From: Acidimicrobiia bacterium | GTDB lineage: Bacteria > Actinomycetota > Acidimicrobiia > Acidimicrobiales > Bin134 | Direction of reading: 5' to 3' | NCBI GenBank assembly: GCA_022822265.1 | Contig: JAJECA010000048.1 | Location: forward strand, 1 to 64,000 | Length of the DNA stretch: 64,000 nt | Part shown: in pieces, positions 1 to 64,000 of the stretch | Position numbering within the stretch: the stretch's first letter is position 1 | How the letters are laid out: each line of letters opens with the position of its first letter | The notes under the pieces: model-generated | What the model was told of the DNA's origin: nothing | Database searches by the model: none | Seen by the model: only the letters and a program-made list of their open reading frames with translations | Program-made: the position numbers and the translations under genes

Positions 1-69
1 TTGGGCGTGGCCCACATCGACATGCCCACCACCCCTGAGCGCATCTGGCAGGCCCTGGCCGCGGTCTAG
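1..69 (+). CDS. C-terminal tail of a CoxL/xanthine-dehydrogenase-type molybdopterin subunit (partial)
   Basis: The first 22 codons of the window are open in frame 1 and end at TAG (67-69). The peptide (LGVAHIDMPTTPERIWQAL, then AAV) aligns closely with the last residues of the complete CoxL-like protein at 21235-23484 ([19 protein letters not shown]). It is therefore read as the extreme C-terminus of a second molybdenum-hydroxylase large subunit of the aerobic CO dehydrogenase/xanthine dehydrogenase family. The rest lies before the window, so cofactor and active-site motifs cannot be seen and the substrate is unknown. It is convergent with the amidase gene, with a 57-bp gap and no clear terminator hairpin. 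Confidence 0.75.
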   Translation: MGVAHIDMPTTPERIWQALAAV

Positions 70-126
70 CCCCTGTAGATGTTGAACGAGAGTAGGGGGA
101 GTGGGGGCTCGTGACGTCGGCTTGTT

Positions 127-1179
127 CTATTCCATGGTGGGATCATCGCAGGGTATGGAGGAAGATGGTGGATCGTATGACCGGGGTTCGTGTATGAATC
201 CGGAGTAGGTGCGGTCGGTGTGTAGGTATGTGTCGATGGCGTCGGCGGTCGCTCGAGCGGCAACCCTGATGTACTCGGGTGTGGCGAATAGCCTTGCTTC
301 GTCGGGGTTGGAGAGGTACCCGTACTCAATAAGGGCAGACGGAGTCGAAGGGTGGCGCAATATGCCGTAAGTGTCGTTGCCGTCAGGCTGTAGAACCCGA
401 AGCACTCCTGCGTCAGGCAGGCGGCTCCATGAGACATCGTCGAATGAAGAGAGCCCTGCAATTATCTCTTCGTAAAGCAGCCCCCCAAGGCGAGCGGAGT
501 CGACTCGGGCTTGTTGGGGTGTCGCAGATTGCACGTACACTTCGCTTCCTGGAATATCGACAATATTCCAGGTAGGTGCGTTGTGGTGAATGGATATCAG
601 CACATCGGCTCCGAGGACGTCAGCGAAGGCGGCTCGGGCAGATAGGCGAACTCCGTAATCGAAGGTACGTGTAGTGGCGGCGGGTATGCCGCGGTCGGCT
701 AACTCCTCAAGTACGGCGCGGCTGAGCTTCAGATTCAAGTCCTTCTCAAGAAGGCCATTGGCCCCAACTGCGCCGGTGTCCCAGTGTCCCCCGTGGCCTG
801 GATCAACAACGACTCGTATTCCATCGATGGGTTCTCCTTTGGAGATTTGGGCTGTGTTGCCACACGGTGTCAGCACCGAATAACCAGCATCGGTGCGTTG
901 GATAACGACGACAGGGATTCCCAATGGTGTGAGCACTGCGACCGGATCGTTGCCACTGGTGTCTATCTGCAGCCCATTCCCCTCATTTTCTTGCAAAGTA
1001 ACATCTGATGGCGCGGAAGATGACAAATCTGGTTGCACCATCGGTCGTGGATCCGCCTCAATTGGTGTAGCCGTAGTAGGTGTCGAATTCTCAGCATGAT
1101 CTCCGCAAGCTGCAAGGAGCGCAAGCATGCCGAATACAACGACGCTCGAAGTTCGCTTTACTTTGCGTTGACACAGCAT
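127..1179 (-). CDS. N-acetylmuramoyl-L-alanine amidase (Amidase_3) lipoprotein
   Basis: Predicted zinc amidase that cuts the amide bond between N-acetylmuramic acid and the stem peptide of peptidoglycan. The N-terminus is a lipoprotein signal with lipobox LLAAC (Cys25), followed by a Ser/Thr/Pro-rich linker. The catalytic domain runs from about residue 120 to 330. It shows the Amidase_3 zinc ligands: His129 in DPGHGG, Glu145 in LLEKDLNL, His198 or His199 in SIHHNA, and the late glutamate in ALIEYGYLSN. The gene lies 21 bp after the dioxygenase-like lipoprotein and appears to be the last gene of a four-gene operon led by the response regulator. That placement suggests envelope maintenance under two-component control (inference). 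The ATG start directly precedes the positively charged signal-peptide n-region. Confidence 0.9.
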   Translation of the reverse strand: MLCQRKVKRTSSVVVFGMLALLAACGDHAENSTPTTATPIEADPRPMVQPDLSSSAPSDVTLQENEGNGLQIDTSGNDPVAVLTPLGIPVVVIQRTDAGYSVLTPCGNTAQISKGEPIDGIRVVVDPGHGGHWDTGAVGANGLLEKDLNLKLSRAVLEELADRGIPAATTRTFDYGVRLSARAAFADVLGADVLISIHHNAPTWNIVDIPGSEVYVQSATPQQARVDSARLGGLLYEEIIAGLSSFDDVSWSRLPDAGVLRVLQPDGNDTYGILRHPSTPSALIEYGYLSNPDEARLFATPEYIRVAARATADAIDTYLHTDRTYSGFIHEPRSYDPPSSSIPCDDPTME

Positions 1180-1200
1180 GAGACTTCTCAGAGTCGACGT

Positions 1201-2130
1201 TCAAACTCGCACAAGCAGAGAGATCGAGTAGCCATCCGCGTTTGATCCTGTGACTGTTGCCAGTTGGTCTTGCCAGCCGTCGCGGAAGACGCTGTCAGAA
1301 GCGAGGGTCAGTCGGGCCAAGTCTCTGGCGCTGTTGCCGTACCGGCTGTCGATATAGGCGTTCTCGCAGTCTGCTCGGGGAATGGCCAGTTGGCTCGTCT
1401 TGATGGCGCTGTTGCTGGTGACAGCATTGCTGAGGCTGTCATGAACCTCGAAGTGGCAGTGAGGCCACCTACCGCGATAGCAGCCGGGAAACACGGTATT
1501 GAAGACGACCTTGCCAGCACCGTCAGCGGCCTGGACTCCTCGCAGAAAGTTCTGGTCGGAGATCTCGTAAATCGAGTAGCGGCCGTCAGCGGTGCAATGC
1601 CACAGATAGATCGAAGCGCCGGGGAGAGGACTCCCGGTGCTGGCATCCACCACAGTTAGATGAATGGCGGTGGGGATGCCCTGTGCTGTGCCGCTGAATT
1701 CACCGACGCTGCTGGTGAGATCGGCCCTGACAATTCCATCTATGGCCAGGACATTTGGGCCGTTTGTGCCATTCGCAGGAAAGGGGCCAGCTGTTTCGCT
1801 CGGTATCTCCGCCCCTGGGTTCGCGATGTTGCCGGGTAGATCGACAGCCGGTGTTGAAGTGGCCTCTGCGGTGGGTTGGCCCGTGGCTGTGATGGTTGGC
1901 GATGCGGTGGGTTGGCCCGTGGCTGTGATGGTTGGCGATAGGGTGGGTTGGCCCGAGGCCTGTGTAGGAGTTTGGGGAATCACCGCGGGATTGCTGTTGG
2001 TGCCACACGCGGCCACTACGCCTGCGAGGCTGGCACCACCGATCAAACGAAGAGCTAGACGTCTGTCAATTAAGTGGGGCAAATCCCTGGAAAGACCCCC
2101 GAAGTCATCATGGTCTTCGATTTCTGTCAT
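1201..2130 (-). CDS. Exported intradiol ring-cleavage dioxygenase-like lipoprotein
   Basis: 309 aa. The N-terminus carries twin arginines (Arg23-Arg24), a hydrophobic stretch and lipobox VVAAC (Cys42), so export by Tat or Sec with lipid anchoring is likely. Residues about 50-95 form a low-complexity linker with a tandem GQPT-SPTITAT repeat. The C-terminal half is a catechol-dioxygenase-type beta-sandwich. The expected Fe(III) ligands can be placed: a tyrosine in the LWHCTADGRYSIYE segment, and Tyr, His and His in CYRGRWPHCHFEVHD. Cytosolic intradiol enzymes open catechol or hydroxyquinol rings; the substrate of the exported branch is not well defined. The ATG overlaps the kinase stop codon (ATGA), so the gene is translationally coupled to the sensor kinase, which is unusual company for this fold. 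Confidence 0.82.
   Translation of the reverse strand: MTEIEDHDDFGGLSRDLPHLIDRRLALRLIGGASLAGVVAACGTNSNPAVIPQTPTQASGQPTLSPTITATGQPTASPTITATGQPTAEATSTPAVDLPGNIANPGAEIPSETAGPFPANGTNGPNVLAIDGIVRADLTSSVGEFSGTAQGIPTAIHLTVVDASTGSPLPGASIYLWHCTADGRYSIYEISDQNFLRGVQAADGAGKVVFNTVFPGCYRGRWPHCHFEVHDSLSNAVTSNSAIKTSQLAIPRADCENAYIDSRYGNSARDLARLTLASDSVFRDGWQDQLATVTGSNADGYSISLLVRV
1868..1939. repeat. Two perfect 36-bp tandem repeats in the lipoprotein linker
   Basis: Two identical adjacent 36-bp units lie at 1868-1903 and 1904-1939, followed by a diverged third start (GGTGGGTTGGCCCG) from about 1942. They encode the repeated GQPT-SPTITAT linker of the dioxygenase-like lipoprotein. The unit is a multiple of three, so copy-number change would alter linker length without shifting the frame. 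Confidence 0.9.
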
Positions 2131-3659
2131 GGTTTCTCCTTGTCTTGAGTGGGTTCCTCGCCCTCTCGCATTGGAGTTTGTGGAGGGCGCAGCGGAAGGG
2201 TGATGGTGACCGAGGTCCCGAGGTCGGGCTCACTGGCCACATCAAGGCTGCCTCCATGGGCCTGAACCACTGTGTCGGCAATCGACAGGCCGAGGCCGCT
2301 CCCGCCGTGATCTCGCGAGCGCGATGGATCGGCGCGGTAGAAGCGCTCGGTAATCCTGGCGAGATGATCGGAGTCGATGCCCGGACCGTTATCGCTGATC
2401 TCGACGACCACGTTGTCGTCCAACCGGCGGGCATCGATGGTAACGGAGGTGCCGGGTGGAGTATGGACAGCGGCGTTGTTGACGACGTTGGCCAATACTT
2501 GGCGCAGTCGATCCTCGTCGCCGGTAATGCTGATGTCGGGCTCAATGGTGGCGGCGAATACGTGATTGGGCGCAGCAACTCTGGCGTCGGCCTTAGTGTC
2601 GGCGATTATCGTGCTGAGGTCTATCTCGCTGAGGCCGATTGGGCGTTCCTGGTCGAATCTGGCCAATGTCAGCATGTCTTCAACCAGGCGGTCGAGACGC
2701 TGGGCCTCCTGTTCGGTACGACGCATGGCGTCTTCGAGGTCGCGTCCTTCAGCTAAACCCCCTTGACGGTACAGCTCGGCATAACCCCGGATGGTGGTAA
2801 TGGGGGTCCGCAGTTCATGGGAGGCGTCGGCCACAAATCGGCGGAGCCGCTCCTGGGATTGGGCCTGGCTGTCCACCGCCGTCTTGATTCGGCCCAGCAT
2901 GACGTTGAGTCCCCGGGCCAATGCACCGGCCTCGGTTCCCACGGTCTTAGGTTCGGGAACGCGAAGGGAGAGGTTGCCGTCAGCGATCTCAGTCGCGGCG
3001 TCGGTCATAGCTCGGATGGGTTGGATGCCGAGTCGGATGACCCACCAGGCGACGGCGGTGAGAACCAAGAAGATTGAGCCCGCGCCGAAGACCACAAACT
3101 GGATCAATCGATCGACGGTCTCTTCAACGTCGGTCAAAGGCAGGGCCCGAACAAAGATGATGTCGCGAAGTTCAACGGCCAGTACCCGGTACCTAACATC
3201 GTCGTCCACAGCCGAAGCGGTGAACGGCTCGGAGATACGATTGACGACGGTGTTCCAGTCGAGATCGGGTGGGCTGTATGCCTGATCCGGTAGGTTCGGC
3301 TCGAATAACGTTTCTAGGCCGCGATTGCGATGGACAGCGCCTTCGAACATATTGCTCAAACGTCCCGGCTGCTCACGCGACTGTAGATTGCTTTCATGCG
3401 ACGGGAGATGGTTGCCCCGCGCAGACTCATCGTGGCGTCTATCGAAGAGACCGTCGCCTAATCGTCCGTCGCGATCGATGTCAGCGGTGGCGACGAGATG
3501 TTCGTCTACCTGATCGACGAGATGATTGCGGGTATTGGACACGATTGCCCATGCCGCTGCTGCCAGGATGATTGCGACTACGGCAACTCCGGCAAGCAAG
3601 CGAGCTCGAAGCGACAGCGACCTCCTCACCGCTGGCCTCTCAATGTCAGGCAGAGCCAA
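2127..3659 (-). CDS. Two-component sensor histidine kinase
   Basis: 510 aa membrane kinase. TM1 is at about residues 20-41, followed by an extracytoplasmic sensor region (about 42-186), TM2 at about 187-209 and HAMP at about 210-262. HisKA holds the phosphoacceptor His281 in SHELRTP. The HATPase_c domain has an N box (NVVNNAAVH), G1 (ISDNGPGID) and G2 (GGSGLGLSI). It lies 7 bp after the response-regulator gene and overlaps the lipoprotein gene by 4 bp (ATGA). It should phosphorylate the adjacent OmpR-type regulator. The signal is unknown. The sensor loop is charged and histidine-containing and has no recognised sub-domain. Confidence 0.95.
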   Translation of the reverse strand: MALPDIERPAVRRSLSLRARLLAGVAVVAIILAAAAWAIVSNTRNHLVDQVDEHLVATADIDRDGRLGDGLFDRRHDESARGNHLPSHESNLQSREQPGRLSNMFEGAVHRNRGLETLFEPNLPDQAYSPPDLDWNTVVNRISEPFTASAVDDDVRYRVLAVELRDIIFVRALPLTDVEETVDRLIQFVVFGAGSIFLVLTAVAWWVIRLGIQPIRAMTDAATEIADGNLSLRVPEPKTVGTEAGALARGLNVMLGRIKTAVDSQAQSQERLRRFVADASHELRTPITTIRGYAELYRQGGLAEGRDLEDAMRRTEQEAQRLDRLVEDMLTLARFDQERPIGLSEIDLSTIIADTKADARVAAPNHVFAATIEPDISITGDEDRLRQVLANVVNNAAVHTPPGTSVTIDARRLDDNVVVEISDNGPGIDSDHLARITERFYRADPSRSRDHGGSGLGLSIADTVVQAHGGSLDVASEPDLGTSVTITLPLRPPQTPMREGEEPTQDKEKP

Positions 3660-3666
3660 GGGAGTG

Positions 3667-4356
3667 TCATTGGAGTCGAAGGGTGTAGCCGACGCCTCGG
3701 ATTGTGTGGATGAGTTTAGGCTCGGCGGTGTCTATCTTCTTGCGAAGGTAGCCGATATAGGTCTCTACAACTCCGCCGTTGCCGTTGAAGTCGTACTGCC
3801 AAACATGGTCGAGAATCTGGGCTTTCGACAGGACGCGGCCTTGGTTTACCAGCAGGTAGCGCAACAGGCTGTACTCGGTGGGCGACAGCGACACTTCGAC
3901 GCCGGCCCTGGTCACTCGGTAGGCATCGTCATCCATGGACAGATCGGCCAGATTGAGCACGCTTGATGCGCCTGGCTTCCCGGCGCGGCGCAGAATCGCC
4001 TCCACACGGGCGACGAGTTCGTCAAGGCTAAAGGGCTTTTGGAGATAGTCGTCGCCCCCGAGAGTCAGACCTCGCACCTTGTCTTCGGTCTCGTCTTTCG
4101 CGGTAAGAAACAGGATTGGCGTCTGGTTGCCGTCGGCTCGGAGTCGTCGGCAAACCTCAAAGCCGTCGAGGTCGGGCATCATTACATCCAAGATGATCAG
4201 ATCTGGCATTTCGCGAGCCGCGGCGGTGAGCGCCTCTCTTCCGTCTCGGAATTCGCTTACCTCAAATCCGTGATAGCTCAACGCGGCCCGGAGCATTGAC
4301 CGGAGGTTGGCTTCATCGTCAACCACAAGGAGGTGGTGTCCCTTCACGACCTCCAT
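3667..4356 (-). CDS. OmpR/PhoP-family response regulator
   Basis: 229 aa. The receiver domain (about 1-120) has the acidic pair Asp13-Asp14, phosphoacceptor Asp57 in ILDVMMPDLDG and the conserved lysine in YLQKPFS. A winged-helix DNA-binding domain follows (about 130-229, ending GVGYTLRLQ). The frame stays open 25 codons upstream, but the start chosen is the ATG at 4356. It has GGAG 7 nt upstream and begins exactly at the receiver fold (MEVVKGHHLLVVDDE). It heads the operon regulator-kinase-dioxygenase lipoprotein-amidase. Across a 128-bp divergent gap lies the DUF2271/PepSY module, which this regulator may also control (see the direct repeat at 4444-4461). Confidence 0.95.
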   Translation of the reverse strand: MEVVKGHHLLVVDDEANLRSMLRAALSYHGFEVSEFRDGREALTAAAREMPDLIILDVMMPDLDGFEVCRRLRADGNQTPILFLTAKDETEDKVRGLTLGGDDYLQKPFSLDELVARVEAILRRAGKPGASSVLNLADLSMDDDAYRVTRAGVEVSLSPTEYSLLRYLLVNQGRVLSKAQILDHVWQYDFNGNGGVVETYIGYLRKKIDTAEPKLIHTIRGVGYTLRLQ

Positions 4357-4367
4357 CGTGGCACTCC

Positions 4368-4381
4368 GTTCTGAGAAGAAC
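4368..4381. promoter_or_regulatory. Inverted repeat upstream of the response-regulator start
   Basis: GTTCT-GAGA-AGAAC is a perfect 5-bp-arm inverted repeat 11 nt upstream of the regulator ATG and next to its GGAG. On the minus strand it contains TTCTCAG (4377-4371), the same heptamer found in the direct repeat at 4455-4461. Autoregulation is a possible role; this rests on sequence pattern only. Confidence 0.3.
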
Positions 4382-4443
4382 CTGAGTGTCAGCCGGGAAT
4401 TGCTTGGTGATCGAACGGATCCTCCCGGCAAACTCGGCAGCCG

Positions 4444-4461
4444 TTCTCGGCAAATTCTCAG
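4444..4461. promoter_or_regulatory. Candidate response-regulator box: 7-4-7 direct repeat TTCTCGG-N4-TTCTCAG
   Basis: Two heptamers matching at 6 of 7 positions are separated by 4 bp, giving an 11-bp period. This is the tandem half-site layout used by OmpR/PhoP-family dimers. It lies 23 bp upstream of the DUF2271 lipoprotein start, in the divergent region shared with the response regulator. No binding data exist; the role is inferred from geometry and position. Confidence 0.35.
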
Positions 4462-4484
4462 GTTGAGGCTCTAGACCTCCGAGG

Positions 4485-5252
4485 ATGCCCGCCTCAGTTG
4501 GACCCGATGACCCAGGTGAATTCGAACCCCGTCTGGTTGAGGTGTCACGCAGGGCGTTTCTTCGCCGTAGTGCCGTGGCTGGGGCCATAGTGGCATTCCC
4601 TGTCCTTGCTTGCAGCAAGAGCGATGCCGAGGTTTTCGCAGGCTCAAGCTCGGCGACCGTTGCGCCGAGCGAGCCCGCGCCAACCGAACCCGCGGCGGCG
4701 ACAAATCTCGAGCCCGCGCCAACCGAACCCGCACCTGGTGACGTCGAACCAACACCAACCGAGCCCGCAGTGCAGTCCACCGGGCCAACAGCGGCCATGT
4801 TCCCGACTGGTGCCGAATTGGCGGTGGCATTTGCCTATGTGGCGGGTGCTGGCGGCCGGGGTCGGATCCTCAATCCCTACGTTGCAGTGTGGGTTGAAGA
4901 TCACGCCGGCAACCTCATCGACACCATAGGGCTCTGGTTTCTGCAAGAGCAGAAGGGAACCCGGTGGCTCAATGACCTACGGCGCTGGTATTCGGCCAGC
5001 AATCAAGCTTCCGATACCTCCATGTCCGGTGCAACCCGGCCAGCGGGTGCCTATTCGGTTGTTTGGGACGGTACCGATTTGTCTGGGAACCCGGTAGAAC
5101 AGGGCGATTATTTCCTCTTCATCGAAGCTGCCCGAGAGCACGGTCCCTACAGCATCACCAGCACGCCGATCACCATCGGCAGCCAACCCTTCTCTGTTGC
5201 GCTGAGCGACAACGTTGAGATCGCCGACGCCTCAGCGGAACTGATCCTCTAG
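4485..5252 (+). CDS. DUF2271 lipoprotein with an SGAT flavinylation motif
   Basis: 255 aa. The N-terminus has a Tat-like motif (SRRAFLRR, residues 21-28), a hydrophobic segment and a lipobox ending at Cys43. Residues about 55-100 form a Pro/Glu/Thr repeat linker. The C-terminal DUF2271 domain (about 105-255) contains SGAT at 181-184, followed by RPAGAYSVVWDGTD and FIEAAREHG. SGAT has the form of the motif to which ApbE attaches FMN through a phosphoester to threonine (here Thr184). ApbE and a PepSY-type membrane protein are the next two genes, which supports an extracytosolic flavin-carrying redox protein. The ATG at 4485 follows GAGG directly, an unusually short spacing, so an in-frame GTG closer to the signal peptide remains possible. 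Confidence 0.85.
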   Translation: MPASVGPDDPGEFEPRLVEVSRRAFLRRSAVAGAIVAFPVLACSKSDAEVFAGSSSATVAPSEPAPTEPAAATNLEPAPTEPAPGDVEPTPTEPAVQSTGPTAAMFPTGAELAVAFAYVAGAGGRGRILNPYVAVWVEDHAGNLIDTIGLWFLQEQKGTRWLNDLRRWYSASNQASDTSMSGATRPAGAYSVVWDGTDLSGNPVEQGDYFLFIEAAREHGPYSITSTPITIGSQPFSVALSDNVEIADASAELIL

Positions 5253-5255
5253 CTA

Positions 5256-5966
5256 ATGCACGAAGGCCTCTCCCCAACAGCGCCCGCAGAGAGACCCGCA
5301 CCAAGTCCGACGACTCCGAACTCTGAAGGGCCGATGCAAACGCACAATGGAGGGCGCGGCGCGCGCCAGCCTGCCAGTCGGCTGAAGCGGGCCACCGACT
5401 TATGGGCCCGCCGCCTTCACGTTTATACAAGCATGATTGCCCTCCTCGTGGTGTTGTTCTTCGGACTCACCGGCATAACCCTGAACCATCCCGACTGGAC
5501 GTTCGGCGACGATGTCTCGGTGTCGAGTCACAACGGCCGGTTCCCGTTCGAGGCCTCAGGCGTCGACGGTACGGTGGAGTTCTTGGCCATTGCCGAGTAT
5601 GTCCGGGGCGAATACTCAGTGTCTGGCACTGTGGACAACTACAGCGTCGTCAACGGGCGGGGCTCCATTGCCTTCAAGAAACCGGGCTACTCCGCCGACC
5701 TGTTCTTTGACGCCGAGGCCAGCACTTACGAGCTTACGGTCACCCAACAAGGGTTCGTGGCGATCATGAACGACGTCCACAAAGGACGAGACGCCGGTCC
5801 CCTGTGGAAATGGGCTATCGACATTTCAGCAGGGTTCCTGGTCGCTATCTCGATCACGGGGTTGGCGATGCAGCTGTTCTTGCGCCGACGCCGATTCGTC
5901 GCTTTGACCGTCGCAGCGGCCGGCGGCCTGATTACTGTCTTCGTGATACTGGTCACAATCAGCTGA
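5256..5966 (+). CDS. PepSY-associated TM-helix membrane protein
   Basis: 236 aa with three predicted membrane helices (about 59-77, 187-208, 214-234) and a soluble loop between the first two, the PepSY_TM-like layout. Histidines sit at helix boundaries: His55 in RRLHVYTS, His78 in LNHPDW and His175 in MNDVHKG. They are candidate haem or quinone-site residues by analogy with related electron-transfer membrane proteins (inference). The gene starts 3 bp after the DUF2271 gene. It probably passes electrons across the membrane to or from the flavinylated lipoprotein. The first 26 residues are Pro-rich, and an ATG at 5334 just after GAAGGG is an alternative start. Its stop overlaps the convergent apbE stop. 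Confidence 0.82.
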   Translation: MHEGLSPTAPAERPAPSPTTPNSEGPMQTHNGGRGARQPASRLKRATDLWARRLHVYTSMIALLVVLFFGLTGITLNHPDWTFGDDVSVSSHNGRFPFEASGVDGTVEFLAIAEYVRGEYSVSGTVDNYSVVNGRGSIAFKKPGYSADLFFDAEASTYELTVTQQGFVAIMNDVHKGRDAGPLWKWAIDISAGFLVAISITGLAMQLFLRRRRFVALTVAAAGGLITVFVILVTIS

Positions 5967-6852
5967 TTGAGCCGAATCTCTCCCCCCAATGGGGATCGAC
6001 GGCAGGGGTGCCTTCTCGATCTACGACTAGTCCGGCTAGTTCGTCTGATTCGGCCAGCCAGTCAAGCGCTGCGGGGGGGTCGAGAATGCAAGCGACGGTG
6101 GCCGCGACATCTGCGGTAATGGCGTCGTCCGCCACGACCGACACGCTGGCCGGACCCAATGCCGGCTGGCCCGACCGGGGATCGATGACGTGGCTGTACC
6201 AGGCATCGCCAATCCGAAACCCGCGCCGTGATGAGCCGCTGGTGGCTATCGCCTGGTCTTGTAGGTGGATCACTACAAGAGGCGGCTCGTTGTCGTATGG
6301 GCGCAGTGGATTTTCGATTCCTACTGCCAGACCTGGGCTGCCCCGGTGCAAAACGTCGCCGCCCGCGTTCAGGCTGATGGCCTCGATTTCGAAACGCCGA
6401 AGAGCTGCTTCGACCACGCGATCGACGATGTAGCCCTTGGCGATAGCGTTCAGGCTCAGCCGAGTACAGTCCCCCAACGGCACCGGCACGCGGTCGAGCA
6501 ACTCGAAACGGGGTTCGGCGATTGATGCCGCCTCCTCTGCCAAATCGGCGGCACCCGGCATGCACCCGGCTTGTTCGGCCCGGCGCCACATTTGGGTCAG
6601 TTGGCCGGTGAGAGGGTTAAACAGGCCCGCCGAACGACGATGCCACGCCAGCGCCAGACCCATCAGCTCGCAGAACTCATCACTCGGGTGGAGAACCTCT
6701 CCGCGACGCCAGCGGCATAATTCGCTGTCGTCGTCAAAGACGCTGAACACCCCTTCAAGTCGAGCCACTTGCCCAGCCACGAATTCGTCGACGGCTCGAG
6801 ACATCAGCTTGTCACCGCCCTTGATCCGCAGATCCAGCACTGTGCCCAACAA
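5959..6852 (-). CDS. apbE: FAD:protein FMN transferase (ApbE)
   Basis: 297 aa. Transfers FMN from FAD to a threonine of extracytosolic target proteins, using Mg2+. Family motifs are present in order: LLGTV near the N-terminus, LNAIAKGYIVD, SLNAGGDV, ATSGSSRRGF, SHVIDPRSGQP and the metal-binding VVADDAITADVAAT. The neighbouring DUF2271 lipoprotein with its SGAT motif is the obvious substrate. No secretion signal is evident, which is odd for an enzyme acting on exported targets, although some ApbE proteins act before export. The start is unclear. The frame offers TTG at 6852, or ATT at 6903 preceded by AAGGA at good spacing, but no ATG or GTG before the upstream stop at 6928. It ends convergently with an 8-bp overlap at the palindrome TCAGCTGA. 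Confidence 0.92.
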   Translation of the reverse strand: MLGTVLDLRIKGGDKLMSRAVDEFVAGQVARLEGVFSVFDDDSELCRWRRGEVLHPSDEFCELMGLALAWHRRSAGLFNPLTGQLTQMWRRAEQAGCMPGAADLAEEAASIAEPRFELLDRVPVPLGDCTRLSLNAIAKGYIVDRVVEAALRRFEIEAISLNAGGDVLHRGSPGLAVGIENPLRPYDNEPPLVVIHLQDQAIATSGSSRRGFRIGDAWYSHVIDPRSGQPALGPASVSVVADDAITADVAATVACILDPPAALDWLAESDELAGLVVDREGTPAVDPHWGERFGSIS

Positions 6853-6927
6853 GCCGTGGCACCGGAATTGGAATTCGCGCTGGTTGTCGCCTTGTTCGCT
6901 AATGGTTCTGTCCTTGGGTGCCGCTTT

Positions 6928-8145
6928 CTATTCCATGTCCAGGCCCAGCAGCTTGATGGCGTTGCCGCGGGCGATCTTGTAGACCGCTTCGGGGTCGAGG
7001 TGGCCGAAGAGGCGGGTGGCCACTTCTTGGGTGTTGGGCCAGGTGCCGTCGGCGTGGGGGTAGTCGGTCTCGAAGGTGATGTTGTCGATGCCGACCCGGT
7101 CGAGCAGGTCGATGCCCACGCTGTCTTTGAAGAAGCAGCCGTATACCTGGCGGTAGTAGTAGAACGACGGCGGCTCGGGGATGTTGCGCCGGGCCTGGCT
7201 CCACCCCTGGTGAGTAACCCATACGTCGTCGGCCCGCTCCAGGGCGTAGGGGATCCACCCGATCTGGGCCTCTGCGTACATCAGCTTGAGGTCGGGGTAG
7301 CGGTGCAGCATGCCGGAGAACAAGAAATCGACCATTGAGGCCGCGCTGTTGCAGAAGATAAGCGAGGCGGTCACCGCGTCGGGGGCGTCATCGGCGGTGG
7401 ACACGGTGCGGGTGCCCGACCCGATGTGCATGCACACCACGGTGCCGGTCTCGGCACAGGTCTGGAAGAACGGGTCCCAATAGCCCGAGTGGATGCTGGG
7501 CAAGCCCAGCCAGGTGGGCAACTCGCTGAACGCCACTGCCCGCACGCCCCGCTCGGCGTTGCGGCGGATCTCGGCGGCGGCCAGCTCGGCATCCCACAGC
7601 GGCACCAGGCAAAGAGGGATCAGCCGGCCCCCGGAGTCGCCGCACCACTCTTCGACCATCCAGTCGTTGTAGGCCTGCACGCACAGCAGCGACAGCTCCT
7701 TGTCTTGGCGCTCGTTGAAGAGCTGGCCGCAGAACCGGGGGTAGTTGGGGAAGCACAGCGAGGCGTCGGTGTGGTTCATCTCCATGTCGGCGATGCGGGC
7801 CTTCGGCTGCCAGCAGCCGGGGCGCATCTCGTCGTAGGTGATGCCCTCGGTGGACAGCTCGTCGTAGGCATACCCGGCCGCGGCGATTAGCCGCTTCACT
7901 GAATAGGTGTGGTCTTCATAGAGCCACCAGGCCACGTTGCGGCCCTCGGTGCCGGGGCGCTCCCGGTAGGTGCCGCCGTCGAGCACCACCTCGCCCTGGG
8001 GCAGGTACTCGATGCGCGGCCCGACGTCGCGGTACTTGGCCGGCAGCCGGCTGGTCCACAGGTGCGGGGGCTCCACCACATGGTCGTCCACGCTGATGAT
8101 GCGGGGCATCTCGGTGGCGACTGGAGCATCGGCGGCCACGGTCAT
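6928..8145 (-). CDS. Amidohydrolase-2 family metal-dependent hydrolase
   Basis: 405 aa TIM-barrel hydrolase of the amidohydrolase_2 (ACMSD-like) family, which hydrolyses or decarboxylates cyclic and aromatic carboxylates. Features: VDDHVVEP near the N-terminus (the usual first metal histidine of HxH is Asp), MHIGSG mid-protein, YAEAQIGWIPYALER, and FETDYPHADGTWPNT with the late catalytic Asp. The ATG overlaps the flavodoxin stop (ATGA), so the two are co-translated. Two paralogues lie at 8649 and 15866. The substrate is not predictable; the surrounding LLM, cupin and hydrolase genes suggest catabolism of cyclic compounds. Confidence 0.88.
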   Translation of the reverse strand: MTVAADAPVATEMPRIISVDDHVVEPPHLWTSRLPAKYRDVGPRIEYLPQGEVVLDGGTYRERPGTEGRNVAWWLYEDHTYSVKRLIAAAGYAYDELSTEGITYDEMRPGCWQPKARIADMEMNHTDASLCFPNYPRFCGQLFNERQDKELSLLCVQAYNDWMVEEWCGDSGGRLIPLCLVPLWDAELAAAEIRRNAERGVRAVAFSELPTWLGLPSIHSGYWDPFFQTCAETGTVVCMHIGSGTRTVSTADDAPDAVTASLIFCNSAASMVDFLFSGMLHRYPDLKLMYAEAQIGWIPYALERADDVWVTHQGWSQARRNIPEPPSFYYYRQVYGCFFKDSVGIDLLDRVGIDNITFETDYPHADGTWPNTQEVATRLFGHLDPEAVYKIARGNAIKLLGLDME

Positions 8146-8588
8146 ACTGAAGTCTCCGACATGTCAGGGGCACCCACCGCAGCCAGCACGTCGTCGACGA
8201 ACTCGGGGACCTGCACATCGAGCTGCGTCTTGTTGAACGCCTGGCGGTGGATGACGTCGGCGCCCTTGTAGGCCAGAAGGTCGGCAATCTGATCGATGCA
8301 GTTGCCCGGATACCACTTGTAGGTGGCGAATGCGGCCACCGGCTTGTGGTGCAGCGAAGGCAGCGTCATCAGTTTGGCCGTGCCGCCGGGCCGATGCCCG
8401 AACAGCACCAGCCCGTCTACCCAGGTGCCCACGGCCAAAAGGTCGGCCTCGGCAATCTCGTTGAGCTTCAACCCGTGCACCGGTCGAACCGCCACCTCAT
8501 AGCCAGCCCCCCGCAGCTCCCCGCCGATCATCTCCGCCGCCCGCTGGGTATTCCCCGTGCGGCTCTCAAAGATCACCACTGCCTTCAT
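8142..8588 (-). CDS. Flavodoxin-like FMN protein
   Basis: 148 aa. The FMN-phosphate loop SRTGNTQRA (residues 9-17) at the end of the first strand is typical of flavodoxins. It is followed by VGTWVDGLVLFG and FATYKWYPGN, which match the regions contacting the isoalloxazine ring. It is probably a small cytosolic electron carrier or flavodoxin-family oxidoreductase. Its stop overlaps the amidohydrolase start (ATGA), making a two-gene operon, though a hydrolase does not need electrons, so the functional link is unclear. Confidence 0.87.
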   Translation of the reverse strand: MKAVVIFESRTGNTQRAAEMIGGELRGAGYEVAVRPVHGLKLNEIAEADLLAVGTWVDGLVLFGHRPGGTAKLMTLPSLHHKPVAAFATYKWYPGNCIDQIADLLAYKGADVIHRQAFNKTQLDVQVPEFVDDVLAAVGAPDMSETSV

Positions 8589-8648
8589 GTCTGGAACCTC
8601 ACGGCTTGACTTCTAGCAGCTACGCCTCCCAAGTGCCACGATGGTGGT

Positions 8649-9770
8649 ATGGGCAAGTACGGGTATTACGTGATCGACTCCGACGGGCACGGGGGTGAGC
8701 CGCCCCAGTGGCGCCACGGGATAAGCGCCGAGTGGCGGCCCCAGATGGTGGAGTACGTGGCCAAGATGAAGGAGATCTACGGCGACCTGCCGGGGGCCGG
8801 ATCGCCGGTACACACCGAGGACCAGCAGAACTACGGCGAGTACGCCGCCGGCGAGCTGGACTTCGAGACGCCGCTACAGCGGGAGGGCATGGCCGTGCCC
8901 GGTCCCCGGATGACCGACATGGATCTCGAGGGCATCGATGTGACCGTCATGTTCCCGCCGGGATCGGGCGAGGAGTGGGCGCTGGGCGACCCTGGCTTTT
9001 CCGCCGAGCTGTGCCGACTGCTGAACGACGCCCGGGCCACCTATGCGGCTTACGACCCCACGCGCTTGAAGCTGGTGGCCAAGCTGCCTTTGATCGACCC
9101 GGAGCGGGCCGCCGCCGAACTGGAGCGGTGCTTCACCCAGTATCCGGACCTGTTCGTGGGCATGGTGACCGCCCAGCACGTGTTGGACCGCAACCTGGAC
9201 CACCCGGCCCTCGACGCAGTGTGGGAAGTGGCCGACAGCCATAGCGCCGCGGTGTGCGTACATGGCGGGGGACAGGCACCCGACCAGGTGCCCATCGTGT
9301 TGGACCGCTACGACACCCGGCTGGAGAAGCACGCCGTGACCCACCCGTTCGGGGCCATGCTGGCCACGATGAACTTCACGGTGGGCGGGATCTTGCACCG
9401 GTTCCCCAACATGCGAGTGGGCATCATGGAGGCCGGGTGCGGCTGGCTGCCGTTTTGGCTGGAGCGCCTCGATGAGGAGTACGAGCTGATGCCCGACCAG
9501 GCCCCCATCCTCGATCGCAAGCCGTCGGAGTACTTCTTGTCGGGGCGGTGCTTTGTGGGGGTGGAGTCAACCGAGTCGGCCCTGCCCTATGTGATGGATC
9601 AGGTGGGCGACGACATCCTGTGCTACTCCTCGGACTACTGCCACTGGGACTGCGACTTCCCCCACTCGGTGAAGCTGCTGGTGGAACGCGACGACCTCAG
9701 CGACGAGCGCAAGCGCAAGATCCTCACCGACAATCCGGCCAAGCTCTTCGGGGTCCCGGTTCCGGCTTAG
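8649..9770 (+). CDS. Amidohydrolase-2 family metal-dependent hydrolase
   Basis: 373 aa, paralogue of the genes at 6928 and 15866. It carries DSDGHGGEP at the N-terminus (Asp in place of the first HxH histidine), CVHGGGQ, the MEAGCGWLPFWLERLDEE barrel strand and the catalytic-Asp region SSDYCHWDCDFPHS. Predicted to hydrolyse or decarboxylate a cyclic carboxylate. It is transcribed divergently from the flavodoxin gene and meets the cupin gene convergently with a 4-bp stop overlap. No Shine-Dalgarno is visible before the ATG. Confidence 0.87.
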   Translation: MGKYGYYVIDSDGHGGEPPQWRHGISAEWRPQMVEYVAKMKEIYGDLPGAGSPVHTEDQQNYGEYAAGELDFETPLQREGMAVPGPRMTDMDLEGIDVTVMFPPGSGEEWALGDPGFSAELCRLLNDARATYAAYDPTRLKLVAKLPLIDPERAAAELERCFTQYPDLFVGMVTAQHVLDRNLDHPALDAVWEVADSHSAAVCVHGGGQAPDQVPIVLDRYDTRLEKHAVTHPFGAMLATMNFTVGGILHRFPNMRVGIMEAGCGWLPFWLERLDEEYELMPDQAPILDRKPSEYFLSGRCFVGVESTESALPYVMDQVGDDILCYSSDYCHWDCDFPHSVKLLVERDDLSDERKRKILTDNPAKLFGVPVPA

Positions 9771-10234
9771 TCGGTCCTCGGGCCGAACCAGTCGGGTAAG
9801 TCTACGGGTGGGTGGGGGAGTTCGGTGATGCCGCGCTCTTCGAGGATGGCGGCGTGCTCGGCTTTGTCGGCGGGGGCGGGGCGGGAGTCGCCGAAGTAGA
9901 TCTCCAGGATCTCGGCGCCTTGGTCGCTCACCTTTATGGGGCCGAACGTGGCCAGGTGGGGGAGCTTGATGAGGGTTCCGGCCCGGCACACCTCCTGGTC
10001 GAAGGTGACCTCGCCGTCGATGACGAAAATGAAGTGGTCGCTGTTGTGGCCGTGGCGTTCCAGCACCAAGCCGGGGTCGTAGCGGGTGTGGTACACGGCT
10101 CGCTCGGGGATCAGCTCCAGCATCTTCAGCCACACCGACACCCGGCGGCCGTCGGCGTGCTGCTGGCTCTTCACCTCGGCGAAGTCCATGTCTTCGGCGT
10201 GGATGTAGGACACCTGGGGCTGCGGTTCGGTCAT
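9767..10234 (-). CDS. Cupin-domain protein
   Basis: 155 aa single cupin. The metal motif is at HGHNSDHFIFVIDGE: two histidines of H-x-H, then His in place of the usual Glu, then Gly after six residues. A second conserved stretch is at AGTLIKLPHLATFGP. It may be a small metal-dependent dioxygenase or isomerase, or a binding protein. It appears to be the last gene of the (-) operon LLM-hydrolase-LLM-cupin, 25 bp after the preceding LLM gene, with GGAG 7 nt before its ATG. Confidence 0.85.
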   Translation of the reverse strand: MTEPQPQVSYIHAEDMDFAEVKSQQHADGRRVSVWLKMLELIPERAVYHTRYDPGLVLERHGHNSDHFIFVIDGEVTFDQEVCRAGTLIKLPHLATFGPIKVSDQGAEILEIYFGDSRPAPADKAEHAAILEERGITELPHPPVDLPDWFGPRTD

Positions 10235-10259
10235 GACTGGGCTCCAAAAAGGTTTGCGA

Positions 10260-11552
10260 TCACCGGAACATCTTGAGCGCCCGGCTGTCTGAGGTGTCCT
10301 CAGGACGCTCGTCGGCCGCTTCCTCGATCGGGTTCAGCTCATCGGGCGGGGTGAGGGCCAAGCTCACCGGGGTGTCCAGCTCGATGGGGTCGTGCAGGCC
10401 GAGCTCATCGCCGATGTCGCGCAGCGCGGGCAGCACCTCGGTGCCCATCAGCTCGATGCAGCGCAGGGAGTCGTCGTGGTTGACGCCGCCGTCGTTGCCC
10501 CACAGCATGAGGATCGACGGGCGGCAGGTCTCCAGCACCACCCGCAGCTCGGCGATCACCTCGTCGGGGGTGCCGGCCACGATCTCTCGGGCGGCCAGCT
10601 GCTGCTCGAACGGGGCGGCCCGGGAGCCCGTCACCTGCGAGTTGGCCATCTTGGCGTAGTCCAGCCGCCGGGCCGACGAGCCGTAGCCCGACGGGCTCAC
10701 CCAATAGGGGTGGCCGATGCCGGTGAACTCGCCCTGCATCCACATGAACTCCCGGGCGTTGTCCCGGGCCTTGTCGCCGTCTTCTTGCACGTGGACTCGC
10801 AGTAGATAGCCCCGGTTCTCCGGTCCGGGCTCATAGCCCACCGCCAGCGCGGCCTGGTCGTAGATCTGCCACAGATCGCCGGTGAGGTGAAGGGGGGTGT
10901 TGAGCGAGATGTAGGGGTAGCGGTGCTGGGCGGCCCAACGGATGGTCTCGGCGCTGAACACGCCGGGCACCCAGATGCGGGGGTGGGGCTTCTGGAGCAC
11001 CCGGGCCCAGGGATTGACCACCCGGTACTGGAAGTGCTCGCCCTCCCAGGAGAACGGGCCGTCGTCGGTCATGGTCTTGACCAGCAGGTCGTGGGCCTCG
11101 TTGAACCGCTCCCGGTTGTAGGCCGGGTTGGCGTTGAGGCACACCGACTCTTGGCCTGCGCCCCGCACGATGCCCGAGATGAGACGGCCCTTGGAGATCA
11201 TGTCGATCATGGCGATTTCCTCGGCGAACATCAGCGGGCTGTCGTAAGTGGGCAGCGGGTTGCCGAGCTGCACGATCTTGGCGTTCTCGGTGATGGCGGC
11301 CAGGATGCTCGACATCACGGTGATGCGGGCCTGCATGCAGAACGGGGCGTTGTGGTGCTCGTTCACCATGATCCCGTCGAAGCCCACCTGATCGGCCAGC
11401 TTGTACTCCTCGATGCGCTCGTTGAACAGGCGGCTGCCCTCCACCGGGTCGTAGTACTTGTTGGAGAACATCACCGAGGTGAAGCCCTCCTTCAGGCCCT
11501 CGTCGGCCGGGTAGGCGCTCATGGGCTGCTCGGTGAAATACGACAGGAACAT
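10260..11552 (-). CDS. LLM-class flavin-dependent oxidoreductase
   Basis: 430 aa luciferase-like TIM-barrel monooxygenase or F420/FMN oxidoreductase. The fold is recognised from MVNEHHNAPFCMQ, the ARITVMSSILAAITE strand, GNPLPTYDSPLMFAEEIAMIDMISKGRL and VPGVFSAETIRWAAQH. The start is the ATG at 11552 (MFLSYFTEQPM), sharing one base with the alpha/beta hydrolase stop (TGATG). The reading frame stays open far upstream but that part is a shadow of the hydrolase. It probably oxidises a hydrophobic organic substrate in a cyclic-compound pathway; flavin versus F420 use cannot be decided here. The C-terminal tail after about residue 395 is acidic and looks disordered. Confidence 0.9.
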   Translation of the reverse strand: MFLSYFTEQPMSAYPADEGLKEGFTSVMFSNKYYDPVEGSRLFNERIEEYKLADQVGFDGIMVNEHHNAPFCMQARITVMSSILAAITENAKIVQLGNPLPTYDSPLMFAEEIAMIDMISKGRLISGIVRGAGQESVCLNANPAYNRERFNEAHDLLVKTMTDDGPFSWEGEHFQYRVVNPWARVLQKPHPRIWVPGVFSAETIRWAAQHRYPYISLNTPLHLTGDLWQIYDQAALAVGYEPGPENRGYLLRVHVQEDGDKARDNAREFMWMQGEFTGIGHPYWVSPSGYGSSARRLDYAKMANSQVTGSRAAPFEQQLAAREIVAGTPDEVIAELRVVLETCRPSILMLWGNDGGVNHDDSLRCIELMGTEVLPALRDIGDELGLHDPIELDTPVSLALTPPDELNPIEEAADERPEDTSDSRALKMFR

Positions 11553-12355
11553 CAGCTTTTTCCTCCGGTGATGATGGCGGCGAGTGATTCGGGGGCTTCC
11601 AGGTCGACGGCGTGGCCACAGTCGGGAACCACCTCCAGTCGGGCGTCGGGCAGGGCCTCGACGTAGGCGCGGGCGCACTCCATGGGTACCACCGCGTCGC
11701 TTTCGCCCCACACCACCAGGGCGGGAACGGCGACGCCGCCCAGGAGAGGCCTCAGCCGGCGGTTGTACATGTAGGGCTTCCACCCCACCCGGGTGGTCAT
11801 CTCCCGGTTCATGTCCCAGGCGACCAGGGTGTCGTCGCCCAGCGGATGCTCCTCGGATTCGTCGCCGTTGCGGGGGTAGACCGCCTCGAAGGCCTCGGTA
11901 CTGGAGAAGGCGGCCTCCACATAATTTGAGTGCGACACCAAGAACTGGTCGTAGATGCGGCCATTTTCGGGCAACAGCCCGGCCGCTCCCACCAGAATGA
12001 GCCGCTTGAGCACCTCCGGGGCCATGGTGGCCAGCTCGGCCGCCACCCACCCCCCGAACCCGCAGCCCACTAGCTCCACAGGGCCGAGGTCTTTGGCCCG
12101 CAGCCACTGGCCCACCAACAGGGCCAGGTCCCGAGGATGGCGAGCCCAGTCGGGCCGCTCCGACCCCTCGGTCCCGCCGTAGCCCGGCAAATCAAGCGCA
12201 TGAACGGTGTAGTGGGCAGCCAGGGCCTCGTGAACGGGCATCCACCCGGGGTTGCCGAACGAGTGGTGCAGCATAACCAGCGGATCCCCCGACCCCCCAG
12301 TGAACTCCCGCATTCCCAGTCCGGCCACGGTGGTCGTCACAGTCTGCATCGCCAT
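11552..12355 (-). CDS. Alpha/beta-hydrolase-fold protein with the nucleophile Ser replaced by Gly
   Basis: 267 aa with a standard alpha/beta-hydrolase layout: oxyanion region LHHSFGN, DLPGYGGTEG, acid Asp220 in WGESDAVVP and His248 in DCGHAVDLEAP. The nucleophile elbow, normally G-x-S-x-G-G, reads G97-C-G-F-G-G102, so the serine position is Gly99 (codon GGG). It therefore cannot be a classical serine hydrolase unless Cys98 acts. Cofactor-free dioxygenases, C-C lyases and non-catalytic members of this fold are alternatives. It lies between two LLM genes in one operon, 21 bp after the upstream one and overlapping the downstream one by 1 nt, consistent with one shared pathway. Confidence 0.88.
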   Translation of the reverse strand: MAMQTVTTTVAGLGMREFTGGSGDPLVMLHHSFGNPGWMPVHEALAAHYTVHALDLPGYGGTEGSERPDWARHPRDLALLVGQWLRAKDLGPVELVGCGFGGWVAAELATMAPEVLKRLILVGAAGLLPENGRIYDQFLVSHSNYVEAAFSSTEAFEAVYPRNGDESEEHPLGDDTLVAWDMNREMTTRVGWKPYMYNRRLRPLLGGVAVPALVVWGESDAVVPMECARAYVEALPDARLEVVPDCGHAVDLEAPESLAAIITGGKS

Positions 12356-12376
12356 GACGCTATACCGCTTGCGCCA

Positions 12377-13453
12377 TCAGCCGCCGGGGTTGGCGGGGAG
12401 GTGGTCGAATTTTCCGGTGGGGCGGGTGCGGGCGTACTCCTCCACGATGGGGCGGAGTTGGGTGGGGCTGGCGCCGTGGAGGATGACGCCGTCGCAGCCG
12501 AGGTCGAACTGGCCGCGGATCTTCTCGACGCACTGGGCGGGGGAGCCGGTGGCGGCGGGGGCGAGCCATGCCTCGGGGATGAGGGTGGCGATGTGCTCGA
12601 GCTGCTCGGTGGTGGCCACTTGGTCGATGGCGCCTTGGAAGTTGGCCACCAACTCGTCGGCCAAGAACCGTTCCAGGGTGGCGGGATCCCAGTTGTTGGT
12701 GCGGGCCATCAGCTCGGGGTAGCCCTGGAGGTAGGTGGCCATGCGGCCCACCGTCTTCTTGAGCCTCACGTCTTCGGGCAGGTGGTCGCCGATGGTGGCG
12801 AAGCAACTCCACACTTTCACCGCATCCGGATCTCGTCCTGACTCTTCGGCCGACTGTTTGACGGCGCCCACCACTCGGGCGGTGGTCTCGTCGGTGAAGA
12901 ACGTGTGCAGCACCACCGCGTCGAAGCAGCGTCCGCCCAAAGCCAGGGAGTTGGGGCCGAAGGCGGTCAGAGCCATGGGGATGTGCGCGCTGCTGGCGCC
13001 CATCAAGGTCAGCACCGGATAGTCCCCGATCGGGCCCTCGTGGTTGAAGATGGGCTCGCCTTGCCACAGCCGGCGCATGACACCCACGAAGTCCTCCATT
13101 TGGGCGGTGGTTATGGGGGGCAGGCCGAAGGCTTGGGAGAGGCGGTCGACCCCTCGACCGAGACCCAGACAGAAGCGGCCGCCGGTGAGCTTGTGCATGG
13201 TCATGGCGTATGCCGCGGTCACCACAGGATGGCGGGTGTGGTGGTTGGTGGCCGCGGTGGCAATACCCATGCTTTCAGCGGCCACACCGACCGCCCCCGA
13301 CAAGGTGGCCGCCTCTTTTATGTTGAACCGCTCGCTGATGAACACATTGCCAATGCCCAGCTCTTCGGCTTGGCGAACCTCGTCGATCAGCTCCCGAGGC
13401 GATTCCGGCGCCCCGGCCAGGGTGTAGAAGCCGAGCTCGTTCATCTGGGTCAT
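12377..13453 (-). CDS. LLM-class F420-dependent oxidoreductase (MSMEG_2249-like)
   Basis: 358 aa. The N-terminus (ELGFYTLAGAPESPRELIDE, then GNVFISERFN) matches the actinobacterial F420-linked subfamily named for MSMEG_2249. FCLGLGRGVDRLSQAFGLPP and GFDAVVLHTFF-like barrel segments follow. The start is the ATG at 13453 with a strong AGGAGGAG 7 nt upstream; the longer in-frame extension has no such site. It is the first gene of the LLM-hydrolase-LLM-cupin operon. Role: probable F420H2-dependent reduction or oxidation of an organic substrate, identity unknown. Confidence 0.9.
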   Translation of the reverse strand: MTQMNELGFYTLAGAPESPRELIDEVRQAEELGIGNVFISERFNIKEAATLSGAVGVAAESMGIATAATNHHTRHPVVTAAYAMTMHKLTGGRFCLGLGRGVDRLSQAFGLPPITTAQMEDFVGVMRRLWQGEPIFNHEGPIGDYPVLTLMGASSAHIPMALTAFGPNSLALGGRCFDAVVLHTFFTDETTARVVGAVKQSAEESGRDPDAVKVWSCFATIGDHLPEDVRLKKTVGRMATYLQGYPELMARTNNWDPATLERFLADELVANFQGAIDQVATTEQLEHIATLIPEAWLAPAATGSPAQCVEKIRGQFDLGCDGVILHGASPTQLRPIVEEYARTRPTGKFDHLPANPGG

Positions 13454-13544
13454 TTGGGACTCTCCTCCTGGTATCGCGGGCGGGTTGCAGGTTAGGTCAA
13501 GTTGCTGGTTGAAGACGCTGCCGGAAACTGTCACCGGGGGTCCT

Positions 13545-13550
13545 TAGGAT
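13545..13550 (+). promoter_or_regulatory. Leaderless-type -10 hexamer for rmuC
   Basis: TAGGAT lies 8 nt before the rmuC ATG (13559), with no Shine-Dalgarno between. This fits TANNNT leaderless promoters and supports the chosen start. Confidence 0.55.
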
Positions 13551-13558
13551 GCGGGCCT

Positions 13559-14965
13559 ATGGAGCTTGCTCTTCTCATTGCAGTCTTAGTTTTCGTGATC
13601 GCGTTGGTCGTCGTGCAGCGGTGGCGCCTTGCTGGTGTTGCGGCTGGAAGCGACGACTCGACAACTCGGGCGGCCCAGTTGGAGACCCAGTTGGCCGAGC
13701 GGGATTCTCAGCTCAGCGAGGTCCGAGGCGAGCGTGACGCAGCCAGAGTCGAGTTAGAGGAAGTGCGGGGCGAACGTGAGGCCGCCCGCCGGGAGTTGGC
13801 TGCGGTCAAGGCTGATCACGAGGCTCGCACCGAGGAGCTAGCTGAGGCCCGAAAGCAGATCGAGACCCAGTTCAAGGGCATCGCTGATGATGTGACCAAG
13901 GCCAACAGCGAAGCGTTCCTCAAACAGGCCAAAGCGCAATTCGAAGATCAGAGGAAGCTGAGCGAAGCCGACTTGAAGCAACGCCAGCAGGCCATCGACG
14001 AACTGGTCAAGCCGGTCAGGGAGAACTTGGACAAGTTCGAGAAGCAGGTCACGGAGATGGAGAAGGACCGCAAAGGGGCCTACGACGTGCTGCGCAACCA
14101 GGTTGGGCAATTGCGGGACACGGCTCAGAGCCTCAGCGAGGCCCTCCGGTCCCCGCAAATGCGAGGCCAATGGGGGGAGCAGCAGCTTCGCAACATCCTG
14201 GAATTGTCCGGTTTGAGCGAGCGCATCGACTTTGTTGAGCAAGACACCATCGACTTGGGCGAGAGCCGGGGTCGACCCGATGCGGTGGTGCATATTCCGG
14301 GTGGCTTGGAGGTGGTCATTGATGCCAAGACCCCGTTGAGTTCCTATCTCGATGCGCACCACTCCGATGATGAGAAGCGCCAGAGCGAATTGCTGAACAG
14401 CCACGCCAACACGCTCATGGGCCACGCCAAGACCTTGGGTGACCGGGACTACGCCTCGGCGGTCGACGGTTCGCCCGACTTCGTGGTGATGTTCGTACCT
14501 GCTGAGCCCATCCTGGACGCAGCCATGGACGTGAAGCCCACGCTGTGGGAAGACGCCTGGCAAAAGCACCGAGTGCTCATTGCCACTCCTGGCTTGTTGC
14601 TGGCTTTCCTCCGGACTGTGGCGGTGGCCTGGCAGCAGCAGGACCTTCAGGAGAACGCGCAGAAGATCGCCGATGGGGCAGCCGACCTGTACGACAGTCT
14701 GAGGGTTTATGCCGGCCATGTTGATGGTGTGGGCAAGGGTCTGAGCCGAGCGGTTGACGCCTACAACAGGAGCATTGGCTCGCTGGAGGGCCGGGTGCTG
14801 CCCCGGGCTCGCAAGTTCGAGGATTGGGGAGTGGTCACCGGGACCAAGCAAATCGAATCAGCCACGTCGGTAGATGCGATTGCTCGACCTGTAGCGGCCC
14901 CAGAGTTGGTTGAGGTCACAGCCGAGCCAGCAGCACCTGAGCTTCCGGAAGCTCAGGATGACTGA
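13559..14965 (+). CDS. rmuC: DNA recombination protein RmuC
   Basis: 468 aa. N-terminal membrane anchor (ELALLIAVLVFVIALVVVQ), then a long coiled coil of Glu/Arg/Ala heptads (about 35-190), then the RmuC nuclease-like domain. Key parts are MRGQWGEQQLRNILELSG, the PD-(D/E)xK-type core RPDAVVHIPGG...EVVIDAKTPL, and FVMFVPAEPILDAA. RmuC limits recombination at inverted repeats and is thought to be a DNA nuclease. The start at 13559 places the anchor at the N-terminus and has a TAGGAT element 8 nt upstream; a further upstream ATG (13502) is less likely. It converges on the SixA-like gene with a 7-bp gap. Confidence 0.94.
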   Translation: MELALLIAVLVFVIALVVVQRWRLAGVAAGSDDSTTRAAQLETQLAERDSQLSEVRGERDAARVELEEVRGEREAARRELAAVKADHEARTEELAEARKQIETQFKGIADDVTKANSEAFLKQAKAQFEDQRKLSEADLKQRQQAIDELVKPVRENLDKFEKQVTEMEKDRKGAYDVLRNQVGQLRDTAQSLSEALRSPQMRGQWGEQQLRNILELSGLSERIDFVEQDTIDLGESRGRPDAVVHIPGGLEVVIDAKTPLSSYLDAHHSDDEKRQSELLNSHANTLMGHAKTLGDRDYASAVDGSPDFVVMFVPAEPILDAAMDVKPTLWEDAWQKHRVLIATPGLLLAFLRTVAVAWQQQDLQENAQKIADGAADLYDSLRVYAGHVDGVGKGLSRAVDAYNRSIGSLEGRVLPRARKFEDWGVVTGTKQIESATSVDAIARPVAAPELVEVTAEPAAPELPEAQDD

Positions 14966-14972
14966 GGAGCAG

Positions 14973-15440
14973 CTAGCGATCAGTCAGTAGGCGTGGGGGG
15001 ATCAGCCAGTCGAGTTGGCCGGTGTTGTCGGGGTTGAGGCTGACCCGGGCCAGCGTTGCGGTGGGCATCCGCAGGTGCGCGCCGGTCAATCGGCAAATGG
15101 CGGTCGAGGTGGTCGGTTCGTGGCCGACCAGCATGGTGACCGGTGCCCGCCGCTGGCAGGCCAGGGCGATCATGTGGTTGACCGATCCGTAGTACAGCTC
15201 CTCGGCGGTCTCGGTTGGACAATTCCAGTTTCCCGATTCTTTGGCCAGTTCGAGGGTTTGGCGGGTCCGGGTGGCGGGCGAGTACAGCACCAGATCGGGC
15301 ACATGGCCGGCCTCAGCCAGAAAGCTGCCCACCGCCGCGGCGGCTCGGCGTCCCCGCTCGTTCAGTGGCCGCTCGATGTCGTTGGAAGCCCCTGCATGCC
15401 AGTCGGATTTGGCGTGCCTCAAGAAGATGACCGCTGACAT
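14973..15440 (-). CDS. SixA-like histidine phosphatase
   Basis: 155 aa histidine-phosphatase (phosphoglycerate mutase-like) fold. The catalytic signature LRHAKSDW is at residues 7-14, with the second basic motif VGHEPTTS and the conserved LYSPATRTRQTLE. It resembles SixA, which removes phosphate from phosphohistidine proteins, but small-molecule phosphatases share the motif. It is transcribed divergently from glbO, and the -10 elements of the two genes overlap. Confidence 0.9.
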   Translation of the reverse strand: MSAVIFLRHAKSDWHAGASNDIERPLNERGRRAAAAVGSFLAEAGHVPDLVLYSPATRTRQTLELAKESGNWNCPTETAEELYYGSVNHMIALACQRRAPVTMLVGHEPTTSTAICRLTGAHLRMPTATLARVSLNPDNTGQLDWLIPPRLLTDR

Positions 15441-15447
15441 ATCGCAA

Positions 15448-15453
15448 TACGCT
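15448..15453 (+). promoter_or_regulatory. Leaderless-type -10 hexamer for glbO
   Basis: TACGCT lies 6 nt before the GTG at 15460. It overlaps the opposite-strand TAGCGT of the divergent phosphatase gene. The spacing supports the GTG rather than the ATG at 15427. Confidence 0.5.
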
Positions 15454-15454
15454 A
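15449..15454 (-). promoter_or_regulatory. Leaderless-type -10 hexamer for the SixA-like gene
   Basis: On the minus strand TAGCGT lies 8 nt before the ATG at 15440, with no Shine-Dalgarno. It shares five of six positions with the glbO element, so the two genes should compete for polymerase. Confidence 0.5.
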
Positions 15455-15459
15455 CGCGT

Positions 15460-15873
15460 GTGGAGCAGTCGGTGTACGACGCAGTTGGTGGTCAGGCGTT
15501 CTTCGATCAGTTGGTGGACCGCTTCTACGACGGAGTGGCCGAAGATCAGGTGCTTCGACCCCTTTACCCCGAGGACTTGGGCCCGGCTAGGACCCGGTTG
15601 GCCGGGTTTTTGGCCCAGTATTGGGGTGGTCCGCCTCACTACAGCGCCGTGCGGGGCCATCCTCGGCTGCGGATGCGCCACGCGCCGTTCGAGATCGGGG
15701 CTGCCGAGCGTGACGCCTGGATGGGCCACATGCGGTCATCGCTGGCCTCAGTTGAATTGCCCGACGACATCCGTACCGCCATGGTGGACTACTTCGAGAT
15801 GGCCGCTACCCACCTCATCAACAAGCAGCCGCCAACGCCGCCTTCTGAAACCCGGCGGCTGCCGCTCAGCTGA
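15460..15873 (+). CDS. glbO: Truncated haemoglobin, group II (GlbO type)
   Basis: 137 aa. Close to mycobacterial GlbO along its whole length: YDAVGG, YPEDLGPAR, FLAQYWGGP, RGHPRLRMRHAPF. From the GTG start, Tyr23 (B10), Tyr36 (CD1), the proximal His74 (F8) and Trp87 (G8) fall at the positions known from GlbO, which argues for this start. An ATG at 15427 would add 11 residues and overlap the divergent gene. Likely role: O2/NO/peroxide chemistry or O2 delivery near the respiratory chain. It ends convergently with an amidohydrolase, overlapping 8 bp at TCAGCTGA. Confidence 0.93.
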   Translation: MEQSVYDAVGGQAFFDQLVDRFYDGVAEDQVLRPLYPEDLGPARTRLAGFLAQYWGGPPHYSAVRGHPRLRMRHAPFEIGAAERDAWMGHMRSSLASVELPDDIRTAMVDYFEMAATHLINKQPPTPPSETRRLPLS

Positions 15874-17047
15874 CCGTTGCCACCCGGTCGGCGATGACCG
15901 GAGAGGGCTGGCTCACCTTCTCCAGGTCGATGTTGTAGAGCTCGGCCACGTTGGTGAGGGTCAGCTTGCGGCGATCGCCCTCGGCCACACCAGCGTCGTC
16001 GAACTCCTTGGCAGTGAACTCTTGTGACCGGGGCCAGGTGGCGGCCCCGTGGGGGTAGTCGCTGGACCACATGAAATGGTCGCTGCCGGTGAACCGCAGG
16101 TTGTTGAGCCCGATGGGGTCTTCGATGTAGGTGAGGTAAATGTTGCGGCGGAAGTACTCCGACGGCGTCATGGTCAGAGTGTGGTCGATCCGGCTCCAGG
16201 CGCCGCTGTAGGTGAGGTCGAGCCTCTGCTCAAGGCGAGCGGCGTAGTCGATTCCCCCCTCGGCGGCCACGATCCGCAGGTCGGGGTGGCGCTCGAACAC
16301 TCCGGCGGCGATCAGCTCGGCTGTGGTGTGGGCCAGCTCATCGCGCGCCGTGATCCCGAAGTAGTAGGTGCCCTCCACGGTGACGCCGTAGTTGCTGATG
16401 CCCTTCGTTTGGTGGCCGCCAAAGATGTGGATGGAGACCGGCATGGACCGCTCGGCGGCGGTGGCCCACAGCGGTTCGTAGCGGTCGGAGAAGAAGCTGT
16501 ACTCCCGGGTGGCGGGCGGCGAACTCCAGATGATGGCGCCCCGCAGCCCCATGTCGCCGCAGCGGTTCAATTCGGCCACGCCTACGTCGATGTCCCAGGT
16601 TGGGATCATGGCGATGCCGATGATCCGGTCGGGGTCCACCGCGCAGAACTCGGCCAGCCAGTCGTTGTACACCTGGATGCAGGCCAGTTGAAGCTCCACG
16701 TCGTCGTATTGCAAAAGCGACAGTCCGGCGGTGGGATAGACCACGTCGGCCACGGTGTCGTCCACCCACATGTCGGCCAGACGGGTCACCGGATCGTGGC
16801 CGCCCGTCGCCCCGATCCAGGCATCGGGATCGTCGGCCAGCAGGCTGTCCACCTCGCTCTGGGTCATCCCGGCGTTGCGCGACAGGGTCAGGTTCACCCC
16901 CCGGCCTATCTCCGGAGCCTCGAAATACCAGTAGTGGCTGTCAGGATCCTGCACCGCTCGGGGGGCCCGGTCCCGCAGGCGCGAGGGCAAGCGCTCCAGC
17001 CACAGGTCGCCCGGTTCGACAACATGGGAGTCCGATGAGATAAGCAC
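15866..17047 (-). CDS. Amidohydrolase-2 family metal-dependent hydrolase
   Basis: About 393 aa, third member of this family in the window. Motifs: SSDSHVVEPGDLW at the N-terminus (Asp-x-His instead of HxH), VSIHIFGGHQ, VAAEGGIDYAARLEQR and WSSDYPHGAATWP with the catalytic-Asp region. The start is chosen at the GTG at 17047, which has TACTGT 7 nt upstream and places SSDSH at the N-terminus as in relatives; the frame also allows a GTG at 17056. Substrate unknown; probably a cyclic or aromatic carboxylate. Confidence 0.88.
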   Translation of the reverse strand: MLISSDSHVVEPGDLWLERLPSRLRDRAPRAVQDPDSHYWYFEAPEIGRGVNLTLSRNAGMTQSEVDSLLADDPDAWIGATGGHDPVTRLADMWVDDTVADVVYPTAGLSLLQYDDVELQLACIQVYNDWLAEFCAVDPDRIIGIAMIPTWDIDVGVAELNRCGDMGLRGAIIWSSPPATREYSFFSDRYEPLWATAAERSMPVSIHIFGGHQTKGISNYGVTVEGTYYFGITARDELAHTTAELIAAGVFERHPDLRIVAAEGGIDYAARLEQRLDLTYSGAWSRIDHTLTMTPSEYFRRNIYLTYIEDPIGLNNLRFTGSDHFMWSSDYPHGAATWPRSQEFTAKEFDDAGVAEGDRRKLTLTNVAELYNIDLEKVSQPSPVIADRVATVS

Positions 17048-17054
17048 GTCGGCC

Positions 17055-17060
17055 ACAGTA
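17055..17060 (-). promoter_or_regulatory. Leaderless-type -10 hexamer for the third amidohydrolase
   Basis: TACTGT on the minus strand is 7 nt before the GTG at 17047. It is the basis for preferring that start. Confidence 0.4.
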
Positions 17061-17083
17061 CCGGTTCGGCAGTTTCGATTGCC

Positions 17084-18367
17084 TCAGGAGGCGGGCAGGT
17101 GGGTGGTGGCTCCCCGGCCCAGCACCCGCAGGAACACTCCTGAACGGGGCTTGGGGGCGAAGAAGCTCGACTTGGGGGGCATGAGCCCGTTCTCGTCGGC
17201 CACTGCCATGAGTTCGCGCACCGTCATGGGGTGCAGGGCGAACCCCACCCGGTTTTCCGCATCGCAGCGCCGGGCCATCTCGTCGAAGCCGAGCGAGGCA
17301 GGAAGGTACTCAACTCCCCCGGGCACGCCGAGCTCGTCGGCGCCGAGAACCGGGTTGAGGACGGATTTCCTCAAGCGCTCCACGTCCAATCCGTTCACCG
17401 CTCCGTTGCCCACGGCCGGCGGCAGCTCAAGCTGATGCCAAGAGCCCCCGAGGTACAGCCCGGCCATGCCCCGCTTCTGGGGGCGGGCCTGCATCGAGGA
17501 GAAGACCGGCGTCACTTCGGCCACATCATCCAACGCCGCTAGGCAGTCCTCCGGGCTGCGGTCGTGCTGGTCATTGGCCATTCGGTGGAATGACTGCACG
17601 TGGAGCTGGTCGTCGGGAAACACCACCGCCAGCGTTCGGGCCAACACCGGGTCGTTCGGCTCGGCGTCCAGCGCCCGCACCGCCGCCGCCGAGCGGTGAT
17701 GCCCGTCGGTCACATAGAGCACCTGGTTGTCGAACGCGGCCACCAGCGCATCGGTGCAGTGGTCGGGCACCGTCCAGACCTGGTGGCGCACCGCCGTGGA
17801 TCCGAACTCCAGATCAGCCGGCGCGGCCGAGGCGATGTCGAACAGCAGTTGGTAGAGGTCGGCCGAGGACCTCACCGCCATGGCAATCGGACTGGAAGTT
17901 GCTCCCACTCCTTGGAGGTGGGACGTGAGCAGAGCAGCCCGCTCGTCGTGGACCCTCTCGTGGATGCGGATGCGGCCGTCGTCGAAGCCCCCCACCGGCA
18001 CCGTACACACCACCCCCGTTTGGACGCCCTGCTTGTGAGACAGGCGGTACAGATAGAGGGCCGGTCTCCCAGTCGGGGTGAACGCCTTGGCGTTGAGCAG
18101 TCGGGCCAGGGCGGCGGCGCCTTCGCCAACCAGATCGTCATGTGAGAGGTCGGTGTTGTCGAAGAGGTCGTCTCGGCTCCTAGTGACATTCATGTAGCTG
18201 TAGGGGTTGGATGCCACCAGGGCCTGTCGCTGAAGCGGCGAGAGATTGTCGTAAGCCCGGCTGATCACCCGCTCAGCCCAGTCGGGATGCACCACCCACC
18301 CGGCAAAAGGCGCGACCAGGAGTTCGCTCCGAGACTGGTCTCCCTCATCGGGGCCCATGGCAGTCAT
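17084..18367 (-). CDS. DUF1015 family protein
   Basis: 427 aa. Recognised by the family core with DGHHRSAAAVRALDAE, the N-terminal YDNLSPLQRQALVASNPYSYMNV and the segment LLFDIASAAPADLEF. The biochemical role is unknown; a ParB-like nucleotide-binding core has been suggested for the DGHHR motif. Its ATG overlaps the serA stop (ATGA), and linkage of DUF1015 to serA is common in bacteria, hinting at a role tied to serine or amino-acid metabolism. Confidence 0.88.
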   Translation of the reverse strand: MTAMGPDEGDQSRSELLVAPFAGWVVHPDWAERVISRAYDNLSPLQRQALVASNPYSYMNVTRSRDDLFDNTDLSHDDLVGEGAAALARLLNAKAFTPTGRPALYLYRLSHKQGVQTGVVCTVPVGGFDDGRIRIHERVHDERAALLTSHLQGVGATSSPIAMAVRSSADLYQLLFDIASAAPADLEFGSTAVRHQVWTVPDHCTDALVAAFDNQVLYVTDGHHRSAAAVRALDAEPNDPVLARTLAVVFPDDQLHVQSFHRMANDQHDRSPEDCLAALDDVAEVTPVFSSMQARPQKRGMAGLYLGGSWHQLELPPAVGNGAVNGLDVERLRKSVLNPVLGADELGVPGGVEYLPASLGFDEMARRCDAENRVGFALHPMTVRELMAVADENGLMPPKSSFFAPKPRSGVFLRVLGRGATTHLPAS

Positions 18368-19587
18368 TGCGCTGTCCCTGGAAGGGTGTCGAGCACCGAT
18401 GCGCAGATCACATGCTCTATGGATCCGAGCGTGTCCAACAGTTCGTCGTCGATCATGCCGGCCACTTCGATGACGGCCACCGCCGCTTGAGAGCCAGAAA
18501 AGATCCGATTCTGCATGTTGGCCACGTTCATGTGCTTCCGGCTCAACTCCTGAAGCACACAGGCCAACACTCCCACCCGGTCCAAGTGACGGACGCTCAG
18601 GGTGGCGGTTCGGTTGGGAACCCGCTCGAGGTTGACGCAGTCCAGCACCACCCCGCTGCGATAGGCCTCGATCACCTCGGCGGTGCCCTCGGCCACCGCC
18701 ATCTGGGCCTGTTCGGTGGAGGCCCCGATGTGATGGGTGGCGGTCACCTTGGGATGGCGGGCGAGGTCGCAGCTGAACTGGCCGGAGCCCCCCGAAGGCT
18801 CCTCGGCGAACACATCGAGCCCGGCCCGCAGGTCGGTGTTGTCGAGTGCGGCCAACAGGGCGGCCTCGTCCACCACCTCGCCCCGGCTAGTGTTGATGAG
18901 CACGGCGTCGGGCTTCATGGCGGCCAAGAACTCGGCGTCCACCATGCCGACGGTTTCCTCCCCGCCGGGCACGTGCAGCGACACGATGTCGCTAGATGCC
19001 AACAGCTCGGCCCGATTGGCCACCTCCTCAACACCGATGTCGGCCATTTGGCGGCGGATGTCGCGGGTTCGATCAGCCCGGGGTTCGGTGATGACTCGCA
19101 GGCCGCACGCGCTGGCCCGCTGGGCCACCTCGATGCCGATGGCCCCCATGCCGATGATGCCCAAGGTTGCGCCGAACAGCCCCCGGGCCTGGCTGTACAC
19201 CTGCTTGTTCCAGTCGCCGGCTCGCAGATCGGCGGTGGCGGGGGCGATGTGGCGGTCGATGGCGAACATCAGCCCGATGGCCAGTTCCGCTACGGCAATG
19301 GCGTTGCGGCCGGGCACGTTGCACACGAATATGCCCAGCTCAGCAGCCCGAGCGGCATCGATGGTGTTGGTTCCCGCTCCGGCCCGTACCACCAAGCCGA
19401 GCTGGTCGGCGGCCTCCAAGGCCGCCGCGGTCACCCTCGTGCTGCGCACCACGAGCACGTCGTAACCGGCGATGTGATCGGGCAGCGTCTCTGAGGTCAG
19501 CGAGGGGTCGACCACGCAATCGTCGCCTCCGGTCCGCAGCCGCTCAACGGCGCTTTCGGCCAGGCTGTCAGCAAGGAGTATTCGCAT
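18364..19587 (-). CDS. serA: D-3-phosphoglycerate dehydrogenase with C-terminal ACT domain
   Basis: 407 aa. Oxidises 3-phosphoglycerate to 3-phosphohydroxypyruvate, the first step of serine synthesis. Shows the D-2-hydroxyacid dehydrogenase catalytic Arg (INTSRGEVVDE), Glu (DVFAEEP) and His (TATHHIGAST), and the NAD-binding glycines (LGIIGMGAIGIEVA). An ACT domain follows (about 335-407), the usual serine-binding regulatory module. The start is the ATG at 19587 (MRILLADSLAE), with GGAG upstream; the longer frame is not supported. It forms an operon with the DUF1015 gene. Confidence 0.93.
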   Translation of the reverse strand: MRILLADSLAESAVERLRTGGDDCVVDPSLTSETLPDHIAGYDVLVVRSTRVTAAALEAADQLGLVVRAGAGTNTIDAARAAELGIFVCNVPGRNAIAVAELAIGLMFAIDRHIAPATADLRAGDWNKQVYSQARGLFGATLGIIGMGAIGIEVAQRASACGLRVITEPRADRTRDIRRQMADIGVEEVANRAELLASSDIVSLHVPGGEETVGMVDAEFLAAMKPDAVLINTSRGEVVDEAALLAALDNTDLRAGLDVFAEEPSGGSGQFSCDLARHPKVTATHHIGASTEQAQMAVAEGTAEVIEAYRSGVVLDCVNLERVPNRTATLSVRHLDRVGVLACVLQELSRKHMNVANMQNRIFSGSQAAVAVIEVAGMIDDELLDTLGSIEHVICASVLDTLPGTAQ

Positions 19588-19786
19588 GACATGGGCTCCG
19601 TGATTGCTCTGCGGGCGATTTGGCGCGGTCCAGACCGATGGAAGCCTTTGTACCGCATAGTGGAACTGTTCCGTTCTACGATACACGCCCTCGTGAGGCG
19701 GTGTCCCGCGAAAATGCGGATTCCAGAACCACGATTCATCACGCGGAGTTCACCGTCAAAGGTGCGTTCGGCGGTGGTCGGGCCGG

Positions 19787-19792
19787 TATTTT
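19787..19792 (+). promoter_or_regulatory. Leaderless-type -10 hexamer for the ABC1 kinase gene
   Basis: TATTTT is 7 nt before the in-frame GTG at 19800. It points to a leaderless transcript starting there. Confidence 0.45.
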
Positions 19793-19799
19793 CGGCGGC

Positions 19800-21191
19800 G
19801 TGGCAGAAGGGCGCGGTCGGGGAGCGGTGCCCCGGCGAGGACGACTGGGGCGCACAGCCAAGATGGCCGGTCTGGGCGCCCGCAGCGGTGGGCGGTGGGC
19901 GATGGCCCGAGCCCGCCAGGTATTCGCCGACGCCAAGAGGTCTGAAGCCCTCGATGCTGAACGTGAACTGCGCACCTCGGCCGATGTGGTGGAAGTGCTG
20001 GGGAACATGAAGGGCGCGCTGATGAAGATCGGCCAGATGGCCAGCTATCTCGACGTAGGGCTGCCCGAATCCACCCGATCTTCTTTGGCCCAGCTCCAGG
20101 CCAACGCCCCGCCCATGAGCCCGGCCCTGGCCGAGTCGGTGGTTGCCGCCGAGTTGGGTGCTCCACCCGGTGAGCTGTTCGAAAAGTGGGATCCGGCGCC
20201 CATCGCAGCGGCCTCCATTGGCCAAGTACACCGGGCCATCACACCCGACGGTCGGGCCTGTGCCGTGAAGGTCCAATATCCCGGCGTGGCCGAGGCGATC
20301 GCGGCTGATCTGGGATCGGCTCGGATGGTGTTCAGAGCGCTCTCGGTGCTGTTTCCCGGCCTCGACCCCGCCCCCATTGTGGAGGAACTGCGCCAGCGGC
20401 TCACCGAGGAGTTGGACTACGAGCACGAGGCGTCTAACCAGCGCCTGTTCGCCGATCACTACCGGGGCCATCCCTACATCGCCATTCCCGAGGTTTACGA
20501 CGACTTGAGCTCCGCCCGGGTGCTCACCACCGAATTGGCCACCGGAGCGACCTTCGAGGAGGCGCTGGTCTGGCCCCAGGAGCAGCGCAACCGGGTGGCC
20601 GAGACCATCTACCGCTTCTCGTTCGGGTCGATATACCGCCTGTGGGCGTTCAACGGCGACCCCCATCCCGGCAACTACCTCTTCGGCCCCGACGGCTCGG
20701 TCACCTTTTTGGACTTTGGGCTGGTGAAGCGGTTCACCCCCGAAGAGACGGCCCAGTTCGAGCGGATGCTCACCGCCATGGTGATCGACCGCGACATCCC
20801 CCGCTTCCGTGTCGAGCAGGTGGCCGCTGGACTGCTTCCGGCCGACGCCCCGTTCAGCGATGATCAGGTGGAGGCGTTCTTCACCCACTTCTATGAGTTC
20901 GTTCTGACCGACGAGACCCGAACCTTCACCCCGGAGTATGCCGCCGCGGGAGTCAGGGCCATCTTCAATGCCACCGGCGAGCACGCCGAGCTGAAGAAAG
21001 TGCTCAACGTGCCGCCCTCGCTAGTGGTGCTCCAGCGCATCAACCTCGGGCTGATCTCGTTGTTCGCCCAGCTTGGGGCCACCGCCAACTGGCGGCGCAT
21101 CGCCGAGGAGCTGTGGCCGTTCACCGACCGGCCCCCGTCCACCCCCATGGGCGAAGATGCCCAGGCTTGGCGCCGTTCGCTTGAGCAGTAG
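19800..21191 (+). CDS. ABC1/UbiB-family atypical kinase
   Basis: 463 aa. ABC1 kinase-like fold: KxGQ-type motif MKIGQMAS, Ala-rich loop PIAAASIGQVHRA, lysine in CAVKVQYPGV, catalytic NGDPHPGNYL and metal-binding FLDFGLVKR. Family members support quinone or isoprenoid-lipid metabolism through ATPase or kinase activity. The frame is open from 19620, but the region before about 19800 looks like divergent-promoter sequence. GTG 19800, with TATTTT upstream, precedes the conserved RRGRLGRTAKMA. An alternative is the GTG at 19827. Confidence 0.9.
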   Translation: MAEGRGRGAVPRRGRLGRTAKMAGLGARSGGRWAMARARQVFADAKRSEALDAERELRTSADVVEVLGNMKGALMKIGQMASYLDVGLPESTRSSLAQLQANAPPMSPALAESVVAAELGAPPGELFEKWDPAPIAAASIGQVHRAITPDGRACAVKVQYPGVAEAIAADLGSARMVFRALSVLFPGLDPAPIVEELRQRLTEELDYEHEASNQRLFADHYRGHPYIAIPEVYDDLSSARVLTTELATGATFEEALVWPQEQRNRVAETIYRFSFGSIYRLWAFNGDPHPGNYLFGPDGSVTFLDFGLVKRFTPEETAQFERMLTAMVIDRDIPRFRVEQVAAGLLPADAPFSDDQVEAFFTHFYEFVLTDETRTFTPEYAAAGVRAIFNATGEHAELKKVLNVPPSLVVLQRINLGLISLFAQLGATANWRRIAEELWPFTDRPPSTPMGEDAQAWRRSLEQ

Positions 21192-21220
21192 CTGGTAGGT
21201 AACTCGACAGGTCTCTGGCC

Positions 21221-21226
21221 TACGCT
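21221..21226 (+). promoter_or_regulatory. Leaderless-type -10 hexamer for the CoxL-like gene
   Basis: TACGCT lies 8 nt before the ATG at 21235, and no Shine-Dalgarno is present. Confidence 0.55.
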
Positions 21227-21234
21227 TCTCGCCC

Positions 21235-23484
21235 ATGAGCATTTTGGGCAATGAGGTGAGGCGGGTCGAAGACCCCCGGATGTTGACGGACGGGGGAACC
21301 TATGTGGCCGACGTCCCTCTTGAAGGGGCAGCCCATGTGGTGTTCGTACGCTCGCCCATCGCCCATGCCCGGCTGGTGTCGGTAGAATCCGGCGATGCCC
21401 AGGCCATGCCCGGAGTGGTCGACGTGGTCACCGGCGACGACCTGGACCTGCCACCCCGCCCGCCTATGGCCGGCGACCCTGCTATGTCCCGCCCGCTGCT
21501 GGCTACCGGCAAGGTGCGATTCGTAGGCGAGCCCATTGCCGCGGTGGTGGCCGAGACCGTCGAGCAGGCCACCGACGCCGCCGAAGCGGTGTGGGCCGAC
21601 TATGACCCGCTGCCCGCAGTGGTCGATGCCGAGACTGCCGCCGACGGCCCCAAGCTGTTTGACGATGCTGAGTCCAACGTGGCCATCGCCCTGCCCCCCA
21701 CCGCCGAGGTGGACTTCGGCGACTGCGAGGTGGTGGTCACCCACCGCATCGTCAACTCCAAGATCTACGCCAGCCCCATTGAGGGCCGAGTGGCCGCCGC
21801 GGCATGGGGAGAGGACGGGCGCCTCACCTGTTGGTCGAGTACCCAGGGGCCCCACACCGCTCAAGGGGCTATCGCCGGGGCATTGGCCTTGGACCCATCA
21901 GAAGTGCGGGTGATTATCCCCGATGTCGGTGGCGGCTTCGGGACCAAGGCCAGCCCTGGTGCTGAGGAGTGCCTGTTGGGGTGGCTGGCCCGACGGGCGG
22001 GCCGCCCGATGCGCTGGGCCGAGACCCGCACCGAGAGCCTCCAGTCGCTGGGCCACAGCCGCGCCCAGGTCCAGACCGTCACTTTGGGGGGCACCGTCGA
22101 TGGCCGCTTCACCCATTACCGCCTGGACATGCTGGCCGACGCCGGGGCCTATCCCGGCGTGGGGGCGCTGCTGCCCACGTTCACCGGGCTCATGGCCTGC
22201 GGCAACTACGACATCGCCAACGTGGCCTGGTCGGCCACCGCCGTGGCCACCAGCACCGCCCCGGTCAACGCATTCCGAGGAGCCGGTCGCCCCGAGGCCA
22301 CTGCGGCCATCGAACGGGCCGTAGACCTGTTCGCCGCTGAGATCGGCATGGACCCGGCCGAGGTTCGCCGGCGCAACTACATAGCCCCCGACGCCTTTCC
22401 CCTAACAACACCCACCGGAGCGGCCTATGACTCGGGGGATTACCGGGCCTCTCTGGAGGCTGCGCTGCAAGCCGCCGATTACGAGGGCCTGCGAGCCGAA
22501 CAGGCGGCCCGCCGGGCGCAGGGCGACAATCGGCAGCTGGGCATCGGATTGGCCACCTACGTGGAGGTCACCTCGCCCATGGGCCCGGTCTGCACGGAGA
22601 CGGGAAGCCTAGAGCTGCGGGCCGACGGCACGGTACTGGCCCGCACTGGAGCCACTCCCTTTGGTCAGGGCCACGTGACCACCCTGTCGATGGTGGTGGC
22701 CGACACCCTGGGCATCGACATGGACCAGATCGAGATGATCCACGGCGACACCGACGAGATTCCCTCCAGCGACATCACCGGTGGCTCTCGCACCGCCCAG
22801 ATCGCCGGCTCGGCCTTGCTCAATGCCTCCGAGAAGCTCATCGATGCGGCTCGCCCGCTGGCGGCCGATCTCTTGGAGGCGGCGCCTGCCGATGTGGTGC
22901 TCGACTCGGAGACCGGGCAGTTCCACGTGGTGGGCACCCCGGCCCGATCCGCTGGTTGGGCCGATGTGGCCGCGGCAAGTTCAGGAGCCCTGTTCGTGGA
23001 GAACGACTTCGAGCAGCACGGCGCCACCTTCCCCTTCGGTACCCATGTGGCGGTGGTGGAGGTAGACGCCGACACCGGCGAAGTGACCTTGGAGCGGCTG
23101 GTGGCGGTTGACGATGCCGGGACCCTCTTGAACCCATTGCTGGCCCATGGCCAGATCCACGGTGGGCTGGCGGCCGGCGCGGCCCAAGCCCTGATCGAAG
23201 AGGTTCACTACGACTCCGATGGCAACCTGCTCACCTCCAACTTCACCGACTACGGGGTGATCTCCACCACCGAGCTGCCCAGCTTCGAGATTCACGAGTC
23301 GGTCACCCCCACCCCGCTCAACCCTCTGGGGGCCAAGGGCATCGGCGAGTCGGGCACCGTGGGCTCCACCCCGGCAGTGCAGAACGCAGTGGTCGACGCC
23401 CTGTCCCATCTCGGCATCCGTCATCTCGATATGCCCGCTTCCCCCCAAAAGGTCTGGGAGGCCATGGCTTCTTCAGCCACCTAG
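21235..23484 (+). CDS. Molybdopterin hydroxylase large subunit, CoxL/xanthine dehydrogenase family
   Basis: 749 aa. Large Mo-cofactor subunit: N-terminal domain from [20 protein letters not shown], then the Mo-binding domain with [21 protein letters not shown] (around 345-355) and the catalytic Glu in [13 protein letters not shown] near residue 715. The loop reads AFRGAGR rather than the AYRCSFR of form I CO dehydrogenase, so this is form II-like and CO is not a safe substrate; aldehydes, purines or aromatic heterocycles are possible. No FAD (CoxM) or 2Fe-2S (CoxS) subunit gene is adjacent. The next gene is an LLM oxidoreductase with its own promoter. Confidence 0.9.
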
Positions 23485-23493
23485 CGCTTCACC

Positions 23494-23499
23494 TACGCT
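23494..23499 (+). promoter_or_regulatory. Leaderless-type -10 hexamer for the LLM gene at 23508
   Basis: TACGCT is 8 nt before the ATG at 23508. The following gene is separated from the CoxL-like gene by this element despite a gap of only 23 bp. Confidence 0.55.
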
Positions 23500-23507
23500 G
23501 GCGGGCC

Positions 23508-24380
23508 ATGAAGTTCGGGATCGGTTTCGCCAACATTCTCCACTGGACAACCGCCGAGGGCGCGGTGGAATTCGGCCAGGCGGCGGAGGCCGCCGGGTTC
23601 GACTCGGTTTGGACGGTGGAGCACGTGGTGTATCCCGACAGCTACGGCTCGGAATATCCCTACGACCCCACTGGTCGAATGCCGATGACCCCCGACACGC
23701 CGCTGCCCGACCCGCTCATCTGGCTGACCTGGGTGGCGTCGGCCACCTCAACGCTGCGATTGGGGACGGGCATCTTGATCTTGCCCCAGCGGAACCCGGT
23801 GGTGCTGGCTAAGTCGCTGGGCACACTCGACTCCATGTCGGACGGCAGGGTCACGCTCGGTATAGGCGTGGGCTGGCTCAAGGAGGAGTTCGAGGCGCTG
23901 GGCATTCCCTGGGAGCGCCGAGGCCAGCGTACCGACGACTACATCGGGGCCATGCGGGCCCTGTGGGACGGCGACAGCGCTGAATTCGACAGCGAGCACG
24001 CTTCGTTCTCCGGGGTCAGCGTGAATCCCAAGCCCGCCAACGGCCGCGTGCCCATCGTGATCGGCGGCCATTCGCGGGCCGCGGCCCGTCGGGCGGGGCG
24101 GCTGGGCGATGGCTTCTGGCCGGGGCCTCGAGAAGGGGTGTCCATGGCCGAGCTCATCGACGAGATGCGCCAAACCGCTGCCGCGTCGGGCCGAGATCCG
24201 GAGAGCATCGAGGTCACCGTGGGCTTGCCCAACACGCCTATGGACGACCCTGCCGGGCTGGTACAGGAGGTGGCCGAGCTGGGTGGCGACCGCCTGATCG
24301 TTCCGTCGTTTTTGTTCTTGGCCGACACGGCAGAGACGATGGCCGCGTTCGGAGCGCAACTTCAGGCCGCAGCCCAGTAG
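23508..24380 (+). CDS. LLM-class F420-dependent oxidoreductase (Rv2161c-like)
   Basis: 290 aa luciferase-like barrel. The stretch ILILPQRNPVVLAKSLGTLD, then SDGRVTLGIGVGWLKEEFEALG, and later PIVIGGHSRAAARRAGRLGDGFWP are hallmarks of the F420-dependent subfamily named for Rv2161c. Probable F420-linked oxidoreductase on an organic substrate. It is followed at 31 bp by a sulfotransferase gene with its own ribosome-binding site and may form a unit with it. Confidence 0.9.
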   Translation: MKFGIGFANILHWTTAEGAVEFGQAAEAAGFDSVWTVEHVVYPDSYGSEYPYDPTGRMPMTPDTPLPDPLIWLTWVASATSTLRLGTGILILPQRNPVVLAKSLGTLDSMSDGRVTLGIGVGWLKEEFEALGIPWERRGQRTDDYIGAMRALWDGDSAEFDSEHASFSGVSVNPKPANGRVPIVIGGHSRAAARRAGRLGDGFWPGPREGVSMAELIDEMRQTAAASGRDPESIEVTVGLPNTPMDDPAGLVQEVAELGGDRLIVPSFLFLADTAETMAAFGAQLQAAAQ

Positions 24381-24411
24381 GCAACAGCGAGGCAATTCGT
24401 AAGGAGCCCCA

Positions 24412-25554
24412 GTGAGCAGCATCGAGCAATGGCACGCCGCCGCCGTGGAGCGGTCTGGGCTGGACGACTTCGGTAGCGACGATTATCTCGAAGGCCTGAC
24501 CGTGCTGGAAGAGTCGTTGGAGGCCGAGGCGGGCATGACCGACATCGGCCGTTTCGCCATCGGCGAGATAAACACCGGGGCCCTGATGGGGCGCCTCAAG
24601 GCCGTAGCCGGCCTGAAGGCCCGGCCCGAGGCAGCCAACACCAATGTAGAGCGGCCTCTGGTGATCATCGGCCTGCCCCGCACCGGTACCACCGCCTTGC
24701 ACCAGCTGATGGCGGCCAGCCCCCACTTCCAGGGATTGGAGCTGTGGCTGGCCGAGATGCCCCAGCCTCGCCCGCCCCGCGACCTATGGGAGCAGCACGA
24801 CGAGTACGTCAGTTGCAAGGCCAAGATGGACGCTATGGCGGAGATGAATCCGGATCAGTCCTCCATCCACTTCCAGTCGGCCGAACTGGTCGACGAGTGC
24901 TGGAACTTGTTTCGCCACTCGTTCGCCAGCGTGACGTTTGAGTGCCTATTTCGCATACCCACCTATTCCGCCTGGTGGGCAAACTGCGACATGGGTCCGG
25001 CCTACGCCCATCACCGACGCAGCATCGGGCTGATCGGCGTGGACGAGCCCGACACCTGCTGGCTTCTGAAAGACCCCAGCCACCTGTTCGCCCCCGAGGC
25101 GCTGTTTGCCACCTACCCCGATGCCAACGTGGTGATGACCCATCGCGATCCGCTGAAGGCGGTGGCCTCGGTGTGCAGCCTCACCGCGGTCAGCCGCCAA
25201 GGGTTCGAAGATGATCCCGACAACACCGCCCACGGTGCGGAGCAGACCGAATTGTGGGCGCGGGGCATTGAGCGGTTGCTGGCTGCCCGAGCCGGGCGCG
25301 AGGACCGGTTCTACGACCTGCACTTTGCCGATTTCCAGACCGACCCGCTGGGCAGCGTGGCCGCCATCTGCGACCGGTTCGGCTACCAGTTCGATGCTGC
25401 CGCCGAGCAGGCCGTAGTCCAGTGGGCCGCCGACCACCCCAAGGGCGAACACGGTGTCCACGACTACAGCCCCGAGCAGTACGGGCTACGGGCCGAGGTC
25501 GTCCACGAACGCTACGCCGACTACATCGAGGCCTGCGGGGTGACAGTGGAATGA
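24412..25554 (+). CDS. PAPS-dependent sulfotransferase family protein
   Basis: 380 aa. The 5'-phosphosulfate loop is GLPRTGTTALHQLM (residues about 85-98), and the 3'-phosphate-binding segment is MTHRDPLKAVASVCSL. Homologues transfer sulfate from PAPS to hydroxyls of lipids, sugars or sterol-like molecules; bacterial members of this large family are mostly uncharacterised. GTG start with AAGGAG 6 nt upstream. Its stop overlaps the DUF1214 start (ATGA), so the two are coupled. Confidence 0.9.
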   Translation: MSSIEQWHAAAVERSGLDDFGSDDYLEGLTVLEESLEAEAGMTDIGRFAIGEINTGALMGRLKAVAGLKARPEAANTNVERPLVIIGLPRTGTTALHQLMAASPHFQGLELWLAEMPQPRPPRDLWEQHDEYVSCKAKMDAMAEMNPDQSSIHFQSAELVDECWNLFRHSFASVTFECLFRIPTYSAWWANCDMGPAYAHHRRSIGLIGVDEPDTCWLLKDPSHLFAPEALFATYPDANVVMTHRDPLKAVASVCSLTAVSRQGFEDDPDNTAHGAEQTELWARGIERLLAARAGREDRFYDLHFADFQTDPLGSVAAICDRFGYQFDAAAEQAVVQWAADHPKGEHGVHDYSPEQYGLRAEVVHERYADYIEACGVTVE

Positions 25555-26606
25555 GCGAAATCGAACTGGCGAAGAGCTGGGAGGAGTTCTGCGACCTTCT
25601 GAGGGACGCAGGCCGCCAAGTGTTGGATGCCTCACCCGACGACGACTTCGACCGAGCCGAGGGATTGCGCTACGTCACTCGACTAGCCGCCAATTTTTTG
25701 AAGGCCAATTTGGAGGAGTCCGACCCGGCCCGGGCGATTCTCAACCAGTCGGGGGTCAAGATCGGCCTGGACAATCCCGATTACGCCTACGGAGGAGCCC
25801 GGTTGTCGCCCCGCTTCGACTACCGGCTACGGGGCCGAATCAACGACGCCCACTCCATACGGATGGGCGCGTTCAGCGGAGGCTTGGGTACCCCCGAAGG
25901 GTTGATCCGCGACAGCTACTTGACCACCGAAGAACTCGCTTTGGACGACGACGGCTGCTTCGAGGTGACCATCAGCACCGAACCCCAGTCGGGGCCGTGG
26001 CTGGCCATGAAGGAGGGCACCAACTCGCTGAACGTCCGCCAGACATTGCTGGACCGGCCAAATCAGACCCCCGCCGAGTTGACCTTGGAGCGGACCGATG
26101 CCGGTAGCCCGCCTGAGCCAATTGATCCCGAACGGCTGGCCGGGGCGCTGGGTCGGGCCGGATTCACCGTGGCCGCGGTGGTGGGCCAATTCTTGGGCTG
26201 GACGGACAGCTTCGCCGCCCATACCCATGAAGTCCGGCCCATCGACCCCCAACTTCTGGCCTTCGCCCAGGGCGATCCCGACACCTCGTACAACTACGGC
26301 TACTACGACTTGGGTCCCGACGAGGCCTGGATCATCGAGTTCGAGCCCCCTGAATGCGAGTACTGGAACATCCAGCTCGGCAACCACTGGTTGGAGTCAT
26401 TGGACTTCGAGTATTACCGGACCAGCTTGAACCACCACACCGCGGCGGTTGAAGACGACGGCACGGTGCGGGTGGTGGTGGCTCGGCGCGACCCCGGCCA
26501 TCCCAACTGGCTGGACACTGCGGGCCATGGCCGGGGAGGTCTGGCCCTGCGCTGGGTGGGTTCGGACGTGGAACCCGAGGTCCGCTGCCGGGTCGAAGAA
26601 ATCTAG
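25551..26606 (+). CDS. DUF1214-domain protein
   Basis: 351 aa. The C-terminal region (YNYGYYDLGPDEAWIIEFEP, then YWNIQLGNHWLESLDFEYY, ending HPNWLDTAGHGRGGLALRW) fits DUF1214, an all-beta domain of unknown function; this assignment is from pattern recall. No signal peptide or membrane segment is seen. The ATG at 25551 overlaps the sulfotransferase stop (ATGA); the frame is open further upstream but that part shadows the sulfotransferase. Coupling suggests that both act on the same lipid- or steroid-like molecule. It meets the SDR gene convergently over CTAG. Confidence 0.72.
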   Translation: MSEIELAKSWEEFCDLLRDAGRQVLDASPDDDFDRAEGLRYVTRLAANFLKANLEESDPARAILNQSGVKIGLDNPDYAYGGARLSPRFDYRLRGRINDAHSIRMGAFSGGLGTPEGLIRDSYLTTEELALDDDGCFEVTISTEPQSGPWLAMKEGTNSLNVRQTLLDRPNQTPAELTLERTDAGSPPEPIDPERLAGALGRAGFTVAAVVGQFLGWTDSFAAHTHEVRPIDPQLLAFAQGDPDTSYNYGYYDLGPDEAWIIEFEPPECEYWNIQLGNHWLESLDFEYYRTSLNHHTAAVEDDGTVRVVVARRDPGHPNWLDTAGHGRGGLALRWVGSDVEPEVRCRVEEI

Positions 26607-27538
26607 ATTTCGTGGCTGGGTCGACCGGGGCCTTCGGTGGGGTTGCCGCTCATGTCGGCGTTCAACTCAGCCTTGGCCATCAGGTCGGCCACCACCGGGT
26701 GCAGGGTGGTGGGGTCTTGGGATTCGAGGGGCACATTGGGGCCGAGAGCCCAGCCCTCTGCTATACCCAGTCGGCCATTGCCCACTACCCAGACCCGGCC
26801 GGTCACGTTGTCTGCTTCGGGGCTGCACAGCCAGGTGACGATGGGGGCGATCCATGTGGGGGACATTGTCTCCTGGATTTCTTCGGAGATGTCGCCGCCG
26901 CCCATCAGCGGAGCAGTCAGCCGGGTCAGTGCGCTGGGGGCGATGCAGTTCACCGTGATTCCGTAGCGAACCAGCTCCATGGCCGAGATGACCGTAAAGG
27001 CGGCAATGCCCGCCTTGGCCGCGCCGTAGTTGGTCTGGCCCACGTTGCCGAAGATGCCCGAGGGCGACGCCGTGTTGATGATTCGGGCTTGGAAGCTCTG
27101 CCCGGCCTTGGTCTGTTCCCGCCACCAGGCCGCGGCGTGGTGGACCGGGGCGAAGGTGCCCTTGAGATGGACCTGCACAACTGCATCCCAGTCGGTCTCG
27201 CTCATGGAGAAGACCATGCGATCGCGCAAGATGCCGGCGTTGTTGATGAGGATGTCAAGCGTTCCAAACGTGTCGATGGCCTGGTGGATCATGTCCCGGG
27301 CGGCGTCGAAGTCGCTCACGTCGGCGCCGTTCACCACTGCCTCGCCGCCCATGGCCCGAATCTCCTCGACCACTTCGCCAGCGGGCCCGGCGTCGCCGCC
27401 GCGGCCATCGGGGTCGGCGCCCAAGTCGTTCACCACTACCTTGGCGCCGTGGTTGGCCAGCATCAGGGCATACTCCCGCCCGATGCCCCGTCCGGCGCCG
27501 GTGATGACCGCAACCCGTCCTTCACAAAGCCTGCTCAT
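26603..27538 (-). CDS. SDR oxidoreductase (FabG/multifunctional-enzyme type)
   Basis: 311 aa classical SDR: cofactor loop TGAGRGIGREYA, NDLGAD at the end of strand 2, LINNAGILRD, catalytic Ser in NTASPSG and Tyr/Lys in YGAAK. The sequence pattern VVVNDLGAD...GDAGPAGEVVEEI resembles the dehydrogenase part of peroxisomal multifunctional enzyme 2, suggesting (3R)-hydroxyacyl-CoA oxidation. The C-terminal 60 residues extend beyond the usual SDR length. GAGGGG lies 10 nt before the ATG. Confidence 0.9.
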   Translation of the reverse strand: MSRLCEGRVAVITGAGRGIGREYALMLANHGAKVVVNDLGADPDGRGGDAGPAGEVVEEIRAMGGEAVVNGADVSDFDAARDMIHQAIDTFGTLDILINNAGILRDRMVFSMSETDWDAVVQVHLKGTFAPVHHAAAWWREQTKAGQSFQARIINTASPSGIFGNVGQTNYGAAKAGIAAFTVISAMELVRYGITVNCIAPSALTRLTAPLMGGGDISEEIQETMSPTWIAPIVTWLCSPEADNVTGRVWVVGNGRLGIAEGWALGPNVPLESQDPTTLHPVVADLMAKAELNADMSGNPTEGPGRPSHEI

Positions 27539-27598
27539 GGTGTCGAACCCCTCGTGCTCTTGAGCCCCTCGTCCATTCGAAAGAGCTTCGCCGACGAA

Positions 27599-28471
27599 CT
27601 ATAGAAGGGCATCAGCCAGGGTTCGCCATTGGGCCAGGGGCAGCTCGCCACGGGGGGTGAGCACCTGCACGGCCACGTGGTCGGCACCGGCGTCGTGGTG
27701 GGCCTGGATGCGGGCCTTGATGATGTCGAGGTCGCCCCAGGCCACGATGGCGTCCACCAGCCGGTCGGATTGCTCGGCCACGTCTTCTTCGGTGAAACCC
27801 AGCCGGAAGAGGTTGTTCACGTAGTTGGGAAGTCCCAGGTACAGGGCCATGTTCTCCCGGGCCAGCGCCCGAGCCGCATCCGCATCGGTCTCCAAGCACA
27901 CCTTCTGCTCGGGGGCCAGCAGGGCGTCGGGGCCCATGATCTCGCGGGCCAGGGCGGTGTGCTCGGGGGGCACGAAGTAGGGGTGGGCACCAGCGGTTCG
28001 CTCCGCGGCCAGGGCCAACATCTTGGGGCCCAGCGCAGCCAGCACCGTTGGCGGCGCCTCCTCCGGTCCGGCGGCCATATACATAGCCCCCTCCATCTCG
28101 TTGAGGTAATCCACCATGAAGGAGTAGGGCTTGGAGTAGTCCAGCTTGCGGATGCCCTCGATGAACGGTCCGTGGCTCACGCCGATGCCCAGCAGGAACC
28201 GGTTGTCAAAGGCCTCGGACACCGTCTTCTGGGCCGCCGCGGTGGTCATGGGATGACGGGCGTGGATCTGCACGATACCGGTGGCGATCTTCAGCGAGGT
28301 GGTAGCCCCCAGCATGACCGACGCCGACACGAAGGGATCTCGGCCTACCGCCTCGGGGATCCACACCGTGGGCCAGCCAATCTCCTCGAGTTCGGCGACC
28401 ACCTCTCGTACCCGACCCGAGGGCTGCTGGTCGAGCACGCCCTGCCACAATCCGATTCTTCCGATGTCCAT
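27599..28471 (-). CDS. LLM-class F420-dependent oxidoreductase (MSMEG_4141-like)
   Basis: 290 aa luciferase-like barrel: GRIGLWQG, WPTVWIPEAVGRDPFV, ATGIVQIHARHPMTTAAAQKTVSE and FLLGIGVSHGPFIEG. These match the F420-linked subfamily named for MSMEG_4141. The start is set at the ATG at 28471, which has GGAG 6 nt upstream; an in-frame ATG at 28498 would add nine residues. It lies 60 bp beyond the SDR start on the same strand and is transcribed away from the crotonase gene. Confidence 0.9.
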   Translation of the reverse strand: MDIGRIGLWQGVLDQQPSGRVREVVAELEEIGWPTVWIPEAVGRDPFVSASVMLGATTSLKIATGIVQIHARHPMTTAAAQKTVSEAFDNRFLLGIGVSHGPFIEGIRKLDYSKPYSFMVDYLNEMEGAMYMAAGPEEAPPTVLAALGPKMLALAAERTAGAHPYFVPPEHTALAREIMGPDALLAPEQKVCLETDADAARALARENMALYLGLPNYVNNLFRLGFTEEDVAEQSDRLVDAIVAWGDLDIIKARIQAHHDAGADHVAVQVLTPRGELPLAQWRTLADALL

Positions 28472-28556
28472 TTTGAACTCCGCCTCCCAGAGCGTCATAC
28501 AAGTGTCTTGGGTGGGATGGTAACGCTGGCCTGTTAGGCGGTCGCATCGGCGAGAC

Positions 28557-28562
28557 TACGCT
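28557..28562 (+). promoter_or_regulatory. Leaderless-type -10 hexamer for the crotonase-CaiB operon
   Basis: TACGCT is 7 nt before the GTG at 28570, and no Shine-Dalgarno is present. Confidence 0.55.
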
Positions 28563-28569
28563 TCGAGCC

Positions 28570-29358
28570 GTGTCAAGTTACGAGACCTTGCTGTATGAGG
28601 AGTCCGACGGTGTGGCGGTGCTCACATTGAACCGCCCGGAGCGGCTCAACGCCATGGACAACACGGCGTGTGATGAGCTTCGGGCCGCGTGGGCCCATCT
28701 TCGCTACAACGACGACGTGCGATGCGTGATCCTTACCGCGGCGGGGGAGCGGGCGTTCAGCACCGGGGTAGACATCACTGGCTCGTGGAAGCAGCCCGCC
28801 TCGCCGTTCATGGTCGACGACCCGATCTCCACCGTCGGCCCCAAGTCCAATGACTATTGGCGCCCGGTGATCGCCGCGGTCAACGGCATGGCCGCGGGCG
28901 GCGCGTTCTACCTGCTTGGCGAGGTGGAGTTCATCATCGCCTCCGACAACGCCACTTTCTTCGACCCCCATGTGAGCCACGGCATGCCCGCGGTGAACGA
29001 GCCCATGTTCATGCTCCAGCGCATGCCGCTAGGCGAGGTAATGCGGATGTCGCTGCTCGGGCGTCACGAGCGCATGTCGGCCCAGCGAGCCTTCCAGGTC
29101 GGGCTGGTGCAAGAGGTGGTGCCGCTGGACGACTTGTTGGACACGGCTCGCTGGTGCGCCGAGGCCATAGCGTCGGCCCCCGAACGGCTGGCCGTTGAGG
29201 CCACCATGAAGGGGCTTTGGACGGCGCAGTACACCACGCTGGCCAACGCCATGAACAGCGGGGTGGCGTTCTTGAGTCTGGCCGGGGCTGAGGAGGAGAT
29301 CACCGAGAAGGCCCGGGGCATCAAAGAGCAAACTCGCATCGAGCCGCGCATCCGATGA
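28570..29358 (+). CDS. Enoyl-CoA hydratase/isomerase (crotonase) family protein
   Basis: 262 aa. Crotonase fold: VLTLNRPERLNAMD, oxyanion-hole segment GERAFSTGVDITGS and AAVNGMAAGGAFYLLG. The second catalytic region reads VSHGMPAVNEPMFML and lacks the clear Glu of classical hydratases, so hydratase, isomerase, thioesterase or decarboxylase activity is open. GTG start with a leaderless-type promoter. The stop overlaps the CaiB start (ATGA), so it is co-translated with the CoA transferase, implying a shared acyl-CoA pathway. Confidence 0.88.
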   Translation: MSSYETLLYEESDGVAVLTLNRPERLNAMDNTACDELRAAWAHLRYNDDVRCVILTAAGERAFSTGVDITGSWKQPASPFMVDDPISTVGPKSNDYWRPVIAAVNGMAAGGAFYLLGEVEFIIASDNATFFDPHVSHGMPAVNEPMFMLQRMPLGEVMRMSLLGRHERMSAQRAFQVGLVQEVVPLDDLLDTARWCAEAIASAPERLAVEATMKGLWTAQYTTLANAMNSGVAFLSLAGAEEEITEKARGIKEQTRIEPRIR

Positions 29359-31652
29359 CCTCAAGCCCAGGCATGGCCCCTGGCGCGCTGAGCGGGCTGC
29401 GAGTGGTGGACCACACCGATATGCGCGGCGCGCTTTGCGGTCGGATCCTGGGCGATCTGGGGGCCGAGGTGATCCGGGTGCCGCCGGTTTCCGATCCCGA
29501 CGACTTGGCCCACGCCCATCGCAACGCCAACAAGGCGGCGGGCAACCCCGCCAAGTTAGAGGCGCTGATGGCGCACGCTGATCTGCTCATCGACAACACC
29601 GGCTTGGACCTCGATGACCTGACCGAGCGCCACGCTCAGCTTGTGTTAGTGGCCCTGACCGACATGGGATTAACCGGCCCTCGCTCAGACTGGAAGCTGG
29701 AGCCGCTGCCGGCGTTCGCCTCGTCGGGCGGGCACTTCTTGTCGGGGTTTCGGGACAAGTCGCCGTGCTGGCATCCCGGCTACCTGGCCCACGACTGCGC
29801 CTCGGTGTTCGGTGCCATCGGCGGGCTGGCCGCGGTCATGGACCGCCGCCGCCACGGCCGGGGCCAGGTGGTGGAGATCAGCGTGCAGGAGGCCTCCCTG
29901 TCCGGACTCAACCCGTGGTCGGTGCTCATCCCCGACTATGTGAGGCACTTTCCTGAGCTGCCCGATGAGGGTCGCCGCAATGCTGACGGGAACTATTGGA
30001 TCTTCCCGGCCCGAGACGGCTGGGTGCGCACCGTTATTGGCACGCCTTATCAGTGGACCGGCTTCGTGGAAGTGCTGGGCAACCCCGACGCTCTGATTGG
30101 CCCGGAGTGGGCCGACGGCGTTTTCCGGGGCAGGAACCGGGACGTGATCCACGTGGTGGCCGACGAGATCACATCGCAGCGGGACCGATCCGTGCTCTTC
30201 GAGCAGGGACTGGCCGCAGGCACCACCATCGGGGTGATCCAGTCGCCCAGCGAGTTCGCCAGTCATCCCCAGGTGGTAGGCCGGGGATTCTTCCGCAACG
30301 ATGTGGAGGGCTCCGAGGGCCTGCCGATGCCCGATGCTCCCTGGAAGTTGTCGGGGACACCGGCGGGAGTGCGGAGGCGGGCACCGCAATCAGGCGATAA
30401 GGTCGTCCGGTTCCGCGATCGCCCCGCTGAAAACCCCTGGTCAGCCGGGCCTTCTGATGGCTCCGACAACGGCCAGTTGCTCGCCGGAGTGCGGGTGGTG
30501 GAGTTCGGCATGGCTGCGGTTGTGCCCGAGGCCACCTGGATGCTGTCGGACTTGGGCGCCGACGTCATCAAGATCGAATCTGTCGCCCATCCCGACTCGC
30601 TGCGCTTCGCGGGCCGGGGCGACCTCAACAAGGCCTTCCCATTTAACGCCGAGAGCCGGGGACGGCGGTCGGTGGCCCTCGATCTGACCACCGAGAAGGG
30701 CCGCGAACTGGCCCTCGAGCTGTTCATGGCGGCCGATGTGGTAGCGGAGAACCTGCGGGGCGGGTCGCTGGACAAACTTGGCCTGGGGTGGGACGACATG
30801 TCGGCCAGACGGCCCGACCTGGTGTATGTGTGCTCGCAGGGCTACGGCCGGGGCGGGCCTATGGGCAAGATGCCGGCCTACGGGCCGCTCAACGCCAGTT
30901 TCGCCGGCGCCCACTGGCTGTGGAACCACGCTGATGTGCCGTTCCCGTGCGGAACAACGCTGAATCATCCCGACCACATCGCGGGCAAGCTTCTGGCGGT
31001 GGCGGTGCTGGCCGCCCTCGACCACAAGCAGCGCACGGGCCAGGGTCAGCTCATCGACATGGCCCAAACCGAGGCCGCCGCCTATCTCATCGGCGAGGTG
31101 TACATGGGAGCGGAGGCTGCTGGGGCCGACCCCGAGCCCTGTGGGAACCGCTCCGACACGGTCGCCCCTCACGACGTGTACCAGGCTGGTGGAGACGACG
31201 AATGGGTGGCGCTGGCCTGCCCCGACGACCAGTCGTGGCAGCGCTGCTGCGAGGTGATCGGCGTGGAGAACCGCTGGCCTTCCAGCGCCGACCGGCTGGC
31301 CGACTTCGAGGCGGTGGACGCCGCAGTGGCGGCCTGGATGGCCAAGGGGCTGGCTGCGGACCGGGCCGAGCGCTTGCAGGCTGCCGGAGTATCGGCCATG
31401 CCGGTGATGGGACCCTACGACCACCTGGGCGACGAGCACTTGGCCGCCCGGGGCGCCCTCGACGTGCTGGAGCACCCGGTGGTGGGCAAGGAGACCCATG
31501 TGGGAAACCCGATCCGCTTCAGCCTCACCACTACCCGCACCGCCGGTCCGTCCCCGCTGCTTGGCGTCGACACCGTCGAAGTGCTGGAGGAGGTCCTGGG
31601 CATTCCCCCCGACGAGGCAGAAGCGCTGGTCGAAGCGGGCATATGCCGCTGA
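29355..31652 (+). CDS. Tandem-fused CaiB/BaiF (family III) CoA transferase
   Basis: 765 aa, about twice the usual length. Repeat 1 (about 11-345) starts LSGLRVVDHTDMRGALCGRILGDLG and repeat 2 (about 377-762) starts LAGVRVVEFGMAAVVPEATWMLSDLGADVIKIE. Family III transferases move CoA between acids through an Asp-anchored thioester. At the aligned position repeat 1 has QEAS (GQVVEISVQEAS) and repeat 2 has QTEA (GQLIDMAQTEAA), so both have Glu, as some family members do. Repeat 1 lacks the well-formed VIKIE motif and may be mainly structural. Family III enzymes work as interlocked dimers, so the fusion could be a single-chain dimer. The epimerase-like gene follows after 28 bp. Confidence 0.9.
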   Translation: MTSSPGMAPGALSGLRVVDHTDMRGALCGRILGDLGAEVIRVPPVSDPDDLAHAHRNANKAAGNPAKLEALMAHADLLIDNTGLDLDDLTERHAQLVLVALTDMGLTGPRSDWKLEPLPAFASSGGHFLSGFRDKSPCWHPGYLAHDCASVFGAIGGLAAVMDRRRHGRGQVVEISVQEASLSGLNPWSVLIPDYVRHFPELPDEGRRNADGNYWIFPARDGWVRTVIGTPYQWTGFVEVLGNPDALIGPEWADGVFRGRNRDVIHVVADEITSQRDRSVLFEQGLAAGTTIGVIQSPSEFASHPQVVGRGFFRNDVEGSEGLPMPDAPWKLSGTPAGVRRRAPQSGDKVVRFRDRPAENPWSAGPSDGSDNGQLLAGVRVVEFGMAAVVPEATWMLSDLGADVIKIESVAHPDSLRFAGRGDLNKAFPFNAESRGRRSVALDLTTEKGRELALELFMAADVVAENLRGGSLDKLGLGWDDMSARRPDLVYVCSQGYGRGGPMGKMPAYGPLNASFAGAHWLWNHADVPFPCGTTLNHPDHIAGKLLAVAVLAALDHKQRTGQGQLIDMAQTEAAAYLIGEVYMGAEAAGADPEPCGNRSDTVAPHDVYQAGGDDEWVALACPDDQSWQRCCEVIGVENRWPSSADRLADFEAVDAAVAAWMAKGLAADRAERLQAAGVSAMPVMGPYDHLGDEHLAARGALDVLEHPVVGKETHVGNPIRFSLTTTRTAGPSPLLGVDTVEVLEEVLGIPPDEAEALVEAGICR

Positions 31653-31680
31653 AGCAGGTCCGTCAGGCAAAGGAGCAGTA

Positions 31681-32781
31681 ATGAGGGTCTTGGTCATGGG
31701 CGGGAGCCAGTTCAACGGCTTTGCCCTGGTGAACGAGCTGGTGAAGTGCGGCCATGAGGTGACCGTGCTGAACCGGGGGCGCACCCAAGTGGACTTTCCC
31801 CGATCGGTGCGCCGTTTGGTGGCCGACCGCACCGACCACGATCAGGTGCGGGCGGTGCTCAGCGGTGAGAGCTTCGACGCGGTGCAGGACATGAGCGCCT
31901 ATCACCCCGACGATGTGGAGCTGATGATCGATGTGTTCGAGGGGCGCGTCGGCCACTACATCTTCGCCTCCTCCACGGTCATCTACGCCCCCACCGACAT
32001 CCTGCCCATCACCGAAGACCACCCCGTCGACCGCGGTCCCAACCAGAACGAGTACGGGCTGCACAAGCTGCTGTGCGAGGACATCCTGGTCGGTGCCTGG
32101 CGCAGCCGGGGGTTCCCGGCCACCATCGTTCCGTTCTCGATGGTGTTCGGCCCCCGCAACATCCTGGCCGACCGGGAGCAGCGGATGATCCTGCGGCTGC
32201 TGCGGGGCCGTCCGGTGCTGATCCCCGGCGACGGCACCGCCCTGGGCCAGGTAGGCCATGTGGACGATCAGGCCCGGGCGCTGAGGATGATGATGCTTCA
32301 GCCGCAGACTTTCGGGAAGCGCTACAACCTCACCGGCGGCACCTTTCAATCAGACCTGGGCTATGTGGACACGTTTGTCGAGGTACTGGGAGTGGAAGCG
32401 CACAAGGTTTTCATCCCCGCCCCAGTGATGGACGACCTGTGGGACGGCGCTTTGGTATTCGAGGAGGGGCGGGCTTCCCCGGTGAACATCGACATCCGCA
32501 GTTCCGACACCGCGAGAGCCAATGCCGACAACATGCGGCGGAGGTTCAAGCTGGCCCAGCTTGTGCAGCGCCTGGCCCCCAACCTGCACCGCTGGAACCG
32601 AAGCGTGGTGTTCTCCGTCGACCGTCTGCGAGCCGACATCGGCTGGGAGCCCGAGTACACCCTGGCCGGCATGGTCGACCACGTGCACCGCTGGATGGTC
32701 GCCGAGGGCCTCGACCAAAGCCTCGATCTGGACTTCACCTTCGAAGACCAAATCGCAGCCCACATACGGGGCGTGGTCTGA
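31681..32781 (+). CDS. NAD(P)-dependent epimerase/dehydratase-like extended SDR
   Basis: 366 aa. Atypical extended SDR: N-terminal GGSQFNGFALVNEL in place of GxxGxxG, ASSTVIYAP, catalytic Tyr/Lys in EYGLHK and VPFSMVFGPRN. It resembles the plastid RNA-binding/UDP-sugar epimerase-like branch. Substrate unknown. The ATG at 31681 has AAGGAG 6 nt upstream, and the in-frame extension before it is a shadow of the CaiB gene. It is the last gene of the crotonase-CaiB-epimerase operon and ends 1 bp short of the convergent protease gene. Confidence 0.87.
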   Translation: MRVLVMGGSQFNGFALVNELVKCGHEVTVLNRGRTQVDFPRSVRRLVADRTDHDQVRAVLSGESFDAVQDMSAYHPDDVELMIDVFEGRVGHYIFASSTVIYAPTDILPITEDHPVDRGPNQNEYGLHKLLCEDILVGAWRSRGFPATIVPFSMVFGPRNILADREQRMILRLLRGRPVLIPGDGTALGQVGHVDDQARALRMMMLQPQTFGKRYNLTGGTFQSDLGYVDTFVEVLGVEAHKVFIPAPVMDDLWDGALVFEEGRASPVNIDIRSSDTARANADNMRRRFKLAQLVQRLAPNLHRWNRSVVFSVDRLRADIGWEPEYTLAGMVDHVHRWMVAEGLDQSLDLDFTFEDQIAAHIRGVV

Positions 32782-32782
32782 C

Positions 32783-34519
32783 TTACTCCTGGACCCGCTC
32801 GACGATCAGGGCGTAGCCGTTGCCGCGGGCGCCGGAGGTCTCGTTGATGTAGATGGCATATTCGCCAGCGTCGAGCGCGGTGAATCGAAGGTGAGCGTTG
32901 GTGGAGAATCCCAGACCAGTGCGCGGGTTGGTGCCGTCGCTCTGGGCTGACAACTCACCCGTTTCGCGGTTCCTGACTGTGATCGAAGTATCGGCAAGGA
33001 TCGAATCAGTGCTGATCTCGATGGTTTCGCCCTCTTCGAGGCTGATCTTGTACCAATCCGTGTCAAAGGTGTAGTCGAAGAATCCGTAGAAGATCTCTAC
33101 ATTGCCCTCGGCCAACAAGACGGTTCCATCGAATTCATCTCTGAAGGGATGAAGTCTGACGGTAGCGGCTAGTTCGAATTCATATTCCCCATCGGTGAGG
33201 CTGCCGATTCTCACAAAGTGCTTCCCGCTTCGCAGCACCTCGAAGGTCGTTTGCTCACCCCCGGTCTTGGTCGCATTCTGCGTGGCCAGCGTCTCCACGG
33301 AATCGGAGACGATGATGACGCCATCGCTTTTGCCCTGGATCTGAATGGTCACTTTGGTGCCCGCCGCGGCGTTGAAGGTGTAAGCCGGACTGTCGATCCC
33401 CCGCGTTCCGGCGACCTTGTGTTCGAACTCCCCAACTTTTCTAGGAGCCCGTCGTTCGGTCTTCTCTTCCGGAGGCTCATAGCTGGCGATCAGCCTCTCG
33501 ATGATCAGCGCGTCGTCGGCGGCCGAAGTTGCCAGCGCAAAACCGGCACTGCTGAATCTCCATGTGGAAATGCCCACCACCTCTCCACTCGCGTTGAGAA
33601 GAGCGCCGCCGCTTTGCCCGCCGGCAATCGCCGCGTCGGACTGGAGGATGGTGAGGTCGTACGTGGTCCACTCGCGCAAGCGAGACAGGATGCCCTGAGT
33701 GATGGTTGGTTGGGGGAACAACTCGGGTTCAGACGGATACCCCACCAAGAAGAGTTCGCTGCCCAGCGGCAGGTCTTCTCGATCGGAGAATGTCAGCGGT
33801 TGGTATGGGACATCGACCGGTCCCAGCACGGCCAAGTCGGCCATAAAGTCCCGACCGACGACGGGCACGTCTCGAATCTCGGTGCCGTCTGGGAATACGA
33901 GCCAGGCCTCGTCGTAGGGCCACACCACATGGTTGTTGGTGACGATGTACCCGCCCCCAATCAGGATGCCGCTGCCTAGTTTCGATGAGGTTTCGACCAG
34001 CGCTATCGAAGGGGACACCAGCGCGTAAATCTCGGCGGGAGAAAGTTCCTGTCCGGCTGGCCGTGGGGTGGGTCGGGCAGTGGGTTCGGGCGAGCTGTCG
34101 TCGCATCCTCCCGGAACAAGGGCAGTGTCGATATCGAATCGGCAGCGATAGGCGTTGAGCAGTGCCTCTTGGGCAGTCACCAGTCGGTCGCGCCGGGCCA
34201 GTTCTCCCAGGGACGGGGTCCCGTCAAATGGCTGGGGCTCCTCGGCCGGATTTACCGGTGATCCGTCGTAACAACCTCCCGGTACCTGCGCGACGTCGAT
34301 GCCAAATCGGCAGCGGTAGATGTTGAGCAGAGCCTCCTGCTGGGCAATCAGCTGATCGCGTTTGGCGATGTCTGCGAGGCTGGCCGACTGGGCGCCCACG
34401 GGCGCTGCTAGCGACAACGTGGCCGCGATCACCGCGATGGCCGCTAACGCGCGCACGACCAGTTTGTTCCGCCGGGTTGCCGTGGCGCGGCCGATGTTGA
34501 CAGGGGAAGTTGTCGTCAC
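32783..34519 (-). CDS. Secreted trypsin-like (S1C) serine protease with duplicated YRCRF cysteine motif
   Basis: 578 aa. Signal peptide with probable cleavage after AAPVGA (about 43). Two copies of a roughly 36-residue motif follow (about 48-83 and 103-139): SL--A-RD-L---EALLN-YRCRF-ID---VPGGC, each with two cysteines, probably a disulfide hairpin. The protease domain (about 160-350) has His197 (TNNHVV), Asp228 (ADLAVLG) and Ser303 (GGQSGGAL). The C-terminal part (about 365-578) is beta-rich with two PPC-like segments and no PDZ domain. It may degrade or process envelope or extracellular proteins. GTG start after AAAGGG, 18 bp after the permease gene. Confidence 0.9.
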   Translation of the reverse strand: MTTTSPVNIGRATATRRNKLVVRALAAIAVIAATLSLAAPVGAQSASLADIAKRDQLIAQQEALLNIYRCRFGIDVAQVPGGCYDGSPVNPAEEPQPFDGTPSLGELARRDRLVTAQEALLNAYRCRFDIDTALVPGGCDDSSPEPTARPTPRPAGQELSPAEIYALVSPSIALVETSSKLGSGILIGGGYIVTNNHVVWPYDEAWLVFPDGTEIRDVPVVGRDFMADLAVLGPVDVPYQPLTFSDREDLPLGSELFLVGYPSEPELFPQPTITQGILSRLREWTTYDLTILQSDAAIAGGQSGGALLNASGEVVGISTWRFSSAGFALATSAADDALIIERLIASYEPPEEKTERRAPRKVGEFEHKVAGTRGIDSPAYTFNAAAGTKVTIQIQGKSDGVIIVSDSVETLATQNATKTGGEQTTFEVLRSGKHFVRIGSLTDGEYEFELAATVRLHPFRDEFDGTVLLAEGNVEIFYGFFDYTFDTDWYKISLEEGETIEISTDSILADTSITVRNRETGELSAQSDGTNPRTGLGFSTNAHLRFTALDAGEYAIYINETSGARGNGYALIVERVQE

Positions 34520-34537
34520 AGTTTCCCTTTCGTTGCT

Positions 34538-35800
34538 TTAGTCGGCCGTGACCGGCCGGGGCAAGGCTCTGCGGATTCGCCAGATCAGGATACCGGCGGC
34601 AAGAACCATAATGCCGACTATCACTGATGTGCCCGGCAGGGTCACGGCCAGGGTGACGCAGCCGATGAAGCCGAGGCCGCTCAGCCCCCGCGGCCAGCGT
34701 CGCTGGCTGGCTGGCAGGGTCCACGCGGAGGCGTTGGTCACGGCGTAGTAGAACAGCACGCAGAACGAGCTGAATCCCAGCACGCTGCGCAAGTCGGTGA
34801 GCGATACCAGCACGATCACCACCGCGGCCACCGCGACCTCGGCGTAGTGGGGCACCTTGATTGTCGGATGGACCTTGTCCAGCACTCGGGGCAAGTCGCC
34901 TTCTGAGGCCATGGCGAATGTGGTTCGCCCCACCCCGGCGATCAGGGCCATCAATGCTCCGGCCGAGGCAATGACCGCTCCCACTCGCACCACCGGTGTG
35001 AGTCCGTTCCAAGCCCCGGCGTCGGTGGCCGCGGCCAATGGAGCGGCCGCGTCAGCCAGCACCTCGGGGCCTACTGCCCACAGTGCGGTGGCCGACACCG
35101 CGGCATACACAACCAGCGTGATGCCCAGCGCGGCGGGGATGGCCCGGGGAATGGTGCGAGCCGGGTTCTTTATCTCCTCGCCCAGAGTGGCGATGCGGGC
35201 ATAGCCGGCGAAGGCGAAAAACAACAGCCCGGCAGACTCCAGAATCCCGCCCGCGCCGCCTTCCCCCCAGTCGGCCAAATTTTCGGCATCGGCCGTGCCC
35301 CCGCCCACCGCGGCGGCCACCACCAAGCCGAGGGCGATCAGCACCAGGGTGACCGTGACCCGGGTGGCCGCCGCCGTCCGGGTGATGCCCCGGAGGTTTA
35401 TGGCGGTCACCACGACAACGGCGGCGATGCCGGCGGGCCGGGGGTACTCGGGAAAGGCGTAAGCACCGAAAGCGAGAGCCGAGACCGACAGCGTGGCCGA
35501 CTTGCCCACCACGAAACCCCAACCGGCGCAGAACCCGGCTAAGTGTCCCAGCCGCTTGCGTCCGTACACATAGGTGCCCCCCGAAGCGGGGTAGAGGGCG
35601 GCCAGCTGGGCTGAGGAGGTGGCGTTGCAGAACGCCACTACACCGGCTACCGCCAATCCGATCATCAGGCCTGATCCGGCTGCGGCCGCGGCTGGTCCGA
35701 TGGCGGCGAACACGCTGGCCCCGATCATCGACCCCAGACCGATCACGATCGCATCCCCGGTGCCCAGCCGTCGGGCCAACCGGGTGGGCGGGTTGCTCAC
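34538..35800 (-). CDS. APC-family amino-acid/polyamine permease
   Basis: 420 aa with about 11-12 hydrophobic helices. TM1 holds the unwound substrate motif GLGSMIGASVFAAIGPA, TM2-3 hold YPASGGTYVYG, and FFAFAGYARIATLGEEIKNPARTIPRAI is the typical TM6/loop region of amino-acid-polyamine-organocation transporters. Substrate not predictable. GTG start with TATCCT 7 nt upstream, suggesting a leaderless transcript that would also cover the protease gene. Confidence 0.92.
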   Translation of the reverse strand: MSNPPTRLARRLGTGDAIVIGLGSMIGASVFAAIGPAAAAAGSGLMIGLAVAGVVAFCNATSSAQLAALYPASGGTYVYGRKRLGHLAGFCAGWGFVVGKSATLSVSALAFGAYAFPEYPRPAGIAAVVVVTAINLRGITRTAAATRVTVTLVLIALGLVVAAAVGGGTADAENLADWGEGGAGGILESAGLLFFAFAGYARIATLGEEIKNPARTIPRAIPAALGITLVVYAAVSATALWAVGPEVLADAAAPLAAATDAGAWNGLTPVVRVGAVIASAGALMALIAGVGRTTFAMASEGDLPRVLDKVHPTIKVPHYAEVAVAAVVIVLVSLTDLRSVLGFSSFCVLFYYAVTNASAWTLPASQRRWPRGLSGLGFIGCVTLAVTLPGTSVIVGIMVLAAGILIWRIRRALPRPVTAD

Positions 35801-35807
35801 AGACCGC

Positions 35808-35813
35808 AGGATA
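35808..35813 (-). promoter_or_regulatory. Leaderless-type -10 hexamer for the permease-protease operon
   Basis: TATCCT on the minus strand is 7 nt before the GTG at 35800. Confidence 0.5.
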
Positions 35814-35880
35814 GAGGGATGGCGGCCTTCTTCCTCCTACCCTGCGACGAGCAGGCCGCTCTTCCGACAGGATGGAGGTC

Positions 35881-36732
35881 ATGGCTGAAGACAATGTGAC
35901 CTACGAGACGGCCGGGGCGGTGGCGACGATCACCCTCAACCGGCCCGACGTGTTCAACGCCTTGACCGACGACATGTTCGACCAGATCGTGGCTTTTGTC
36001 CGCCAGGCCGAGGCCGACGACGATGTCAAGTGCATCTTGTTGGCCGGAGCGGGGCGGGGGTTCACCTCGGGTTTCGACCTGTCCAGCCCCGACGACTTCT
36101 ACGGAGGGGCCGAGACCAAGGGGGGCCGGTTCGCCATTGCCGGACTGCGCCGCCGGGCCTGGGTGATGCGCGACCTGCTGTACTCGGCCAAGCCCATCGT
36201 GGCCCGGGTTCATGGGCCGTGTATCGGCGCCGGGCTGTATCTGATGCTGGTGTGCGATTTCGCGGTGGTGACCGACGACGCCGTTTTCGGGCTGCCCGAG
36301 GAGCGGTTCGGCTCGGCGGGCACGTCGTGGCTCTATCCCATGCTGGCCTCCCAGATCGGGCTGAAGCGGGCCAACGAGTTGGTGGTGACCGGGCGGAAGT
36401 TCGACGCCGCCGAGGCCGAGCGGCTGGGCCTGGTCAACCGGGTAGTGCCCTCCGATGAGTTGGACGAAGCGGTGGCCCAGCTCACCGGGGCGCTGGCCAG
36501 CCTGCCCCGCGACGGCATCGCCACCGGCCGCGCCGTGGCCCACCTGGCCTACGACATGCTGGGCATCGGCCAGTCATTCACCCCCCACTACGGCGTCCAC
36601 CCCTTGTTCGTGATGGGCACCCGCCGCAGCCCCGACGAGTTCGATTTCCACGAGACGTCGCGGGAGAAGGGCATGAAGGGCGCGCTGGCCGAGCGCGACG
36701 AGTGCTTCGGAGGGGACTACTGGGGCTGGTAG
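35881..36732 (+). CDS. Enoyl-CoA hydratase/isomerase (crotonase) family protein
   Basis: 283 aa. Crotonase motifs ITLNRPDVFNALTD, GAGRGFTSGFDLSSP and VHGPCIGAGLYLMLVCDFAV. The Glu-bearing region reads FGLPEERFGSAGTSW. The C-terminal 40 residues, with FGGDYWGW, are longer than average. Acts on a CoA thioester, exact reaction unknown. Start taken at 35881 (MAEDNVTYE), but an ATG three codons earlier (35872) is equally possible; GGAGG lies only 2 nt before 35881. Divergent from the permease gene. Confidence 0.88.
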   Translation: MAEDNVTYETAGAVATITLNRPDVFNALTDDMFDQIVAFVRQAEADDDVKCILLAGAGRGFTSGFDLSSPDDFYGGAETKGGRFAIAGLRRRAWVMRDLLYSAKPIVARVHGPCIGAGLYLMLVCDFAVVTDDAVFGLPEERFGSAGTSWLYPMLASQIGLKRANELVVTGRKFDAAEAERLGLVNRVVPSDELDEAVAQLTGALASLPRDGIATGRAVAHLAYDMLGIGQSFTPHYGVHPLFVMGTRRSPDEFDFHETSREKGMKGALAERDECFGGDYWGW

Positions 36733-36753
36733 GCGACGGCTTTCGACCGGCGA

Positions 36754-37698
36754 TTACTGAGATTGGTAGGCGACCGTGGGCATCATGGTGGCCTTGGGTT
36801 GGTAGGGCACCGACGGGTCGAAGTAGGGGCGGTCGCCGTCCACGGTGCAGCGGCGAATCTCGCGGACCTCGGGGTAGTGGTCGGAGACGCCCCGGTGATT
36901 GGTTGACCGCTCGTCCCAGATGGCCAGATCGCCCTCGGTCCACGACCACCGGCAATGGAAGCGGGGTTGGTTGATGTGGCGCATCAAAAAGTCGAGCAGG
37001 GCATTGCTCTCGGCCTCGGTCAGCCCGACCACGTATTGATGGAAGTTGGTGGCCACGTATAGCGCCCGCCGTCCGGTCTCAGGGTGGGTCCTCACCAATG
37101 GGTGGTTGACTCCGGGGTAGGCCTCCCGCAGCAGGGGCACCAAGTCCCAGCTTCCCGACTTCTCGGCCATGTTCGTGCAGAACTGCGGGTAGTTGGAGTG
37201 GTGGAGCTCCAATCCGTCGATCATGGTTCGCATCGGCTCCGACAGGGCGTCGTAGGCCGAAGTGATGCTGCACCACATGGTGTCGCCGCCGTAAGGCGGC
37301 GCCACTAGGGATTGGAGCAGAGCAATCTTGGGGGGCACTTCGATCCAGGTCACGTCGGTGTGCCAGTTGTCGGTGGTTGGCAGGCTCTCGGCATCGTCGC
37401 GGATGACCGACAATTGCGGTTCGGTCACCCCCATCACGGCTTGAAGCGGGTAGATGCTGGGCTGGCCCCACAGGGAGGCCAACTCCAGTTGGTCTTCGGC
37501 GCTCATGGGCACATTGCGGAACATGATCACTTCGTGGCGGAGCAGCGCCTCGTGGACCTCGGCGAACTGCTGGTCGGTCAGGCCGTCGCGGGGGTCCACG
37601 CCGGAGACCACCGCGCCCAGCGACCCGCCGATCCGGTCAACCTGGATGGTCTCGTAGGACTCCTCGGCGTTGAGACTTGGGGTTAGGGTCATGCTCAT
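36754..37698 (-). CDS. TauD/TfdA-family 2-oxoglutarate/Fe(II) dioxygenase
   Basis: 314 aa. Fe(II) triad: His and Asp in NWHTDVTW and distal His in ERSTNHRGVSDH, with the 2-oxoglutarate-binding Arg in EIRRCTVDGDRP. Family members cleave taurine, 2,4-D, alkyl sulfates or other substrates by hydroxylation. The substrate is undetermined; no sulfonate transporter is adjacent. Start set at ATG 37698 (MSMTLTPS); an upstream in-frame ATG (37725) lies within the divergent promoter region shared with the SMP-30 gene. Confidence 0.92.
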   Translation of the reverse strand: MSMTLTPSLNAEESYETIQVDRIGGSLGAVVSGVDPRDGLTDQQFAEVHEALLRHEVIMFRNVPMSAEDQLELASLWGQPSIYPLQAVMGVTEPQLSVIRDDAESLPTTDNWHTDVTWIEVPPKIALLQSLVAPPYGGDTMWCSITSAYDALSEPMRTMIDGLELHHSNYPQFCTNMAEKSGSWDLVPLLREAYPGVNHPLVRTHPETGRRALYVATNFHQYVVGLTEAESNALLDFLMRHINQPRFHCRWSWTEGDLAIWDERSTNHRGVSDHYPEVREIRRCTVDGDRPYFDPSVPYQPKATMMPTVAYQSQ

Positions 37699-37748
37699 AG
37701 GGCTATTGTGCCATCTCGTCCGCACGCAAGCCGATGAGGAGGCACCTG

Positions 37749-38612
37749 ATGCGCACGATCTTGGACGGGCTCAACTTCTCCGAAGGGCCCCGGTGGCACG
37801 ACGGCGCCCTGTGGTTCTCCGACATGCACGCCCACCGGGTGATCCGCACCGACCTCGACGGCAACGCCGAGACGGTGGCCGTGGTCGACTGGGACGACCC
37901 ATCGGGGCTGGGCTGGCTTCCCGACGGCCGGCTGCTGGTGGTGGCCATGGCCACCCAAAAGCTGCTGCGCCAAGAGCCCGACGGGTCGATAGTGGAGCAC
38001 GCCGACCTGTCGTCGCTGGCCATTGGCGACATCAATGACATGATCGTGCGCTCCGACGGCACCGCCTACATCGGCGACATGGGCCAGAGGATCCACGCCG
38101 GCGGCGAGCGGCGCACTGCGCAGACCCTCAGGGTGGCCCCCGATGGGTCGGTAAGCGTGGGCGCTGACGGCATGGAGGCTCCCAATGGCCACATCTTGAC
38201 CCCCGACGAGGAGACGCTGATCGTGGCCGAGAGCGCGGCCTTCCGGCTCACCGCGTTCGACGTGGCCCCCGACGGCACCCTGTCCAACCGGAGGGTATAC
38301 GCCGAGCTGGTCCCAGAATCCGACCGGGCTCCGGTGGCCCCGCCCGACGGCATCTGCCTCGACGCCGAGGGCGCGGTGTGGGTGGCCGATCCGCTGGGCT
38401 TGAGGGTGTTCCGAGTGCTGCCCGGCGGCGAGGTGACCGACTCTTACGACATGGCTCCCAAAGTGCCGGTGGCCTGCGTGCTGGGCGGTGACGACCGCCG
38501 CACACTGCTCATCTGCGCCGCCGACGACTGGAAAAAAGAAGTGGTCACCGCGGCCAAAACCGGTTCCATCTACGCCACCGAAGCCACCGTCCCCGGCGTC
38601 GGCAAGCCCTAG
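37749..38612 (+). CDS. SMP-30/gluconolactonase-family protein
   Basis: 287 aa six-bladed propeller. FSEGPRWHDGALWFSDM carries the metal-binding Glu of the family; INDMIVRSDGTAYIGD and PNGHILTPDEETLIVAES provide the other Asn/Asp ligands, and PPDGICLDAEGAVWVAD the last blade. Probably a Ca2+-dependent lactonase acting on a sugar or other lactone. The ATG at 37749 has GAGGAGG 6 nt upstream, favouring it over the ATG at 37734. Confidence 0.92.
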   Translation: MRTILDGLNFSEGPRWHDGALWFSDMHAHRVIRTDLDGNAETVAVVDWDDPSGLGWLPDGRLLVVAMATQKLLRQEPDGSIVEHADLSSLAIGDINDMIVRSDGTAYIGDMGQRIHAGGERRTAQTLRVAPDGSVSVGADGMEAPNGHILTPDEETLIVAESAAFRLTAFDVAPDGTLSNRRVYAELVPESDRAPVAPPDGICLDAEGAVWVADPLGLRVFRVLPGGEVTDSYDMAPKVPVACVLGGDDRRTLLICAADDWKKEVVTAAKTGSIYATEATVPGVGKP

Positions 38613-38634
38613 TGGCGCGTCGTGGGTTTATTCG

Positions 38635-39378
38635 CTAGTCAACAGGCTGGGGCGTCAATTCGCGCAGGGATACGGAGACGCCGGAATCGGGGCTGAGGCT
38701 GACCAGCACTACTGCGGGTTCGCCTTCCAATGACTCGGCGGTGGCGCCGGAGTAGGCGACCAGCGAGGGAGATTCGCGCACCACTTGATGGCGGTGGATG
38801 TGGCCTAGGGCGACGTAGTCCCAGTCGACGGTGTCGAGGTGGCTGGGGTAGATGGGAGACGAGCGGTATGACGGTGTCTCGTCGGGCATGACTAGGCCGT
38901 GGCCCATGGCCACGCACCAGCCGTCCTCGGGACGATCGGGGAGGCCGTCGAGGGGGTGGAAGCCGGGATGGTGGTCGTCCATCGACTTGCCCCACACGGT
39001 GAGCTCCAGCTCGGGGAGGTGGGTGGTGGTTCCCTCGAGAGAATCTAGGACCGTGACCGGGAGATCCTGGATGTGGGGAGCGAACCGATGGAGCACCGAT
39101 GTTTCGGGATGGGCATCGTGATTGCCGGCGATCACGACCACGGGGCACGAGAGCCGAGCGAGCTGATCGGCGGCCCAACTCAGCACGTCGTCGCCCACGC
39201 GGTTGTGGTCGAACAGGTCGCCGGAGATGATCACCGCGTCCACGGCCTCGGCGATGGCCAGATCTATGGCGGCGGCAAACGCCTTCTCTTGGCGCTTGGC
39301 GGGGGAGGTGCCCAGATGGCAGTCCGAGGTGTGCAACAGAGAGAGGGCTCGGCGTTGTTGGCTTTCGTTGTCGGTCAC
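38635..39378 (-). CDS. Metallophosphoesterase, DNA-repair exonuclease-like (SbcD/Mre11 superfamily)
   Basis: 247 aa. Calcineurin-like metal motifs in order: DCHLG, GDLFDHN, GNHDAH, GHGLVM and GHIHRH. Overall layout is like YkuE/SbcD-type phosphoesterases, but no SbcC/Rad50 ATPase gene is next to it. GTG start at 39378 just before LSLLHTSDCHLG; the frame is open far upstream, where it shadows the SDR gene. Divergent from the SDR gene at 39449. Nuclease or nucleotide-phosphatase activity cannot be separated by sequence alone. Confidence 0.88.
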   Translation of the reverse strand: MTDNESQQRRALSLLHTSDCHLGTSPAKRQEKAFAAAIDLAIAEAVDAVIISGDLFDHNRVGDDVLSWAADQLARLSCPVVVIAGNHDAHPETSVLHRFAPHIQDLPVTVLDSLEGTTTHLPELELTVWGKSMDDHHPGFHPLDGLPDRPEDGWCVAMGHGLVMPDETPSYRSSPIYPSHLDTVDWDYVALGHIHRHQVVRESPSLVAYSGATAESLEGEPAVVLVSLSPDSGVSVSLRELTPQPVD

Positions 39379-39448
39379 TTTGCTGGTAGTCCTCGGCTCA
39401 ACTCGTCGGCGTAGGCTCGCACATAATTTCTTACGGGAAGGCAAGGCT

Positions 39449-40366
39449 ATGGCAGAACGGGCCTGTGAGGGCAAGGTTGCGCTGGTAACCGGGGCCAGCA
39501 AGGGGGGAACGGGCACGGCGATAGCGCTGCGCCTGGCCGCCGAGGGGGCCCGGGTGGCCATCACCGCTCGTGATGAGCAGGGTTTGGAGGTCACTAAAGA
39601 ACGCATCGAGTCGTTCGGCGGGGAGTGCCTGGTGATTCCGTCCGACCTCAGCGACCCCAACGGCGCCCGCACCGAGTTGGTGCCCAAGACGACAGAGGCG
39701 TTCGGACCCATCGATTTGCTGGTGAACAACGCGGCCATGAACGGCTACCGGCCGTTCGAAGAGGTCTCCCCACGACAGCTCGAGCTCAGCCTCCAAGTGA
39801 ACCTGTGGGCACCGTGGGAGCTGATGAAGGCAGTCATCGGCGGGATGCGCGAACGGGGCAGCGGTGCCATCTTGAACCTCACCACCTTCTCCGCCGAGCT
39901 CCCACCCGGCCCCCCGTTTCCCACCAGCAGGCCTTCGAAGGCGGGCTTCGTGTACGGGGCGCCCAAGGCGGCGTTGAACAAGCTGACGGTGTCAGCGGCC
40001 AGCGAGTGCGAGGGCCAGGGGATCTCCGTCAATGCCCTCACCCCGCAAGCGGCCATTGCCACCCCGGCGTTGGTGGAGGGCGGCTGGATAGACGAGGAGA
40101 TGTTCGAACCCCTTGAGACGATGGCCGAAGCCGCCGTGGCGCTGGTCACCGGCGAACCCGACGTGCTTACCGGGCGTATCGCCTTCAGCCTGCAGCTCCT
40201 GGTGGAACTCAACCGGCCGGTGCGCGATCTGATGGGCGAGTCGCTGGTGGAGGGCTGGCAGCCGGCCGACATCCCACCAGTCATCGCCCGACAAGAGGCC
40301 AACCTCGCCCGGCGGGGCTGGCCCGATGGCTACACCTTTGGGCGGGTCCACAGTCCGCGTCCATGA
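39449..40366 (+). CDS. SDR-family oxidoreductase
   Basis: 305 aa. Cofactor loop TGASKGGTGTAIA, ITARDE, SDLSDP, LVNNAAMNG and Tyr/Lys in YGAPKAALNK. The serine position is in NLTTFSAE. The C-terminal extension of about 60 residues is unusual for a classical SDR. ATG with AAGG at about 6 nt. First gene of the (+) run SDR-P450-cyclase; the stop overlaps the P450 start (ATGA), so it may oxidise the alcohol the P450 makes or use the same substrate (inference). Confidence 0.9.
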   Translation: MAERACEGKVALVTGASKGGTGTAIALRLAAEGARVAITARDEQGLEVTKERIESFGGECLVIPSDLSDPNGARTELVPKTTEAFGPIDLLVNNAAMNGYRPFEEVSPRQLELSLQVNLWAPWELMKAVIGGMRERGSGAILNLTTFSAELPPGPPFPTSRPSKAGFVYGAPKAALNKLTVSAASECEGQGISVNALTPQAAIATPALVEGGWIDEEMFEPLETMAEAAVALVTGEPDVLTGRIAFSLQLLVELNRPVRDLMGESLVEGWQPADIPPVIARQEANLARRGWPDGYTFGRVHSPRP

Positions 40367-41562
40367 GCGACGAGCTGCTTCTTCGGATCGTCACCGATCC
40401 TGAGGCATACGCCGACCCCTACCCGCTGCTGAGGGAATTGCGGGAGACGGCGCCAGTTCACAAACTCAGTTTTGCCGACTATTGGGTCCTCACTCGCTAC
40501 GAGGACTGCCGAATGGCGCTGCGTGATCCTCGGATGGGCAACGCCGAGCCCGGCGACGAAGTTCCGACGCTCACTGCTGAGAGAGTGCGAACTCCCAACG
40601 AAGAGCGGACCTTTTTGTTCTTGAATCCTCCCGACCACACCCGACTGCGTTCGCTGGTCAGCCGGGCCTTCACTCCTCGACGGGTCGAAAGTGTGCGGTC
40701 GGCAGTGGAGGAGATGACCGCCGAGCAGCTCGACTCTCTGGCCGCCTCCGGTGGGGGAGACCTGATTGATCAGCTGGCCTTTCCCTTGCCGGCCAACGTC
40801 ATCAGCGAGCTGGTGGGGGTGCCCCGGGCTGACCGAGATTGGCTGCGGCCCTTGGTGTCGGATCTGGCCGGCACCCTGGAACCGAACCAAAGCCCGGAGG
40901 ATCGGGAGCGGGCCGAAGCGTCTGCGGTCAAGGTGAAAGCGTATTTCGACGAGTTGATCGACCAGCGGCGAGCCGAGCCCAGTGACGATCTGCTGTCAGC
41001 GCTGATTGCAGCCAGCGACGGAGAAGACCGGCTCACCCAGCGAGAGATCGGGCTCACCTTGTCGCTCATCTATGCCGCGGGCTTCGAGACCACCACCAAT
41101 TTGATCGGCAACATGGTCCACACGCTCATTCGGCATCCCGAGGAGCTGGTCCGACTGCGGACCGATCGGTCGTTGGTGCCCGGCGCGGTGGACGAGGTGC
41201 TGCGCTATCAGCCTCCCGTGCAGGTGGACGCCCGGTACACCTTCGAAGCCGTGGAAATCGGCGGGCACTCCATCGCCAAGGGAAGCATGGTACTGATGCT
41301 TCTGGGAGCGGCCAACCGCGACCCCGACGTGATCGACGATCCCGACCGGTTCGATATTGCCCGCCAGGAGACGCCGCTGTTGTCGTTCGGATCAGGCATC
41401 CACTACTGCCTGGGTGCGTCACTGGCCCGCCTCGAAGGCCAGGTAGTGCTGGCCGGTCTGCTGGACCGCTTCGAAACCTGGACTCCGTTGGAGGACGATC
41501 CCCCCTGGAAGGACCGGCTCACCTTGCGCGGGCTGGCCCGCTTGCCGATAGCTCTCTCTTAG
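40363..41562 (+). CDS. Cytochrome P450
   Basis: 399 aa. I-helix AGFETTTNLIGNM with the acid-alcohol region, K-helix ExxR in VDEVLRYQPP, and the haem loop LSFGSGIHYCLGASLARLE with thiolate Cys349. Size and sequence fit the soluble actinobacterial class that uses separate ferredoxin and reductase; neither gene is nearby. Coupled to the SDR by an ATGA overlap and 31 bp before the cyclase gene. Substrate unknown. Confidence 0.95.
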   Translation: MSDELLLRIVTDPEAYADPYPLLRELRETAPVHKLSFADYWVLTRYEDCRMALRDPRMGNAEPGDEVPTLTAERVRTPNEERTFLFLNPPDHTRLRSLVSRAFTPRRVESVRSAVEEMTAEQLDSLAASGGGDLIDQLAFPLPANVISELVGVPRADRDWLRPLVSDLAGTLEPNQSPEDRERAEASAVKVKAYFDELIDQRRAEPSDDLLSALIAASDGEDRLTQREIGLTLSLIYAAGFETTTNLIGNMVHTLIRHPEELVRLRTDRSLVPGAVDEVLRYQPPVQVDARYTFEAVEIGGHSIAKGSMVLMLLGAANRDPDVIDDPDRFDIARQETPLLSFGSGIHYCLGASLARLEGQVVLAGLLDRFETWTPLEDDPPWKDRLTLRGLARLPIALS

Positions 41563-41593
41563 CGACCGACAGCGCGGTGATAGACACTGCCTT

Positions 41594-42532
41594 ATGGGAC
41601 TGAGTGATCGCACGCCGCCTACTGCTGAAGAGTACGCCGCCTATCGGGAGCGATTCTGCAACTGGGGTCGCTGGGGGGACGACGACGAGTTCGGCACCCT
41701 CAACCACATCACGCCGGAGGCCCGCCGGGCGGCGGCCGCCCTGGTGCAGACCGGGGAGGCGGTGTCAATGAGCCGTCCCATCGACACCCACGCCGGACCG
41801 GCCAACCCCTATCCGGCCCATCACTTCGTGGGCGCCGGGGACTCAGGGGCGATGGCCGATTACTTCGGCATGTTCATCCACGGGTTCGTGCAGACCCACA
41901 TCGACGCCCTGTGCCATCTGCCGGTGGACGGCGGGGGCAAGTTCTGGAACGGCAAGGAGTTCGCCAAGTCCCCCATGCCCGCCGAGCACACCGGCACCAT
42001 CGACTTCTGGAGCGACGGCATCGTTACTCGTGGGGTGCTGTATGACGTCCCCCGGTTCCGGGGCACCGACTACGTGGCGCCGGGGGAGCCGGTCCACGGC
42101 TGGGAGCTGGCCGACGTGGCCGCCGCCCAGGGAATCGAACCCCGACCCGGCGACGCGGTGTGCATCCGCAGCGGCATGGACGTGTACTTCGACAAGACCG
42201 GCACCTCTCAGGGAATGGGGTCGAATGCCGGGGTTCACGCTTCGGCCATCGAGTTCCTCTACGACACTGACGCCTCCTGTCTGACCTGGGACTTCCAAGA
42301 CGCCCCTCAAGAAGATCAGGGCATCCCCAATCCGATGCCCATCCGCATCGCCCTGCACGTCCACCACATCCTGTTGCCCTACATGGGGATGCCCATCATT
42401 GACAATGCCGATTTCGAGGCGGTGGCCACCCGATGCGCGGATTTAGGCCGCTGGGAATTTCAATACGTGTGTGCCCCGCTGGTGCTACGCTACGGCACCG
42501 GTTCACCGGTGAATCCCCTGGCAATTTTGTAG
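41594..42532 (+). CDS. Cyclase-family (kynurenine-formamidase-like) metal hydrolase
   Basis: 312 aa, PF04199-type fold. N-terminal NWGRWGDDDEFGTLNHI, metal motif HIDALCHLP (H-x-D-x3-H) and later CIRSGMDVY. Members hydrolyse N-formylkynurenine, isatin or related amides and lactones. TAGACA lies 7 nt before the ATG, a weak match to the leaderless element, so it may have its own transcript besides the SDR-P450 run. A relative at 62992 has a Gln in place of the first metal His. Confidence 0.88.
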   Translation: MGLSDRTPPTAEEYAAYRERFCNWGRWGDDDEFGTLNHITPEARRAAAALVQTGEAVSMSRPIDTHAGPANPYPAHHFVGAGDSGAMADYFGMFIHGFVQTHIDALCHLPVDGGGKFWNGKEFAKSPMPAEHTGTIDFWSDGIVTRGVLYDVPRFRGTDYVAPGEPVHGWELADVAAAQGIEPRPGDAVCIRSGMDVYFDKTGTSQGMGSNAGVHASAIEFLYDTDASCLTWDFQDAPQEDQGIPNPMPIRIALHVHHILLPYMGMPIIDNADFEAVATRCADLGRWEFQYVCAPLVLRYGTGSPVNPLAIL

Positions 42533-42613
42533 CGCGAAACCTTCTTCACCACCCACTGCGAGGCCAGGGCTTCGGTAAATTCGCAGACAACCTTGTGGCA
42601 ATGGAGCGCTTAT

Positions 42614-45055
42614 ATGGCTGATCTTGGCGATCGGGCCCAGGTGGTGATCGTCGGTGGTGGGATCGTCGGCTGTTCTATCGCGTACCACCTCACCCGCCGC
42701 GGGGTGACCGACGTGCTGCTCATTGAGCAAGGCCAGCTCACCAGCGGCACCACCTGGCACGCCGCCGGTCTGGTCAGCCAGCTCAAGTCCAGCCACAGCC
42801 TCACTCGGCTGGCCACTTACTCGGCCCAGTTGTTCGAAGAACTCGAGGCCGAGACCGGCCAAGCCACCGGCTACCGTGCCCCTGGCTCCATTTCGGTGGC
42901 CGCCGACCATGAGCGGTGGGAGGAGCTGCTGCGGGGCATGTCCATGGCCCGCACGGTGGGGGTGGACATTCGCCAGATCGAACTCGACGAGGCCCTTGAG
43001 CTGTGCCCGCTGCTCAATATCGACGACTTGGTGGGTGCGCTGTTCATCCCCCGAGACGGCGTGACCTCCCCGGTGGACACCACCATGGCGCTGGCCAAGG
43101 GTGCTCGGGCAGCAGGCGCCCGCATCGTCCAGGGCACGGCGGTGACCGGGGTGGTGGTGGAAGACGGTCGGGCGGTGGGGGTGGACACCGAGGCCGGCCG
43201 GGTGGAGGCCGAGACCGTGGTGCTGGCCGCCGGGATATGGACGCGCCAACTTGCCGCCACCGCGGGGGTGAGCGTGCCGGTGCAGGCCTGCGAGCACTTC
43301 TACATCGTCACCGAGCCTGTGGAAGGGGCGTACCCCAACATGCCCACGGTGCGCGACCCGTCCAACTACACCTATTTCAAAGAGGAGACCGGCAAGCTGA
43401 TGGCCGGTTTCTTCGAGCCCCGGGGCAAGGTCTGGAATCTCAACGGCATCCCCCGAGACCTCCAGTTCAAGACCCTGCCCGAAGACTGGGAGCACGTCGG
43501 GCCGATCTTCGAGCGGGCCATCCACCGCATGCCGGTGCTGGGGGAGGCGGGCCTTCAACTCTTCTTCAACGGCCCCGAGGCCTTCACCCCCGACGGGGTG
43601 TACTACCTGGGGGAGTCGCCCGAGGTGGACCGCTGTTTTGTGGCTGCGGGGTTCAATTCGGTCGGCATCCAATCGGCTGGCGGGGTGGGCTGGGTGCTGG
43701 CCGACTGGATCGTGGACGATCACCCGCCCATGGACCTCTCGATGGTGGACATTCGGCGCTCGTTCGGCTTCCAATGCGAGCCCGCCTATCTGGACGCCCG
43801 TATTCCCGAAAGCCTCGGCCTGCTCTATGCCATGCACTGGCCGTTCCGCCAGTACGAGACGGCCCGGGATATCCGCCGCTCGCCGCTGCACGACCGCATC
43901 GACGCTGCCGGGGCGGTGTTCGGCGAGGTTGGCGGGTGGGAGCGGCCCAACTGGTACGCCGCCCCCGGCCAAGAGCGGGAGTACCGCTACAGCTGGGGGC
44001 CGCAGAACTGGTTCGAGGCCAGCGGGGACGAGTGCGACGCGGTTCGCAACGCGGTGGGCCTGTTCGACCAGACCTCCTTCGCCAAGTTCACCGTGGAGGG
44101 CCCCGATGCCATGGCGCTGCTCAACTGGGTGTGCGCCAACGAAGTGGACGTGCCGGTGGGCCGGGCGGTGTACACCCAGTGGCTCAACGACCAAGGGGGC
44201 ATCGAAGCCGACCTCACCGTGACCCGTCGGGGCGAGGACTCCTATTGGGTGGTTACCTCGGCGGGCACCGCCACCCGCGACTGGGCCTGGCTGCGGCGGG
44301 CTGCTCGGGGCAGAAACGTGGTGATCAAGGACGTCACCGACCACTACGGGGTGCTGGGCGTCATGGGGCCCAACTCCCGGGCCGTGCTCAGCCAGCTCTG
44401 CGACGCTGATCTCGGCAACGACGGCTTCCCGTTCGGTACCGCCCAGGATCTCTGTATCGCCGGGGTGGAGACGTTGGCGCTGCGCATGACCTATGTGGGC
44501 GAACTGGGCTGGGAGCTCTACGTGCCCAACGAACAGGCCGTGGCCCTGCACGATGCGGTGGTCGAAGCGGGCTCTTCCCTTGGACTGCGCCACGCTGGCT
44601 ACCACGCCATGAACACGCTGCGAATGGAGGCGGCCTACTGCCACTGGGGCCACGACATCACCGACGAGGACACCCCGTTGGAGGCCGGGCTGGGGTTCGC
44701 GGTGGCTTGGGACAAGGCTGGCGGATTCCGGGGCCGCGATGCGCTGGCCGCCCAGCGGGAGGGGCCCCGCACCAAGCGCCTCATCAAGCTCCGGCTGGAA
44801 GACCCCGACTGGCTGCTATACCACGACGAGCCCATCTACCGCGACGGCCAGATGGTGGGCCGCACCAGCAGCGGTATGTGGAGCTACACCGAGAAGCGGG
44901 CGCTGGCCCTGGGCTATGTGGAGTGCGCCGACGGCGTCACCAAAGACTGGGTGGAATCTGGGCGCTTCGAGATCGAAGTGGCCGGGACGCCCATCGCCGC
45001 CACCGGATCCATTCGTTCGTTCTACGATCCCCGCAAAGAGCGGGTTCGACTCTGA
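42614..45055 (+). CDS. Dimethylglycine/sarcosine dehydrogenase-like FAD enzyme with GcvT domains
   Basis: 813 aa. FAD-binding DAO domain (about 1-375): VVIVGGGIVGCSIAYHL, and SGTTWHAAGL with His49 at the position that carries covalent FAD in DMGDH. An FAO_M-like linker and two aminomethyltransferase (GcvT) domains follow (from about 425), including GVLGVMGPNSRAVL and YVGELGWELYVP. Predicted to oxidise an N-methyl group and hand the C1 unit to tetrahydrofolate. Start ATG 42614 with GGAG 8-9 nt upstream. Followed 20 bp later by a paralogue and then by mttB, a likely methylated-amine catabolic operon. Confidence 0.92.
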   Translation: MADLGDRAQVVIVGGGIVGCSIAYHLTRRGVTDVLLIEQGQLTSGTTWHAAGLVSQLKSSHSLTRLATYSAQLFEELEAETGQATGYRAPGSISVAADHERWEELLRGMSMARTVGVDIRQIELDEALELCPLLNIDDLVGALFIPRDGVTSPVDTTMALAKGARAAGARIVQGTAVTGVVVEDGRAVGVDTEAGRVEAETVVLAAGIWTRQLAATAGVSVPVQACEHFYIVTEPVEGAYPNMPTVRDPSNYTYFKEETGKLMAGFFEPRGKVWNLNGIPRDLQFKTLPEDWEHVGPIFERAIHRMPVLGEAGLQLFFNGPEAFTPDGVYYLGESPEVDRCFVAAGFNSVGIQSAGGVGWVLADWIVDDHPPMDLSMVDIRRSFGFQCEPAYLDARIPESLGLLYAMHWPFRQYETARDIRRSPLHDRIDAAGAVFGEVGGWERPNWYAAPGQEREYRYSWGPQNWFEASGDECDAVRNAVGLFDQTSFAKFTVEGPDAMALLNWVCANEVDVPVGRAVYTQWLNDQGGIEADLTVTRRGEDSYWVVTSAGTATRDWAWLRRAARGRNVVIKDVTDHYGVLGVMGPNSRAVLSQLCDADLGNDGFPFGTAQDLCIAGVETLALRMTYVGELGWELYVPNEQAVALHDAVVEAGSSLGLRHAGYHAMNTLRMEAAYCHWGHDITDEDTPLEAGLGFAVAWDKAGGFRGRDALAAQREGPRTKRLIKLRLEDPDWLLYHDEPIYRDGQMVGRTSSGMWSYTEKRALALGYVECADGVTKDWVESGRFEIEVAGTPIAATGSIRSFYDPRKERVRL

Positions 45056-45075
45056 TTGACAAGGAGCGGCCTACG

Positions 45076-47508
45076 GTGCGCGATGAAGCCCAGGTCGTGA
45101 TCATCGGCGGCGGAGCCATGGGCGCGGGCCTGTTCTATTTCCTGGCCCACGAGGGCTGGACCGACACCGTGTTGGTGGAAAAGGGCGAGCTGTGCTCGGG
45201 CTCCACTTGGCACGCGGCCGGCCTCATTCCCCATTTCATCGGCAGCTTGAACATGGCCAAGTGCCACAAGGTGGCCCCCGATCTCTACGACCGCATCGAG
45301 GAGGAGACCGGGCTGGCCAGCGGCTGGCACGGCACCGGTGCCATCCGCCTGGCGCTGGATCGCCACCAGGTGGACTGGTTCCGCTACGTAAGCGGGATGC
45401 TCGATCTGGTCGGGGTGGAGAACCACCTGATCGAGCCCAAGGAGATCCTGGACCACTGGCCGTTCATGGACGTGTCCGACGTGCTGTTGGGGTGCTGGAC
45501 CCCCAACGACGGCTGGACCGACCCGTCCAGCGTCACCCAGGCCATGGTCAAGGGGGCCCGCCAACTGGGCGGCGAGGTGTACCGGAACACCCTGGTCACC
45601 GCCATGAAGCAGCTACCAGATCACCGCTGGGAGGTGACCTGCGAGTCTGGCGGGCAGACCCATACCATCACTGCGGAGCACGTGGTGAACGCAGCCGGGT
45701 GCTATGCCCCTCAGCTCGGCGCCATGGTGGGCCTCGACGTGCCCATCGTGTCGGTGATCCACCAGTACCTCATCACCGAGCCCATGGAGGAGATGAAGGC
45801 GCTGGGCGACTTCGACCCGCCGGTTATCCGCGATCCCCGAGCGTCGGCCTACTACCGGCGGGAGATCGACTCGCTGCTGGTCGGTCCCTACGAGCGGGAG
45901 AACGCCCAGACGTACGGGATCGACGGCATCGACTGGGACAAGCACTTCTATCTGACCCCGCCCGATCTCGACCAGCTCATGCCCTGGCTGATCGAAGCCG
46001 GCAAGCGGATCCCAGCCTTTCCCGACACCGGGATCAAGACCGTGGTCAGCGGACCGATCACCCACACCCCCGACTCCGGCTACCTCATGGGGCCGGCCCC
46101 CGGCCTGCGCAACTACTGGTTGTGCGCCGGAGCTTCTATCGGCATCACCCAGGGGCCGGGGGCGGGTAAGTACCTGGCCCAATGGATGGTGCACGGCCAG
46201 ACCGAGATCAATGTGGCCGAGATGGATCCCCGCCGGTTCGGCGACCACTGCGGCCCAACCGGGCGCTACGCCATCGAGAAGGCCATCGACGAATTCCACG
46301 AGATGTACGCCACCCGCCTCCCCGGCGAGCAGCGCTTCGCCGGCCGACCCCAGAAGACCGATCCCATCTATGACCGGCTCGACGCCCGGGATGCCCAGTG
46401 GATGGAGATCTTCGGCTGGGAGCGCCCCCAGTATTACGGCGAACCCGAGGCCCACTCCTTCCGGCATTCCAACGCCTTCGACATTGTGGGGGCCGAGTGC
46501 CGAGCCACTCGGGAGCGGGCCGGCATCGCCGACCTCACCGCCTTTTCCAAGTTCGAGGTGACCGGCGCCGACGCCGAGGCGCTGCTCGACCGCCTCACTG
46601 CCAATCGCATGCCGGCCAAAGACGGCGGGATGCGCCTCACTCACTTCCTGACCGAGTTGGGCGGCATTGAGACCGAGATGACCATTACCCGACTGGCCCC
46701 CGACCGGTTCTATCTCAACTCCGCCATCGTCGGGCAGTTCCACGACCGCGACTGGCTCGCCCACCATGTGCAATTCGGCGAGGACGTGACCGTTACCGAC
46801 CGCACCGACGACATGGGCATCCTGGCCGTCTCCGGCCCCCTGTCCCGCCAGATTCTGGCTCAGCTCACCGACGCCGAGCTGGAGGCCCCCGGCTTCCGCT
46901 GGCTCACCGGCCAGCACATCGAGGTGGCGGGGGTGCCGTGTCTGGCCCTGCGGGTGTCGTATGTGGGCGAGCTGGGCTGGGAGCTGCACCACTCCCAAGA
47001 GCACACCGCCCAGCTCTATGACGCTCTGGTGGAGGTGGGCGAGCCGTTGGGCATGGTCCACTACGGCGCCTACGCCATGAACACCATGCGTATCGAGAAG
47101 GCCTACAAGGCGATGGGTTTCGAGCTGACCACCGAGATCACCCCGGTAGAAGCCGACCTGGGCCGGTTCGTGGACTGGTCGGGCGAGTTTCAGGGCAAGA
47201 AAGCCTCCGAAGAGCGGCTGGCCATGGGCGACGACATCGAGATGATCCTCGTGTACTGCGAGGTGGACACCACCGACAACGACTGCCGGGGCAACGAACC
47301 GGTTTACGACGGCGACGAGCTCATCGGGCTCACTACGTCGGGCACTTGGGGCCATTCCGTGGGGCGAGGCCTGGCCTTCGCCTACGTAAAGCCGGAGTAC
47401 AAAGCGCCGGGCACCCGTTTCGAGGTGCAACTCATGGGCGACCGCCGTCCGGCAATGGTGTTGGACGGCCCGGCCTACGACCCCGACAACGAGAAACCGA
47501 GGGCTTGA
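45076..47508 (+). CDS. Dimethylglycine/sarcosine dehydrogenase-like FAD enzyme with GcvT domains (second copy)
   Basis: 810 aa, same architecture as the preceding gene but clearly diverged: VVIIGGGAMGAGLFYFL, SGSTWHAAGLIPHF with His46 as candidate covalent-FAD residue, then the GcvT-type C-terminus (MGILAVSGPLSRQIL, YVGELGWELH). GTG start with AAGGAG 9 nt upstream. Two unlike enzymes side by side suggest successive steps, for example dimethylglycine then sarcosine (inference). It ends 1 bp before the MttB-family gene. Confidence 0.92.
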   Translation: MRDEAQVVIIGGGAMGAGLFYFLAHEGWTDTVLVEKGELCSGSTWHAAGLIPHFIGSLNMAKCHKVAPDLYDRIEEETGLASGWHGTGAIRLALDRHQVDWFRYVSGMLDLVGVENHLIEPKEILDHWPFMDVSDVLLGCWTPNDGWTDPSSVTQAMVKGARQLGGEVYRNTLVTAMKQLPDHRWEVTCESGGQTHTITAEHVVNAAGCYAPQLGAMVGLDVPIVSVIHQYLITEPMEEMKALGDFDPPVIRDPRASAYYRREIDSLLVGPYERENAQTYGIDGIDWDKHFYLTPPDLDQLMPWLIEAGKRIPAFPDTGIKTVVSGPITHTPDSGYLMGPAPGLRNYWLCAGASIGITQGPGAGKYLAQWMVHGQTEINVAEMDPRRFGDHCGPTGRYAIEKAIDEFHEMYATRLPGEQRFAGRPQKTDPIYDRLDARDAQWMEIFGWERPQYYGEPEAHSFRHSNAFDIVGAECRATRERAGIADLTAFSKFEVTGADAEALLDRLTANRMPAKDGGMRLTHFLTELGGIETEMTITRLAPDRFYLNSAIVGQFHDRDWLAHHVQFGEDVTVTDRTDDMGILAVSGPLSRQILAQLTDAELEAPGFRWLTGQHIEVAGVPCLALRVSYVGELGWELHHSQEHTAQLYDALVEVGEPLGMVHYGAYAMNTMRIEKAYKAMGFELTTEITPVEADLGRFVDWSGEFQGKKASEERLAMGDDIEMILVYCEVDTTDNDCRGNEPVYDGDELIGLTTSGTWGHSVGRGLAFAYVKPEYKAPGTRFEVQLMGDRRPAMVLDGPAYDPDNEKPRA

Positions 47509-47509
47509 C

Positions 47510-49039
47510 ATGGCGCGACGTGCAGGAGGCCGGGCGGCCCGAGTAGCCATGCGGGAGGCGCCGCCCGAAGCCGATGCCCGGGCCGTGTGGCCGGGAATGC
47601 CCGGCGGGGCTTACAAGCCGCTGTCCGAAGGCCAGTGCGACGACGTATTTGAGTCGGCCCTGGGCCTGCTGGCCGACCTGGGTATGGGACAGGCCACCCC
47701 CGAGATCATTGAGGCGGTCACCGCCAACGGGGGCCGAATGGACGAACACGATCGCCTGCGGTTCCCTCCCGACCTGGTGAAGCAGATCGTGGAGGGGGCC
47801 TGCAAGGAGTTCACTTTGTACGGGTTCGACCCCGACCGGGGGGTGGAGATCGGCGGCAACCGGGTTCATCTCTGCACCAGTGGGGCCGCGGTCATGATGC
47901 TCGATCACGACACCAAGCGCTTCCGGCCCAGCACCCTGGCCGACCTCTACGACGTGGCCCGAGTCGTCGACACCCTCGACAACATCCACGTGTTTGTGCG
48001 GACGCTGGTGGCCCGCGACATGGAGACCGCCCGGGAGTTGGACATCAATACCGCCTACGCCATCCTGGCCGGCACCACCAAGCCGCTGGGCACGGCCATG
48101 TTCCAACCCGAGCATGTTCACGAGTGCATCGACCTTTTCGACATGGCGCTGGGCGCCGACGGGGAGTTCGCCCGGCGGCCCTTCAGCATCGGCAACAACA
48201 CCTTCGTAGTGCCGCCCCTGCGCTTTGCCGAAGATTCGGCCCTGTGCCTGATGGAACAGGCCCGACGGGGCATGCCGATAAACCTGCTGTCCGCGGGCCA
48301 AGCCGGGGCCACCTCGCCGGCCGCGCTGGCCGGATCGCTGGTCCAAGCGCTGGCCGAATGCCTAGCCGGGTTGACCGCAGTCAACCTGGTTGTGCCTGGC
48401 CATCCCTGTGTGCTGGGCATGTGGCCGTTCGTATCCGATCTGCGCACTGGAGCGATGAGCGGGGGCAGCGGTGAGGAGGCGATTATCAACGCGGCGGCCG
48501 CCCAGGTGGTCAACTACCTGGGGCTGCCGTCGGGGGTGGCCGCCGGCATGGCCGACTCCAAGCTTCCCGACAACCAGGCCGGTGCCGAGAAGGCCAACGC
48601 CATCACCCTGGCGGCCAACGCCGGGGCCAACATGATCAACGAGACGGCCGGAATGCTGGCCAGCATCATGGCCTGCTCGCTGGAGGCATTGGTGATCGAC
48701 AACGACATGCTGGGGTCCATCAACCGCACGGTGCGGGGCATCGAGATCACCCCCGACACGCTGTCCACCCAGGTAATCGCCGATGTAGTGCACGGCGAGG
48801 GCCACTTTCTCGGCCACTCCCAGACCCTGTCGCTCATGCAGACCGAATACGTCTACCCCGCAATCGGCGATCGCCTCAGCCCCGACGACTGGGTAGACGC
48901 CGGCGCCCGCCTCATCGAAGACGTAGCCCACGACTACGTCACCGAAGTGCTCAACCGCCCCAAGCCCGACCACATCACCCCCGAAGCCGACGCTCTAATC
49001 CGAGAAACCTTCCCCATCCACCTCGCCCCCATCCACTGA
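47510..49039 (+). CDS. MttB-family (non-pyrrolysine) trimethylamine/glycine-betaine-type methyltransferase
   Basis: 509 aa. TIM-barrel methyltransferase of the MttB superfamily: ETAGMLASIMACSLEALVIDNDMLG and HFLGHSQTLSLMQTEYVYP are family hallmarks. The frame is complete without an internal TAG, so it is the non-pyrrolysine branch, whose known members demethylate glycine betaine and other quaternary amines using a corrinoid protein. No corrinoid-protein or reactivase gene is present nearby. Following the two DMGDH-like genes, it could provide the first demethylation of a quaternary amine. A short stretch resembling its codons 382-392 recurs at 52140-52180. Confidence 0.9.
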   Translation: MARRAGGRAARVAMREAPPEADARAVWPGMPGGAYKPLSEGQCDDVFESALGLLADLGMGQATPEIIEAVTANGGRMDEHDRLRFPPDLVKQIVEGACKEFTLYGFDPDRGVEIGGNRVHLCTSGAAVMMLDHDTKRFRPSTLADLYDVARVVDTLDNIHVFVRTLVARDMETARELDINTAYAILAGTTKPLGTAMFQPEHVHECIDLFDMALGADGEFARRPFSIGNNTFVVPPLRFAEDSALCLMEQARRGMPINLLSAGQAGATSPAALAGSLVQALAECLAGLTAVNLVVPGHPCVLGMWPFVSDLRTGAMSGGSGEEAIINAAAAQVVNYLGLPSGVAAGMADSKLPDNQAGAEKANAITLAANAGANMINETAGMLASIMACSLEALVIDNDMLGSINRTVRGIEITPDTLSTQVIADVVHGEGHFLGHSQTLSLMQTEYVYPAIGDRLSPDDWVDAGARLIEDVAHDYVTEVLNRPKPDHITPEADALIRETFPIHLAPIH

Positions 49040-49067
49040 CCGAAAACCGGCCAAGAATGCGTGCCGA

Positions 49068-49073
49068 TAGCCT
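49068..49073 (+). promoter_or_regulatory. Leaderless-type -10 hexamer for the lipoprotein at 49082
   Basis: TAGCCT is 8 nt before the ATG at 49082, and no Shine-Dalgarno is seen. It favours this start over the GTG at 49061. Confidence 0.5.
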
Positions 49074-49081
49074 CTTGGCCA

Positions 49082-49750
49082 ATGGGGGTACGGGACAAGA
49101 CAGCCATTGCCTCCCTGATTGTCGGCATTTGCCTTCTGTTTGTCGGATGCGCCGGTGGAGATTCCAGCCACTTCTCACAAGATGCAGAAATCTCGGGGGT
49201 GCTGCTCGATGGAACCCAGTACCTTGTGCGATCCCAGCCAACCCTCAATGACACTGTCGAAGGAGTCTACGGGGCGATCATTATTGACTTGGACGATGGA
49301 GAAGCTCCCATAGAGGGCCATGTGGCGGTGGGCATCGCCGGGTTCTACTCAGACATCAAAAACATGCAGAGCCTCTCCTTCGGTGAAGGTGTTTATGTTG
49401 GTGTCATTTCTGGGGATTGGTTCATGCATCTCGCCGTCTACGATCACGTCGTCGCCGAGTTGGGAGAATCAACGGAGTCGATCCTGTTGAACGCGATCAT
49501 CCCTCATGACCCGCCCCACGATTCGGGACTGCCGGCGTTCGAACTTCTGCCTCCTCTGCGGTGGGCCGACGATTACGAGCTTCCCCTTGAGATGGAGGTG
49601 GTATACCGTGATTTCGTTGTTCGCCGGGGATGTAGCCACCTCGCTGTTGCTTGCAGCCCCGACGAGTCTGTCGAGGTTGTTCCCAGCGACCGCGTCACAT
49701 CGCCCCACGCCGCCTGGCCTGGCAACACCGTAGAGATCACCACGCCCTGA
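49082..49750 (+). CDS. Hypothetical lipoprotein
   Basis: 222 aa. Signal peptide (KTAIASLIVGICLLFVGC) with a lipobox cysteine at about residue 23. The mature part is beta-rich and acidic, with a Pro-rich stretch (HDPPHDSGLPAFELLPPL) and two cysteines near RRGCSHLAVAC that could pair. No family was recognised. It lies at the left edge of the AT-richer island and has its own promoter-like element. It may be a surface or envelope protein; function unknown. Confidence 0.72.
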   Translation: MGVRDKTAIASLIVGICLLFVGCAGGDSSHFSQDAEISGVLLDGTQYLVRSQPTLNDTVEGVYGAIIIDLDDGEAPIEGHVAVGIAGFYSDIKNMQSLSFGEGVYVGVISGDWFMHLAVYDHVVAELGESTESILLNAIIPHDPPHDSGLPAFELLPPLRWADDYELPLEMEVVYRDFVVRRGCSHLAVACSPDESVEVVPSDRVTSPHAAWPGNTVEITTP

Positions 49751-49810
49751 GGCGCTCAGGGCGGGCTAGAGAACCAATTGACTGGACGGCATCGCGGCGA
49801 TTTCGACCCT

Positions 49811-50284
49811 TCAGAAGGGACTCAGCCGGCCGCTCTCGAGGAGTCGTTCCGCGGCGTCGATCACGGCTCGTGCGGTCTCGAGAGCCTGGTGGGCGTCGTC
49901 CTCATTGACACCAGGAGACTGCTCGTCAGGATATTCGGTACGGTTCCGGCGGCGACGAAGCCCATGAAGGCGGCCGAAGACTTCCATGCCGCCGCGGTCG
50001 TTGAATTGGGCTCGCACGGCATCCATTACGGCAATGTGCCCGCCTCGAGTGGTTGAACGCAGGCCCTGAACCGCGAGCAGAGCGGCCGCAGTCTTGCGGG
50101 CGGCGTCGTAGGAGAGCTGGAGTGCTCCCGCAGGGTCATCCTCGAGGCCTTTGGAGGCGAGGCTGACATGCGCGGCGGCATCCGCCATTAGTCGGCTCGC
50201 CAGATCAACGGAAGGGACGACTCGTTCAACCTCCCCATCTGCGATCAACTGATCCACCTCGTCGCGGCCGCGTTCCCAGGTCAT
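49811..50284 (-). CDS. HEPN-domain protein of an MNT-HEPN pair
   Basis: 157 aa, all-alpha. SYDAARKTAAALLAVQGLR is the typical HEPN helix, and LRRRRNRTEYPD (Arg113-Asn114...Glu117-Tyr118) occupies the place of the RX4-6H RNase motif, with Tyr instead of His. In characterised HepT-MntA systems the HEPN protein is an RNase toxin silenced by AMPylation of a tyrosine near this motif, so Tyr118 is a candidate target (inference). The ATG overlaps the MNT gene stop (ATGA). A non-toxic accessory or adaptor HEPN is the alternative, given the missing His. Confidence 0.82.
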   Translation of the reverse strand: MTWERGRDEVDQLIADGEVERVVPSVDLASRLMADAAAHVSLASKGLEDDPAGALQLSYDAARKTAAALLAVQGLRSTTRGGHIAVMDAVRAQFNDRGGMEVFGRLHGLRRRRNRTEYPDEQSPGVNEDDAHQALETARAVIDAAERLLESGRLSPF

Positions 50285-50919
50285 CTGACTATTCCCATCT
50301 CTGGCCCAACTTCAGCAAATTCAGTCGCCGAGTTCTGCTCATCGGCTACAAGGACGACGAGAAGCGGTCGCGACTTGACCTCCCGTATGAACCCCTCGTG
50401 CTCGGAATTCCACTGCTCGTGGGTACGAACGGTCGCCTGGACGGGCATTCCAATGCGTCGCTCAACTCGCTCCGCGGCTTCGTCCACTAGGTCACGGTCT
50501 GCCTCTCCTATAACGAGTACGTCGATGTCGTTCGGCGCGCGCCCCGGCTCGCCAAAGTATCGAGCTGCCCAAGAACCGAACAGGATCACTGCGTCGGCCG
50601 CCTTGAGGTCCGCCAACTCTTCGGCGACCACCTTGGGCAGACCGTAGGTGGCCAGAATTATCTGGCGAACTGCGTCATGGAGAGGATGGCCGACGTTGGC
50701 CCGCACCTGCCGAGACGATCCGACCTTCTCGGTGACCAAGAGACCGGCCTGCTCTGCGCGACCGACTTCCCGCGACACCGTGGGCATGCTCGTCTGGGTG
50801 TGTTCCACCAAGTTGGATAGGGAGTGGCTCGTGTCGGGGTCAGCAAGCACACAGGCCAGTATCCGACCTTGCGCATCCGAGCGAAGGATGGGCGCAAGTG
50901 ATGGGGCAGGAACTTTCAT
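50281..50919 (-). CDS. HTH-MNT nucleotidyltransferase (antitoxin-type partner)
   Basis: 212 aa. The N-terminal winged-helix region (about 10-80, with LSNLVEHTQTSMPTVSREVGRAEQAGLL) is followed by a minimal nucleotidyltransferase domain: GSWAAR (Gly115-Ser116) and NDIDVLVIG (Asp131, Asp133), the Pol-beta-type catalytic pair. Such MNT proteins AMPylate and neutralise HEPN toxins. The fused HTH suggests direct autoregulation, and an imperfect inverted repeat lies just upstream of the start (50920-50942). Confidence 0.86.
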   Translation of the reverse strand: MKVPAPSLAPILRSDAQGRILACVLADPDTSHSLSNLVEHTQTSMPTVSREVGRAEQAGLLVTEKVGSSRQVRANVGHPLHDAVRQIILATYGLPKVVAEELADLKAADAVILFGSWAARYFGEPGRAPNDIDVLVIGEADRDLVDEAAERVERRIGMPVQATVRTHEQWNSEHEGFIREVKSRPLLVVLVADEQNSATEFAEVGPEMGIVR

Positions 50920-50942
50920 AAACCGTATAGAATTGTACGTTT
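50920..50942 (-). promoter_or_regulatory. Promoter with overlapping imperfect inverted repeat upstream of the MNT-HEPN operon
   Basis: The arms AAACCGTATA and TGTACGTTT form an inverted repeat with one mismatch and one indel, directly next to the ATG at 50919. On the coding strand it contains TACAAT (50937-50932), a good -10, and TATACG nearer the start. The 5' leader would be only a few nt, and no Shine-Dalgarno exists. It is a likely binding site for the HTH of the encoded MNT protein. Confidence 0.4.
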
Positions 50943-51007
50943 AAGGGAAATAGGCCCGCAACTGAGCCCGAGAGACCTGAGTTCAGGAGTTCTTGGGACA
51001 CACGAAG

Positions 51008-51013
51008 TATCGT
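51008..51013 (+). promoter_or_regulatory. Leaderless-type -10 hexamer for the GIY-YIG gene
   Basis: TATCGT is 8 nt before the ATG at 51022. Confidence 0.45.
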
Positions 51014-51021
51014 CAGGTGCC

Positions 51022-52020
51022 ATGTCTACGCCCAATATTCGAGACGATGGGCCGGTTGCCCGTAGGTCTTCGGTGCCTGAAGGCCCGGTGCCTTTTCAAG
51101 ACATGCACGAACAAGACACGAATCAACCCTCCCGAGCAGAGCTTCAAAAACGCGCGCTCGAATCTCGGAACAGCTATGAACTCGGCGAGTTGCCGGGGGA
51201 TGAGGAGGGAGCCGAAATAGATCGTGCGCTGGAACGAGAGGCCAAAGACGAGTCAACACTCGGAATAGCGTTTCTCTACCTCGTTGTAAGAGACATTCCA
51301 GATGACGAGCGGATCGGGGCTCTCCAAAAACACTTCGGCCACACCGGCCACGGCGCGGCCGTCAGCCTTCGTCAACATCTAGACGCGCTCAGGTTCGGAA
51401 TACTTCCGAAGGGCACATCCATGGCAAGGCAGATCGCCTCCCGCATGAAGTCTGTAATGCGCAGGCATGATTTCTCCGCCAACACTCGTGTAGTCCTCGA
51501 CCGGAACATAGCGGCATTAGAGAAAATCGCTACGGACACCGATTTGATCGAGGATGAGCAATTGAAAGCTGAGGCGGTGGAGCAATCCGTGGAGGACAGG
51601 CTGAAGGGCTGCTCTGGTGTTTACGTCTTCACATACCCCCACTACCTACGTCATCCGACACATCCGTCTGCTGAATCTGAGAAGATGCTCGACCGCACAC
51701 TTCTGAAAGTTGGGTTTACGGACAAGGACATCCTGGAGCGGGTAAACCAAGAGACCAGCGGGACGGGGGTGCCAGAACACCGCCGAGTCTTACGTGCCTA
51801 TCTGCTGACGGAAGACAATGGTCAGACAAATCACAAAATCGAGCGGCAATTCCACGACCTATTGGATTCAGCAGGCCACGCAGGGCCAAAGCGTGGTTCT
51901 ACTGAACACCAACGCGGTGGGAAGGAGTGGTTCTACACGAACGTCGACTTCCTGGATAAGGTCGCCGCCCTATTGGAACTGGAGATTGTCGAAACCGATT
52001 CGGCGGAATACGAGCTCTAG
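51022..52020 (+). CDS. GIY-YIG nuclease-family protein (T5orf172/MUG113-like)
   Basis: 332 aa. The C-terminal third is a GIY-YIG-type domain: GVY (199-201), KVGFT (229-233), Arg240, Glu274 and His278 in KIERQFHDLL, and GKEWF (300-304), the order seen in T5orf172/MUG113 proteins. The N-terminal 190 residues are charged and mostly helical, with no recognised domain. Codon use is AT-richer than the catabolic genes (many TCA, ATA, AAA codons), suggesting transfer. It could be a DNA endonuclease of a mobile or defence locus; catalytic Glu and Arg are retained. Confidence 0.78.
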   Translation: MSTPNIRDDGPVARRSSVPEGPVPFQDMHEQDTNQPSRAELQKRALESRNSYELGELPGDEEGAEIDRALEREAKDESTLGIAFLYLVVRDIPDDERIGALQKHFGHTGHGAAVSLRQHLDALRFGILPKGTSMARQIASRMKSVMRRHDFSANTRVVLDRNIAALEKIATDTDLIEDEQLKAEAVEQSVEDRLKGCSGVYVFTYPHYLRHPTHPSAESEKMLDRTLLKVGFTDKDILERVNQETSGTGVPEHRRVLRAYLLTEDNGQTNHKIERQFHDLLDSAGHAGPKRGSTEHQRGGKEWFYTNVDFLDKVAALLELEIVETDSAEYEL

Positions 52021-52139
52021 CCCATCTCGGCATCTTCGATGTTGGCGCATCCTCGCAGGAGGAGTGACCACATAGCGCTGCTCATGTGCGACCTGCTAGC
52101 TGAGCAGATGCCAACGATTCCGATGTGCGCTACTGCCCC

Positions 52140-52180
52140 GTCGGAGTGCTGGCCAGCATCTTGGCCTGCTCTGGGGAGGC
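52140..52180 (+). pseudogene. Apparent relic of an mttB-like gene
   Basis: 52147-52180 matches 48654-48687 inside the MttB-family gene at 30 of 34 bases. The peptide VGVLASILACSGEA matches AGMLASIMACSLEA. The frame is closed by TGA upstream (52101) and TAG downstream (52191), so it is no longer a gene. It may be a remnant of a partial duplication or of an older paralogue. Confidence 0.4.
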
Positions 52181-52239
52181 CGCTTCAAATTAGGCGTAAA
52201 CAGTAGCGTGTGCCGAAACTGCGAACACGGAGGCATCTG

Positions 52240-54426
52240 GTGAACCAGGAAGAGGAGGTTGCGCACGAGCAGGCATATGTGGACTGGGCCTACAAGAAGC
52301 TGGACGAAATGGTCCGCCGTGCCTCAAGCGAGGGCACCCTTGCGGCGGGAGACATAGGAACATACCGCGCCCTGAAACAGAACGCCGAAAGGCGGCACCG
52401 CGAGCTGGGTGCCGCCTTGGACGGCCTTGTATTCGGGCGCCTCGATTTCCTCCAACCGCACTTCGGATACGAGTCAATGTACGTCGGCAAAACTCATGTC
52501 AACGGCGAAAACTTGGATCGCCATGCCGTCATCGACTGGCGAACCCCGGCAGGTGAGACCTTCTATCGCGCTACGAGTTCTGATGCCGTGGGAGTTGGAC
52601 GGCGACGCATTATCCAGATGCGTGGCAAAGAAGTAGAGAGTCTGCACGATGAGTCCCTTGTTGACGGATTCACCCCGAATGCGGCCTCACCAGGCCTTCG
52701 ACCCCTTCCCGTGGAGGCTACGTCCGAAGAGATACGAGCTGAGGAAACTCAACGGCCCATGCCGCGCAAGAGCAGTGGTCCAACGGGCCAAACCGAACAG
52801 AACATCCGGCAAACTGAATCGCCCGAGGGGGACGACATCGGCATCAACATCCGTGCCAAAGACCTGTTGCTAAGCGAGCTCGCCCAAGTCCGCACGGGTC
52901 AGATGAAGGATGTGGTTGCCACCATTCAAGCGGACCAAGATCGCCTGATTCGTGCCGAAGGGACCAGCCCGCTAGTCATCCAAGGAGGGCCGGGAACCGG
53001 AAAGACAGTTGTTGGCCTCCATCGTGCGGCCTACCTGATGTACCACCAGAGGCAAGAAGGCACCGATGACTCCATGCTCATTGTCGGGCCGAATTCTGCT
53101 TTCTTGGACTACATCCGCACCGTATTGCCTTCGCTCCGCGAGTCGTCCGCCCGGCAGCTCACACTTGGGGAACTCGCAGCGTCCAATCTCACACCGGCCC
53201 GACTTGCCAGTGTCAAGGTGGATGACACGGTTCATGATGAAGCGGCCCGCGTGCTTGGAGATATACGGATGGCCGCAGCAGTCCAAGCCGCAGTCTGGAG
53301 CAGGCTGAATCCTCAGGCCATCCAGCTTGGCTACAGGGGGAGAAACCTCAGGCTTGACGAAGCCACGGTCTCCTCTGTGATCTCGGATCTAACGAGGGCC
53401 CACGGCTCCTACTCAGCTGCCAGGAACGGGCTCGCGGAGGGACTTGGACTGGCCTTGTATGAGCAGTACGCCAAGAGGCTCAGAGCACGAAGGCAAACCA
53501 TCCGACTCGGTGAACGCGAGCGCCAATCGGTTGTTGTAGCGACTCAGGAGCTCCTATCTAAAGGAGGGCTTGGGAGACAGCTCATGCCTGACTTCGAGGC
53601 GCATGTATTGGTCGCCGACCTTCTTTGCAACCTTGAACTCCTCCAGAATGCTGGACTCACCATTTCCGAAGCAAACGCCATCAGCAGAGAGCAAGCAAGG
53701 GGCCGAAACCACTCTTGGGCTCGTGAGCATCTGCCACTAGTCGACGAGGCCGCAATGCTCATTCGTGGACGGCCAGCGCGGTTCACGCACATAGTGGTCG
53801 ACGAAGCCCAAGACCTAAGCCCAATGCAATGGCGCGTGATATCACGTCGAATGGCAGGCGATTCGATAACAATCCTCGGGGATCTTGCTCAGGGCATCTC
53901 TGTGTGGGCACCAACGAGCTGGGATGATGTCCTAGAGCGTCTGGATGCCAATGCTGAACCAACAATTGGCCAACTAAGGCTGGGATATCGAGTCCCCCGC
54001 CCGATTATGGATTTCGCATCAAAACTCTCAGAGGTGGCTGCGCCCAGCCTTCTACCGCCGGTGTCCTTCCGACCTGGGCCCGAACCGGATGTGATACGGA
54101 CGCGTCGATCCGAACTCTTGAAGCGCACAGTCGAAATCGCAAAGGCCCACTCAGACCTGCTGACCGCAATCATCGCCCCCGAAGAGCTGCTTCCAGGTAT
54201 ACGAGAGCAACTGGACAACTATGATTGTGAACACATTTGCGCCCTAGAAGTGGAGCAGGCCCGTGGTCGAGAGTTCGACATGGTGTGTGTGGTTGAGCCT
54301 GCCCAGATTGCCGACGAAGCTGTCCATCCGGCCCAAACGCTCTATCTGGCGCTTACCCGAACGACGAAATTCCTAACAATTGTCCATTCCATCGACTTGC
54401 CAGCACAGCTGACGCTCGGCCGGTAG
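52240..54426 (+). CDS. helD: HelD-like UvrD/Rep-superfamily ATPase
   Basis: 728 aa. N-terminal helical hairpin (EEEVAHEQAYVDWAYKKLDEM), a small domain, then ADQDRLIRAEG and Walker A QGGPGTGKTVVGLHRAAYLM (about 247-266). Next come Walker B HIVVDEAQDLSPMQW (about 515-530), ILGDLAQG, and C-terminal VEQARGREFDMVCVV with LYLALTRTT. Layout and length fit HelD, which removes or recycles RNA polymerase, rather than a processive UvrD helicase. GTG start with GGAGG 6 nt upstream; TAGCGT at 52204-52209 could be its -10. Its AT-richer codon use matches the GIY-YIG gene. Confidence 0.87.
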   Translation: MNQEEEVAHEQAYVDWAYKKLDEMVRRASSEGTLAAGDIGTYRALKQNAERRHRELGAALDGLVFGRLDFLQPHFGYESMYVGKTHVNGENLDRHAVIDWRTPAGETFYRATSSDAVGVGRRRIIQMRGKEVESLHDESLVDGFTPNAASPGLRPLPVEATSEEIRAEETQRPMPRKSSGPTGQTEQNIRQTESPEGDDIGINIRAKDLLLSELAQVRTGQMKDVVATIQADQDRLIRAEGTSPLVIQGGPGTGKTVVGLHRAAYLMYHQRQEGTDDSMLIVGPNSAFLDYIRTVLPSLRESSARQLTLGELAASNLTPARLASVKVDDTVHDEAARVLGDIRMAAAVQAAVWSRLNPQAIQLGYRGRNLRLDEATVSSVISDLTRAHGSYSAARNGLAEGLGLALYEQYAKRLRARRQTIRLGERERQSVVVATQELLSKGGLGRQLMPDFEAHVLVADLLCNLELLQNAGLTISEANAISREQARGRNHSWAREHLPLVDEAAMLIRGRPARFTHIVVDEAQDLSPMQWRVISRRMAGDSITILGDLAQGISVWAPTSWDDVLERLDANAEPTIGQLRLGYRVPRPIMDFASKLSEVAAPSLLPPVSFRPGPEPDVIRTRRSELLKRTVEIAKAHSDLLTAIIAPEELLPGIREQLDNYDCEHICALEVEQARGREFDMVCVVEPAQIADEAVHPAQTLYLALTRTTKFLTIVHSIDLPAQLTLGR

Positions 54427-54473
54427 GACACTGCCCTAGGTCAAGTCGCTTGTTCGCCTATAGGAGTCCCTCT

Positions 54474-54539
54474 ATGGAGCTGGGGCCAGGGTGGTTTTGG
54501 GAGCCCACCATTGAGGAGGGGCTTCGTCGCCTCTTGTAA
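54474..54539 (+). CDS. Possible 21-residue small ORF with a strong ribosome-binding site
   Basis: ATG at 54474 preceded by AGGAG 7 nt upstream; it encodes 21 residues beginning MELGPGWFWEPTIEEG and ending at TAA. It lies in the 241-bp gap between helD and the acyl-CoA dehydrogenase gene, where nothing else was recognised. It may be a small protein, a leader peptide or a decayed gene start. Only the ribosome-binding site supports it. Confidence 0.22.
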   Translation: MELGPGWFWEPTIEEGLRRLL

Positions 54540-54655
54540 CCCAGACGAACTCCTGAGAATGTTCCACGCGAACGAATCGTCTCGCTCCACTAGAGATGGC
54601 CTGGCAATACCGGCAAGATCAGCGCGCCGTGAGGCGCACCGAGGCATGGCTGCTC

Positions 54656-54661
54656 TAGGGT
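54656..54661 (+). promoter_or_regulatory. Leaderless-type -10 hexamer for the acyl-CoA dehydrogenase gene
   Basis: TAGGGT is 6 nt before the ATG at 54668. Confidence 0.45.
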
Positions 54662-54667
54662 CGGGGG

Positions 54668-55969
54668 ATGGCCTGGGATTTTTCTACTGATCCGGAGTTT
54701 CAAGACCACCTCGACTGGCTGACGGAGCTCATGCACACCGAGATCGAGCCGCTGGACCACTACTTCCGGGGGCGGTCGCCGTTCGACAAGACCGACGAGG
54801 AGGTGCAGAGCCACCTGCGCCGAATCCAGCAGAAGGTGAAGGACCGGGGGCTGTGGGCCTGCCACCTCAAGCCCGAGATGGGGGGGATGGGGTTCGGCCA
54901 GGTGCAGTTGGCGCTGATGAACGAGATCTTGGGCCGCTCCACGTTCGGCCCCTCGGCGTTCGGCAGCCAAGCCCCTGACTCGGGCAATGCGGAAATCCTG
55001 GCCCATTACGCCAACGACGAGCAGAAGGAGAAGTACCTCAAGCCGCTGCTGGCCGGGGAGATCTCCACCTGCTATTCCATGACCGAGCCCCAAGGTGGGT
55101 CTGATCCCAACCACTTCACCTGCACCGCCCACCGCGACGGTGATGAGTGGGTGATCAACGGCGAGAAGTGGTTCGCCTCCAACTACCCCCGGGCTGAGTT
55201 CCTGATCGTCATGCTCATCACCAATCCCGACGTGTCGGTGTATCGGGGGTCGTCGATGATGCTGGTTCCCCACGACGCCCCCGGCTTGGAGCTGGTCCGC
55301 AACGTGGGCGTGGGCGGAGAGCGCCGGGGCCACGGCGGCCACAGCTACCTGCGGTTCAACGAGTGCCGCGTGCCCATCGAGAATCTCATGGGCGAGGAAG
55401 GCGCCGGGTTCAAGATCGCCCAGACCCGCCTGGGCGGGGGCCGGGTGCACCACGCCATGCGCTCGGTGGGCACGGCCAAGAAAGCGTTCGACATGATGTG
55501 CGAGCGGGCCCTCAGCCGGGAGACCAAGGGCTCGCTGTTGGCCGAGAAGCAGGCGGTGCAGCACATGATCGCCGACTCCTGGGTCCAGATCGAGCAGTTC
55601 CGCTTGCAGGTGCTGCACGCTGCCTGGCAGATCGACCAGTCGGACACCTCCAAGGCCCGGCTCTACATCGCCGGAGTGAAGGTGGCCACTCCGCGGGTGC
55701 TGATGGATGTGGTGTTCCGCTCCATGCAGATCCACGGCTCGCTGGGCATGTCCAACGAGACGCCGCTGGCCAACATGTGGATGATGGCCCCCACCTTCGG
55801 CGTGGCCGACGGCCCCACCGAAGTCCACAAAGACACCATCGCCAAGCAGGTGCTCAAGGACTACCGCCCCTCCGAGGGACTGTTCCCCACCGAGCACCTC
55901 CCGGCCAAGATCGAATGGGCTCAGCAAGTCATGGCCGAGCGCATCGAAGAGGAGCTGCTGAACGCCTGA
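54668..55969 (+). CDS. Acyl-CoA dehydrogenase
   Basis: 433 aa. N-terminal helical domain, then the FAD/substrate strand CYSMTEPQGGSDPNHF and INGEKWFASNYPRAEF. The C-terminal helices include QIHGSLGMSNETPLANMWMMAP and ADGPTEVHKDTIAKQVL. This resembles the ACAD10/11-like branch acting on unusual or long acyl-CoAs. Own leaderless-type promoter; convergent with the GMC gene after 20 bp. The catalytic base cannot be placed with certainty from the sequence alone. Confidence 0.93.
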   Translation: MAWDFSTDPEFQDHLDWLTELMHTEIEPLDHYFRGRSPFDKTDEEVQSHLRRIQQKVKDRGLWACHLKPEMGGMGFGQVQLALMNEILGRSTFGPSAFGSQAPDSGNAEILAHYANDEQKEKYLKPLLAGEISTCYSMTEPQGGSDPNHFTCTAHRDGDEWVINGEKWFASNYPRAEFLIVMLITNPDVSVYRGSSMMLVPHDAPGLELVRNVGVGGERRGHGGHSYLRFNECRVPIENLMGEEGAGFKIAQTRLGGGRVHHAMRSVGTAKKAFDMMCERALSRETKGSLLAEKQAVQHMIADSWVQIEQFRLQVLHAAWQIDQSDTSKARLYIAGVKVATPRVLMDVVFRSMQIHGSLGMSNETPLANMWMMAPTFGVADGPTEVHKDTIAKQVLKDYRPSEGLFPTEHLPAKIEWAQQVMAERIEEELLNA

Positions 55970-55989
55970 CTCGGGCGCTCGGGCTCCGA

Positions 55990-57756
55990 TTAGCGGGAGA
56001 GAAGGTCGGCTACTCGCCAGGAGTTGGCCATGATGGAGAGGACGGGGTTTACGCCGCCGTTGGTGACGTGGAGAGAGGAATCGGCCACGTAGGTGCGTTT
56101 GCAGCCCCACACCTTTCCTTGGGGATCGACGGCGCCGCCTGAGGGCGTGTCTGACATTCGGGCTGTGCCCGCTTGGTGCTGGCCGCCGGACAGGATTTGG
56201 AAACCCATAGAGCCTCCGGTCACGTCGCGGGCACCGGTAGCGGCAATCCACTCTTTGGCCCGGTCGGCCAAGAACTCCGCGGTGCGCATGTCTTCCTCGT
56301 GCTGAACTCCGAAGAACCGAGCCACCGGCAAGCCCCACTGATCCCGCACCTCAGCCGACAGATCCAGCCCGGCTGATCGGGTGGGAATCTCCTGGATCGG
56401 GCCCATGATCATGATGGTGCGGCGGTAGGTATCCCGCAGCGCCTGGCGGGCTGAGGCCCCCGTCGGCCGCCCATACTCGTCGACTTCGCCAGCGGCCTCG
56501 GCTGCTCGCTGGTGCTCGGGTCGGAACCACGAGCCCATCACCCAGTGCTGCACCGGCGACACTGCGTACTCATCGGCGATCATGCCCCCGCCGATGATGC
56601 CGTCGTTGTGGTGGCAGTGCTCCCGGGTGGCCATGGCCAGGCCGGGGCCGACGCCGTCGCTGAGCGGCTCGTCGGTGTCGACGTGGCCGTGGGCCAATAC
56701 GTAGGTATGGCCCTGGAGGCACCGGCCCACCCAGTCGTTGCCCAGCCCGCTCAACATCAACAGCCGAGCCGTTTCCACCGCTCCAGCGGACAGCACGATT
56801 CGGTCGGCCCGCACCCTGCGCTCGCCGTTCTCAGAGCGCAGTTCCACCTCGCCTCGGTTGTCGTCGATCCGGGCCGCCAGGGTGTCGCACAGGATGTGGG
56901 CACCGGCGGCGGTGGCTCGGGGGAGCAGGGTGTTGTGGACGCCGTTCTTGGCATCCACCGGGCAGGGATGGCCGACGCACTGGCTGCAATTGGCACATGC
57001 GGGCCTGCCGCCGTAGGGCCGCGAGTTCACCAGCAGGGGGACGGGCGCGGTGGCCCAGCCCAGGTGAGCCGCGGCCTGTGCCAGCATCTCTCCCCCTCGG
57101 TCGGGCGGAAACGGGGGCAGCGGGTAGCCCCGGGACCGGGGTCCGTCGCCGGTGTGGCCGGGAGCGCCCGCCACTCCCACTTCCCACTCCACCAGGTCGT
57201 AGTAGGGCTCGAGATCGTCGTAGGTGATCGGCCAGTCGCACAAGGCCGAGCCCTCTGGAATGCCGTACTCGCTGGCCATGCGGAACGTTTCGGGGGCGAA
57301 CCGCCATCCTTGACAGCCGTACAGCCGGGGGCCTCCCCCCAGCAGAACGGCGTTGTTGTGGTAGCGGAAATCGTGGGGCTCAAGAGCCTGCTCGCTGTCC
57401 CCATCCTTGACGGCTCGGGGATTTCCCACCGGGGTTACGCCCTCGCCGAACCCGAACATGGCGGTGCGGTGGTTGCGCACCGGGTCCCAGCCGATCTCTG
57501 TTGATTTGAGGGCCCGGCCTCGCTCCACCACCAGCACCGAGCATCCGGCCGCGGCCAGCACATGGGCAGCCACGCCACCCCCGGCACCGCTACCGATCAC
57601 CACTGCGTCGTAGTGATCCCGCACCTCGTCCCAACCGATCACCGGGGGCACGGTGTCGACCAACTCCGGCTCGCCGAGAGGGAACCGCTCATAGCCCAGC
57701 TCGTCCCAGCACCCCGAGTCGGGGTCGGTCAGCCAGCGCAGCGTGTCTTGGTCCAT
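55990..57756 (-). CDS. GMC-family FAD oxidoreductase
   Basis: 588 aa. FAD-binding AVVIGSGAGGGVAAHVLAAAG, then VVERG, a cysteine-rich segment CANCSQCVGHPCPVDAKNG as in cholesterol-oxidase-like GMC proteins, and the C-terminal domain GGQHQAGTARMSDTP...DSSLHVTNGGVNPVLSIMA with the conserved His/Asn active-site region. It oxidises an alcohol or a sugar hydroxyl to a ketone. The gene starts 4 bp after the GH2 glycosidase, so both form one operon, opposite a Gfo/Idh/MocA gene. Oxidation of a glycoside or released sugar is the simplest reading. Confidence 0.92.
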   Translation of the reverse strand: MDQDTLRWLTDPDSGCWDELGYERFPLGEPELVDTVPPVIGWDEVRDHYDAVVIGSGAGGGVAAHVLAAAGCSVLVVERGRALKSTEIGWDPVRNHRTAMFGFGEGVTPVGNPRAVKDGDSEQALEPHDFRYHNNAVLLGGGPRLYGCQGWRFAPETFRMASEYGIPEGSALCDWPITYDDLEPYYDLVEWEVGVAGAPGHTGDGPRSRGYPLPPFPPDRGGEMLAQAAAHLGWATAPVPLLVNSRPYGGRPACANCSQCVGHPCPVDAKNGVHNTLLPRATAAGAHILCDTLAARIDDNRGEVELRSENGERRVRADRIVLSAGAVETARLLMLSGLGNDWVGRCLQGHTYVLAHGHVDTDEPLSDGVGPGLAMATREHCHHNDGIIGGGMIADEYAVSPVQHWVMGSWFRPEHQRAAEAAGEVDEYGRPTGASARQALRDTYRRTIMIMGPIQEIPTRSAGLDLSAEVRDQWGLPVARFFGVQHEEDMRTAEFLADRAKEWIAATGARDVTGGSMGFQILSGGQHQAGTARMSDTPSGGAVDPQGKVWGCKRTYVADSSLHVTNGGVNPVLSIMANSWRVADLLSR

Positions 57757-57760
57757 CAGG

Positions 57761-60244
57761 TCAGCCTTCTTTCACAGTGAGGCGGCAAGTGGCGGGGTTT
57801 AGGCCGTCGGCGGTGAAGGTGAGGTCGACGACTCCGGGTCTGGTAGGGCGGATTACGGCCAAGGCTTGGCCGTCGTAGGTGGTGCAGATGGTAGATCCAA
57901 AAGGCTCGGTGGATTGGTGATCGGCACTGGCGAAGCCCTGAACTACTCCGGGACCCTCCACAGTGACTTCCACCGGCCGGTTCGCCACTGGGTTTATCAC
58001 CCCGTCGGCATCGACCAACTGCACCGATACGTAGGCCAAGTCGGTGTCGCCCGCGGTGATCTCGGGCCGGTCGGCCTTAACTTCAAGGTGCAATGGACCG
58101 GAGGCGGTGCGGAGCACGGTGCGGGCCGATTCCTCGCCGTCGGAATAGGCGATGGCCACCAGCTCGCCCGGCCCGTAGGTTGCCGCGAACTTGGCACGGA
58201 ATTCGTCGACGGGCTGGCGGCCGAGGGACCCTCCGTTGAGCACCAACTCCACTTCGTCGTCGGCCGAGTACACCACCACGTCCACCGCGGTGCCCTCATG
58301 TCCGTCCCACGACCAGCTGTCCACGGTGTCGCTCCACGACCACGGGCCGGAGTAGGCGATCTGCTTGTGGGCGTTCTCCGGTCGCTGCACAGCGATGAAG
58401 GGCTCTCGGCGAAGACCGAAGACGATCTCCCGGTAGTACGACGCAGGCCGTCGAACCCCGGTGATGTGGATGTCGCCGGTGTGGGCGACGAGCCAGGGAA
58501 ACGGTGCCACTATGCCGGGGTGCCCCTCGTCTACAGGATCTTCGTCGTCGTAGCCGACGCGGCCGATGCCTACTTCGCCCAAGTAGTCCCAGCCGGTCCA
58601 GGTGAAATCGCCGATCAGGTGGGGATGGGCGCAAATGATCGGCCAATCTCGGCCCAGGTCGGTCACGTTGGTCTCAGAGCCGACGATCACCCGGTTGGGA
58701 TACAGCTCGTGGTCGATGAGGTACCGGTTCGCCACGTAGTTGTAGCCGGCCACGTCGAGCGAGGCGCACACCTCCTCAATGCCCTCGGCGATGATCGGCG
58801 ACTGCATGATCTGATCTTTCACCATGGCCCACATGGCCATTTGGGTGTTCACTCCCTGCGGCTCGGCCTCCCCGTTGGGTGGTGGCTCGTCGGCATCGGA
58901 GGAGTCCGGTGATTCCCCAAACCCGAGGATCTCAGGGATCTTGGCAATCAGCCCGCGTATGGCCAGCATCGGCTGTACCCCGGTGGTGACGTAGCGGTGG
59001 GGGTCGAGCGAGCGTACGTACTCGGCGATGTCGCGTGCTCGGGCCGCCCCGAGCGGCGAGCCGACATCGGGAATCTCGTTGCCGGTGGAGTAGAGCACCA
59101 CGCTGGGATGGTTGCGGTCCTTGCGTACCAGGGTGGCCACGTCGGACCGCCACCGCTCTTCGAACCGCAGGGCGAAGTCGTGGTTCACCTTGTTCTCGGT
59201 CCACATGTCCCACGTCTCGTCCATCACGATCACACCGAGGCGGTCGCAGGCGTCGAGCATGGCCCGGCTCATCGGGTTATGGGCGCTGCGCAGGGCATTG
59301 AACCCGGCCGCCTTCAACAGCTCCACCCGGCGCTCCTCGGCCCGGCTGATGGTGGCGGCGCCGATGGGCCCGTTGTCGTGGTGGACGCAGGCGCCCCGCA
59401 GCTTGATCGTCTCGCCGTTGATGCGCAGCCCGTGGGCGGGGTCGAGCTGGAGCAAGCGGATGCCGAAGACGGTGATCTCCTGGTCGAGCTCTACTCCGCC
59501 TTCGACCACTGAAGTTGTGCAGGAGTACAAGTTGGGCTTGTCGGTGTACCAGCGGGCAGGGTTGGCCACCGCCAGCCGTTGGCGTCCGATCGCTGTGGAA
59601 TGGGGGCGCAGCGTCACTGGGATGTCCCCCGAGGCCACCGCTTTGCCAGCCGGGTCGCTTACCTCGCAGGCCATTCTCACCGTTACGGTGTGGGCGGTGT
59701 CGTTTTGCACCTCGGCGGCCACCTCCACCACTGCACCGTGGTCGTCGATCTCCGGGGTGGTGATCCACACGCCGTCGATGGCCAGGTGTACCGGGTTCTT
59801 CACCCACAGGTGCACTGGCCGGTAGATGCCCGCCCCGGAGTACCACCGGGAATCCTCGCCGGCCCGGCAGTCCAGTTTGATGGTGTTCTCCTCGCCGTAG
59901 CGCAAGAACGGGTCGAGGTCGACGATGAACTCCGTGTAGCCATTGGGCTCGGAAGCGGCGAAGTCGTCGTTCACATAGACCATGGCGTCGCGGTACACGC
60001 CCTCGAACTGAAGGGCGACCCGGCGTTCGCGCCACTCGGTAGGGGCGTGGAAGCGCTTGGTGTACTCCCACACCCCGCCGGGGAAGTAGGCGATGTCGTG
60101 GGAGGCGGAGGGGTCGCGTTCGGTGCCGATCATCGCGTCGTGGGGCAGCGTCACCGGCTCGGGCCTGCCCTTTGGGCCAGTCAACTCCGAGAACGGGTTC
60201 TGCTTGGGTCGCACTGCCCAGCCCGCGTTGAACGACGATCTCAT
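57761..60244 (-). CDS. Glycoside hydrolase family 2 (beta-galactosidase/glucuronidase-like)
   Basis: 826 aa. Sugar-binding jelly-roll (about 1-155), immunoglobulin-like domain, TIM barrel with acid/base Glu390 in STGNEIPD and nucleophile Glu524 in VIVGSETNV, then C-terminal Ig-like domains (DUF4982-type region at about 640-700). Cleaves a beta-linked terminal sugar; the exact sugar is not predictable. ATG at 60244 has GGAGG 5 nt upstream. No signal peptide, so it acts in the cytosol on imported oligosaccharides or glycosides. First gene of the GH2-GMC operon. Confidence 0.92.
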   Translation of the reverse strand: MRSSFNAGWAVRPKQNPFSELTGPKGRPEPVTLPHDAMIGTERDPSASHDIAYFPGGVWEYTKRFHAPTEWRERRVALQFEGVYRDAMVYVNDDFAASEPNGYTEFIVDLDPFLRYGEENTIKLDCRAGEDSRWYSGAGIYRPVHLWVKNPVHLAIDGVWITTPEIDDHGAVVEVAAEVQNDTAHTVTVRMACEVSDPAGKAVASGDIPVTLRPHSTAIGRQRLAVANPARWYTDKPNLYSCTTSVVEGGVELDQEITVFGIRLLQLDPAHGLRINGETIKLRGACVHHDNGPIGAATISRAEERRVELLKAAGFNALRSAHNPMSRAMLDACDRLGVIVMDETWDMWTENKVNHDFALRFEERWRSDVATLVRKDRNHPSVVLYSTGNEIPDVGSPLGAARARDIAEYVRSLDPHRYVTTGVQPMLAIRGLIAKIPEILGFGESPDSSDADEPPPNGEAEPQGVNTQMAMWAMVKDQIMQSPIIAEGIEEVCASLDVAGYNYVANRYLIDHELYPNRVIVGSETNVTDLGRDWPIICAHPHLIGDFTWTGWDYLGEVGIGRVGYDDEDPVDEGHPGIVAPFPWLVAHTGDIHITGVRRPASYYREIVFGLRREPFIAVQRPENAHKQIAYSGPWSWSDTVDSWSWDGHEGTAVDVVVYSADDEVELVLNGGSLGRQPVDEFRAKFAATYGPGELVAIAYSDGEESARTVLRTASGPLHLEVKADRPEITAGDTDLAYVSVQLVDADGVINPVANRPVEVTVEGPGVVQGFASADHQSTEPFGSTICTTYDGQALAVIRPTRPGVVDLTFTADGLNPATCRLTVKEG

Positions 60245-60268
60245 CGGTACCTCCAGTCGGCACAGAGT

Positions 60269-60282
60269 AGGGGAAGGCCCCT
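60269..60282. promoter_or_regulatory. Inverted repeat AGGGG-AAGG-CCCCT in the GH2/Gfo divergent region
   Basis: Perfect 5-bp arms lie in the 79-bp gap between the divergent GH2 and Gfo/Idh/MocA genes. It could be an operator for sugar control. No regulator gene is adjacent. Confidence 0.2.
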
Positions 60283-60311
60283 CCAAAGAGCGTGCCCGCC
60301 GCTGGCAGCAG

Positions 60312-60317
60312 TAGCGT
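60312..60317 (+). promoter_or_regulatory. Leaderless-type -10 hexamer for the Gfo/Idh/MocA gene
   Basis: TAGCGT is 6 nt before the ATG at 60324. Confidence 0.5.
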
Positions 60318-60323
60318 CCGGCC

Positions 60324-61298
60324 ATGACCATTCGATGGGGAATAGCCGGGCCCGGGGCCATCGCCGTGGGGTTCGCCAACGGGCTCCAGTTGCTGGACGA
60401 CGCCGAGATCTACGCCGTTGGCTCCCGCTCGGCCGACCGAGCGAGAGACTTCGCCGCCAAATATGAGGCTTCGGCGTCCTACGGCAGCTATGAGGATCTG
60501 GCCGCCGACCCAGATGTGGACGCGGTGTACGTGGCCACGCCTCAGTCCCGCCATGAACAAGACACGCTCATGTTCTTGGAAGCGGGCAAGCCCGTGCTGT
60601 GCGAGAAGCCGTTTGCGCTCAACCAGGCCCAGAGCCGGCGGATGATCGATGCCGCCCGGGATAGGGGGCTGCTCTTGATGGAGGCCATGTGGAGCCGCTT
60701 CCTTCCCGCCTACCGGGTGTTGGCTGATCTGCTGGGCGAGCAGGCCATCGGCCAGCCCCAGTTGGTGGAGGCCGACTTCGGTTTCCACCAGCCGTTCGAC
60801 CCCGACCACCGGCTGTACGACGCTGAGCGGGGCGGCGGGGGGATTCTCGATCTGGGCGTGTATCCCGTGCAGTTCGCCTCGTTGGTGCTGGGCACCCCCA
60901 CCAGCGTGGCGGCCCAAGGCCGAATCGGCGAGACCGGGGTGGACGAGCAAGTAGCCGCCGTCTTGGGACACGCCGGTGGCGAACTAGCGGTTGTGAAGGC
61001 GGCCATTGCCACCAACCTGGGCTGCACCGCCCGCATCGCCGGTACCGAGGGGACGATCGAGCTCCCGGCGTTCATGCACTGCCCCGGATCGCTGACGGTT
61101 GTGCGCGGCTTCGAGCGGGAGGAAATCGACGGCTCGTGGGAGGGCGATGGTCTCCGCTTCCAAGTGGAGGAGTTCCACCGCTGCCTGGCCGCCGGCGAGC
61201 TCGAGAGCCCGGTCATCTCCCACGCCGAGACGCTCTCGATCATGGGCACCCTCGACCAGATCCGCAACCAGATCGGCCTCCGGTTCCCAGGGGAGTGA
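60324..61298 (+). CDS. Gfo/Idh/MocA-family NAD(P)-dependent oxidoreductase
   Basis: 324 aa. Rossmann N-terminus RWGIAGPGAIAVGFANGL (slightly atypical glycine loop), YVATPQSRHEQD and the signature CEKPFALN with the catalytic Lys. The C-terminal domain has RGGGGILDLGVYPVQFA, like dihydrodiol-dehydrogenase/glucose-fructose-oxidoreductase relatives. It may reduce or oxidise a keto-sugar linked to the divergent GH2-GMC operon. Own leaderless-type promoter. Confidence 0.92.
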   Translation: MTIRWGIAGPGAIAVGFANGLQLLDDAEIYAVGSRSADRARDFAAKYEASASYGSYEDLAADPDVDAVYVATPQSRHEQDTLMFLEAGKPVLCEKPFALNQAQSRRMIDAARDRGLLLMEAMWSRFLPAYRVLADLLGEQAIGQPQLVEADFGFHQPFDPDHRLYDAERGGGGILDLGVYPVQFASLVLGTPTSVAAQGRIGETGVDEQVAAVLGHAGGELAVVKAAIATNLGCTARIAGTEGTIELPAFMHCPGSLTVVRGFEREEIDGSWEGDGLRFQVEEFHRCLAAGELESPVISHAETLSIMGTLDQIRNQIGLRFPGE

Positions 61299-61326
61299 GC
61301 GGCTCAACGCTCCCGGTGGCGGGCCG

Positions 61327-62961
61327 CTAGAGCTCGCCTTCTCGGAGCTGAGCTCGCAGGTCCACCTTTCTTATCTTGCCGGAGGCGGTGCGGGGAAAGT
61401 CGGCCACCAGCCGCAGACCTTCGGGCCACTTCTGACGGGCCAGCCCGGCTCGCTCTAGGTGGGGGAGGAGGGCCGCCAGATCGATGGGGTCGGCATCGGG
61501 CAGCAGGCGGACCACGGCGCAGGCGTGCTCGCCGAGGCGCTCGTCAGGGGCGGCGACCACCGCTACTTCGGCCACTCCGGGCACTTTGGCGACCACCTCC
61601 TCGATCTCGGCGGCCGACAGGTTTTCGCCTCCCCGAATGATGATGTCCTTCACCCGGTCAGTGATGGTCAAGCAGCCGTGCTCGTCGACGATGCCGATGT
61701 CGCCGGTTCGGTACCAGCCGTCTTCGTCAAATGCAGTGTTCAGCTCGGGGTCGGAGTAGCCCAGGCACAGCTCGGGGCCGCGGGTCACGATCTCGCCGGG
61801 ATTGCCCGCGGGCAGGTCGCGCCCGTCCTCGTCGACTATCCGCATTTCGATTCCGGGTCGAGGGCGCCCATCGGTGCTGTGGCGAAGCTCGGCCGGTTCT
61901 TCATACTCCATGCCGGTGACCGACGGGTGCTCAGTGGAGCCATAGGCCCGGATGATCTTGATGCCCAGCGACTCGGCCCTCTGGCCCACCGCGGCGGGAA
62001 CGGGCGCACCGCCCAGCCCCACCCGGGGCATCAGGGCCGCGTGCTCGGGAGTGAAGTTCGGATGGTCGAGGAGGCTGGTGAGAAAGATCGATGCGCCCAC
62101 CCCGCCGCCGATGCCGTAGGCCATCATCACCTCAAGGGCGTGGCCCGGGTCCCACCGGTCGGTGAGGTGGATGTCGCCGCTGACGTACAGCGGGCCCAAG
62201 ACCCCGCCCAGCATCCCGGTGGCGTGGGCCACCGGCGATCCCATCAGGTTGGGCCGCCGGTCGGTCAGCCACATAGCCATGTGCTCTAATTCGCTGAGCA
62301 GGGTGTGGTGGTTGTGGATGGCGCCTTTGGGGTCGCTGGTGGTGCCCGAGGTGTAGGCCAGCACCGCGATGTCGCTGGCATTCGGCTCGGGCAGCTCCGC
62401 TGCGGGTTCACAGGCCTCCACCTCCTCCCAGGAGGCCCGGCGCACACCGTCGGGGGCGGGCCGTTGGGCCCCATCGCCCACCACCAGGTGCAGCCGGAGG
62501 CTGGTTGGGGCGGCGTGGTCGACGATCTCGGCGTAGTCCACGTGGCCGTAGGCCGCAGGCGAGATGTAGGCCTCGGCACCGCATTCGTGGAGGATGAACG
62601 ACACCTCCTTGCGCCCGTAGATGTGGGTGATGGGCACCAGGATGTAGCCGCCCATGGCCAAACCGCAGAATGCCGCCACCGCCTCTCGCCAGTTGGGAAT
62701 CTGGAACGCCACCACCGCGCCCGCCTCGATGTCCTTGCTGCGCAAGAGGGCCACCAGTCGGCGGGCCTCGGTGTCGACATCGGCGTAGGTGCCGTGCCAA
62801 TCGCGGGTGCGGGAATGGATGTGGACCTCGGCATCGGGAGCAGCGGCCAGCCACTCGGCCACCCGCCCGCCCAGGGTGGCGTCGGTCCACCATCCATCGT
62901 TCACATAGCGCTGTTCCAGATGGGCGGGCACCGATCGCAGCGTCCAACGCGACTCGCTCAT
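61327..62961 (-). CDS. AMP-dependent acyl-CoA synthetase (ANL superfamily)
   Basis: 544 aa. ATP-binding P-loop AYTSGTTSDPKGA, aromatic-pocket motif RAYGSTEHPS, GWYRTGDIGIVDEHG, hinge DRVKDIIIRGGENLSAAEIE and C-terminal catalytic Lys in FPRTASGKIRKVDL. Activates a carboxylic acid to its CoA thioester; similar proteins are cyclohexanecarboxylate or medium-chain ligases. GGAGG with 7 nt spacing precedes the ATG. Same strand as the following cyclase gene, 30 bp away, so likely an operon with it. Confidence 0.93.
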   Translation of the reverse strand: MSESRWTLRSVPAHLEQRYVNDGWWTDATLGGRVAEWLAAAPDAEVHIHSRTRDWHGTYADVDTEARRLVALLRSKDIEAGAVVAFQIPNWREAVAAFCGLAMGGYILVPITHIYGRKEVSFILHECGAEAYISPAAYGHVDYAEIVDHAAPTSLRLHLVVGDGAQRPAPDGVRRASWEEVEACEPAAELPEPNASDIAVLAYTSGTTSDPKGAIHNHHTLLSELEHMAMWLTDRRPNLMGSPVAHATGMLGGVLGPLYVSGDIHLTDRWDPGHALEVMMAYGIGGGVGASIFLTSLLDHPNFTPEHAALMPRVGLGGAPVPAAVGQRAESLGIKIIRAYGSTEHPSVTGMEYEEPAELRHSTDGRPRPGIEMRIVDEDGRDLPAGNPGEIVTRGPELCLGYSDPELNTAFDEDGWYRTGDIGIVDEHGCLTITDRVKDIIIRGGENLSAAEIEEVVAKVPGVAEVAVVAAPDERLGEHACAVVRLLPDADPIDLAALLPHLERAGLARQKWPEGLRLVADFPRTASGKIRKVDLRAQLREGEL

Positions 62962-62991
62962 GGGCTCACCTCCGGTGGACGGCTCATGGCT

Positions 62992-64000
62992 CTACTTGAT
63001 GGCGATGGGGTTGAGAGGCGAGCCCACCGCCCCGGGGATGTTGAGCGGAGGAGCGACCAGCATGAACTCGTAGCGGCCGTCGTCGGCGCAGTCGGCGGCC
63101 AGCGCGTCCAGCACCCAGAACTCGCCCAGAGGCAGCCCACGGTCCACCAGCGCCCCGCAGTGGACGGGGTGTTTGCGGTCCTCGGGATCTTCGGGCACCA
63201 GCACCTCCACGCCGATGGTGTCGGCCGCCACCGCGGAGATGTCGTTGCGGTCGCACCAGTGGAGGGCATCCACTCCGAATCCCGGCGATCCTCCGAAATA
63301 CTCCTCCTGCTGCTGCGGGGTGAAGCTTGGATCCCACAATGCCATGTAGCCGGTGCGGATCAGGGCGATGTCGCCGGGCTCGACCGCGGCTCCCTGAGCT
63401 TCGACACAGCGATCCAGCATGGCCGAGTCGATGACCGTGACCGGAGCCAGCGGGTCGCAGCCCTCGGAGCGGGGCAGGTCCAACAGCACCGCTCGGCCCA
63501 CGAAGCTCTCCCGGTGGTTTTCGATGCCCAGCACCGATGCGCCCCCGAAAGCGGTGACGTTGCCGGCCCAATAGCCGTTGTACATCGTGTCCCGGTAGAT
63601 CACATGGGCGAAGCCGTCCCACTGGGTTGAGCCCTGGAGGGGCATCTGGAACATGTCGTCGTTCCACTGGAAGTCGGGATCGGCGGCGCTATACGGCGAG
63701 CCCACCACCTGGTCGGAACCGGCCATCATGAACCAGTGCAGCGGGGCCGGCCGGGTATAGAACCGGGGGCCACTGGCATCGATGGGCAGGGCCAGCGAGA
63801 ACACCTTGCCCGACTGCACCAGCGAGGCGGCCCGAACTCGCTGCTCGGGCCCGATCAGATTCTGGGTGCCGATCTGGTCGTCGTCGCCCCAGCGTCCCCA
63901 GTTGTTGGGCCCCTCGGGCTCATAGCCGCCGACCACCTTGCCGTCGTCGTCCACGGAGTAGTCGGGCGCCGACCAACTCGTGGCGTATCGGGCGTAGTCT
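62992..64000 (-). CDS. Cyclase-family metal hydrolase (5' end beyond window)
   Basis: At least 320 residues. PF04199-type: NNWGRWGDDDQIGTQNLIGPEQR, metal region STQWDGFAHV (Gln replaces the first His of H-x-D-x3-H), then ALIRTGYM. The GTG at 63954 could start it, but the frame runs open to the window edge with family-like residues (ending ...DYARYATSWSAPDYS read upstream), so the true start is probably outside. Upstream partner of the acyl-CoA synthetase. Confidence 0.85.
   Translation of the reverse strand, partial: DYARYATSWSAPDYSVDDDGKVVGGYEPEGPNNWGRWGDDDQIGTQNLIGPEQRVRAASLVQSGKVFSLALPIDASGPRFYTRPAPLHWFMMAGSDQVVGSPYSAADPDFQWNDDMFQMPLQGSTQWDGFAHVIYRDTMYNGYWAGNVTAFGGASVLGIENHRESFVGRAVLLDLPRSEGCDPLAPVTVIDSAMLDRCVEAQGAAVEPGDIALIRTGYMALWDPSFTPQQQEEYFGGSPGFGVDALHWCDRNDISAVAADTIGVEVLVPEDPEDRKHPVHCGALVDRGLPLGEFWVLDALAADCADDGRYEFMLVAPPLNIPGAVGSPLNPIAIK

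Follow-up and report, generated by a model that had tools for sequence, protein, structure and literature searches.

The closest described relatives of the locus reported here are clusters encoding a PepSY-like membrane protein, a DUF2271 protein and the flavin transferase ApbE, which the available parts of the source describe and link to iron reduction (Meheust et al., 2021; PMC8238504). The same parts report that a DUF2271 is flavinylated by its ApbE at a [ST]GA[ST] motif and that the DUF2271-linked ApbE used was "signal peptide-truncated"; some DUF2271-linked ApbEs therefore do have signals (PMC8238504). The flavinylation motif was published as D-x-x-[ST]-G-A-[ST], and the published structure of a FoxB-like PepSY protein contains two haem sites of two histidines each. 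Homologues in Caulobacter are, in the accessible text, Fur targets that matter under EDTA (PMC12004947). The locus considered here lies in the window, the whole 64,000-nucleotide stretch of acidimicrobial actinobacterial DNA that was analysed, and consists of a DUF2271 lipoprotein, a three-helix PepSY protein, a convergent ApbE and a divergent OmpR-type regulator with a HAMP kinase. We consider it probable, with modest confidence, that it encodes a PepSY-like module for flavin electron transfer that is complete in itself, with FMN attachment in the cytosol followed by flavoprotein export through Tat. Judged by sequence, the parts are of a known kind, already in print, and it is the predicted cytosolic flavin attachment before export that appears to be new.

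Gene content and extent of the locus

Pfam matches and ORF coordinates (Table 1) bear out the gene arrangement given in the original prediction: the PepSY frame starts 3 bp past the DUF2271 stop, the PepSY and ApbE frames converge with an 8-bp overlap (5959-5966), and the regulator and kinase diverge. The PF03929/PF16357 protein thus sits between DUF2271 and ApbE, and the co-occurrence of DUF2271 and PepSY proteins with ApbE, given there as known, matches the PepSY-like flavinylation system as far as the available parts of its description go (PMC8238504). The receiver domain of the regulator begins at ATG 4356, which is therefore its most likely start instead of TTG 4431. In the kinase, hydropathy indicates two transmembrane helices (~14-44 and 182-215) separated by about 140 residues, and no Pfam sensor domain was matched. 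Among the eight neighbouring proteins scanned against Pfam (127-8145) there was neither DUF4198, a frequent but non-defining partner, nor an iron transporter gene. The window genome contains one ApbE and gave no FMN_bind match.

Table 1. Features of the locus, with positions in the window
Feature	Position	Strand	Evidence or remark
Seven-gene block	70..6927	.	Flanked by two conserved genes; same place empty in relatives
N-acetylmuramoyl-L-alanine amidase lipoprotein (lipobox LAAC)	127..1179	-	Pfam Amidase_3 6.1e-33; N-terminus
Intradiol dioxygenase-like protein, twin-arginine (DRRLAL) and lipobox (VAAC)	1201..2130	-	Pfam Dioxygenase_C (PF00775) 2.4e-8
HAMP histidine kinase	2127..3659	-	Pfam HisKA, HATPase_c, HAMP
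OmpR-type response regulator	3667..4356	-	Pfam Response_reg 1.4e-32, Trans_reg_C 3.7e-25
Second tandem repeat CACTCAG-N4-TTCTCAG, facing the response regulator	4371..4388	-	12/14 matches
Tandem repeat TTCTCGG-N4-TTCTCAG, candidate response-regulator site	4444..4461	+	13/14 matches
-10-like hexamer TAGACC	4472..4477	+	10 nt past the repeat, 7 nt ahead of the DUF2271 ATG
DUF2271 protein, 255 aa	4485..5252	+	Pfam PF10029 E 2.4e-29; FlgD_ig match
PepSY_TM_like_2 protein, 236 aa	5256..5966	+	PF16357 E 4.8e-37, PF03929 1.9e-9, both above cut-off
ApbE flavin transferase, no signal peptide	5959..6927	-	Pfam PF02424 1.9e-51; PDB relatives

These genes belong to a block of seven (~70-6927, 6.86 kb), whose extent the original prediction had missed. 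The block is nearly identical in six species (98.6-99.9% identity to the window in the five others, in 1-kb bins over 1-7000 that leave out gaps), and empty sites are found in relatives. DUF2271, ApbE and PepSY_TM_like_2 occur together in the same 6 of 22 genomes of the genus. This small gene set of the window actinobacterium was apparently transferred recently.

Of the 40 loci (L023-L062), 37 encode the DUF2271-PepSY pair, a recurrence that makes the linkage more than chance, and at L034, L052 and L057 DUF2271 stands alone on the DNA covered; an adjacent regulator was found in five lineages. The family match and the recurrence across loci also led us to reject the idea that DUF2271 is a chance motif. 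Fifteen short matches (L063-L077), mostly labelled as other phyla, were excluded before all counts.

The predicted flavin acceptor and its putative membrane partner

The predicted FMN site, SGAT at residues 181-184 of an exported-type DUF2271, is present in the 255-aa frame as had been claimed. To follow its conservation, 36 distinct DUF2271 proteins were compared, namely those of the 40 loci without L023-L027 (five near-copies of the window), L038 (the same sequence as L022), L058 (the same as L015) and the ApbE-DUF2271 fusion L051, together with those of the window, L015, L021 and L022. Residue 184 is Thr or Ser in all 36, and Thr184 is, by its sequence, the right kind of FMN acceptor. The conservation of SGAT itself among orthologues was not borne out: strict [ST]GA[ST] occurs in 16 of the 36 and SSAT in 12, per-sequence counts that supersede alignment-column counts, in which insertions are hidden. 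The window motif is also D-x-x-x-SGAT and not D-x-x-SGAT, with D177 one residue further off than in the published motif. The structure model of the window protein (mean pLDDT 74) has an Ig-like beta-sandwich at ~105-254, and the fold search run with it found nothing at E 0.001, its weak matches being to beta-sandwiches that include FlgD.

The description of the partner as a three-helix PepSY protein with boundary histidines held as well. Hydropathy places the helices at ~53-79, 186-208 and 212-235 (model pLDDT 83), and His55, His78 and His175, at or near the helix ends, are conserved in 41, 40 and 41 of 41 aligned copies, near-copies included. These histidines are candidate haem ligands. A FoxB-like fold found no backing for this protein: nothing in the structure search reached E 0.001, none of the 50 PDB entries listed there is a cytochrome, and the PDB sequence-profile search found none.

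Proposed place of flavin attachment and route of export

The window DUF2271 carries a twin-arginine and lipobox signal (SRRAFLRR...VLAC43), which the original prediction had missed, and Cys43 is invariant in 33 aligned DUF2271 sequences. A canonical RR-x-hydrophobic-hydrophobic motif is present in 28 of the 36 distinct proteins, RR-x-H-hydrophobic in three and neither in five; twin-arginine and lipobox were called by pattern and not by the predictor of Meheust et al. In Deinococcus, all four copies with a complete N-terminus have the twin-arginine without a lipobox. SRRAFL in DUF2271 and a TatC encoded in the window genome (1.8e-63) together suggest a Tat substrate.

The window ApbE carries active-site motifs (ATSGS, SHVIDPRSG and TAD) that we read as the published catalytic Ser, His and Asp. 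Its listed frame (5959-6852) is too short, as homology extends upstream of 6852 and the frame is open to 6927. No ATG, GTG or TTG precedes the TTG TTG at the GT motif, with ATT 6903-6901 as a possible start, and the upstream open frame, read from stop to stop, contains no hydrophobic stretch; that this ApbE is without a signal had escaped the original prediction, as had the question of where the flavin is attached. Among 29 distinct complete DUF2271-linked ApbEs (those of the window, L015, L021 and L022 and 25 of L023-L062, the fusion L051 included and the partial L050 set aside), 27 have no hydrophobic leader from any ATG, GTG or TTG, the exceptions being L030 and L051. On the DNA covered, ApbE was not found at L029, L034, L037, L048, L052, L054 and L057, at L029 and L057 despite 6 kb of covered downstream DNA. 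The calls are made by hydropathy and not by a trained predictor; nevertheless, the test detects leaders when they are present, since, among the 22 ApbEs of the same phylum that were tested, 9 score at least 2.8 (from 28 matches, the fragments L106 and L111-L115 being left out). At a threshold of 1.8, the control ApbEs L103 and L108, which look spurious, are flagged too. At other places in the phylum, too, ApbEs often lack a leader, with 11 of the 22 having none and a further two a doubtful one.

It is because ApbE is signal-less and DUF2271 mostly twin-arginine that we infer cytosolic FMN attachment followed by Tat export. The same relay could be flavinylated outside, with ApbE exported as a hitch-hiker on DUF2271 or by another route and using exported FAD. 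This is consistent with the statement, in the available part of the source, that most characterised ApbEs are exported (PMC12052999), and with the fusion L051, whose export signal would take transferase and substrate out as one chain. It also fits leaderless ApbEs that accompany Sec-type DUF2271, for which modification ahead of export is less easily imagined: among proteobacterial plasmid clusters with ApbE, seven of seven pair a leaderless ApbE with a DUF2271 that looks Sec-type by eye. The link between leaderless ApbE and Tat is thus not strict, and a strict pairing was rejected; at L021 and L039 the leaderless ApbE lies beside a DUF2271 without a canonical twin-arginine, and at L033 and L036 beside one with RR-x-H-L. 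However, outside flavinylation is disfavoured by the finding that 27 of the 29 ApbEs show no leader whichever start is chosen, and by the plentiful FAD and Mg of the cytosol. A cytoplasmic Klebsiella ApbE, moreover, flavinylates a soluble fumarate reductase, according to the part of the report at hand (PMC12052999), and outside flavinylation is in our view unlikely.

Still less probable is that this is an ordinary Fe(III)-reducing PepSY-like system in which the place of flavin attachment is unremarkable and the missing signal is a gene-start quirk or a weak prediction. All parts match the published system in the available portions of its description (PMC8238504), but the upstream frame of the window ApbE is without a hydrophobic stretch and 27 of the 29 distinct loci show the same leaderless pattern.

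The dioxygenase-like lipoprotein has the PDB relatives 5vg2 and 6bdj, and its segment aligned to 5vg2 keeps Y..PGCY..R..H.H; we take the iron-binding residues of the Dioxygenase_C fold to be Tyr/Tyr/His/His. It had been suggested as a partner of the relay, and it does move with the block; at the 39 loci outside the genus (L028-L062, L015, L016, L021 and L022), however, tblastn at E 1e-8 found no relative, even at L030, L034 and L036, which keep the regulator pair, and a general partnership is rejected there. That the relay serves this enzyme, with extracellular catechol cleavage (e.g., of catecholate iron carriers) and flavin-driven iron reduction under a shared kinase, is suggested by its start overlapping the kinase stop, its own twin-arginine and lipobox signal and its movement with the block, but the same absence at all 39 loci makes it very improbable.

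Possible regulation, proposed relay and comparison with described systems

The original prediction placed DUF2271 under the neighbouring regulator, a control for which the tandem repeats may provide some evidence. The score of the repeat before DUF2271 was reached by none of 500 mononucleotide shuffles. At one distance (within 1 nt), the repeat matches at 13/14 positions in the window, 11/14 at L030 and 13/14 at both L034 and L036, i.e., in four of the five lineages with an adjacent regulator, the consensus being derived from the same sequences; the score of 11 is also reached by one of 27 loci without a regulator. At L037, the fifth locus, the repeat is absent from that place, where the DUF2271 start was probably set too early. 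Genome-wide, with at most one mismatch, there are six matches against two for the reversed pattern, and no regulon is claimed because each of the five found beyond the window falls within, or borders on, a predicted reading frame.

In the module with cytosolic flavin attachment, it is proposed that the HAMP kinase reads a signal and that binding of the OmpR-type regulator to the tandem repeats switches on the DUF2271-PepSY pair. Cytosolic ApbE would draw on the FAD of the cytosol to place FMN on Thr184 once DUF2271 has folded, and Tat would export the folded holoprotein, which would be lipidated at Cys43 and so stay beside the PepSY protein. The PepSY protein, probably a b-type cytochrome (His55, His78, His175), would feed the FMN with electrons taken from the membrane or the cytosol, and from the FMN they would reach an acceptor outside the cell, Fe(III) being the likeliest. 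With FMN attached inside and the folded lipoprotein leaving by Tat, no FAD export would be needed. To the wider proposal, that in these actinobacteria and Deinococcus a signal-less ApbE completes the DUF2271 flavoprotein of extracellular electron transfer in the cytosol, Tat ships it (to a lipid anchor in the actinobacteria) and, in the genus of the window, the block travels from species to species with its own sensor, we give little better than an even chance.

What is new here is the combination of a signal-less ApbE with a twin-arginine DUF2271, the repeats before DUF2271, the 6.86-kb block, and an acceptor position that is invariant where the strict motif is found in fewer proteins. If the reading is true, a signal-less ApbE with a Tat-type substrate constitutes a route without FAD export. 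The locus also places a PepSY/DUF2271 system with its own two-component pair in Actinomycetota, and the block, present or absent as a whole, is a naturally delimited unit for finding the electron acceptor.

With the PepSY-like system, as far as the accessible description extends, the locus shares a PepSY protein (PF16357/PF03929), DUF2271 and ApbE, and a predicted transmembrane electron flow to an exported, flavinylated DUF2271 (PMC8238504). That system is described there as broadly distributed in Gram-negative bacteria, whereas the window belongs to Actinomycetota and differs in its signal-less ApbE, although exported or lipidated ApbE is typical and not universal, in its twin-arginine lipoprotein DUF2271 and in the lack of DUF4198 among the proteins scanned. 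The linked OmpR-type pair, the shared promoter region and the apparently transferred seven-gene block also set it apart from the published description (PMC8238504). Compared with the FoxB-like cytochrome, three conserved histidines stand against two sites of two. Caulobacter CCNA_03155-03159 likewise combines PepSY and DUF2271 in one locus and, in the available text, has a flavin-dependent reductase and a tie to iron, but is Fur-regulated and includes DUF4198 (PMC12004947). The Klebsiella pneumoniae ApbE is similarly without a signal peptide and flavinylates in the cytosol; its substrate, in the part of the report at hand, is a soluble cytoplasmic protein, whereas that of the window is predicted to leave the cell once modified (PMC12052999). 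The Listeria FmnB and EetB-FmnA system resembles the predicted relay in being Gram-positive, with an exported flavinylated protein for electron export, and differs in that the ApbE-like FmnB acts outside, with an ECF-type transporter to carry FAD out (PMC9973259).

Gene layout and spread of the block

The window (G000:C19:1-64000) lies within a 3.48-Mb assembly, and the named relatives nearest to it are MAGs with the label Acidimicrobiia. The features named in the original prediction (a DUF2271 protein with SGAT, a PepSY protein, a convergent ApbE, and a divergent regulator/kinase pair) were all found in place.

Positions of the genes at the DUF2271 locus
Gene	Position	Strand	Remark
Amidase lipoprotein	127-1179	-	next after dioxygenase-like lipoprotein
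Dioxygenase-like lipoprotein	1201-2130	-	next after kinase
HAMP kinase	2127-3659	-	divergent; stop overlaps start of dioxygenase-like lipoprotein
Response regulator	3667-4356	-	divergent
DUF2271	4485-5252	+	SGAT at residues 181-184
PepSY	5256-5966	+	start 3 bp past DUF2271 stop
ApbE	5959-6852, frame open to 6927	-	convergent

The dioxygenase-like lipoprotein has a repetitive Thr/Pro-rich linker (about 1875-2000), longer by 24 residues in three other carriers (L011, L012, L014). The conserved ApbE N-terminus extends upstream of every ATG/GTG/TTG in the frame; a possible rare start is ATT at 6903-6901 (-), with AAGGA 7 nt before it, and at the GT motif five near-copies of the window (L023-L027) carry ATG where the window has the second TTG.

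Among 22 genomes of the genus, one per species, the same six have DUF2271, ApbE, and PepSY_TM_like_2, and 16 have none of them. In 1-kb bins, identity between the window and the five other carriers is 98.6-99.9% over 1-7000, 93.2-96.4% in 7001-8000, and, where aligned, 83.5-96.0% over 8001-15000 (four carriers with a contig reaching that far); at fourfold sites, identity is 97-100% for genes of the block versus 67-88% for the next four genes. In four of the five non-carriers examined (of 16), the flanking genes are only 25-194 bp apart. The high identity, its fall beyond the block, and the empty sites indicate that the region from amidase to ApbE (about 70-6927) recently spread as one block, probably by recombining through the flanks that the genomes share; none of its seven genes codes for an integrase or transposase. 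In the fifth non-carrier (G007), the site is occupied by an amidase homologue (78%) alone (L172, 12617-13973), perhaps an older or partial state of the block. The transfer supports a functional unit, though genes can hitch-hike. On a plasmid of Deinococcus sp. D7000 (L144, 3346-5566), ApbE-DUF2271-PepSY is flanked by transposase genes, so the module may be mobile in Deinococcus as well.

Acceptor site and conserved residues

One scan of a species-level genome collection gave 55 loci, in 40 of which (L023-L062, almost all carrying the label Actinomycetota or that of one of its subgroups) DUF2271 was found by profile; these, less near-copies and one fusion, plus the window, L015, L021, and L022, make up 36 distinct DUF2271 sequences. 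The expected conservation of SGAT held for the acceptor, where 33 sequences have Thr and three Ser, and not for the full motif, since strict [ST]GA[ST] occurs in 16 of 36 and SSAT is the commonest variant (12/36). Asp stands four residues before [ST] in 15 sequences, including D177 of the window, and at the published spacing of three in seven; three have Glu nearby instead and 11 have neither. As changing this Asp is reported to have minor effects, and changing Gly to Ala to reduce flavinylation to about half (PMC12052999), the window site is plausible but not standard.

The PepSY histidines are conserved (His55 41/41, His78 40/41, and His175 41/41 copies, near-copies counted), and ApbE is convergent with PepSY in 26 of the 28 loci whose ApbE is complete and unfused (exceptions L056 and L061). 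Two Vibrio plasmids (L081, L082) carry PepSY and DUF2271 with the site TSAT, and no ApbE was found by profile within 4.5 kb either side. L062 (4307-6435) has two DUF2271 frames in tandem, only one of which bears a twin-arginine signal. On an Acidovorax plasmid (L139), a gene annotated as sulfite reductase subunit alpha (6974-8359), a possible cytosolic electron donor, follows PepSY-DUF2271-DUF4198-ApbE.

Export signals and the place of FMN attachment

From the upstream stop codon to the domain, the ApbE frame of the window is free of hydrophobic stretches. When any ATG/GTG/TTG was allowed as start and a leader was called from a 12-residue window of mean hydropathy at least 1.8 within the first 40 residues, 27 of 29 distinct complete ApbEs had none (exceptions L030 and the fusion L051). 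Of 22 ApbEs of the window's phylum put to the same test, nine scored 2.8 or more, a strong leader, so it is able to detect them; 11 had no leader and two more were doubtful, and leaderless ApbEs are thus not confined to the DUF2271 system. DUF2271, unlike ApbE, appears built for export: 28 of 36 distinct sequences have RR-x-hydrophobic-hydrophobic followed by a lipobox, three have RR-x-H-L, and five neither pattern, with the lipobox Cys43 invariant in 33 aligned sequences (A7). TatC is encoded in the genome. Given a leaderless ApbE, a twin-arginine lipoprotein, and TatC, the simplest reading is that DUF2271 would receive its covalent FMN in the cytosol and then be exported by Tat as a folded holo-protein.

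In four Deinococcus plasmid copies whose N-termini are complete, a twin-arginine DUF2271 that has no lipobox goes with an ApbE scoring below 1.8, two of these ApbEs near the threshold (1.67, 1.74). A strict rule pairing leaderless ApbE with Tat was rejected, because all seven proteobacterial plasmid clusters that contain an ApbE have a leaderless one by the same test (top score 1.76), beside DUF2271 that looks Sec-type by eye; these ApbEs would have to act before export or exit by another route. Further actinobacterial ApbEs lack a signal (L100, L101, L102, L107, L110), and FMN_bind has no matches in their genomes. L051, labelled Verrucomicrobia, encodes an ApbE-DUF2271 fusion with a Sec-type signal, and PepSY comes next; the label of this record, like that of L047 (Bifidobacterium breve), looks doubtful.

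Candidate regulation and relation to published systems

The proposed linkage with the regulator pair was kept in L030, L034, and L036, where the same divergent position is occupied by orthologues of the regulator (72-75%) and kinase (46-50%), and was missing from 27 DUF2271 loci. Between regulator and DUF2271, the window has TTCTCGG-N4-TTCTCAG (4444-4461), followed after 10 nt by TAGACC, with the DUF2271 ATG another 7 nt on. The counterpart is TTCTCAG-N4-TTCCCAG in L034 and L036 and CTCTCAG-N4-TTGCCAG in L030, followed, as read from sequence, by 10 nt, TATTTT, TACCAT, or TACCGT, and 6 nt to the start. Against a consensus derived from these very sequences, the repeats score 13 of 14 in the window, L034, and L036 and 11 in L030, values reached by none of 500 mononucleotide (not dinucleotide-preserving) shuffles, or five for L030; in the 27 loci without a linked regulator the top score is 11, reached once. 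Since the consensus comes from the same sequences, the fixed position of the repeat counts for more than its score. In L037, the fifth locus in which a regulator (56%) is adjacent, a repeat occurs on the other strand only. At PhoB/OmpR-type promoters, activator sites can replace the -35 box, and the candidate layout of repeat and -10-like element resembles this.

Families, signals, site conservation, repeats, and the block are established at the sequence level. The central proposal of the original prediction, a flavinylated DUF2271 working with PepSY and ApbE, restates a published system: DUF2271 co-expressed with its ApbE was reported to be flavinylated, and this was lost on changing Thr of [ST]GA[ST] (Meheust et al. 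2021, PMC8238504), while later work added AlphaFold models and cited the structure of a PepSY protein that has two haem sites (PMC11334425). Haem and outward electron flow would be expected here by inference. Iron limitation has been tied to such genes (PMC12004947, PMC7190382); as the seven-gene block holds no iron gene, Fe(III) as acceptor is suggested by published relatives only. Another PepSY protein, CrpH, is reported to support copper oxidases (PMC13038864). No title or abstract retrieved on ApbE with twin-arginine signals, the Tat pathway, or a missing signal peptide describes attachment in the cytosol followed by Tat export for DUF2271, and this arrangement is the point worth testing. 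One Paracoccus ApbE is predicted to be cytoplasmic, and a cytoplasmic ApbE is known from Klebsiella (PMC12052999), but its substrate is soluble and cytoplasmic, whereas the window DUF2271 carries export signals.
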